The translations under genes and the position numbers were made by a program. A stretch of 37,478 bases of DNA from Alkaliphilus sp. (GTDB lineage Bacteria > Bacillota > Clostridia > Peptostreptococcales > NVVX01): positions 22,040 to 59,517 of the forward strand of contig NVVX01000014.1 of the NCBI GenBank assembly GCA_002733545.1. Reading direction: 5' to 3'. Under the pieces are notes generated by a model. It was not told where the DNA came from and searched no databases. It saw only the letters and a list, made by a program, of their open reading frames with translations. Below, in pieces: positions 1-37,478 of this stretch; the stretch's first letter is position 1; the number at the start of each line of letters is the position of its first letter.

Positions 1-652
1 GGTGAAGTTTGTCTTCTAAGGCCAAAGTTAAGAATTGCTGCTTGCCTAACATAAGAGAAGCAATTAACATACTTGCTCTAGAAACATTAAACACTGCATC
101 TTTCAATGATACCGTCTCTGGCAGTATTCGTCTTGCTTCTATAGTTGATATGTTGAATTTTGGAATGAATGTATAAAAAACGTATTGATCGACAATATTT
201 AGTTTCATATACTCAATTTCTTTTTCAACGCATATCGCTATTGTCATTCCACCTATTAAGGCAGGAGTTACATTATCAGGATGCCCTTCGATTGACATTG
301 CAATTTTCAATATTTCTTCATTACTTAATGATTTGTCTGCCATACCCACAGCACCTAATATCCCACCTATTATACAAGCAGCGCTTGATCCTAATCCTTT
401 GGAAATTGGAATTTCACTTTCAACCTCAACCTTAATAGCAATTGATTCAATTTTCAAGTACTTCCACGTAGCTTCGATAGCCTGATAAATCAAATTATCC
501 TTGTTGTTGTATTTTTGTTCAATTCCAACAAAATTCACTCCATCAGGTGCTTTATTAAAAATATACATATTATAGATATTCAAAGCCATTCCAAGAGTAT
601 CAAAACCAGGACCAATATTTGCACTTGTGGCTGGCACTCTTACTTTAATCAT
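1..652 (-). CDS. thrB: Homoserine kinase (ThrB), partial, C-terminus beyond window
   Basis: Manual minus-strand translation from ATG at 652 (or 655): MIKVRVPATSANIGPGFDTLGMALNIYN...ISKGLGSSAACIIGGILGA...GHPDNVTPALIGG; GHMP-kinase motif PxxKGLGSSAA; open to the window edge. Not in the supplied ORF track. Confidence 0.93.
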   Translation of the reverse strand, partial: MIKVRVPATSANIGPGFDTLGMALNIYNMYIFNKAPDGVNFVGIEQKYNNKDNLIYQAIEATWKYLKIESIAIKVEVESEIPISKGLGSSAACIIGGILGAVGMADKSLSNEEILKIAMSIEGHPDNVTPALIGGMTIAICVEKEIEYMKLNIVDQYVFYTFIPKFNISTIEARRILPETVSLKDAVFNVSRASMLIASLMLGKQQFLTLALEDKLH

Positions 653-2120
653 CATTTGCACCTACCTTTAAAATCTCTTTTATCGTTCTTTCAATTCCTT
701 CTATTTCACATCTTGTTTTATGAAAAATTTCTTTTTTTTCAATTTGTTCTAGCGATTTCGGAACTTTTCTTCTTGAAATCTTCTGAATTTTATCATTAAT
801 CTCATCTAATGACATGACCTTAACATTTTCTCCAAACGATTCAAGGATAGAATCTCCAAACTTGTATGGACTTGCTGTTGAAACGATAAGTGTATTTTTA
901 GTATATTTTTCCGCTACCTTATATGCCACAGCGGTATGTGGATCTAATAAATAATTATGTTCTGTATAGCAATTTTTAATAACGAGTTTTGTTTCCCTTT
1001 CAGATGCAAAATCACCTTCCATAATTGTCTGTATTTGATTTAGGTACTTTTTATCCAAAATAAATTTTCCAGTTTCGTATAATTCGCTCATCAATTTATT
1101 CATCATATCTTCATCTCTATCTATTATTTCAAAAATAAACCGTTCAAGGTTAGAAGAAATAAGAATATCCATCGATGGGGATATCGTCTTAACAAACGCA
1201 CGATTAGTATCATATATGCCTGTATTTATAAAATCGGTTAGTATATTATTCTCATTTGATGCGCAAATAAGTTTATTAACTGGTAAACCCATTTTTTTTG
1301 CATAATAAGCTGCAAGAATATTCCCAAAGTTGCCTGTCGGAACAACAATATTTATTTCATCTCCTAATGCAATCCGAGTATTTCTTACCATTTCCATATA
1401 GCCAAAGAAAAAATAAACAATTTGAGGAATCAATCGACCAATATTTATAGAATTTGCTGAAGACAGAGATAATTTATTTGATTTCAGCAATTGTTTTAGT
1501 TTTTTATTGGTAAATGCCTCTTTAACAGCGCGTTGTGCATCATCAAAATTACCTTTAATAGCCACAACATGAGTGTTATCTCCTGTTTGAGTTATCATTT
1601 GTAATCTTTGAATTTCACTAACACTATGTTCTGGATAAAATACAATAATAATAATATCCTTTACATTGGCGAAACCCTCAAGTGCTGCTTTACCAGTATC
1701 ACCTGAAGTTGCTACTAGTATAACTGTTTCTTCATCAATACCTTGAATTCTTTTCGCCTCAAGCACAAAGTAAGGCAAAACTGATAAGGCTATATCTTTA
1801 AAAGCAAGAGTAGCTCCATGAAAAAGTTCGAGAATAAATTTGTCATTAACTTCAATTACACAAACTTTATTATCTACAGTAAATTTATTACCATAAGCTT
1901 GCTCAATAATCTGTTTCAACTTTACTTGATTAAAATCAGCCAAGTATAGTTTAAATATCTCATATGCCATTTTATTATAAGAATACTCCATAAGTGGTTC
2001 GATGTCAATAACAGGAAATTTTTCAGGTACAAATAAACCACCATCATCAGATAGTCCTTTTAAAATTGCTTCAGACGCATCAATTTTCTGCAATTTTGAT
2101 CGTGAGCTAAAATATTTCAC
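645..2120 (-). CDS. thrC: Threonine synthase
   Basis: ORF MKYFSSRSKLQKIDASEAILKGLSDDGGLFVPEKFP...ELFHGATLAFKDIALSVLPYF...VATSGDTGKAALEGF; PLP fold type II threonine synthase motifs. Confidence 0.95.
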   Translation of the reverse strand: MKYFSSRSKLQKIDASEAILKGLSDDGGLFVPEKFPVIDIEPLMEYSYNKMAYEIFKLYLADFNQVKLKQIIEQAYGNKFTVDNKVCVIEVNDKFILELFHGATLAFKDIALSVLPYFVLEAKRIQGIDEETVILVATSGDTGKAALEGFANVKDIIIIVFYPEHSVSEIQRLQMITQTGDNTHVVAIKGNFDDAQRAVKEAFTNKKLKQLLKSNKLSLSSANSINIGRLIPQIVYFFFGYMEMVRNTRIALGDEINIVVPTGNFGNILAAYYAKKMGLPVNKLICASNENNILTDFINTGIYDTNRAFVKTISPSMDILISSNLERFIFEIIDRDEDMMNKLMSELYETGKFILDKKYLNQIQTIMEGDFASERETKLVIKNCYTEHNYLLDPHTAVAYKVAEKYTKNTLIVSTASPYKFGDSILESFGENVKVMSLDEINDKIQKISRRKVPKSLEQIEKKEIFHKTRCEIEGIERTIKEILKVGANDD

Positions 2121-2135
2121 TTCATTTCCTCCTAA

Positions 2136-3401
2136 TTAATTCACTACCCTAATTATTGACATGACTTCAAGAACATAATTATTTTTTTGTATAGATTCAA
2201 GCACAGCATTTAAAGTAGCACGATCAATTTCATGAGTAATAAATACAAGTGGAGCATGTTTGCCTCCTCTTGCACGTTGCACCACAGAGTCTAAGCTGAC
2301 GCCCTGTTCTCCAAAAGAAACAGCAATCTTTCCTAACACACCAGGTAAATCTACTACTTCCATTCTAACGTAATATGCACTTCTACCGATATTATTCACA
2401 ACAATATCTTTTGCACTACAAGTGCCGATATAATCATTCTTTTTTCTTGTTATATCAATTACATCAGTTAGCACTGCGCTTCCAGTAGGCATTGAACCAG
2501 CTCCCTTACCGTACAGCATAATTTCACCAACAACATTTCCCTCTATAAACAATGCATTAAACTCATAATTAACTGAAGCAATTGGATGCTCAACTGGAAT
2601 AAGCGCTGGCTGAACACTTAACTCAACATGCTCATTACTTTTTTCACCCAAAGCCAGTAGTTTTATCTTGTACCCTAATTCTTGTCCATATTCTATATCT
2701 TCTAATGAAATGTTTCTAATCCCTTCTCTTGAAATGTCTTCTGGATTAACAATAATCCCAAACGCATCTTTTGAAAGAATTGCAAGTTTGTATGCTGCAT
2801 CAGAACCATTTACATCAGAGGTTGGATCTGCTTCAGCAAAACCAAGTTCTTGCGCTTCCTTTAACACATCTTTAAAACTCATCTTTTCTTTTGTCATTTT
2901 TGTCAAAATATAATTTGTTGTTCCGTTAAGTATTCCCATTAAACGCTCAATTTTATTCGAACTCAACGAATCGTTCAGTGTGCTGATAATAGGTATTCCC
3001 CCGCCCACACTCGCTTCGTACCTGATTAAAACTTCATTCTCACGAGCCGTTTTAATCAATTCAATTCCTTTTTTAGCCATCAATTCCTTATTTGCAGTTA
3101 CAACATGACATCCATTTTCAAGTGCTTTTTTAATATATTCAAAAGCTGATGAAACACCACCTATCAATTCAACCACCACATCTAATTCTTTTAGATTGAT
3201 ATTGTCAAATTGATTAGTATAAACCTTTTTGTCAAGATTAACATCTCTTTTCTTTACAGTATTTCTTACCAAAACGTTAACGAAGTCTAATTCACCACCT
3301 ATTTTGTAATCAATCTCTTCTTTGTTTAAGTGGTAATTATTTATAAATCCTTGCCCAACTGTTCCCATTCCGAGTATTCCAATTCTATATTTTCTCATCA
3401 T
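2136..3401 (-). CDS. hom: Homoserine dehydrogenase with C-terminal ACT domain
   Basis: YRIGILGMGTVGQGF NAD-binding motif, NGTTNYILTKM, GFAEADPTSDVNGSDAAYKLAIL. Start set at MMRKYR (3401) because AGGAGTGAT lies just upstream; the ORF-track start at 3446 is less likely. Confidence 0.94.
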   Translation of the reverse strand: MMRKYRIGILGMGTVGQGFINNYHLNKEEIDYKIGGELDFVNVLVRNTVKKRDVNLDKKVYTNQFDNINLKELDVVVELIGGVSSAFEYIKKALENGCHVVTANKELMAKKGIELIKTARENEVLIRYEASVGGGIPIISTLNDSLSSNKIERLMGILNGTTNYILTKMTKEKMSFKDVLKEAQELGFAEADPTSDVNGSDAAYKLAILSKDAFGIIVNPEDISREGIRNISLEDIEYGQELGYKIKLLALGEKSNEHVELSVQPALIPVEHPIASVNYEFNALFIEGNVVGEIMLYGKGAGSMPTGSAVLTDVIDITRKKNDYIGTCSAKDIVVNNIGRSAYYVRMEVVDLPGVLGKIAVSFGEQGVSLDSVVQRARGGKHAPLVFITHEIDRATLNAVLESIQKNNYVLEVMSIIRVVN

Positions 3402-3444
3402 ATCACTCCTAATCTCTCCATTAAGATATTTATTTTTATGTAAC

Positions 3445-3473
3445 ATGTTAACACATTGTTCTTAATATTACAA
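3445..3473 (-). promoter_or_regulatory. Candidate sigma-A promoter for hom-thrC-thrB (TTGTAA-N17-TAACAT)
   Basis: Plus strand atgtta 3445-3450 and ttacaa 3468-3473, 17-nt spacer, upstream of hom. Confidence 0.35.
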
Positions 3474-3550
3474 TAATTTTTAAATTATTTAACAAATATC
3501 AACATTCTTTTCTCAGGACGTCCACTCTATAACAGCTTAAAAGCAAAAAC

Positions 3551-3567
3551 CGAAATCTATGATTTCG
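3551..3567 (-). terminator. Intrinsic terminator downstream of aroC
   Basis: Minus strand CGAAATC-ATA-GATTTCG followed by GTTTTTGCTTTT. Confidence 0.6.
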
Positions 3568-3678
3568 TGTAAATCACTTTGTTATTTCACCTAGACAAAG
3601 CCTAACAAAGTTTCATCAAAATCAATCTTAAAACTTTAACTTTTATGATCGATTTGGTCAATTTTTTCCCGCAGCGTT

Positions 3679-4782
3679 TTAATCATTATCACACCACCTT
3701 TTGCTCCATTCGTAATCCATATACATATCTAGTAACCCAATAGCCATCATTGCTTCAGCTACAGGTAATGCTCTTGGTACAATACAAGGATCATGTCTTC
3801 CTTTAGTTACATCTACAATGTTTTTATTCTCTTTAATATCAATCGTGCGTTGGGATTTCATAATTGAAGGTGTTGGTTTAAAATAAAGCTGACAAGTAAT
3901 GGGCATACCATTGCTAATACCTCCTGTAATCCCTCCATTATTATTGCTTAATGTAATTACTTTATCATTAATGAATTGTAATTCATCATTAACCTTTGAT
4001 CCCCTCTTGTTCGCAAACTCGATTCCTAAACCGAAACTGACTGCTTTCACTCCAGGAATTGAATAAAATAGATGCGCAATTGTACTTTCAATTGAATTAA
4101 AAAACGGCTCGCCAATACCTGCAGGAATATTATTTGAAATCACTTCTATTGCACCGCCAATCGAATCGTGATCTTGTTTTGCCATTTCTATTTCATGTTG
4201 CATTTGCTTTTTAATCTGTGAATCAGCAACTGGGAATGTCTGTCCAGTAAAATTTAAAATTACTTTGTTGTTAAGTTCATGAACTCTTTTACTTTTGATT
4301 TTACCTATTTGAATAATGTGAGCATTTATTTCAATATTTTTCTTTTTAAGTAGCTGTTTTGCTATCGCACCTGCAAATACAATTGGCGCTGTTAACCTCC
4401 CCGAGAAATGTCCCCCTCCTCTGTAGTCATTATTCCCACGGTACTTCACATATGCTGCATAATCAGCATGCGATGGACGCATATGCGCCTTCGCCTTATC
4501 ATAGTCGCTTGAGCGATGAGATGTATTTTGAATAATCGCCGTCAAGGGTGCCCCTGTCGTCTTTTTGTCAAAGTAGCCACTAACAATTTCAAATTGATCT
4601 AACTCATTACGTAGAGATGCAAATGCATCCTTTCCAGGTCGCCTTCTATCAAGTTCTAATTGAATAGCCTCAAAATTTAATTGAATACCAGCTGGTAGAT
4701 GATGTATCGTTATCCCAATAAGTTTTCCATGTGATTCACCAAATAATGAATAGATTATATTTTTACCCCATGTGCTATTCAC
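3679..4782 (-). CDS. aroC: Chorismate synthase
   Basis: WGKNIIYSLFGESHGKLIG, DRRRPGKDAFASLRNE, HMRPSHADYAAYVKYRGNNDYRGGGHFSGRLTAP, GRHDPCIVPRALPVAEAM. Confidence 0.96.
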   Translation of the reverse strand: MNSTWGKNIIYSLFGESHGKLIGITIHHLPAGIQLNFEAIQLELDRRRPGKDAFASLRNELDQFEIVSGYFDKKTTGAPLTAIIQNTSHRSSDYDKAKAHMRPSHADYAAYVKYRGNNDYRGGGHFSGRLTAPIVFAGAIAKQLLKKKNIEINAHIIQIGKIKSKRVHELNNKVILNFTGQTFPVADSQIKKQMQHEIEMAKQDHDSIGGAIEVISNNIPAGIGEPFFNSIESTIAHLFYSIPGVKAVSFGLGIEFANKRGSKVNDELQFINDKVITLSNNNGGITGGISNGMPITCQLYFKPTPSIMKSQRTIDIKENKNIVDVTKGRHDPCIVPRALPVAEAMMAIGLLDMYMDYEWSKRWCDND

Positions 4783-6034
4783 AAATTTTCCCTCCTAAAT
4801 CTCTGAAATGTTCAAAAAAATGTGGATATGATTTATCAATTGCTTGACTATTTGTAATCTTCACTTCATCTTTACAACGAATAGATGCAATTGCCAAGCT
4901 CATAGCAATACGATGGTCATTCCAACTATCAACAACACCTCCAGTTAAGCGTTTTCGTCCATAAATTACCAATCCCTCTGGCTGTTCTATTATTTGAGCT
5001 CCTAATTTATTAAGTTCTGTCGTAATTGCTTTTAATCTATCAGATTCTTTAATCCTTAACCGCGAAGCATTTACTATTTCAGTTTTACCATTACTAAGTG
5101 CTGCTAGTACAGTTAAAATAGGAATTATATCAGGACATTGCGATGCATCGATTGTTGTTCCGATAGTCTTAGATTGCGATACGAAAATACTATCATCCTT
5201 AATCTCAATCTTACCATTCATTCTTTTAACAATGTCAACAATCTCACTATCGCCTTGTATTGAATTGATATTAAGCCCATTAATTTCAATATCGCCCCCA
5301 ATTAAACCAGCTACTATCCAAAATGCAGCTTGTGAATAATCACCTTCAATTTGAAGTTCTCTAGATAAAAACTTTTGATTCCCCTTAATTAAATAACGCT
5401 GATGTTCATCATTCTCAATCTTTATGTTAAATTTATTTAGAACATCTATCGTAAGATTGATATATCCTTTCGATTCAAGTGGCGTAGTCAAGACAATCTC
5501 TGAATCGTCATTCAATAATGGTAAAACAAACATTAAGCCTGTGATAAATTGCGAACTTATATCTCCTCTAATTTCATACTTTCCTGGTTTTAATTTTCCT
5601 TCAACAACCAAAGGTAATCCATCATTATAAGCATAATAAATGTTCTGTTCTTTAAAAATTTTAAAATATGGGTCTAGTGGTCGTGTCTTAAGCTTTCCTT
5701 TGCCATTAAACACAAACGGTTCATCGACTAAAGTACAAAATGGTACTAAAAACCTCAGAGTCGATCCTGATTCATGACAGTCTATAGAATGCATAGGTGT
5801 GTTCAACTTGCCTTGAGAAAAAATGTCTGCACTAGAAGAAGATTTGTCGATAGTAATTCCAAATGCATTCATTGCATTACAAGTTGCTTTTATATCTTCT
5901 GAGAAAATGAGATTGCTAATTTTAGATTTGCCCTTTGCAAGTGAGGCCGCAATAATCGCACGATGCGAAATGCTTTTTGATGGCGGAACAGATACCGTTC
6001 CTTTTAACACTTTTGGTATTATCTTTACATGCAT
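4775..6034 (-). CDS. aroA: 3-phosphoshikimate 1-carboxyvinyltransferase (EPSP synthase)
   Basis: PPSKSISHRAIIAASLAKG, ESGSTLRFLVPF, GDISSQFITGLMFVLPLL, RIKESDRLKAI, DHRIAMSLAIAS. Confidence 0.96.
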   Translation of the reverse strand: MHVKIIPKVLKGTVSVPPSKSISHRAIIAASLAKGKSKISNLIFSEDIKATCNAMNAFGITIDKSSSSADIFSQGKLNTPMHSIDCHESGSTLRFLVPFCTLVDEPFVFNGKGKLKTRPLDPYFKIFKEQNIYYAYNDGLPLVVEGKLKPGKYEIRGDISSQFITGLMFVLPLLNDDSEIVLTTPLESKGYINLTIDVLNKFNIKIENDEHQRYLIKGNQKFLSRELQIEGDYSQAAFWIVAGLIGGDIEINGLNINSIQGDSEIVDIVKRMNGKIEIKDDSIFVSQSKTIGTTIDASQCPDIIPILTVLAALSNGKTEIVNASRLRIKESDRLKAITTELNKLGAQIIEQPEGLVIYGRKRLTGGVVDSWNDHRIAMSLAIASIRCKDEVKITNSQAIDKSYPHFFEHFRDLGGKICE

Positions 6035-6045
6035 TTTATCTCCTC

Positions 6046-7110
6046 CTAAATAGAATAATTACCTAGTTCACTAATTTTCACAGATCTAATTACTGTTTGT
6101 CCAATACATCTTAAGAATATAAAGTTGATGGAATCTCCAAATCTTTTCTTATCATTCTTCATAATTTCTTTTAAACTACCATTTACTCCAACATCAGTCT
6201 GGGTAGGCAAATTGAATTTTATTAATATTTCTTTAATTTTCTCAGATGTTCCCTGTTTAGTAATTCCTTTATTTTCAGATATTTTTGTAATTTGATACAT
6301 CCCTATAGCAATTGCTTCCCCATGGGTAAATCCTTCATAATTAAAAGCTTTCTCTAAGGCATGCCCTATGGTATGCCCAAAATTTAATACCATTCTTTGC
6401 CCGTAGTCACGCTCATCTTTAGCAACTACTTCACTCTTTATTTGGCAGCATCGAAAAATAATAGATTCAATTGCATTGAAAACACCATCATGAGATTGTA
6501 ATTTTAAAATTTCGTTAAATAAATTCTCATCATAAATACACCCATATTTTATAACCTCAGCCATTCCGCTAATAAATTCTTTTTGTGGCAATGTTCGTAA
6601 GAGTTGTGGATCAATAAGTACAATTTCAGGATGGTGAAAAATTCCTACTAGATTCTTTCCCTCATCTATATTAACAGCAACCTTTCCTCCGATGCTACTG
6701 TCTACCATAGATAATAGACTTGTCGGTATATGTATTAGTTTAATTCCACGAAGATAGGTTGCTGCTAAAAAACCCGCAAAATCCCCGACAACTCCACCAC
6801 CGAACGCAATAATCAAGTCAAAGCGCGTAATTTCTAAAGTTAAAAGTGATTTATATAGAACTTCCAGATTTGAAAAATGCTTACTTTTTTCTCCGGGTTC
6901 AATAACTATTTGAACAACAAAACAACTCATTTTTTCTAATGTTTTTTGTAATGCTTTACCATATAGTCTATATAAATTTTTATCAGTTATTACCACAATC
7001 CTTTTCATTTGAGAAGTTGTTTGAATGTGATGATTAATTTCACTAAACAACCCATTTTTAATACAAATTTTGTACTGCTTATGTTCTAAGTTTAGTTGTA
7101 TTGTTTTCAT
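6046..7110 (-). CDS. aroB: 3-dehydroquinate synthase
   Basis: IEPGEKSKHFSNLEVLY, IAFGGGVVGDFAGFLAATYLRGI, IPTSLLSMVDSSIGGKVAVN, NFGHTIGHALEK. Confidence 0.96.
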   Translation of the reverse strand: MKTIQLNLEHKQYKICIKNGLFSEINHHIQTTSQMKRIVVITDKNLYRLYGKALQKTLEKMSCFVVQIVIEPGEKSKHFSNLEVLYKSLLTLEITRFDLIIAFGGGVVGDFAGFLAATYLRGIKLIHIPTSLLSMVDSSIGGKVAVNIDEGKNLVGIFHHPEIVLIDPQLLRTLPQKEFISGMAEVIKYGCIYDENLFNEILKLQSHDGVFNAIESIIFRCCQIKSEVVAKDERDYGQRMVLNFGHTIGHALEKAFNYEGFTHGEAIAIGMYQITKISENKGITKQGTSEKIKEILIKFNLPTQTDVGVNGSLKEIMKNDKKRFGDSINFIFLRCIGQTVIRSVKISELGNYSI

Positions 7111-7112
7111 AA

Positions 7113-8204
7113 CTAACCTCCAATATGAACAGGATTATTTTTGCCAAAGTCAGAAGATTCGATTAATTGTTTCGCCATCAATTTATCTTCTTGTGAATAA
7201 AACCCTATTTTTAATACCCCTGGTATATTTTCTCTTGAATGAACAATTTCAATGTCTTTAATGTTGATTTGCTGCTTAGCTAAAATCCCTGTCGTCTCAG
7301 CAACCATACCAGGTTGATTTTTCACATCGATAAAGAGCGTGCAATCCTGTTCAATCCAATCACTAAAATGCTTAGGAATTCGTTCGCGATATTCCTTTGC
7401 TTTAGTCAGTTGAGAATGTATCCACTGCAATTTCTTTTCTTTCAAAGCATTTCTGAATTCGTTTAAATTATGTGTAAATTCATCTATAGTCTCAATAATT
7501 TCTTGATAATTATTTGTAAGAATATCAGTCCATAGATTTGGATTGCCAGAAGCAATTCTTGTAATATCTCTAAAACCTCCGCCAACATAATCAATTAGTG
7601 ATTCTTCTTTGTCTTGAAGTAAATTAACCATTATTGCTGCGTTAATATGTGGCAAATGACTCGTTCTAGCAACAATTAGGTCATGTAGCTCAGGACTAAT
7701 TATTACACTCTTTGCACCAAGAAAATTGATTAAACATTCAACTTTTTTGAGTACTTCTTGATTATTATTCTGATCAGTTAAAAAATAATATGCATTTTCA
7801 AATAAATGTGCTTTAGCTGCTTCAAATCCTGATTGCTCTGAGCCAACCATCGGATGACCCCCAATAAATGTTTGAGTAGACAAAATATTTTTTTCAATAA
7901 TTTTATGCGCTTTTACCTTTACACTACCCACATCTATAATTATACAATCATCCGTTAAATACTTAGCAATTTTTTTAAAAGCACTCTCGTATTTCCCGAC
8001 AGGAATGGCGAGAATTAGCAAATCTGTTTGGTCAAATCCTTCTTGAACAATTATATTTTCTATAAACGCTTTATCAAGGTTTTTACTATTTGTATCTAGC
8101 CCACAAATTCTACCTTTAAACCCGTTCTCTTTTAGAGCTTTAGCAATTGAACCTCCAATTAATCCAAGCCCAATAATAGTAATGTTTTTAAAGTCAATTT
8201 CCAT
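7113..8204 (-). CDS. tyrA: Prephenate dehydrogenase with ACT domain
   Basis: ITIIGLGLIGGSIAKALK, IDVGSVKVKAHKII, FIGGHPMVGSEQSGFEAA, SHLPHINAAIMV; C-terminal ACT-like region. Confidence 0.93.
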   Translation of the reverse strand: MEIDFKNITIIGLGLIGGSIAKALKENGFKGRICGLDTNSKNLDKAFIENIIVQEGFDQTDLLILAIPVGKYESAFKKIAKYLTDDCIIIDVGSVKVKAHKIIEKNILSTQTFIGGHPMVGSEQSGFEAAKAHLFENAYYFLTDQNNNQEVLKKVECLINFLGAKSVIISPELHDLIVARTSHLPHINAAIMVNLLQDKEESLIDYVGGGFRDITRIASGNPNLWTDILTNNYQEIIETIDEFTHNLNEFRNALKEKKLQWIHSQLTKAKEYRERIPKHFSDWIEQDCTLFIDVKNQPGMVAETTGILAKQQINIKDIEIVHSRENIPGVLKIGFYSQEDKLMAKQLIESSDFGKNNPVHIGG

Positions 8205-9222
8205 TGTAATTCACCATGTCTTTTATCGCATCACTCACTTTTCCAACAGAAACAACAAGTTTTTCAAATCGTTCGGGTTTTAATGATTGTTGTCCATCCG
8301 ATAAAGCTTTCTCAGGATTATTGTGTACTTCTACCATAATTCCATCTGCTCCTACTGCGACAGCTGCCCGTGACATTGGCTCAACCATGTGCCACTTCCC
8401 AGTAGCATGACTCGGATCTATTATAATTGGTAAGTGACTAAGCTCTTTAACCGCTATTACAGTAGCTAAATCTAGCGTATTACGTGTATAGTTCTCAAAA
8501 GTTCTAATCCCACGCTCACACAATACAATTTGAGAATTACCTGATGCCATAATATATTCTGCAGACATTAAAAATTCTTCAATAGTTGCAGACATTCCTC
8601 GTTTTAGCATAATAGGTTTTTTCGCTTTGCCAGCTTTTTTTAGTAACGAAAAGTTTTGCATATTTCTCGCACCTATTTGAATTATATCTGTATACGATTC
8701 AACTAAATCAAAGTCCTCTGTGGACATAGCTTCTGTAATAATTGGTAGTCCAGTTAATTCTTTTGCTTCTTTTAATAACTTCAATCCTTTTTCACCTAAC
8801 CCTTGAAAACTATACGGTGATGTACGTGGCTTAAAAGCACCCCCTCTTAAAATATGCGCTCCCGCTGCTTTAACTGATTGTGCTATAGTTAAGATTTGCT
8901 CTCTACTTTCAACTGAGCATGGACCTGCAATAATTGTTAAATTGCCTCCGCCAATTTCATGCCCTTCTATCTTTAAAATAGAATTTTTGGGATGAAAAGC
9001 CCTGCTTGCCAATTTAAATGGCTCTTGCACTTTCATTACTTTTTCAACATTATGGTGTGCTTGCATATGTGTGATATCAATTTTTGCTGTGTCTCCAATT
9101 AAACCTAAAACCATACGTTCCTCGCTTCCTGCATCTTTTACTGTTAAGCCCATTGTTTTGATATTCTCAATCAGTTGATTTTTCTCTTCCTGTGTTGTTG
9201 TTCTTTTCAATATAATAATCAT
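8194..9222 (-). CDS. aroF: 3-deoxy-7-phosphoheptulonate synthase (AroF/AroG type I-beta, N-terminal ferredoxin-like domain)
   Basis: IIAGPCSVESREQILTIAQSVKAAGAHILRGGAFKPRTSPYSFQGLG, IIIDPSHATGKWHMV, ADGIMVEVHNNPEKALSDGQQSL. Confidence 0.95.
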   Translation of the reverse strand: MIIILKRTTTQEEKNQLIENIKTMGLTVKDAGSEERMVLGLIGDTAKIDITHMQAHHNVEKVMKVQEPFKLASRAFHPKNSILKIEGHEIGGGNLTIIAGPCSVESREQILTIAQSVKAAGAHILRGGAFKPRTSPYSFQGLGEKGLKLLKEAKELTGLPIITEAMSTEDFDLVESYTDIIQIGARNMQNFSLLKKAGKAKKPIMLKRGMSATIEEFLMSAEYIMASGNSQIVLCERGIRTFENYTRNTLDLATVIAVKELSHLPIIIDPSHATGKWHMVEPMSRAAVAVGADGIMVEVHNNPEKALSDGQQSLKPERFEKLVVSVGKVSDAIKDMVNYNGN

Positions 9223-9323
9223 AAATTTCTCCTCCTGGTTTTTATTCCATTTTTTTAAAATTTATATAATTATTCTTAAAATAGTCAATCATATATCAAT
9301 CACCTCTTTTTTTTGTAAATTAA

Positions 9324-9350
9324 AAAGGAGTTTCTCGAAGAAACTCCTTT
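9324..9350 (-). terminator. Intrinsic terminator in the aro operon leader (attenuator terminator)
   Basis: Minus strand AAAGGAGTTTCT-TCG-AGAAACTCCTTT followed by TTAATTT: 12-bp perfect stem, 3-nt loop, U-rich tail, about 100 nt before aroF. Confidence 0.8.
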
Positions 9351-9378
9351 GATTAATTATTTTTATTAATCAATTATT

Positions 9379-9552
9379 TTATCTTATCACAATTTGTTTG
9401 TGATACAGACTGTCTCCAAGTTTGCCAAACCATTTTCGTATGAATTTGTTGAACGCATAATAACTTGCGCTATAAAAAAAGCCCAAGTAATAAAAATAAT
9501 AAAAGCTAACTGTAGTTTTAGTTAAACGTTTTAATAAATTTGTGTCCAACAT
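9379..9552 (-). CDS. Putative Phe/Tyr-rich leader peptide of the aro operon attenuator
   Basis: MLDTNLLKRLTKTTVSFYYFYYLGFFYSASYYAFNKFIRKWFGKLGDSLYHKQIVIR; residues 17-34 contain 12 F/Y. SD AAGGTGA upstream of ATG at 9552 (ORF track uses an upstream GTG at 9561). Confidence 0.75.
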   Translation of the reverse strand: MLDTNLLKRLTKTTVSFYYFYYLGFFYSASYYAFNKFIRKWFGKLGDSLYHKQIVIR

Positions 9553-9600
9553 TTTTCTCACCTTTGTGACTATTATTTTATTCTTTATATATTATTGAAT

Positions 9601-9629
9601 ATTATAACTCTTCTAAATTCTATTGTCAA
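9601..9629 (-). promoter_or_regulatory. Consensus sigma-A promoter of the aro leader/operon (TTGACA-N17-TATAAT)
   Basis: Plus strand attata 9601-9606 and tgtcaa 9624-9629, 17-nt spacer; both boxes match consensus exactly. Confidence 0.8.
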
Positions 9630-9697
9630 TAAAAACAAACAAAGATTATTTAGCTTTCTTTGGCAAGGTTTTAATTTTTTTTTTTCTTTTCTGTCTT

Positions 9698-9731
9698 CTT
9701 GTACATTTAGAGGTAATTGAAAATGTACAAG
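9698..9731. repeat. 11-bp perfect inverted repeat CTTGTACATTT / AAATGTACAAG, 12-nt loop
   Basis: 9698-9708 and 9721-9731 are reverse complements. Confidence 0.75.
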
Positions 9732-9735
9732 GGTC

Positions 9736-10050
9736 TTTGACACTTGCAGAAAATCTAAAAACGCTACAAGTCAGTTAAATGGCTATTTTTTTTGCCTTTT
9801 TTGTCAATTTTATCGCTCTTTTTATTGCGTACCTTTTCATGCTGTGGTATAACGTAGGTATGGAGGTCGATATTTATGAGGTTAAAGATTTCAAAGTCTA
9901 AAAATGCTTCATCACTTTATGTCATTAAAGATATTAATGTAAAAGGTAAACGTACTACAAAAATTGTTGAAAAACTTGGGACTGTTGATGAGTTAAAGAA
10001 AAAATTAGATTGAGCAGAACTTATTTTCTTGTTATGTCAAGTTTGTCAAA
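9736..10050 (+). mobile_element. Candidate internally deleted insertion-sequence relic
   Basis: Left TTTGACACTTG (9736) and, on the opposite strand, right TTTGACAAACTTG (10050-10038) resemble terminal inverted repeats; enclosed transposase-like N-terminal fragment at 9876-10013. Confidence 0.4.
9876..10013 (+). pseudogene. N-terminal fragment of an IS1634-like transposase
   Basis: SD GGAGGT then MRLKISKSKNASSLYVIKDINVKGKRTTKIVEKLGTVDELKKKLD*; resembles the start of IS1634-type transposases from memory; stops at 45 aa. Confidence 0.55.
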
Positions 10051-10052
10051 AG

Positions 10053-11648
10053 TTAATTGAGGATTATGCTGTACATCATCATTAAAAAAATAAATATAAC
10101 TAGCAAAATATTAGCGTTTTGAAACGAAATATCAAACCGTCTAATATTTTTGATGATTTTAGAGTCTTTACTTACAAAAAAGTAATGTATGGCATATGCA
10201 AATATAAAATTTATTGAGAATTTCAAAAGGTTTATTGCAAAGCCTATATTTGAAGTTCTTAAATTTTTCATATCAAGTGAATTAGATTGCCATGAAAAAT
10301 ACACTCCTGTCAAAATTATAACTACAATAACTAATGCCAATGATATGTTTTCTAATAAAAATTTCTTTTTTACACGCTTCCCATATCCAAAGAATATTTT
10401 AGACATTTTAATATATATCACTATAGAACCAATGTTGATAACGTTATGCATTATGACAGCAATATGATTACCTCTAAATCCTCCTTCAATCATGTTTTTA
10501 CTCATTTGTATAGTAGTAAATGGAGAACCTATAATGACTAACATCCCTATAATAAAGAAAAAAGAAGTAACTGGAAGTCTCTTAAACACTCCTCTAATTT
10601 CAGAAATTTTACTACTCTTATATTCTTTGATAACAATTCCTGCTGCCATGAAAAGAGAAAATTTTACCAATGCGTGGTTAAGTATATGTATAATACCACC
10701 ATTATACATCGTTTCTTCAAATCCACTTATTCCTATTAGTATAATTCCTACATGTGTAATAGTTGAAAAACCAAGCATTTGTTTAATATCATTTTGACTA
10801 ATTGCAAAGATTATGCCTAATATAGTGGTAACAAAACCTAAAGTCATAAAAAAAACTGTAAAATCATGCAAATTGAACATTTCGCTCAACCGAATAAAGC
10901 CGTATAATCCTGACTTTACAAGCAAACCTGAAAGCAAAGCCGATATTGAATTTGGAGCCGCACCGTGGGCTCGTGGCAACCAAGTATACACTGGGAAAAA
11001 AGCAGATTTAACGCCCATACTTACCATAAAAAAAATATAAGCTACGACTATAAAACCTTCACCTTTTATTATTTCTAATGCTTCTCTGATTGCAATCATA
11101 TTTAGTGTCCCTGTTGTTTTATATACTATGATAAGTCCTATTAAATATAGCAAAATTCCGACTGAATTGAATAATAAATAGTACAATCCCGCTTTAAGAG
11201 AGAACCCATCTTTTTTAAATATTATTAGTATGGATGATATCACTGTTGCAATTTCAATAAAGACAAAGAAACTAAATATATCGTTAGATTGAATTAATCC
11301 CAAAAATACGCCTTGTAGAAACAAGAGAAAAAATAAAAATACACTATCATTTTTTCTTTGTCTCCAATCATAAATTAAAACTACCCACCACAAAAATATT
11401 GAAAGTGAAACAAATAAAAAAGATAACAAATCATTTCTTAATGCAATACCTATGTTCTGATGCCACCCTCCTATTTGCAAAATATGAACTGATTCTACGG
11501 ATAAAAAACCATAGTAATTAATAACTAAATATGTAAGTGTTGTTTGAGATATAAACACACTATAATTAACTAATTTACTTTTGGAAATATACACAATAAT
11601 TGCAGTTAAGATAGGAATGGCAATTATATATATTGGGATTAGTTCCAT
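10053..11648 (-). CDS. mnhD: Mrp/Mnh-type antiporter subunit D (NuoN-like; MbhH equivalent)
   Basis: Multi-TM protein with VKSAFFPVYTWLPRAHGAAPNSISALLSGLLVKSGLYGFIRL and DIKQMLGFSTITHVG motifs. Confidence 0.9.
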   Translation of the reverse strand: MELIPIYIIAIPILTAIIVYISKSKLVNYSVFISQTTLTYLVINYYGFLSVESVHILQIGGWHQNIGIALRNDLLSFLFVSLSIFLWWVVLIYDWRQRKNDSVFLFFLLFLQGVFLGLIQSNDIFSFFVFIEIATVISSILIIFKKDGFSLKAGLYYLLFNSVGILLYLIGLIIVYKTTGTLNMIAIREALEIIKGEGFIVVAYIFFMVSMGVKSAFFPVYTWLPRAHGAAPNSISALLSGLLVKSGLYGFIRLSEMFNLHDFTVFFMTLGFVTTILGIIFAISQNDIKQMLGFSTITHVGIILIGISGFEETMYNGGIIHILNHALVKFSLFMAAGIVIKEYKSSKISEIRGVFKRLPVTSFFFIIGMLVIIGSPFTTIQMSKNMIEGGFRGNHIAVIMHNVINIGSIVIYIKMSKIFFGYGKRVKKKFLLENISLALVIVVIILTGVYFSWQSNSLDMKNLRTSNIGFAINLLKFSINFIFAYAIHYFFVSKDSKIIKNIRRFDISFQNANILLVIFIFLMMMYSIILN

Positions 11649-11652
11649 CTCA

Positions 11653-11985
11653 TCACTCCGTTTCCATCAGTTCTTTCCAATTAATTGTTCCGTAATGATG
11701 AAATAATTTTATGCTCATCATCAATAGCAATGATGTAACTGATGCACCTATCACTATAGTTGTAATCATGAGTGCTTGTGGTAGAGGATCAACCATCATA
11801 TTAATTTCACCAGGTAAGATTGGCACTTTTGCATTTTTAAAATTTACTAGGTCTAAAAATAGTAGAATAATCGAGCCTTGAAGTATATTTAGAAATATTA
11901 TTGATTTGATAATGTTTTTACTCACACATAATCCATATATAGACAAAAATATAATGAAAAAGCCTAAAACAATCGTTATTTCCAC
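11653..11985 (-). CDS. mnhC: Mrp/Mnh antiporter subunit C (NuoK-like)
   Basis: LPQALMITTIVIGASVTSLLLMMSIKLFHHYGTIN; small 3-TM protein in the correct operon position. Confidence 0.88.
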   Translation of the reverse strand: MEITIVLGFFIIFLSIYGLCVSKNIIKSIIFLNILQGSIILLFLDLVNFKNAKVPILPGEINMMVDPLPQALMITTIVIGASVTSLLLMMSIKLFHHYGTINWKELMETE

Positions 11986-12390
11986 TTACTTTCCCTCCTC
12001 TACGAACAAACTAAATATTAATGTTAAGCCAGAAGCTACTTTTAAACCTATTAATAGATTAATTGAAACTAAGAAATACCTTCTTATATTTTCATGATAA
12101 TCTAGTGGAAAAAAGTTTGTTAGTATTTGACCTCTTGTAATCAAACTAAGTGAGGATATGATTAGTATTGTGACAAACAGATATTTTTCAAATTTAGTCA
12201 GTATTTTCACGTTAGTTTCATTGTAATGCTTGATGAATAGAGTTGAAAGAAATGCAGTTGCTAAAACTACTCCACCTTGAAATCCTCCTCCTGGACTTCT
12301 GTCACCAAAAATAATTATATAAAAACCAAATAAGAGCATTAATGGATATAATATGCTACAAACAGTTTCAATTATTTCAGAATTTTTCAT
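11986..12390 (-). CDS. mnhB: Mrp/Mnh antiporter subunit B
   Basis: LLFGFYIIIFGDRSPGGGFQGGVVLATAFL motif of MnhB. Confidence 0.9.
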   Translation of the reverse strand: MKNSEIIETVCSILYPLMLLFGFYIIIFGDRSPGGGFQGGVVLATAFLSTLFIKHYNETNVKILTKFEKYLFVTILIISSLSLITRGQILTNFFPLDYHENIRRYFLVSINLLIGLKVASGLTLIFSLFVEEGK

Positions 12391-12413
12391 GCTATTACCT
12401 CCAAAATCTAATA

Positions 12414-12680
12414 CTAGTCATTTCTTTGTACCATAAACAGAACTCCAGTTGCTGCAATTAATAATAATGCTGCTTCAAATATTGTATCTAGCAGTCTGTA
12501 GTCTAAGTAAACAGCAGCGACTAAATTTTTAGAGCTAGTTTCACTAAATGCATTCTTCAACAAATATTCACGCGTAAACTCATTAGTAAATTTACTAATG
12601 TCGGTTAGTGAAGTAATTGTATATATAAATATAAAAAGCAATAATAAGATAATTATTATCTTTTTACTCATTACTTTCAT
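12414..12680 (-). CDS. Small membrane protein, MbhE-like (distal MrpA C-terminal segment)
   Basis: Position between the DUF4040-like subunit and MnhB; YLDYRLLDTIFEAALLLIAATGVLFMV. Confidence 0.7.
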   Translation of the reverse strand: MKVMSKKIIIILLLLFIFIYTITSLTDISKFTNEFTREYLLKNAFSETSSKNLVAAVYLDYRLLDTIFEAALLLIAATGVLFMVQRND

Positions 12681-13218
12681 CTCCTAGCAATTTTAATAAC
12701 AAAATATTATCATATTCCCGTATCATCGCATCTAGTTTGTTTAGCAGGAGACTACTCCTTCTACCCTTCAAAATATACACGTCGTTTTCTATGTCTTTTT
12801 CAACGATTAAATCTACTGCTGTTTTTTTAAAAATACCAGTTATATTTTGTTCAAATTCAAAGTGGTTGTCAAAAATAATTGTCAAATTCAGCTTATAGCT
12901 CTCTGTGAATTCCTTCAAGATAGCATATCCATACCCACAGAGCTCTCCTTCTTTGGAGTTAATAAAATCGTCATTCACCTTACTAATGACTACATACTCC
13001 TTTTGCTTAGATATTGAAATGATGAATATCAAGGGCAAAATTGCACTCCCAATTGCAATCTCGGCTAAAGCAACGTCAGGTGCGTTGTTATAAAAATATA
13101 AAAAGGCAAGAATCAACGAAAAAACTGAAAAGAAAACAATAGTATTCAATATCTTTTTTTCTTTTATTATAATTATTACAATTACCAATATGGTAATATA
13201 TAATATAATCTCAGACAT
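12664..13218 (-). CDS. MbhD/DUF4040-like subunit with a soluble C-terminal extension
   Basis: FFSVFSLILAFLYFYNNAPDVALAEIAIGSAILPLIFIISI core followed by about 105 aa without TM character. Start set at MSEIILY (SD AGAGGTG); ORF track starts at 13266. Confidence 0.75.
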   Translation of the reverse strand: MSEIILYITILVIVIIIIKEKKILNTIVFFSVFSLILAFLYFYNNAPDVALAEIAIGSAILPLIFIISISKQKEYVVISKVNDDFINSKEGELCGYGYAILKEFTESYKLNLTIIFDNHFEFEQNITGIFKKTAVDLIVEKDIENDVYILKGRRSSLLLNKLDAMIREYDNILLLKLLGDESNE

Positions 13219-13219
13219 T

Positions 13220-13519
13220 TTAGACACCTCTTTTTTCTGCAGGATAGAGTGGTAGTCCATTATCATAAGCAGATTTTACTATCATATGAGTACTCACAGG
13301 ATTGCTTATCATAAAGAAAAAAAGAACAACAAATAGTTTAAGTGTTATTAGTTCAAATCCTGTTCTAATCATAATTGCAAAAATTATTGTAATAAAAGCT
13401 ACTGTATCAATTTTACTGCTTACCAAAAAACGTGTGTAAATATTATGGAATCTAAACAGTCCTATTATTCCAAAAACAATGTATATCCACGACAAAATTA
13501 AGAGTCCTTTATATATCAC
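13220..13519 (-). CDS. mnhG: Mrp/Mnh antiporter subunit G
   Basis: GIIGLFRFHNIYTRFLVSSKIDTVAF...FFFMISNPVSTHMIVKSAY. Confidence 0.88.
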   Translation of the reverse strand: MIYKGLLILSWIYIVFGIIGLFRFHNIYTRFLVSSKIDTVAFITIIFAIMIRTGFELITLKLFVVLFFFMISNPVSTHMIVKSAYDNGLPLYPAEKRGV

Positions 13520-13776
13520 TTATGTCTCCCCCCAGTACGAACAAATTTTGATAACAAGGCAATGCAAAGAAAGCCGATTAAAGCAAAAGTTATAGCAATA
13601 TCAATGTAGAACATGTTATCTGTTTTAACGCCGTATATAATAATAACCAACACAATTTTTGCATTAATTAAGTTTAACGAAAGCAGACGATCCCATATAG
13701 TTGGACCAAGAATAAGTCTTACCATAGTTATAATTATTGCAGCTATAAGAACCCAATACGTTATGTTAATGAACAT
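13516..13776 (-). CDS. mnhF: Mrp/Mnh antiporter subunit F
   Basis: VRLILGPTIWDRLLSLNLINAKIVLVIIIYG...DIAITFALIGFLCIALLSKF. Confidence 0.88.
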   Translation of the reverse strand: MFINITYWVLIAAIIITMVRLILGPTIWDRLLSLNLINAKIVLVIIIYGVKTDNMFYIDIAITFALIGFLCIALLSKFVRTGGRHK

Positions 13777-13830
13777 GTAATCATTCCCAATCTAGAGAAA
13801 TTTTATTTGTTTTATTGTTTTAGACTTCAG

Positions 13831-14304
13831 TTAAAAAAAGAATCTTTGAAATGTCTTCTTTATATCTTCTGCAATCAGTTTGCCATTTTGTTTGTCGTCT
13901 TTTATTGAAAGAACTGTCAACAGGCTACTTTCTTTGTTTATTGTAATGGTTCCAGGAGTTAACGTAATAGAATTTGCAATTAATGTTACAATGTATGGAT
14001 CTTTGATATCTAATTTCAAATTAAATATTATAGGCTCCTCTTTCTTTTTAATAATCATAGGAATTAGATGAAAAGAAGCTAAATATATTTCATATATTAG
14101 AAACAAAAAATATTTGACCATTTTAAATAATGAAAGATCAAATATTTTTATAGATTCTAAAAAAACATTCTTAGATAGATAGATTACCAAAAAACATATT
14201 AGTAACCCTATTAACGCGTTTTCTATTGAAAAATCCAAGCTAAATAAAAACCAAAAAGTATAAAGAAAAGCTAATAAGTGCAAGTGTCTTATTTGTAGTT
14301 TCAT
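13831..14304 (-). CDS. mnhE: Mrp/Mnh antiporter subunit E
   Basis: Y..ANSITLTPGTITI motif typical of MnhE; start set at MKLQIRHL (SD AAGGGTG) rather than 14361. Confidence 0.85.
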   Translation of the reverse strand: MKLQIRHLHLLAFLYTFWFLFSLDFSIENALIGLLICFLVIYLSKNVFLESIKIFDLSLFKMVKYFLFLIYEIYLASFHLIPMIIKKKEEPIIFNLKLDIKDPYIVTLIANSITLTPGTITINKESSLLTVLSIKDDKQNGKLIAEDIKKTFQRFFF

Positions 14305-14386
14305 TTTGCAACACCCTTTATGTATGGTATTTTCAAGACAGTCCATTTCTGCAATTAACATTTAAAGTATTTAATTGATACTAAAT

Positions 14387-14415
14387 ATTATATAGCAATG
14401 TATCCCTTTTTACAA
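14387..14415 (-). promoter_or_regulatory. Candidate promoter of the Mrp operon (TTGTAA-N17-TATAAT)
   Basis: Plus strand attata 14387-14392 and ttacaa 14410-14415, spacer 17. Confidence 0.5.
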
Positions 14416-14454
14416 TGATAAAACTGTTTGTTAATTCTTTGACTATTCTTTCAA

Positions 14455-14482
14455 TTGCAACCGAAAAGTATTATGATATAAG
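14455..14482 (+). promoter_or_regulatory. Possible residual divergent promoter (TTGCAA-N16-TATAAG) upstream of the hydrogenase relic
   Basis: TTGCAA 14455-14460, TATAAG 14477-14482. Confidence 0.3.
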
Positions 14483-14557
14483 TATAAGTAATTGTAATAG
14501 TAAATTAATATATTTAATGGTTATTCAAAATAATCTTATTGTAGTCATTAACCACCT

Positions 14558-14767
14558 TTGAAAGGTTTGCCAATGATTACTTCATGTAGTCCTGGATGGA
14601 TAAATTATATTGAGGGTTTTCATCCTGATTTACTCGAACATCTTTCAACCTGTAAGTCGCCCCAACAAATGTTTGGTGCTCTCTCCAAAAACTATCCTAG
14701 TGGATGCATTGGTGGTGGTGGACAACCTATCAGTTCTACTAAAAAAATAGTCACCAAATGTATATAA
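14558..14767 (+). pseudogene. [FeFe]-hydrogenase H-cluster domain relic (L1 and L3 motifs fused, L2 missing)
   Basis: LPMITSCSPGWINYIEGFHPDLLEHLSTCKSPQQMFGALSKNY (L1 region) joined directly to PSGCIGGGGQPIS (L3 motif); only 69 aa, no L2 and no FeS-cluster N-terminal domains. Confidence 0.85.
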
Positions 14768-14799
14768 GTTAAAAATTTAACCTGAAACACATCTGTAGC

Positions 14800-14840
14800 T
14801 TCGCAAGCTTTTTTGCAAATTTTCGCAACTTATTCTGCAA
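14800..14840. repeat. Four tandemly spaced TYGCAA/CTGCAA motifs, candidate transposase-binding end sites
   Basis: TTCGCAA 14800, TTTGCAA 14812, TTCGCAA 14822, TCTGCAA 14834; spacings 12, 10, 12 bp. Confidence 0.45.
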
Positions 14841-14850
14841 AAACACCGCT

Positions 14851-15885
14851 TTATTCAACTTCTTTATTCTCTCTCGTAAGCACCAAATTCTCTAACAGAC
14901 TTTCTTTAAGTTTTTTCGTATCCGCAAAGTCTATATGACCCATATACCCAGCCATAACTCTTTTTACTTCTTCTAATGTCATTTCACCTTTTCTATATTT
15001 CTCGCCTATAATCTTTAAAACCTTCTTTATCCTTCTTTTTGTCTGTGACTTAATAAGAATGTGAGTTGACCACACCCTATATCCTAAAAATGTTACACCT
15101 CTATTAGCTGGGAAAACTTGCGTTTTGCTGTTTGTTTTCAGGTGCAATTCTAAGTCTATATAATCCTCTATACACGCTCTTGTCTGGTGCAATTCTTCTT
15201 TGTTCGAGCCGAGAATAATGAAGTCGTCCATGTATCTTATGTAGTATTTAATTCCTAAGTCTTCTTTCGCAAAATGATCCAACTCGTTCAGGTACGTATT
15301 TGCTAATAATTGTGATGTCAGAGCCCCAATCCCTAGCCCTTTAATCCCTTCGTTGATTTCTATGATCAACTTTAGTAACCACAGCAGGTCAGGATCTTTT
15401 ATTTTCTTCTCGACAATTTGGTATAGAGTTTCTTGAACAATCGAAGGAAAGTATTTTGCAATATCAGCCTTCAAACAATAAACTTTTCCAAACTTTTTTT
15501 CTGCTTCTTTCAGATTATTTTGGAGCTTCGTAACTGCTGCATGTGTCCCTTTGCCTTGTCTACACGCATAATTATCGCTTATAAATGTATCATCGAATAT
15601 AGGCTCTATTATGTTGTTTATAGCGTGATGCAGGACTCTGTCGTAGAAAGCTGGCGCAGAAATCAGTCTTTTCTTTGGAAAATAAGAATAAAAATCTCTA
15701 ATCGGTCGCGGTTTGTATGTTTTCCAAATGAGTTCATTCTGTAAATTTATTAGGCTTTCTTCAAGATTTTCTGTGTATTTTAAAACTTCTCTATCATATC
15801 TTTTGTTTTTTCTGGCCTTTAGGTACGCTAGATGCAAATTTTTAAAATCGTATATTTTTTCATATAGATGACCATGTCTTTTCAA
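14851..15885 (-). CDS. Diversity-generating retroelement reverse transcriptase
   Basis: 344 aa; KKRLISAPAFYDRVLHHAI, SDNYACRQGKGTHAAV, LKADIAKYFPSI, GLGIGALTSQLLANTYLNELDHF, YIRYMDDFIILG, TFLGYRVW; compact DGR-type RT beside TR and Avd. Confidence 0.95.
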   Translation of the reverse strand: MKRHGHLYEKIYDFKNLHLAYLKARKNKRYDREVLKYTENLEESLINLQNELIWKTYKPRPIRDFYSYFPKKRLISAPAFYDRVLHHAINNIIEPIFDDTFISDNYACRQGKGTHAAVTKLQNNLKEAEKKFGKVYCLKADIAKYFPSIVQETLYQIVEKKIKDPDLLWLLKLIIEINEGIKGLGIGALTSQLLANTYLNELDHFAKEDLGIKYYIRYMDDFIILGSNKEELHQTRACIEDYIDLELHLKTNSKTQVFPANRGVTFLGYRVWSTHILIKSQTKRRIKKVLKIIGEKYRKGEMTLEEVKRVMAGYMGHIDFADTKKLKESLLENLVLTRENKEVE

Positions 15886-16050
15886 TGCCTACCCCCTTTT
15901 TTTTAGAGCGGACGTTCTTCGAGCAAGTGCCTACCAAACGCCCTCTCAGATACTGCATGTATTTACCTCTACAGGAAGGTGATAAACCCCTTTCTCTTCG
16001 TGCACTGGATGCAGACCCATAGGTCTACATCTTCTGGCTTTGAAGACAGA

Positions 16051-16157
16051 GCGGAGCGAAACCCGATGTTCGTGTTCACGTTCGAGCGAACGTTGTTCAA
16101 ATTCAACGCGAAAACTCCAGCACTGGACGAATTGTTCCAATTGCCACCACGTAACGG
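16051..16157 (-). repeat. DGR template repeat (TR)
   Basis: Sense strand CCGTTACGTGGTGGCAATTGGAACAATTCGTCCAGTGCTGGAGTTTTCGCGTTGAATTTGAACAACGTTCGCTCGAACGTGAACACGAACATCGGGTTTCGCTCCGC; aligns to VR at +579. Confidence 0.95.
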
Positions 16158-16180
16158 CATATACGGTCTACCACCTGTGC

Positions 16181-16549
16181 TTAATTGCTCTTTTTTATCC
16201 ATCCCCCTAGTATTCTGCCAAGTTCTGCTATTTTCTCAGATATGTTTTTGTACTTGTTGAATGAAAGAAAAGGGCTTCCGTTCGCCTTGCTAGTCAACTC
16301 GCTAGCAAGGCGGAACATTGTTTTTAGATACTGTAATTCAATGTCTATATCTCTTAAAGTTGTCTTTTTGTGATACTTTTTACTAGCCGCAATGAGCATT
16401 TTAAGAATGTTATGCATGCTATTTTTTATATCCGCTGCCATGGTATGCTTTTCGGATTTTGGAAACTCACCTAAGCAAATGTAAACATACCTAATTAAGT
16501 CGTACATCTTTTGTGTTATGATCATTGACTCGTGTTTTTCTTCTGTCAT
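16181..16549 (-). CDS. avd: DGR accessory variability determinant (Avd-like four-helix-bundle protein)
   Basis: 122 aa, helical, basic (GEFPKSEKHTMAADIKNSMHNILKMLIAASKK...TTLRDIDIELQYLKTMFRLA); lies between target gene and TR. Confidence 0.88.
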   Translation of the reverse strand: MTEEKHESMIITQKMYDLIRYVYICLGEFPKSEKHTMAADIKNSMHNILKMLIAASKKYHKKTTLRDIDIELQYLKTMFRLASELTSKANGSPFLSFNKYKNISEKIAELGRILGGWIKKSN

Positions 16550-16613
16550 TTCTCACCTCGCGCTTGTCCTCGCTATCGCTCAGACATCAGATTTCATGTT
16601 TTCAGATACCATA

Positions 16614-17681
16614 TTACAGAACAACAAAAGCGGCGCGAAACCCGATGTTCGTGAGCACGTTCGAGCGAACGTAGTACAAAAGCAACGCGAAAACCCCAGC
16701 ACTGGACGAACTGCCCCAACTGCCACCACGCAACGGAAAATACTCCGTATTTGCTACTGTCGCGAACCAGAATCCATCATGTCCGAATTCCGCAACGCCT
16801 GTGACGTCCATGCTCGCTTGTATTCCTTCTTTTGTGATAGCTGCCAGTGTTTTTAATGCCGTTATTTTTTGTCCACTTGTGCCTGAAACGATTACCCCGC
16901 TCGGAACGCCGCCTTTCGTAATTTCACTGTTTCGCAACGTTATTCCCGCTACCCATTCCCAGACATTACCGTTAAGATCGTATACCCCTGTTGTTTTGCC
17001 GTTGTGTGTAGTCAGATTGACTCCAGCGCCCCAGCCTGTTTTTGTTCCTGTGCCAATTAGCGCGCGACCAGCTTGCGTAGGGTCAGCTGTAAACACTACT
17101 GAAGTGTCGTCCACATCTTTTAAGCTGCTGTTATTCCCGTATGGTTGCCAACGATTAGCCCCAAACACAGCAGGACCAATTAGCATGGAATATACCGCAA
17201 GCGATACAGCTTGCTCGTTTGTCATCATTTGTACATTCGAAGCTATGCACGCAGCAACAGAAGCATCCCAATCGACAGAGATCCAAGGTATAACCCCTTG
17301 CCTGCTCGTAGCAAGTGTTCCAACCCCTGCAGCACTGTTACTTGCATCGTTTCTGCTTGCTTGATATTTTCCAGCGTAGAAACCTAAGAACAAGACTTCT
17401 ACATAATCAGCATTTACTATCCCTGTCGCAGGCTCTACACTCACGAAAAAGCCAATTGGTCGACTCGGATGCGAGCACGCAGTCGGATTTATTAGCATAT
17501 ATGCACGAAAACTAGGCTGCCAAACGTAGATACTATTGTCAACTATGAAATCGTGATTCTCGTGTGCGTTTCCAGTGTCTAGCGCGTGCAATTTTTGCGT
17601 TTGAGAGACAAAAACACCGTCACTGTTTTGTGTGAAAGCGCTTGTAGGACTTCCGGCTCCTGTTCTTCTTATCAATATCAC
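16614..17681 (-). CDS. DGR target protein, FGE-sulfatase/C-type-lectin-like fold, probable phage tail-fibre receptor-binding protein
   Basis: GVYDLNGNVWEWVAG and YFPLRGGSWGSSSSAGVFALLLYYVRSNVLTNIGFRAAF; C-terminus coincides with VR. Confidence 0.9.
   Translation of the reverse strand: MILIRRTGAGSPTSAFTQNSDGVFVSQTQKLHALDTGNAHENHDFIVDNSIYVWQPSFRAYMLINPTACSHPSRPIGFFVSVEPATGIVNADYVEVLFLGFYAGKYQASRNDASNSAAGVGTLATSRQGVIPWISVDWDASVAACIASNVQMMTNEQAVSLAVYSMLIGPAVFGANRWQPYGNNSSLKDVDDTSVVFTADPTQAGRALIGTGTKTGWGAGVNLTTHNGKTTGVYDLNGNVWEWVAGITLRNSEITKGGVPSGVIVSGTSGQKITALKTLAAITKEGIQASMDVTGVAEFGHDGFWFATVANTEYFPLRGGSWGSSSSAGVFALLLYYVRSNVLTNIGFRAAFVVL
16630..16736 (-). repeat. DGR variable repeat (VR) at the 3' end of the target gene
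   Basis: Core 16635-16736 vs TR 16056-16157: 12 mismatches, all at TR sense-strand A. Downstream T/G difference at 16055/16634. Confidence 0.95.
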
Positions 17682-18016
17682 GCCATCACCGCCTTCAGTG
17701 TCGTTATTTCAGTTCCTGTCAAGTCTGTTTCTGTTCCATCCAAAGCAAAACTTAAGCACCAGTAGTTAGTGCTTGTACTTTGAAACACAGTCGCAGACTC
17801 TTCGTCTGACGTCAAGCCTAAAAAATACCCATTCGGCGTAATCATGACCATATAGTCGCCTTCCGATCTAATCGATAAATCAAAAAAAGTTTCTGCCAAA
17901 CTGACCGTTTCTCCATTTATGATTGCGACCCCAGCCGGCATTGTCACATTCATCCCCGCCACAGATGGTGTTATATCATAACTTATATTCTCATATACTC
18001 CTGTGATTGTTTTCAT
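17678..18016 (-). CDS. Small fibre-region protein upstream of and overlapping the DGR target
   Basis: 112 aa, MKTITGVYENISYDITPSVAGMNVTMPAGVAIINGETVSLAE; 4-nt overlap with target start. Confidence 0.6.
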   Translation of the reverse strand: MKTITGVYENISYDITPSVAGMNVTMPAGVAIINGETVSLAETFFDLSIRSEGDYMVMITPNGYFLGLTSDEESATVFQSTSTNYWCLSFALDGTETDLTGTEITTLKAVMA

Positions 18017-18031
18017 AATTTCACTTCCTCT

Positions 18032-18586
18032 CTAAAATGTTAAAACAAGCGAGGCAACTTGCAAGTTACCTGTGTGTGTGTCTAGCATGTCATCACCTAT
18101 TCTAGTCAATTTTATGGTAATGGGGTCCCCTGCAATATATGCAGTGTTTGGGATTGTATTCGCAAGTGTCATTATGTGATATCCAGCCCCTACCCCTGGC
18201 GTAACTGTATGTATCGCATCTACGAAAGTTGTACCCTTTATGCTGTATGAAAAATTAATTCTTATGTCACCAGCGTCTGCCTGCCCGACAAAATATCCGA
18301 GATTAATGCTGATATCTCCAGACTCGCCCACAAAACTGCAGATTGCTGTTTGCAAAAAATCTGCTGCAAATTCAATTGTTGGTATTTCTCCAGTTAGTCC
18401 TTGTGTTGGCTCTGCCAGAGGGTCCGCTAACATCACATTAATTTCTACACTTCCAATCGCCTGCGCCGCAACAATACCTTCTTCGATGTTATTCATGATA
18501 GAAGCATTTATGGGCGTTCCGACCTGAATGATGTTTCCTTGTTGATCCTTTATTTGATCGATATGAGTGTTTCTTATATACGCCAC
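18032..18586 (-). CDS. Tail fibre/baseplate-associated protein
   Basis: N-terminus GTPINASIMNNIEEGIVAA resembles the GTxxNAxxxNxIExGI segment of phage fibres. Confidence 0.6.
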   Translation of the reverse strand: MAYIRNTHIDQIKDQQGNIIQVGTPINASIMNNIEEGIVAAQAIGSVEINVMLADPLAEPTQGLTGEIPTIEFAADFLQTAICSFVGESGDISINLGYFVGQADAGDIRINFSYSIKGTTFVDAIHTVTPGVGAGYHIMTLANTIPNTAYIAGDPITIKLTRIGDDMLDTHTGNLQVASLVLTF

Positions 18587-18587
18587 T

Positions 18588-18917
18588 CTACACCACCTCC
18601 TGTATATTTATGTCGAATGCAAACATTATTCCTTGCATGTCTGTCTTTGTAGTTATATCTTGTTTTTCTAAAAAGATTCTCCCCATGTTGTCTAGAAGAA
18701 TGATTTTTGTTATTGTTCCTGTTACTAGATCGTCGAAATAAACAAGTATTCTTATTTTGTTTCCTGTTATTTCAACTTTGTGTATGGCGACCGTCCTAGG
18801 AGCGCCCTCAAATGTCATTTCTGCATGTGTTAAAAAGAGCTCAATACTCTTTGCAATAGCTTCTTTCCCTTGTGTTGTTATCACAATATCACCTCTCCTA
18901 CCATAAATGTCCCGCAT
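18588..18917 (-). CDS. Phage tail-region protein of unknown function
   Basis: 109 aa ORF in the tail operon between gp48-like and fibre genes. Confidence 0.5.
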   Translation of the reverse strand: MRDIYGRRGDIVITTQGKEAIAKSIELFLTHAEMTFEGAPRTVAIHKVEITGNKIRILVYFDDLVTGTITKIILLDNMGRIFLEKQDITTKTDMQGIMFAFDINIQEVV

Positions 18918-19582
18918 ACTCTAAAGTTTTTTGTTGCTATAATGTTAGATGTCTCAAATATGCTTGTGTATGAATGCCCTTTTATTTTATTCATTAACTC
19001 ATTTGATAAGAATGTACCGCATATTGGAAAATTGTATATGCCTGTATTATAAGACGTTTGTAGTCGCAATGTTGAATTGTAAAAATAGCCGTAATTTGGT
19101 AGAGCACTCGCTGGTTTTGTTCTTCTAATTTCTTTCTGCAAAGCCAAAAGGTTGTCTAGTGTGTTTAATTCGCCCTTGTCTACAAATACAATGAACTCCG
19201 CCCATCTCAGCAAATCTGTTTTATAGAGCGATTCAATGTATGCGTTTTCATGCCCTATACCTTTAAGCGCAATTAGCATCCCTTCGCTAGTCCCAGCTTT
19301 TCCTGCAATCACTTTTTTCAGCATAAGTCTATTTCTGAAAAGTTCCTCGCTTTCGTCATGCAGGCGTTGCATGCTTCTGTCTGCGCCATGTTGATTGAGC
19401 ATTTCCATAGAAGCACTCACAGCCATGGATTCTTCCCTAGCTTTGAAAATATCTTCTTTCGTCTTTTCGGCTATCCCCCCGAGAACTCTAAAAAATATTT
19501 GCAATTGATTCTTGTGGTTTACGACCTTTTTTAGTGGATTGTGGAGCAAGTAATACATGTATTCACAAAATTTATCAAACAT
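18881..19582 (-). CDS. Tail protein, Mu gp48-like (tail protein I-like)
   Basis: Position directly after the baseplate J-like gene; 233 aa. Confidence 0.6.
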   Translation of the reverse strand: MFDKFCEYMYYLLHNPLKKVVNHKNQLQIFFRVLGGIAEKTKEDIFKAREESMAVSASMEMLNQHGADRSMQRLHDESEELFRNRLMLKKVIAGKAGTSEGMLIALKGIGHENAYIESLYKTDLLRWAEFIVFVDKGELNTLDNLLALQKEIRRTKPASALPNYGYFYNSTLRLQTSYNTGIYNFPICGTFLSNELMNKIKGHSYTSIFETSNIIATKNFRVCGTFMVGEVIL

Positions 19583-19584
19583 GC

Positions 19585-20715
19585 CTACACCCTCTCAATA
19601 ATCACAGTTACGCTACCTAGGACAATAACCTTGTCATTTTGCAAAATTACATCGCCCGCAGGAGTTGTTATTTTGACATTTCTTAAAATACTTATCTCTT
19701 TTTTGAGCGCGAATATCAAGTCTGCTATATACAATTCGTTCAACTTTCTCTCTTTGGTCATTTTAAAAGCATCTGCAATTATTGATACCACCTTATTTTC
19801 TATCCCTGTGACATCAGTTAGAATTGGAATATAGATCGATACGCTCACATTCTGCGTTACTGCTTGCGCTGATTTCACGAGCAAGTTGTCGTGTGGCGCT
19901 CTTATTTTTTCAGCTTCCAATTTGACTTCGTCAAGGAGTATCTGTGTAGCTTCTCCAGCTGTGGATGTGATAATTATATCCACTGTTCCCTGCCCGCGTG
20001 GATGCATGTCGTCCACCGTAGCGAACAAAACTCCTGGCACTGCTTCGCATACAGTTCTGTACTTACCACTAATCGGATATGCTGCTAGCTCAGCCCATGA
20101 ATTGAGAATTCTTCCCCTGAACATCTCATCACTCTCAACATCACTTCCTTCTCGTGTAACCCACCCTCCCTCGTTTACAATCTCGTCTATCCCCTCAATG
20201 TAAACTAAAGACTTCTTTATTTGCCCTGATGGTAGATTGTATTTGATTCCTTCTCTTTCTGCTTCTACCAAAACTTCTGTAGATAAAATATTCTTTGCTA
20301 AAAATACGTCTTCCGTAGAAACAAACCTGAACTCTTCTCCATTTATATCCTTTTCTGTCTTAAAAACATTTCCTTTTGCAATTTTCAAGTTTGTGGTCGC
20401 TACAGTTCTTTTTAATGTCAAATTCCCCATAGTTTTTGTAGCTTCTTTCCTTTTCTTTGAATAGTCCGCGCCTTTGAAATCAAGCCAAATCCCATCAGCA
20501 GATGAGACGAACATATTTGATAACACCGTCCTGAGAAGTTTCACAAGTTCGATTCTAATCTGAATGAATATCATGATAATTGTGAAAAAGATTCCACCAC
20601 TATTGAAATTGTTTATGCTGAACCCTTCTGCTTCGAGTTCGCTAATTATCTCATCTTTTAGTCCATCTCGATCTGGTATAGGAATAACTCCATCTAAGAC
20701 TTTCTCACTCATCAT
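19585..20715 (-). CDS. Baseplate J-like protein (Mu gp47-like)
   Basis: GADYSKKRKEATKTMGNLTLKR...GNVFKTEKDINGEEFRFVSTEDV...YPISGKYRTVCEAVPGVLFATVDDMHPRGQGTVDIIITS. Confidence 0.88.
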   Translation of the reverse strand: MMSEKVLDGVIPIPDRDGLKDEIISELEAEGFSINNFNSGGIFFTIIMIFIQIRIELVKLLRTVLSNMFVSSADGIWLDFKGADYSKKRKEATKTMGNLTLKRTVATTNLKIAKGNVFKTEKDINGEEFRFVSTEDVFLAKNILSTEVLVEAEREGIKYNLPSGQIKKSLVYIEGIDEIVNEGGWVTREGSDVESDEMFRGRILNSWAELAAYPISGKYRTVCEAVPGVLFATVDDMHPRGQGTVDIIITSTAGEATQILLDEVKLEAEKIRAPHDNLLVKSAQAVTQNVSVSIYIPILTDVTGIENKVVSIIADAFKMTKERKLNELYIADLIFALKKEISILRNVKITTPAGDVILQNDKVIVLGSVTVIIERV

Positions 20716-21125
20716 CTCACGATCACCACCTCTACATTGAGTCTGTCAAGAACTATATTAAGTTCTTGTTCTTTTTCATAGCCATCACATTTGAACTTTA
20801 CTCGTATTAAAAACCTATCTTCCTCATTTGACATAGTAACCTTTATTGATTCCGCATCAACTTCTAGTCGCTTGCCAAGCTTTTCAACTATCCTTTGCTT
20901 CAATTCAATTCTTACTAGATTATCATCTTCAGCCTGAACAAAATCCAAAAGAGACCAGCCATACTCTTCATCATAAAACACTTCTTTTTCTTGTGTCAAA
21001 GCTTCATGCCTAATGTCTTGTTGTAAACACTCAAAACCTGTAACTAAAGCCGCATCGCCGTTAGCCGCTTTAGCAATCTGCATCTCACTATCTATTCTTA
21101 CATCCGTGTTATAAAATCCTACCAT
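20712..21125 (-). CDS. Baseplate wedge protein, Mu gp46/GP25-like
   Basis: YDEEYGWSLLDFVQAEDDNLVRIELKQRIVEKLGKR; adjacent to gp47-like. Confidence 0.7.
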   Translation of the reverse strand: MVGFYNTDVRIDSEMQIAKAANGDAALVTGFECLQQDIRHEALTQEKEVFYDEEYGWSLLDFVQAEDDNLVRIELKQRIVEKLGKRLEVDAESIKVTMSNEEDRFLIRVKFKCDGYEKEQELNIVLDRLNVEVVIVR

Positions 21126-21403
21126 TAGGTCACCTTCTCAATAATATATGCACGGCTGAGCTTCCCATAAAGCAAGCCAATTACAACAATGTCCCCAAGT
21201 GCAAAAATGCTATTGCTTCTCACATTAGAAATCCTTGGAAATCTTACATCAGCCACTTTACTTTCGTCAAGAATTTGCAAATCGTGCTCGTTTCCCGAAA
21301 TCCTCGTTACCCTCGCATAAAGCAAGCTCGGAACTCTTAAGTGCGCATACTCTCTTCCTAGCAAGCTTTTAAATTTAGCGTCTATCATTGTCTCTATCAT
21401 CAC
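21125..21403 (-). CDS. Small baseplate/spike OB-fold-like protein (Mu gp45 position)
   Basis: 92 aa, VGL-type beta-rich ORF between hub and gp46-like. Confidence 0.5.
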   Translation of the reverse strand: MMIETMIDAKFKSLLGREYAHLRVPSLLYARVTRISGNEHDLQILDESKVADVRFPRISNVRSNSIFALGDIVVIGLLYGKLSRAYIIEKVT

Positions 21404-22173
21404 ACGTCACCCTTGAAATATATTTTACTTCTTGCAAAGCCATTTCCTGTAGTTGAAAATATCACTTTAGTTACTTCAAATTCTCCTGTTGTTTTCGGAT
21501 GCACTACCCTTATTTCTTGAGAGTGCCTTACAAGTGGAGCTGCTACCGTCTGAAGCTCCCAAAGCCCATTTTCAAAGTTTAAGTCTATAATATTAACTGC
21601 ATACTCAAACTCATAATTTGTGCTTTGATTTGGCTTGTCTCCCCAGTAAAAAGTCTTGTCTGCGAAGAAGAAAGCCTCCTGTATCCCCCATAGATTGTGT
21701 ATCTCTTCAATCACATCAATCGCACTCATTCTGAATACAGGAACTACTTTCTTTATCTGATGCGTTTTGTTTGTCAATTTAAAACTCTGAATATCTGCTT
21801 CTCTTAAGACGTGCTCAATCATCTCGCGAGGCGCAACGTCAATGAAGGTGTTTGTGATGATTGTCTTTTCAAGCTTGAGCATGTCGTCTTTTAAAATGAT
21901 TTCGTTCTGTTGAGAACCTCCCAAAGTATTTATAGACTCTTTTGCGTACCCCTTAAAAACATCCTCAAATGCCCCATTGTACCCCAACTTAACAATTGCC
22001 TCGTCTAGCTTATTAATTATGACCTCCTCACCAAGCTGTTCTGTAAAGATTATCTTCGCCCAGTCAAAATACGAAGATGCAGCTGAGTGAACTTCTACTT
22101 CTACTCCTTGTGAAAAAGAGTAAGAACCTATCTCTACTTTTAATTCAGGATAGAAAAAATCATTAGTATTCAC
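21400..22173 (-). CDS. Baseplate hub protein (Mu gpP / late control D-like)
   Basis: Position and sequence KVEIGSYSFSQGVEVEVHSAASSYFDWAKIIF. Confidence 0.6.
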   Translation of the reverse strand: MNTNDFFYPELKVEIGSYSFSQGVEVEVHSAASSYFDWAKIIFTEQLGEEVIINKLDEAIVKLGYNGAFEDVFKGYAKESINTLGGSQQNEIILKDDMLKLEKTIITNTFIDVAPREMIEHVLREADIQSFKLTNKTHQIKKVVPVFRMSAIDVIEEIHNLWGIQEAFFFADKTFYWGDKPNQSTNYEFEYAVNIIDLNFENGLWELQTVAAPLVRHSQEIRVVHPKTTGEFEVTKVIFSTTGNGFARSKIYFKGDV

Positions 22174-22184
22174 AACTACACCTC

Positions 22185-22775
22185 CTAAAATGGGACTATC
22201 CCTAATCTTGATTTAAAGTCAATTGTGCTTGCAGTGTCAATGGCAGGAGACTTCGCAGTCTTAGATGATCTGCCTTCTAAATACTCTCTAAACTCGTCAC
22301 TTAGAGCAATTTCTGTTTTAGTAATGACTTTCTTAACTTCTTTCTCAACTGGAGCGCTCTTTACTGCTGTTATCTTTATAGGTATGTACTCCCAAAATTC
22401 GAGTGTTGCTGAAATTTCAGACTTTCCACTTTTTTCCTTCGTGTTTAAATCTTTTAATATTACTCTTGTGACTCCCCTTGCGCTTGTATGTTCGTTTATT
22501 ATCTCATGTACAATAGGTTTCTTTTGCCCCGCTTTTTTGAATAGCGCTTGTATTGTCGCAAGCTTCTCTAACGCTGTTTTCCCACTGTCATCCAAGAGCC
22601 TAAGTTCAAGATACATCTTCGCATCACTATACCCTGTTGCTTGCTTTGGCTTTGTTTTCTTGCCTTTTATATCAATTTCTTCTACTCTAGCACTGCCTTT
22701 GATTTCAAAGCTCTTATATATACCAGGAAGGATAACACCTCCTACTTTAACGGTACTCTCATCAATAATTAGCAT
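22185..22775 (-). CDS. Tail/baseplate protein after the tape measure (Mu gpN position)
   Basis: 196 aa; GVILPGIYKSFEIKGSARVEEIDIKGKKTKPKQATGYSDAKMYLELRLLDD. Confidence 0.6.
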   Translation of the reverse strand: MLIIDESTVKVGGVILPGIYKSFEIKGSARVEEIDIKGKKTKPKQATGYSDAKMYLELRLLDDSGKTALEKLATIQALFKKAGQKKPIVHEIINEHTSARGVTRVILKDLNTKEKSGKSEISATLEFWEYIPIKITAVKSAPVEKEVKKVITKTEIALSDEFREYLEGRSSKTAKSPAIDTASTIDFKSRLGIVPF

Positions 22776-22789
22776 GTTACCCCACCTTT

Positions 22790-25243
22790 TTATATTGGAT
22801 TTGGTTCTGGACTATTTGAGTTGTTATAGTCCTCAATTTCTTTTAGCAGCCTTAAAAGCAATGGAATCTCTTTGATTTTTTCTAGGTCAACATTGATAGT
22901 TATATATTGATTTGCGCCTTCGATTTTTTCCTTGCTCTTTTTTTCTACGTGGAAAGCTTCTTTTTCCTTGGATATTTCTTTTAGCGAAATCTTTTCAATC
23001 TTTCTTTCTTTCATTGAAAAGTCATCATTTTTCAATGTGTCCTTGTAGTTTAATTCCACGCTCTCAAATGCTTCTTTGGTTGTCTGAGCAGGCAAGTGCT
23101 TAGTCTTAATCATTCCTGTATTTATTGTTTCAAATACGCTTGCTCCCGAGAGTGTCAAGGAAGATAACGGACCCTCTTTTGCATCACTAAAAGGTAGTAA
23201 CTTTCTAATTCTTCCTAGCGCGCCTTTAACCATGTCAATTGGCTTGGAGATAGTTTTCTTGATGCCGCTTGCCAAGGTCTCCATTATCTTCTTTCCTGAA
23301 TTCGAAATATCGGGTAAAAAGTTTGTAAAGAAGCTAGTAAACCCTGTCTTTATGCCAGTCCAAATGTCTGTGAAAAAAGCCTTTATCTTGCCCCAGTTCT
23401 TAAATATAAGCATTGGTATTCCGATAAACGGGAATATTGCTGCTATAAGTGCCACAAAACCATTAGGCATAGAGGTGACTTTTTCTTTAATCCAATTAAA
23501 ACCATTAACAGCGCCTTGCACAGCGCCGTTCCATGCGCCACTTAAAAACGATACTACCGAGTCCCAATTTTGCCAAAGCAACACTAATGCTGCAATGAGT
23601 GCAATGATTCCAATTACAACCCATGTGATGGGATTCGCTAAGAGCGCAGCTGTAAACGACCACACCGAAGCGATTAGCCCAGGCATTGCTTTAACTCCTG
23701 TTAAAACCGCCTGCTTCCCCATTCCATACATTCCTATAGTCATTTTTTTAATAGAACTAGCTCCACTGATAACTGCTGTTTTACCCATCTTAACAATAGA
23801 TGATCCCACGTTTTTAATGCCTGTTGCCGCAGAAGATGAATATTTTTTTATGTTTGTGAACCCATTCTTGATTGCATCCCCTGCATACATAGAGCGTATT
23901 CGCATGCTCTCTAAAAGCCCTGGTATCCCTTTTATGGCTCTAGCAAAGCCTTTGAAATTCCCTATAGTTTTTACTGTTATTAGACCAATCCCACCAATTG
24001 CTAGATTTAACCCCCCAAACACTATAAGAGCTAATCCTGTAGCTAGTATTAAGTGCATGAACATCCTAAATAGCGTTTCATTTTCTCCTATCCAGACACT
24101 AAGCCACGCGACAATGTCAAGGCCTTTGTTTACCATGTTCATGAAAGTAGGTAGTAGTTGATTTCCTATCATTTCTTTTAAGTTCTTAATTTGCTGTTTC
24201 AATATTTCATATCTAGCTCCAGGGTCTTTATTCATCGCTACAGCCATATTGGTTGCTAGTTCTGTTCCTTCTCCCATGGAACCATGCATACTCACAATTC
24301 CAGATTGTAGTAAATTGGTTTTGTCACGCAGTGTTTCTATCAACGCAACTGCTTCTTGAGTTCCAAAAGCCTCCTGTAGCTCCATTCTTTCAATTGCATC
24401 AAACGTGTCTCCATATTTGCCTTCTAATTCCCCTAGTATTTCAGGCATAGAACGAATTTGATTGTTCGCATCTAAAAAAGCTAACTCTAGAGCTTCTCCT
24501 GCTTTTCCAGCGCTTCGCAAAAACGCTTTGTACTGCGTTCCCGCTTCGCTGCCTGACATAGTTCCTTGCAATATACCAAGAACACTCAATTGTTCCTCTA
24601 ACGGAATCTGCGCCGAGGTTGCAGCAGCTCCTAAAGTCCTAATCGAGGCAGACATTTCTGCTCCTGTTGTTCTAAACTTCTCAGTAGATTGCGAAATCCC
24701 TGCGGCGAATATCTTCCCAAATTCAATATCAGTCATTTCAGAGTAAAAATTCTTGTGTATCCCATGCCCCATTGCGAACAAAGAGGTCATTTCACCTACT
24801 GTAGATTTGGTGGCTTTCCCAGTTAATGCCGCAAGCCTAGTATACTCCGCCACCGCAGTATCACTAAGACTTGATATCCCTGATTTAATGTCATAAGCTG
24901 CTGTTATGAATTCTGACTTCGTAGTCCCAGCCCACGTATTTGAGAAATCAATTCCTGCTTGCTCAAGTGCTTTTAAATCTTTAATGCCTACAGAACTTAG
25001 CTCGCCTAAAGCCTTTTTAGTTTCGAAGGTAGCTTTGACAGGCGAGAGCGCAACTGTTGCAATTTGACTTCCTACTAATCCCATAGCAAGCCCCGCACTT
25101 GTCATGCCAGAAAAACTCTGTTTTGCCCTTTCGAGTTTGCCTATAGTTTGATCTAGACCTGTATTTATCCTTGCAGTTGGTCCAGAGAGGTTATCAATCA
25201 TACTCACTATTACTGATAATCTAAATATTGACTCCAAACTCAC
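22790..25243 (-). CDS. Tail tape measure protein
   Basis: 817 aa; TP901-type N-terminal region (FETKKALGELSSVGIKDLKALEQAG), central hydrophobic segments. Confidence 0.92.
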   Translation of the reverse strand: MSLESIFRLSVIVSMIDNLSGPTARINTGLDQTIGKLERAKQSFSGMTSAGLAMGLVGSQIATVALSPVKATFETKKALGELSSVGIKDLKALEQAGIDFSNTWAGTTKSEFITAAYDIKSGISSLSDTAVAEYTRLAALTGKATKSTVGEMTSLFAMGHGIHKNFYSEMTDIEFGKIFAAGISQSTEKFRTTGAEMSASIRTLGAAATSAQIPLEEQLSVLGILQGTMSGSEAGTQYKAFLRSAGKAGEALELAFLDANNQIRSMPEILGELEGKYGDTFDAIERMELQEAFGTQEAVALIETLRDKTNLLQSGIVSMHGSMGEGTELATNMAVAMNKDPGARYEILKQQIKNLKEMIGNQLLPTFMNMVNKGLDIVAWLSVWIGENETLFRMFMHLILATGLALIVFGGLNLAIGGIGLITVKTIGNFKGFARAIKGIPGLLESMRIRSMYAGDAIKNGFTNIKKYSSSAATGIKNVGSSIVKMGKTAVISGASSIKKMTIGMYGMGKQAVLTGVKAMPGLIASVWSFTAALLANPITWVVIGIIALIAALVLLWQNWDSVVSFLSGAWNGAVQGAVNGFNWIKEKVTSMPNGFVALIAAIFPFIGIPMLIFKNWGKIKAFFTDIWTGIKTGFTSFFTNFLPDISNSGKKIMETLASGIKKTISKPIDMVKGALGRIRKLLPFSDAKEGPLSSLTLSGASVFETINTGMIKTKHLPAQTTKEAFESVELNYKDTLKNDDFSMKERKIEKISLKEISKEKEAFHVEKKSKEKIEGANQYITINVDLEKIKEIPLLLRLLKEIEDYNNSNSPEPNPI

Positions 25244-25245
25244 GT

Positions 25246-25811
25246 CTAGCTCCCCCCTTCAGAAAAGACCTTCGCTATAGCTCTAGCCATTGTGTTTTCT
25301 TCCATTTCTTGAACAATTCTCGCATATGCAAGCGCCCTCATAAATTCTTCAATATCCATCTCTTTTATTTCTTTTTTTAGCAGCTCTAGAGGAACGTATC
25401 TGTATATTTCTATCGTTCCTGATTCTACGAAGTTGCTTTTAACAGCCTCTAGTTGTTCTTCTAAAGCAGCTTGAAATTTGTTGTTTTAGGCAATCCCAAC
25501 ATACTGAGAAGTTTTTCACCTACCCCTAAACCAAGTGCAGGATATTTCTCTAGTTGACTTTCAATTTCTTCAAGTTGTTCTTCTATGATGTTATCTCTTA
25601 CAAAGTTGTTCATAGCTCTTATGCTGTCTTTTGACATGTCTCTTATATACCTATTAAATGACGATGTCTTAGGCTTTTTAAAATAGAACAGCATTGCTAC
25701 AGTTTCATACTCGCCACGTGGCTCAATTTCTGTCTTAATCTCATATAACTTCCCATATTTCTTCTTTAGTTCTTCAACCTTCAAACTTTTTTCTTTGCTT
25801 TTATCTTCCAT
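25246..25811 (-). CDS. Frameshifted tail assembly chaperone (gpGT-type fusion by -1 PRF), about 188 aa
   Basis: The -1 frame continues QAALEEQLEAVKSNFVESGTIEIYRYVPLELLKKEIKEMDIEEFMRALAYARIVQEMEENTMARAIAKVFSEGGS*; slippery A AAT TTC at 25473-25479. Confidence 0.8.
25461..25811 (-). CDS. Tail assembly chaperone, zero-frame product (gpG-type)
   Basis: 116 aa ORF between tail tube and tape measure genes. Confidence 0.82.
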   Translation of the reverse strand: MEDKSKEKSLKVEELKKKYGKLYEIKTEIEPRGEYETVAMLFYFKKPKTSSFNRYIRDMSKDSIRAMNNFVRDNIIEEQLEEIESQLEKYPALGLGVGEKLLSMLGLPKTTNFKLL

Positions 25812-25858
25812 TTTACTTCCTCCTAAAAATAGTATTTGTCATTTATCTTGCGAATTTT

Positions 25859-26293
25859 CTACATAGGACTTAGTCCATCTCTTTCAATTTCGCCTACGAC
25901 CAAAAGGTCTAGGTCGATCTTTAATGACTTATCACCCTGTGCGTTCTTGTGACTTGTTTTTGTTATTGTGACTAGATTAAGAACGTCAATCTTAGTTCTT
26001 TGATGTGTGCTTGCAAAGCTTACCGTTATTTTAGGTATTACAAGCTTGTATAACGCAACTCCTTGTCGTTTGCAATGCCTAATTAAGTCATCAAAATCAT
26101 CTCTAAGCAAGCTCATCTTTGCAGATGCTTTATAATTCCCTTCGCCATACCCTCTCGCTTTTTGTCCCTTGCCATAAACTGTCTCCTTCTCAAGTTCATC
26201 GTCGTAACTTATCTCTTGAGCTTCAATTTCGAGTCCTGGTATCTTGATTGAGATGTCTCCCCAATCGTATGCTTTCCCATTTATTACAGCCAT
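25859..26293 (-). CDS. Tail tube protein
   Basis: 144 aa directly after the sheath; YDWGDISIKIPGLEIEAQEISYDDELEKETVYGKGQKARGYGEGNYKASAKMSLL. Confidence 0.8.
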   Translation of the reverse strand: MAVINGKAYDWGDISIKIPGLEIEAQEISYDDELEKETVYGKGQKARGYGEGNYKASAKMSLLRDDFDDLIRHCKRQGVALYKLVIPKITVSFASTHQRTKIDVLNLVTITKTSHKNAQGDKSLKIDLDLLVVGEIERDGLSPM

Positions 26294-26304
26294 TTAACTT
26301 CCTC

Positions 26305-27714
26305 CTAACTTAGCAATGGATTTTCCATCGCCATATCGATTTCGATTTCTCTAAGGTGCCCAATTGGTACATACCTAATTTTCAAATTCAACTTTTCAGT
26401 TCCAAGAATATCCTGCCCTTCAGGAACAATAATTCTTGCTGAAGATATTTCTTTGTCTCTTACCATTTTGTCAGCTGGTACTTGAATAAATTTAGCTATT
26501 GCTTCTAGACTTCCTTCTAGATCATCCATATCCACTTGTGTTTGGATTTGCAAAAGAGCTTCCTTTCTTGTTTCTCTTACAAGCTTATTTGCAACCCTCA
26601 CTCGTTCAGCGTATTTGAAATCTGAACCATCTTGCGACATCATTCTAGCGTTTGTTACAAAGAACCCTTCAAGCCCTACATACTCTCTCAAAGTAAGAAA
26701 CTTGGCTTCGTCTAAAGCTCCAATATGCTCTTCGATTCCCGCTGGCAAAAGTTCTAATATCCCTGCTACTGCAAAAACTCGTGTCTCACCGATGGACTGC
26801 TGTACTTTTGCTCTTGAGTATAAGCCACACGCAATAGAAGCGCAATTTACATCGCGTACAGAACCATCCATCTTCGCGTACAACGCCCTAGCTGTAGCTA
26901 CTTGAATGTATCTCGAAACAATGCCCGCTCTTTCAGTTATGAGACTGCTTGTATATTCTCCTGCCGCCTCATTTGTGTTTATGTTCCTAGCCTCAAGCAC
27001 AAAGAAAATAGGCTTGAAGTGCATACTAAAGAAGTTTTCCGCCTCAACTGCCAATGCCGCCCAAAGCGCTTTAGTTGACTCTCCAACAACGTGAATGTAC
27101 TCAAAGCTAAAACTTGAGTTCTTAATTACATTAAGAGCATTTAAAACGTCTTGGTTGGTCATTTGTGGTGCTGTAGTCAAAAAGCTAATTTTATCTCCTG
27201 TGTTGTATGAGTTTGGCACGTCTATGTCTTCTGTGAATGTTAAAGTAAGTCCAGTTTCAGGAAGTACAAAGCTACCTCCTACTGTGAGAGTTGTCTCTTG
27301 CGAGAAGCTATGCCCTCCGTCAATAGAATATTTAAAAGTTGCTACGTTAAATCCGCCACCTTCAATAAATTCTATTTCTACATGGTAGAAATTGTTTGGG
27401 TTTCCTGTAGCAGTACATATCCCTTTTCCTGTTCCCGTTTTTTCAATAGCTTCAATAGTTCCGTCTGTAGAAGCTTGAACAGGCAAGCAATAAATGCCGT
27501 TTGCTCCTGCTGATACACTGTCCATGCATGAGTCTGCAAGAGGGCTGTTGCCTAACTTTTCCTTTATTTTCTCTGCGTTCATGCTACCTGTAATTGAAAT
27601 TAGATTAGCGCTCACTATAGGTGATACACCTATCTTTACATGCACTCCTTCTCCCTTTATACTTGAAGAACCAAGCCCACCATCTGTAATGTTGATTTTT
27701 ACACCCTTAAGCAT
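26305..27714 (-). CDS. Tail sheath protein (Mu gpL-like)
   Basis: 469 aa; KINITDGGLGSSSIKGEGVHVKIGVSPI N-terminus typical of DUF2586-type sheaths. Confidence 0.82.
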   Translation of the reverse strand: MLKGVKINITDGGLGSSSIKGEGVHVKIGVSPIVSANLISITGSMNAEKIKEKLGNSPLADSCMDSVSAGANGIYCLPVQASTDGTIEAIEKTGTGKGICTATGNPNNFYHVEIEFIEGGGFNVATFKYSIDGGHSFSQETTLTVGGSFVLPETGLTLTFTEDIDVPNSYNTGDKISFLTTAPQMTNQDVLNALNVIKNSSFSFEYIHVVGESTKALWAALAVEAENFFSMHFKPIFFVLEARNINTNEAAGEYTSSLITERAGIVSRYIQVATARALYAKMDGSVRDVNCASIACGLYSRAKVQQSIGETRVFAVAGILELLPAGIEEHIGALDEAKFLTLREYVGLEGFFVTNARMMSQDGSDFKYAERVRVANKLVRETRKEALLQIQTQVDMDDLEGSLEAIAKFIQVPADKMVRDKEISSARIIVPEGQDILGTEKLNLKIRYVPIGHLREIEIDMAMENPLLS

Positions 27715-27911
27715 TATTTTGCCACCTTCCCTCTAAGAGAGGATCCTAGAAAATCCTTAATTGCACTTTCAAATTCTTTCTTTGTTACCATCTTGCCACT
27801 CGACCACCCTTTAAAAGCAGAGGCTCCAACAAAAATAGCTTTGTCAATTTGTTTGTCTTTTGCTAATTTCTCAATACTGATTTGTTCTTCTACTCCTTTT
27901 TTTACTGCCAT
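27714..27911 (-). CDS. Small phage protein (Mu gp38 position)
   Basis: 65 aa ORF overlapping the sheath start. Confidence 0.5.
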   Translation of the reverse strand: MAVKKGVEEQISIEKLAKDKQIDKAIFVGASAFKGWSSGKMVTKKEFESAIKDFLGSSLRGKVAK

Positions 27912-27913
27912 GC

Positions 27914-28396
27914 TTATTCCTCCTCTACGCTTACGTCTTGTAGTTTTTTATATGTGACGTCTCTATAAATCCCACCACGAAAACTTATTAATATTTGAAC
28001 AGCCATCTTACTCCTAAGTATGCTATCTTTTTCATCAACCCATGCAGCACCCTCTACTTCAATGTATATATAGTTGCCCCTTAGGTCTAATAGCCCTCTG
28101 TCTAGCGACTCCATAAATTTTAGAAATATTTCTTCGCATTTGCTAATAGAGTATTCTCCAATGGTTACTGAATAGTAAGCTTGCCTATCAAATGTTTTGG
28201 TTCTTTTCTTTTTTGCAATGCCTTCGTAGTACACTTTTTTTGAATCAGCTCGTTCGAATTTTTCTTTTTCAAAGAGAACTGCCCCTATATGAGAATCTCT
28301 GCAAAGATTCACTTCTTTTTCTGTTGTGCGTATCATTCCTTTAATTCCTGCTTGTACCAATTTCTCTTTTAAATATTCCATACAAAGCCCAATCAT
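27914..28396 (-). CDS. Phage tail terminator-like protein (Mu gp37 position)
   Basis: 160 aa; position before gp38/sheath. Confidence 0.55.
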   Translation of the reverse strand: MIGLCMEYLKEKLVQAGIKGMIRTTEKEVNLCRDSHIGAVLFEKEKFERADSKKVYYEGIAKKKRTKTFDRQAYYSVTIGEYSISKCEEIFLKFMESLDRGLLDLRGNYIYIEVEGAAWVDEKDSILRSKMAVQILISFRGGIYRDVTYKKLQDVSVEEE

Positions 28397-28887
28397 TCTT
28401 CATCACCTGCCACAAGTTCTTCAAGCGTTCTCTTTATCTCTGTCATATCTTTTTCGCTAATGCCGAGAAAAGGACGAGCTGGAATGTTTACGACAACTTT
28501 CTTTTTAGTGATCCAGCGACTGCCTATTTTAAATCTAAGCCCTTTTGAACTTTTAGCCCTAATAGTTCTGCCTTCATCTCCAAACTGATGAGTGGCTGCG
28601 TAGATTTTGTTCGTCCCTACTGCAAACCCGCTGCCGCTTACACTCGTCTTTATGCTCCTTCTAAGAAGAGCAGTAGAAGTCAATGTTTTGCCATTTTCTT
28701 CTTTCGCCCTTATAGAAGGCTCCCACGCTTTTTCGTCTGGATCTTCTTCGTCCTTGAACCTTTGCACCGTAGAAGTTCTTAGAGTTTCACCTAGAGTTAG
28801 GTTAACTCCACGAAGATCAATATTTTTAAGATTAGCAATTTTTTTCATTAAGCCTCTAACATCACCCTCAAGCCTAATCCCAGCCAT
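28393..28887 (-). CDS. Phage virion morphogenesis protein (Mu gpG-like)
   Basis: RFKDEEDPDEKAWEPSIRAKEENGKTLTSTALLRRSIKTSVSGSGFAVGTNKIYAATHQFG; start set at MAGIRLEG (SD AAGGGATG). Confidence 0.88.
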   Translation of the reverse strand: MAGIRLEGDVRGLMKKIANLKNIDLRGVNLTLGETLRTSTVQRFKDEEDPDEKAWEPSIRAKEENGKTLTSTALLRRSIKTSVSGSGFAVGTNKIYAATHQFGDEGRTIRAKSSKGLRFKIGSRWITKKKVVVNIPARPFLGISEKDMTEIKRTLEELVAGDEE

Positions 28888-28891
28888 ATTC

Positions 28892-29338
28892 TCACATCCC
28901 TTTAAGAGAATCTCTGCCAAATATCCGTTCGTTTGATTTCATATTGAAGCCTGTATTCGCTCTTTTTTCTACCTTCTTTACTCCTATATCAACAACACCT
29001 TTGGCTATGTTCTCAAGAAATCTAACCGCTGCTTTATACCTTGTAAGATGATTCGACTCTCTTTCTCCTCCTTCCATGCCAGTTCTTGAAAAGAGATTGT
29101 AGAGGGCTATGTCTTTTGAAAACTTATTTATAACTTTCGGGATAGCAGCCAGGGGAGTAGGATACCTTTTTGCCAGGTATCCATCTATTTCTCCATCCGC
29201 ATCCTCAATTGCTGCTTCAACGAGTGGTAGCAATTTTGCCTCTCGTTCGGCTACATTTTCGATAAACACATCGCCAATAATTATATTCATAGCATCGCCC
29301 TTAATCATTTCCATAACTTCTTGAGTTGTGCTATACAT
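28892..29338 (-). CDS. Mu gp36-like protein (DUF1320-type)
   Basis: ADGEIDGYLAKRYPTPLAAIPKVINKFSKDIALYNLFSR. Confidence 0.85.
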   Translation of the reverse strand: MYSTTQEVMEMIKGDAMNIIIGDVFIENVAEREAKLLPLVEAAIEDADGEIDGYLAKRYPTPLAAIPKVINKFSKDIALYNLFSRTGMEGGERESNHLTRYKAAVRFLENIAKGVVDIGVKKVEKRANTGFNMKSNERIFGRDSLKGM

Positions 29339-29347
29339 TCAAATCAC

Positions 29348-30235
29348 CTACACTACTTCGCCAGTAGATCCAAAAGCCATCTGCCAAAATCCATAGCCTG
29401 CGTTGGCTCTTGCATGAACTCCATAAAGAAATTGTTTTCTCATAAACACGTTCTCACTTTGATCACTGATAAGTGCATCAAATTTTGGGGCTTTTCTCTC
29501 TTGAAAAATCAGAGGCTTTAGTGCCTTTGTTGTGCAAAGCAAATACCAAGCATTGTCATTGCCAGCCAGTTCAGGAACGGCTAAGAAGTCAGCTGTGCCT
29601 TTTAAAATATTGCTTGACCCACTTCTCATGTCAGCAAGAAGAATTTCTCTTGCCTTTGATTCATTTGCTGGCGCAACCACCAATAAGTTAGGAACCAAGT
29701 TTAAGCTGTTGCCGCTTGTATCTTTTAGCGTCATTATCGCGCTTCTTGCTGCTTCGTAGCTTTCGTGCGAAAGCTTCTTGTTGCCTAAATTACTAATAGT
29801 TGCTTTGCCAATTTTATGAGCATCTGAAAAGAATGGTTTCCCATCATAGCACTTTAAAATAAATCCTTCTTTTAGCAGCTTGAAGACCAAGGTGTCAGGA
29901 AAGGCTTTCGTGCTTTGAGCAATGTCCTGTATAACAGGATTATAAACCCCTAACTTGTCGTCTTCTATGTCGTTTCTGTCAACCCCAACTGTAAGCTCAA
30001 AATCTTTGTTCTTGATTGTGTAGTCAGATGCAGCTAAGTTTTGTATCTCTCTATCTCCAACCCATTCCCTCATTCTCGGAAGCTTTCCTAGCCACTTATA
30101 GTTTTCCTCACCTGTTTCGCTCGGCACTCTCGTAGCTACTTTGTCCCAAAGAGTTGTTGTTTCTGTAAATACTTTATTGAAAATAGTCTTAAACCCTGTT
30201 GAAATCCCTTGTATTGCTTGCTGATTTACTAACAT
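29348..30235 (-). CDS. Mu-like major head subunit gpT
   Basis: LVNQQAIQGISTGFKTIFNKVF...KWLGKLPRMREWVGDREIQNLAASDYTIKNKDFELTVGVDRNDIEDDKLG. Confidence 0.93.
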   Translation of the reverse strand: MLVNQQAIQGISTGFKTIFNKVFTETTTLWDKVATRVPSETGEENYKWLGKLPRMREWVGDREIQNLAASDYTIKNKDFELTVGVDRNDIEDDKLGVYNPVIQDIAQSTKAFPDTLVFKLLKEGFILKCYDGKPFFSDAHKIGKATISNLGNKKLSHESYEAARSAIMTLKDTSGNSLNLVPNLLVVAPANESKAREILLADMRSGSSNILKGTADFLAVPELAGNDNAWYLLCTTKALKPLIFQERKAPKFDALISDQSENVFMRKQFLYGVHARANAGYGFWQMAFGSTGEVV

Positions 30236-30252
30236 ATCTCATTCAACCTCCC

Positions 30253-30651
30253 CTAAATAATTTCGACAATCACTTGACTGTCGTCTATTCTAATTACTTT
30301 ACCTGCCTTTGACGTTCCAGTGGCAAGCATGCACACCGTCTCGTCATCCAAAACAAAGCATTCCTTAAGCAAGTCGCCTCCCGTTACTGGGTTTGTAGTA
30401 TCATTGTTATACTTGAATATCCCACGTCTAACTTTGATGTTCTTCTCTGCATTAACTCCGCCAGTATTGTCGACAAACTCTTCTGCCCTCCCTGCCGAGA
30501 TTAAGTCTAACGCCGTTTTTCCTTGAACAGCAAAGCCAGCTTCAAGCATTACAATTCCACCTTCATAAATTTTTGTATTTGCCTTCACTGGCAAAATTAA
30601 CGTTCTTCCTTCTGCAATTTCAACTGTATTTCTTCCTGTCGTTAATGCCAT
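30253..30651 (-). CDS. Capsid decoration-like protein (Mu gp35 position)
   Basis: 132 aa beta-rich ORF between protease and major head genes. Confidence 0.65.
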   Translation of the reverse strand: MALTTGRNTVEIAEGRTLILPVKANTKIYEGGIVMLEAGFAVQGKTALDLISAGRAEEFVDNTGGVNAEKNIKVRRGIFKYNNDTTNPVTGGDLLKECFVLDDETVCMLATGTSKAGKVIRIDDSQVIVEII

Positions 30652-31674
30652 CTACTTCACTTCCTTTCCATATTTTTCAATGTCTTCGCTGTTTACTCCT
30701 AGCATCTTGCACACTCTAATTGTTGTTTCATCGTCTTTTTTCTGAGTCGTCTTGCCGCCGAAACTAATTTCACCCATAGGGACAACTTCTGGGGCTTTTT
30801 CAATAAACTTCTCAAATCCTGCAGGGTCTTTTAACGCATACTCTATAGCCCATTCTTTTTGCGTAGCTGTAATTTTTCCAGCCTTCATGGCTCTTGTGAC
30901 TAGCTCTTCTCCGTCCTTTTTGTCTAATCTTTCTTTAAGTTTATCAAACTCACTTGCTGGCACAAACCCAGCGGGGTTTTTTAAAGCCATAATTGACGAT
31001 GTAACATCTTCTGTTTTTGAAGTTTCGTCCAGTCCCAAAAGTCCTAAAACAGTCTTGTTCGCTACAATTTCTTCTCCTGTCCCCTCAGCTTTTTTATTAA
31101 TAATTTCTTTTAATGCTTCTACGATTTGCTCTTCTGTCGCATCTTCTTGCAATCCTAAAAGTGCCGCAATTTTTTTTGAATCCATTTCATTTCCTCCTTC
31201 ATTTTTATATTCTTCAAGGTCTACTTCTTCCGAAATATCCTTATTTATAATTGGATACATGTTGTTTATAGCTGGTGTGTTGGTGAGGGCTACCGAGTGA
31301 AGCACCACAGCCCGCGAATCTGATTTTCTCGTTAGCACAACAGGAGATAGGTATCTATACTCTTTATTTTCGAGGTACTCCTGCGCCTTCTTGGTCCATT
31401 CAACTTTAGCAATAATTGCTCCGTCTTCCATCTTAATATCTTTTATCCACCCCCCAGCAGGAGCTTCAACATTCTCTAGTGTTTGATGCTCATAGTCAAC
31501 TACAACGTCAAGTCCTCTTTTTTCAAAAGTATCCTTCATTTGTTTAAAGCTTTCTGCATCAACTATAAAGTCGCCCTTTAATGATGTTACGTTCCCCACA
31601 GGTAGAATTTTTACTTCCCCTGGTACTCCTTTCACTTCTATAGAATTTGCTATAATTCTGTGCCCGTTTTTCAT
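30652..31674 (-). CDS. Mu-like phage head protease (gpI)
   Basis: VVDYEHQTLENVEAPAGGWIKDIKMEDGAIIAKVEWTKKAQEYLENKEYRYLSPVVL; TNTPAINNM. Confidence 0.9.
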   Translation of the reverse strand: MKNGHRIIANSIEVKGVPGEVKILPVGNVTSLKGDFIVDAESFKQMKDTFEKRGLDVVVDYEHQTLENVEAPAGGWIKDIKMEDGAIIAKVEWTKKAQEYLENKEYRYLSPVVLTRKSDSRAVVLHSVALTNTPAINNMYPIINKDISEEVDLEEYKNEGGNEMDSKKIAALLGLQEDATEEQIVEALKEIINKKAEGTGEEIVANKTVLGLLGLDETSKTEDVTSSIMALKNPAGFVPASEFDKLKERLDKKDGEELVTRAMKAGKITATQKEWAIEYALKDPAGFEKFIEKAPEVVPMGEISFGGKTTQKKDDETTIRVCKMLGVNSEDIEKYGKEVK

Positions 31675-31723
31675 CTGTTTGTTTTTTCACCTCCTGCTGC
31701 CATGTTAGTCTTTTAAAATGACC

Positions 31724-31745
31724 GCGTTATCGCGCGCGATAACGC
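31724..31745. repeat. 22-bp perfect palindrome GCGTTATCGCGCGCGATAACGC
   Basis: GCGTTATCGCG + CGCGATAACGC are exact reverse complements; lies in the 129-bp gap between the gpI and gpF-like genes. Confidence 0.95.
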
Positions 31746-31803
31746 ATGTTGTAGCCTTAAATCATGCCTTTTGCTACCTAAACTACTTAGAAACTGTTTA
31801 GGC

Positions 31804-32526
31804 TTATTTAAGCTCCCTCCTTTCAAACGCTTTTTTTAGCGTTTCAGGGTAACCTTTTAAGTCAGGTTTAAAAGAAATCTTAGCGGGGTTCGTTCTGAAA
31901 TTACGATCTGGAAGTATATTCACGAAAGTTCCCTCCACCACACCTGCTCCCGGCATTCCTTCTTCAACTTTTATATTTCGTTGTTTGACTTGTCTTTCTG
32001 ACAGTGTCACAACTCCACATCTACACTTAAAGCCATTTGGTGGATACCACACATCCCAAACAGGATCATCTGCTCTATATACTTTTTGATCCATCGCCCT
32101 ATGTGTAAGTCTCGTTTTTCTGTCATCGACCGCATCGTACATCCAGAAAGGTCTCAGCTTAACAACTGTTGGGTCTGTTATTTGTTTGTAATGCCCTACC
32201 GAATAGGCAGTTTGCGCATTGGTTCTAAAAATGTTATCAGCTTGAAAATTAGTAATTCCAGTATAGCCTTTTTCGTCAAGAAACTTATTCATATCTTTTT
32301 TGAATTGCTCCATAGTCGTTCCCTCTTCAATCGCTGTTAAAAGTGCTCCGTGAAATTTGTTTAGTACTTGTACTTGGCTGTAGCCCGAAACTGTAAATGC
32401 TGATGCTCTATATTTTTCAGCGAGCGAATAAAACTCTTTAGGGCTTACAGGAAGCTTTTCGCCAAAATATTCTATAGCTTCCTCAAATTTTAGCGGGCTT
32501 CTAAGGAGCTTAATCAGATCTTTCAT
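31804..32526 (-). CDS. Mu gpF-like minor head/head morphogenesis protein
   Basis: RAMDQKVYRADDPVWDVWYPPNGFKCRCGVVTLSERQV. Confidence 0.92.
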   Translation of the reverse strand: MKDLIKLLRSPLKFEEAIEYFGEKLPVSPKEFYSLAEKYRASAFTVSGYSQVQVLNKFHGALLTAIEEGTTMEQFKKDMNKFLDEKGYTGITNFQADNIFRTNAQTAYSVGHYKQITDPTVVKLRPFWMYDAVDDRKTRLTHRAMDQKVYRADDPVWDVWYPPNGFKCRCGVVTLSERQVKQRNIKVEEGMPGAGVVEGTFVNILPDRNFRTNPAKISFKPDLKGYPETLKKAFERRELK

Positions 32527-34075
32527 TTTCCTTCATCCTCCCAAAAATATCCGCATAAAACATTACCTTGTGAAGCAACTCTTCAAGTTTTTCGTTGTCC
32601 ATCTCTTCGTACAACTTCAGCACTGATTCATCTGTCTTAAATACTTCTTTAATTTCTTCTAGCGATTTGGCTGAATTTACAAGCTTTAGTACTGGATCGA
32701 AGCTCTGTCTAAACATCTGTGCACTTTTCTCTATTGAGTGTTCTATTATCTCGCTTACTTTTTCTTGTTGATTATTGTGATTTTCTCCACTTTCTTTGCT
32801 CGCATCGTCTTTTAATACCTTCATGCTTTGTCTATTTCTCTCTCTTTCAGGGGCAACTACTTCCTCATTAGCCTCTGGCTTTGGAACTCCAAACTTTTTG
32901 TATATATGCGAAGATGCTATTCTAAGACCTATCTTATTTACGAGTATGTCATATATCTCTACCGTTTCTTTTAGGTCTCCTGCTTCTTCGCTGTCAAATC
33001 TTAGATACGGTATTCTTTTGTTCTCTCCAAAGTTAAAGAGCACAAGCGGTCTTATAAGATCTCTTCTCACAGTAGCTGCTAACGCTTTGCAGTCTGCCAT
33101 AGTTAAATCATGCCTTACTTCATTGTGCGTTTTACTTTGTGCAAAAGACCCTCCACCGCTGTCTGAAGTCAATGTTTGCCCCAACAGCGCTTTCGACATT
33201 TGTTCGTCGCAGAACCTCGCAAGAGATTCGTATACATTGATTGAAGTTGTTTTAGCACTTTCTTTAAACTCGATTTCTGTGTTGTCAGGTATTATCCCCG
33301 CCGCATCTGTGCCAAGCATTACGAGCGCCTTCATTAGCGCTTCTTTGTCTTCTTCTGATGCGGAAGGATTGTACTTGCCAAGTCTAAGCGGCATTCCAAA
33401 GACTTCACAAAAGGCAACCCAATCCTTGACGTCATAATTTTTGAACAAATACATCCATGCTACTACTCTCAGTGTGCCTGCACGAGAAGGATGCCCTGAG
33501 CGTGCCTTATACCTATGAACAATGAACTTATTCTCTGGAACTATAATTCCATTTGGAAACTCTTCAGTCATTACTTTGAAAATGTCATTTTCGTCCCAAA
33601 AGAACTTTTTCTGATGCCTCCACTTAACGTCCTTAATGGTGTGTTTGTCATTTTCATTTTCCCAAATAATTTCACTTGTAGCTATTCCTTTCCCAACTGC
33701 ATCTAGTAGGTCTAAGAACATGTCCTCCATTGATTCAATGCTTTCAATTTCTTCTTTAACAAATTCAGCAATCTTTTTGTCGTACTCGTCATCTGAAAAA
33801 GGAATAACTTCAAAGTCAAGCCCAGTAACTGCGTTTTTCCGAGTTTGAAGTTGTGAAAAAAGATGCGGATCTTTCTCTTCCATTTCTTCAAAGAGTTCCA
33901 TTTGTCTTAGCACGTCTCCCGAATCAGCTTCTCTAAAAATTTGTGCAAGCCTTGTAGGAGTCAACCCGTTTGATGGATAAGTAGAATATTTATCCTGTAT
34001 TTGTACTGCTGCAATTTCTCCCACAATTGGTTTTTTGAATTTGTTTTGAATATAGCTAAGTGCTCTTTTAATCAA
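32510..34075 (-). CDS. Mu gp29-like portal protein (DUF935-type)
   Basis: GLTPTRLAQIFREADSGDVLRQMELFEEMEEKDPHLFSQLQTRKNAVTGLDFEVIP. Confidence 0.92.
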   Translation of the reverse strand: MIKRALSYIQNKFKKPIVGEIAAVQIQDKYSTYPSNGLTPTRLAQIFREADSGDVLRQMELFEEMEEKDPHLFSQLQTRKNAVTGLDFEVIPFSDDEYDKKIAEFVKEEIESIESMEDMFLDLLDAVGKGIATSEIIWENENDKHTIKDVKWRHQKKFFWDENDIFKVMTEEFPNGIIVPENKFIVHRYKARSGHPSRAGTLRVVAWMYLFKNYDVKDWVAFCEVFGMPLRLGKYNPSASEEDKEALMKALVMLGTDAAGIIPDNTEIEFKESAKTTSINVYESLARFCDEQMSKALLGQTLTSDSGGGSFAQSKTHNEVRHDLTMADCKALAATVRRDLIRPLVLFNFGENKRIPYLRFDSEEAGDLKETVEIYDILVNKIGLRIASSHIYKKFGVPKPEANEEVVAPERERNRQSMKVLKDDASKESGENHNNQQEKVSEIIEHSIEKSAQMFRQSFDPVLKLVNSAKSLEEIKEVFKTDESVLKLYEEMDNEKLEELLHKVMFYADIFGRMKENERSD

Positions 34076-34086
34076 ATACTCGCCTC

Positions 34087-35853
34087 CTAGTAAGCTCCTT
34101 TTTTAAACTTCAGCGTTCTTGATATAACTGATTTGTACTCTACTTTTGTGCTACCCTTTATGTCAAGTGCAAGTCTTACAGCCATTTCGAGTCCATCGGG
34201 AGCATCGTCATTTCTTCCCATCGGGTACTCTTTCATTTGCTGGAGAAGTGTTTTATGCTTTTCATTGAACTTGATGTACCCATTTTTTATCATTGGTTGT
34301 AGTGATCTAATTCTTAAGTCTTTGTTTTGTCTGCTTATAATCTCTTCAATGGGCATATATTCTCCAGCTTCAACTGAACGTTTTGCCATAACCTCTTTGA
34401 AAAAATATTGAAACTGTACCGACTCTACTCCGAACCTATGCAAGGGTTTCTTGTATTCTCGCTTTAGCCTTTTTGAGGTTTCAATTGCATCTGTTATGAT
34501 TGCATCCGGTTTTCTTTTCTCCACCGAAGCAACGAGTATATACATGTATCCTGATTTCATGTCTTTTGCAAGCACTATAATAGAAGACATGTCGCTTTTT
34601 TTGTTTTTCCCAAGCGAGGGATCGTTTGCGCCAATGAAGATAAATCTGCTATCTGAAAAATCAATCTCGCCGTCTTGATAAAAGTCAAACCATTCTTCAT
34701 TGAATGTGCATGAGTCTGGGTCGATTGGATCGTTTTGAATCTCACTGTTAAAAGATGACTCTCCTTCTGAAATTTTCATGACCATTAGTCTGTAGTATGA
34801 ATTTTTCTCTTCCCACAAAACCTCCGTACCTCTTGTCATTTCTTCTTCGTTACTTCTAAAAAATTCCAAGGCATCTTCTTTCCTGCTGCCATTCTCTAGA
34901 TTGGTAAATATATCTTCCCACACTTGCCACAAAGCACTTTCTTCAGCAAAGCTGATTACTCCTCTGTATTTTTTACTGTCGTATTCTGGATTAGAAAGAA
35001 CTTTTGATAGAAGACTATCGTAGTGAAGTATTGTCCCTATATATACTATGTCCGTGTAGCCATCGCCCGCTTTTGAAACTGCTTTTTTAAACCAATTATC
35101 AAGTTTTCTTCTTTGCTCTGGCGTGTTCACGTTTTCATCGTTCTCAACGTCATCAAGCACGATTAAATCAGGTCTCCAATTTCTGTGCCTCCTACCCCTT
35201 ATCTTTTTCCCTGACCCAATAGCTTGAATTTTTATATCTGTCGAAGTAAGTATTACGCTGCTTTTCCAAACCTTTTTCCCTTTCAGTATTCCAAAGTCGT
35301 CCTTTATCGCTTCGTTTTCTTCAAGTTCCATTTTTATATCTTCGAGAAACCCCTCTGCTTGATCGGAGCTGTCCGATAGGATAATGGCATAATGCTTGTA
35401 CTCGTACATTATGGCGTGCAATGTGTCTTTGAAGGTAAAGTTTGTTGATTTTGCGTGCCCTCTAGGTGCTGCAACCACTTTTCTACACCCATTGCTACTT
35501 GCGATTTTTTCTTTGTCTCCTAGTGGGTTTAGCCCCTTCATAACACCTTTGCTCCAAATATCATCTAGCTCTGCATGGAAAGCTGGCGATTCTCTTATGA
35601 AGTATTTTGGAAGGTATGCTCTTCCAAAATATGCAAGGTCTATTGCCCCAAGCCTTTTTCTAAGTCCTTTTCTTCCTATAAGAGGAGCTCCTTTTTTGTG
35701 TTCTCTTATTAATTGTTTTCTTATTTTTTTGTGATTTTTGCCTCTGCTCACGTATTGCATGAATAGCTTTTTTTGAAACTCTAAATCTTCTTTTGCTTCG
35801 ATGTCTTCGTCTTCGTTTTTGAGTTTCCCTATGTAGTCGTCTAGTCTATTCAA
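34087..35853 (-). CDS. Terminase large subunit (Mu gp28 analogue)
   Basis: KVVAAPRGHAKSTNFTFKDTLHAIMYEYKHYAIILSDSSDQAEGFLEDI; RPDLIVLDDVENDENV (Walker B). Confidence 0.9.
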   Translation of the reverse strand: MNRLDDYIGKLKNEDEDIEAKEDLEFQKKLFMQYVSRGKNHKKIRKQLIREHKKGAPLIGRKGLRKRLGAIDLAYFGRAYLPKYFIRESPAFHAELDDIWSKGVMKGLNPLGDKEKIASSNGCRKVVAAPRGHAKSTNFTFKDTLHAIMYEYKHYAIILSDSSDQAEGFLEDIKMELEENEAIKDDFGILKGKKVWKSSVILTSTDIKIQAIGSGKKIRGRRHRNWRPDLIVLDDVENDENVNTPEQRRKLDNWFKKAVSKAGDGYTDIVYIGTILHYDSLLSKVLSNPEYDSKKYRGVISFAEESALWQVWEDIFTNLENGSRKEDALEFFRSNEEEMTRGTEVLWEEKNSYYRLMVMKISEGESSFNSEIQNDPIDPDSCTFNEEWFDFYQDGEIDFSDSRFIFIGANDPSLGKNKKSDMSSIIVLAKDMKSGYMYILVASVEKRKPDAIITDAIETSKRLKREYKKPLHRFGVESVQFQYFFKEVMAKRSVEAGEYMPIEEIISRQNKDLRIRSLQPMIKNGYIKFNEKHKTLLQQMKEYPMGRNDDAPDGLEMAVRLALDIKGSTKVEYKSVISRTLKFKKGAY

Positions 35854-36409
35854 TGCTAATCACCTTTTCTTTTGCTTTTTCAAATACTGCATTGAATTCT
35901 CTTACGAGACTTGCATCTGACTTAATTAATTTCAGCAATTCGTCTTCCATCTCCTCAAACGCAAGCTCAGCTTTCTTTTTCATGTCGTGTTGTATTTTTC
36001 TTTTATATGACTCTGCTCTTGCAACACTTACAACCAGCCGCCCAGCTTTATCTAGTGGCATATCACCAAACTCTTCTTGTGCGTTAGATATTTTTTCTAT
36101 CAACCCACCCATAAGTAAATGTGTCGCTGCGCCAGTGTAATCTTCATTCGGATTTGCTTTTATGGCTTTCACTAGCTGATTTGTTTGTTGTTGGACTTCA
36201 ATTAGCCTCAACGAAGCTTTGTTTGTTCTAATTGCATATCTCCCTACAGAACTCTTGCTAATTTCTTCTCCATATTCTTCAAGTAGCCAGCTTGATATTT
36301 CTTCGTAGGTAATGCTCGTATCAAGAAGCATGTCATCAATTTTAGATCTAGTTTCTTTGTCTAGAGTGCTTATTTTGCTTGCTACTCTTGTTCTGCTGCG
36401 TTTTGTCAT
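35846..36409 (-). CDS. Small terminase-like DNA-binding protein (Mu gp27 / DUF3486-type)
   Basis: STLDKETRSKIDDMLLDTSITYEEISSWLLEEYGEEISKSSVGRYA. Confidence 0.9.
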   Translation of the reverse strand: MTKRSRTRVASKISTLDKETRSKIDDMLLDTSITYEEISSWLLEEYGEEISKSSVGRYAIRTNKASLRLIEVQQQTNQLVKAIKANPNEDYTGAATHLLMGGLIEKISNAQEEFGDMPLDKAGRLVVSVARAESYKRKIQHDMKKKAELAFEEMEDELLKLIKSDASLVREFNAVFEKAKEKVISIE

Positions 36410-36705
36410 CAGACATCAACTCCAGCATCTTCCGTTGTTCCTTCTAACAAGTCAATTCCTTTTGCAGTCAGCTCAATTTGTGTATCATCTTCTATCTCCT
36501 TGAGCGCCACATCTCTTATTTTTATATATCCCTTGTCTTCAACGTAATAAATCGCTTTGTTGGTGTTTGCTGTTAATAGAACCCCTCTTGTTACAAGCGC
36601 TGTTTTAATCCCGCTAATGCTCACCGTATCAGGATAAAAGAGTGCTAACGTTCTTAGTACTTGTCCCCTCAACATCTTGTTTTTCATTGCTTGTGCTCTA
36701 TCCAT
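36409..36705 (-). CDS. Mu gp26-like winged-helix protein
   Basis: LRTLALFYPDTVSISGIKTALVTRG...AIYYVEDKGYIKIRD. Confidence 0.65.
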   Translation of the reverse strand: MDRAQAMKNKMLRGQVLRTLALFYPDTVSISGIKTALVTRGVLLTANTNKAIYYVEDKGYIKIRDVALKEIEDDTQIELTAKGIDLLEGTTEDAGVDV

Positions 36706-36996
36706 TTATTCACCCCTTTTAATGCTCATTAGCGTTTCTTGAATCTTATCTAATTTGTTATCCACCGAGCTCATCGCTCTTATGAAATCATCTTTATGTA
36801 CATATTCTTTCGCAAGATTTTCTTTATGCATATTAAACTCATTTTTAAACTCCTTCAGCTCTTGCTCTCCATCGTCAATCCTCGCATGTACTCTATTTAA
36901 GTTGTTGTCAATGCTCCTTTTGAAGTCTTTTAGAAAATATGCTATAATCCCTAAGCCAATCATAATTATTGCTTGAAACAACCACTTCGTCTCCAT
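36706..36996 (-). CDS. Membrane-anchored coiled-coil phage protein
   Basis: Single N-terminal TM plus coiled coil; lysis/morphogenesis position. Confidence 0.5.
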   Translation of the reverse strand: METKWLFQAIIMIGLGIIAYFLKDFKRSIDNNLNRVHARIDDGEQELKEFKNEFNMHKENLAKEYVHKDDFIRAMSSVDNKLDKIQETLMSIKRGE

Positions 36997-37004
36997 GCTT
37001 CCCC

Positions 37005-37436
37005 CTAGTTTTCAGCCTTGACTTTTTTCAATGCACATTCAATCTCATTTAGTATATAAGTCCTAAAATCACCTATTGATTCTTCTATTACTTCCATATA
37101 ATCCCGTCCAAGAGTCCACATTATCTCGTGATATGCTTCCTCTGCTAAGTCTTCTAATTCTTTTCTATCGACCTCACCGTCTGCAACCGCTTTTCTAATT
37201 TTCTTTGCCGAGGTTTCTTCAATCTTAGTCACCGTCTTTACTGCTACATCTTCAAGCCTCTCTAGTGCTTCCTTCGTTACGCCCCTATGATGTTCGTCTT
37301 CGATTTTAAATGTCTCAGCTTTTAACTTCGTAGAAAGATTTCTCACATGCATCACTGCATATGTCCCTGCCAATGCAACCACAGCTAATATTACGTTTAC
37401 TAGCGCCTCATTTACCACCATCATTATTTGTTCCAT
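37005..37436 (-). CDS. Putative phage holin (LLH-type)
   Basis: N-terminal TM (VNVILAVVALAGTYAVMHV) with long charged helical C-terminus. Confidence 0.5.
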   Translation of the reverse strand: MEQIMMVVNEALVNVILAVVALAGTYAVMHVRNLSTKLKAETFKIEDEHHRGVTKEALERLEDVAVKTVTKIEETSAKKIRKAVADGEVDRKELEDLAEEAYHEIMWTLGRDYMEVIEESIGDFRTYILNEIECALKKVKAEN

Positions 37437-37478
37437 TTTTCTCCTCCCCTTTCGGTTTTTTCAAAAAAATAAAGAACC

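Follow-up and report, generated by a model that had tools for sequence, protein, structure and literature searches.

A diversity-generating retroelement of the phage type at the right end of a Mu-like prophage of Alkaliphilus sp., with a putative tail-fibre tip as its target

We analyzed a stretch of 37,478 nucleotides of Alkaliphilus sp. DNA (hereafter the window) and found a diversity-generating retroelement (DGR) extending from position 14851, with which the reverse transcriptase (RT) gene ends, to position 17681, with which the target gene begins. All DGR parts named in the original prediction were located where it had placed them, on a single strand (minus) and in the order target-avd-TR-RT. 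The reading frames of RT, Avd and the target were all found to be unbroken. The variable repeat (VR), previously given as about 16600-16760, was measured more narrowly. The features of the cassette and its surroundings are as follows:

16614..17681 (-): DGR target gene, 355 aa with a GTG start; an N-terminal part followed by a C-terminal FGE/C-type-lectin domain (predicted fold); PHROG 2889, E = 2e-31
16629..16743 (-): variable repeat (VR), covering target codons about 314-351 of 355
16181..16549 (-): avd, accessory variability determinant, 122 aa; Pfam bAvd PF22296, E = 1e-31; PHROG 3206
16050..16164 (-): template repeat (TR), with 13/15 differences relative to VR at adenines
15904..16051 (-): structured spacer RNA in the TR-RT interval; Rfam RT-14 (RF02921), 66.2 bits
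14851..15885 (-): DGR reverse transcriptase (RT), 344 aa with a TTG start; IGALTSQ and YMDD
14794..14799 (-): right-hand end of the Mu-like prophage, where the minus strand reads ...GCTACA
14789..14793 (-): 5-bp target-site duplication GATGT, with the second copy beside the left end (contig C65, 7125-7129)
19585..20715 (-): Baseplate J-like protein, PF04865, E = 5e-29; upstream of the target among the late genes
18881..19582 (-): tail protein between baseplate J and the target; PHROG 34969, E = 3e-57
28892..36409 (-): Mu-type head module with Gp36, gpT major head, protease I, F, Mu portal, terminase and Gp27

The contig carrying the DGR (C9) contained the Mu families Mu portal, F, protease I, gpT, Gp36, Gp27 and GemA, and stops at position 63711, after GemA. 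Within the window the G+C content was 39% for prophage DNA compared to 31% for the host flank. The last gene of the prophage is RT, with its stop codon 57 bp from the right end. There, at window position 14794, the minus strand terminates in ...GCGAAGCTACA; the Mu-like Bacillus phage BalMu-1 (NC_030945) ends ...GAGCTACA. A second contig (C65, positions 1-7124, locus L264) was found to carry MuA, a MuB-like ATPase and a repressor, followed by a TGTAG end beside recA. Profile matches on this contig were to Mu-transpos_C (E = 3e-13), DDE_2 and AAA/TniB ATPase. The prophage ends are TGTAG...CTACA, and both are flanked by GATGT, an apparent 5-bp target duplication. C9 and C65 most likely represent one prophage located between recA and the mrp operon, since they agree in strand and in the 5-bp GATGT, and since recA and an mrp remnant are found on a single contig in a genome of the same genus (G002); the join itself is not present in the assembly. 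With its head genes, MuA and MuB-like ATPase (by way of the inferred join to C65), TG...CA ends and 5-bp duplication, the prophage is Mu-like (Saltoviridae type).

Several CATCA-type short repeats were found at both the end of C9 (L008 4600-4712) and the start of C65 (L264 1-100), and these may be the cause of the assembly break inside the prophage. In G002 the interval from recA to the mrp remnant (L274, contig C42, 1714-11838) contains a 10-kb set of sugar-uptake and ADP-ribosylglycohydrolase-like genes, named from their translations, and not a prophage. The prophage also encodes a 528-aa protein (L008 960-2546, minus strand) with phosphodiester glycosidase (NAGPA), N-acetylmuramoyl-L-alanine amidase and SH3 domains, which is probably its endolysin. 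A remnant resembling the large subunit of [FeFe]-hydrogenase was observed in the host flank (window 14558-14767, plus strand), and longer homologues are present on contigs C43 and C67 as open frames of about 585 codons. The remnant was considered as a gene split by the prophage, and this was rejected because it lies about 27 bp outside the right end and seems to be without an internal stretch.

Read in the downstream direction, the late genes comprise the tape measure, baseplate genes, Baseplate_J, the tail protein at 18881-19582, three small genes and finally the target. No Pfam match was found for the target protein. A structure predicted from 48 aligned relatives (pTM 0.77; pLDDT 70, which is middling confidence) was in a fold search nearest to the DGR variable protein TaqVP (5vf4, E = 2e-10), followed by FGE and Mtd of BPP-1. 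On this model, the target has a C-type-lectin fold of the TaqVP/Mtd/FGE type. The YMDD active site of RT and the C-terminal VR and FGE/CLec motifs of the target were as originally described.

The tail-fibre genes of Mu occupy the corresponding position, downstream of the baseplate genes. Because of this position, and because BalMu-1 carries an FGE-like target in the same place, we regard the tail-fibre tip, i.e. the receptor-binding protein of the phage, as the most likely identity of the target. The original interpretation held for the identification as a DGR, for the Mu-like nature of the prophage and for the FGE/CLec fold; the receptor-binding tip and the activity that it also proposed are reasonable readings of gene order and homology. 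It could be argued that the target is some other protein of the virion or of the lysogen surface, such as the capsid decoration protein reported for Faecalibacterium phage Mushu, and the target has indeed no high-scoring match to a tail-specific family. However, the gene shares its strand with the baseplate J and tail genes and follows downstream of them, in the place held by the tail-fibre genes of Mu and by the FGE-like target of BalMu-1, which makes such a role unlikely.

TR and VR are 115 nt each and were found to align without gaps at 87% identity. Thirteen of the 15 mismatches (87%) fall at TR adenines, although only 25 of the 115 nucleotides in TR are dA (binomial P = 1.6e-7); from TR to VR these changes are six A>G, five A>T and two A>C. 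DGR repeats are recognized by a length of about 100-150 nt and by at least 75% of the mismatches being at TR adenines, and both values found here lie within these limits. The adenine bias shows past mutagenic homing, and the ratio of 13 adenine changes to two others indicates that little drift has occurred since. The two remaining differences are located near opposite ends of the repeat, as expected from fading homology or from unlike copies of the homing site in TR and VR. The 3' ends of the two repeats are near-identical with a single T/G difference. AAY predominates among the variable codons of TR, and there is no TR codon from which an adenine substitution creates a stop codon. We found no clear or convincing BPP-1-like hairpin just downstream of VR, and no second VR elsewhere in the genome, where all other matches were chance hits of 14-20 nt.

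The 148-nt spacer between TR and RT matched the Rfam family RT-14 (RF02921) with 66.2 bits against a gathering score of 48.1. When the TR-spacer region was folded as a whole by minimum free energy, the signal was weak (z = -1.55); the Rfam covariance model is more telling. We surveyed 18 related loci together with BPP-1 for the same family. RT-14 was identified in nine of the other loci and was in all nine located directly before RT, with the RT itself checked in all but one (L184). Wherever the locus includes TR, RT-14 lies against the 3' end of TR, no more than about 10 nt away. In a set of 297 genomes from the same order, RT-14 occurred in only five, in one of them with a score below the family cut-off, and all five had a TR/VR pair abutting RT-14 and an adjacent DGR-like RT. 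In BPP-1 the equivalent place between TR and RT is occupied by RF03022 (Phage_DGR). Matches to RT-2 (two loci), RT-9 (one locus) and RT-18 (one locus) were also located directly before DGR-like RTs. It is likely that in a sub-group of phage DGRs RT-14 is the spacer RNA between TR and RT, and the counterpart of RF03022 in BPP-1; RT-2, RT-9 and RT-18 may be such spacer RNAs in other sub-groups. A partial search of the literature found no paper tying RT-14 to DGRs, which is weak evidence of novelty.

We are highly confident that the locus represents a complete DGR of the phage type, which a Mu-like transposable prophage carries at its right (tail-fibre) end and which diversifies the likely tail-fibre tip of this prophage. 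The DGR is real, complete and probably functional. From the BPP-1 prototype and its relatives we infer how it would work, that it may be active at present, that its target would be located in the tail fibre and that the host range could be switched. RNA from TR and the spacer would be copied to cDNA by RT with random insertion opposite the TR adenines, and the structured spacer of the RT-14 type would be the likely scaffold for RT and Avd. The cDNA would then replace VR at the 3' end of the target gene, where up to 16 codons could be changed. By analogy, the altered residues would lie on the ligand-binding face of the C-type-lectin domain. Since the tail-fibre tip is the most probable target, the outcome would be a set of phages with differing binding specificities.

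A much less probable explanation is that the cassette is a fossil, i.e. that VR was diversified formerly and that the DGR is now silent in the lysogen. We found no close relative with a different VR; the phage records contained no near match, and the sole second copy identified, IMG/VR contig 3300033049_000030, was identical over 8171 bp including VR. Some DGRs also show no variation among reads in some cultures (PMC11792537). However, the identical IMG/VR copy possibly derives from the same sample, and the frames of RT, Avd and the target are intact with the catalytic motifs retained. The score of the spacer RNA remains well in excess of the cut-off of the RT-14 family, and the excess of adenine changes over other changes indicates little drift since.

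RT contains IGALTSQ at residue 186 and YMDD at residue 218, which fits the (I/L/V)GxxxSQ and Y(M/V)DD motifs of the DGR clade, and matched PF00078 and PHROG 1423 (E = 5e-133). The best sequence match among solved structures was 8ub7 (E = 2e-60), which we take to be the RT-Avd-RNA complex of BPP-1. Avd scored above the curated cut-offs of both Pfam bAvd (PF22296) and NCBIfam DivGenRetAVD (NF033474; 104 bits, cut-off 80). That the RT instead belongs to a group II intron or a retron and that the repeat is a chance duplication is hardly conceivable. A sub-threshold match to group II intron RTs in NCBIfam (141 bits, cut-off 300) speaks for it, but the idea is refuted by the adenine-biased TR/VR pair and the DGR-type motif IGALTSQ, and contradicted by the neighboring avd gene and 8ub7 as the best PDB match.

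Among the closest known systems is that of BalMu-1, which also has baseplate genes followed by an FGE/SUMF1-like target with a C-terminal VR, Avd, TR and RT. Its TR/VR pair is of the same kind, with 10/11 differences at dA, and its phage end (...GCTACA) is the same as that of the present prophage. RT is 46% and the target about 30% identical between the two. BalMu-1 carries a holin and an endolysin after RT, whereas RT is the last gene in the present prophage. BPP-1 (mtd-avd-TR-brt) has the same parts in the same order, an RT that is about 40% identical, an Mtd protein with a fold related to that of the present target and a structured spacer RNA that is placed alike. It differs in the spacer family (RF03022, compared to RF02921 here), in having a hairpin downstream of VR where none was detected in the present locus, and in its attachment site, which according to the annotation is in a tRNA gene, whereas the present prophage has Mu-type ends.

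The combination of a DGR with a Mu-like clostridial prophage had been put forward as exceptional, but there are precedents. BalMu-1 is one, and both BalMu-1 and Mushu have Firmicute hosts. Mushu, from a clostridial host, is like the present prophage Mu-like and transposable, with 5-bp repeats flanking it as a target duplication and a DGR for which VR variation was seen in reads (PMC5883640); a later study found a weaker and shifted signal (PMC11792537). The Bacteroides hankyphage also combines Mu-like transposition and 5-bp repeats with a DGR that has a variable VR (PMC6199706), but its host belongs to another phylum and its target is unlike any characterized protein. In a survey that covered more than 30,000 DGRs, three mainly phage-borne lineages were found to target host-attachment proteins, with C-type-lectin folds throughout (PMC8144416). 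The present cassette fits this picture and does not depart from it.

Altogether, the locus is a clean and complete example of a DGR in a Mu-like phage, and it leaves the knowledge of DGRs unchanged. Among public phage records, even the nearest relatives of the RT share less than 60% identity with it, so that the cassette widens the known DGR group. If RT-14 and the similarly placed families are indeed spacer RNAs, several named RNA families would gain a function in DGR reverse transcription that can be tested, namely that of scaffold or primer. The cassette itself may serve as a test case for the spread of tail variants by a transposable phage.
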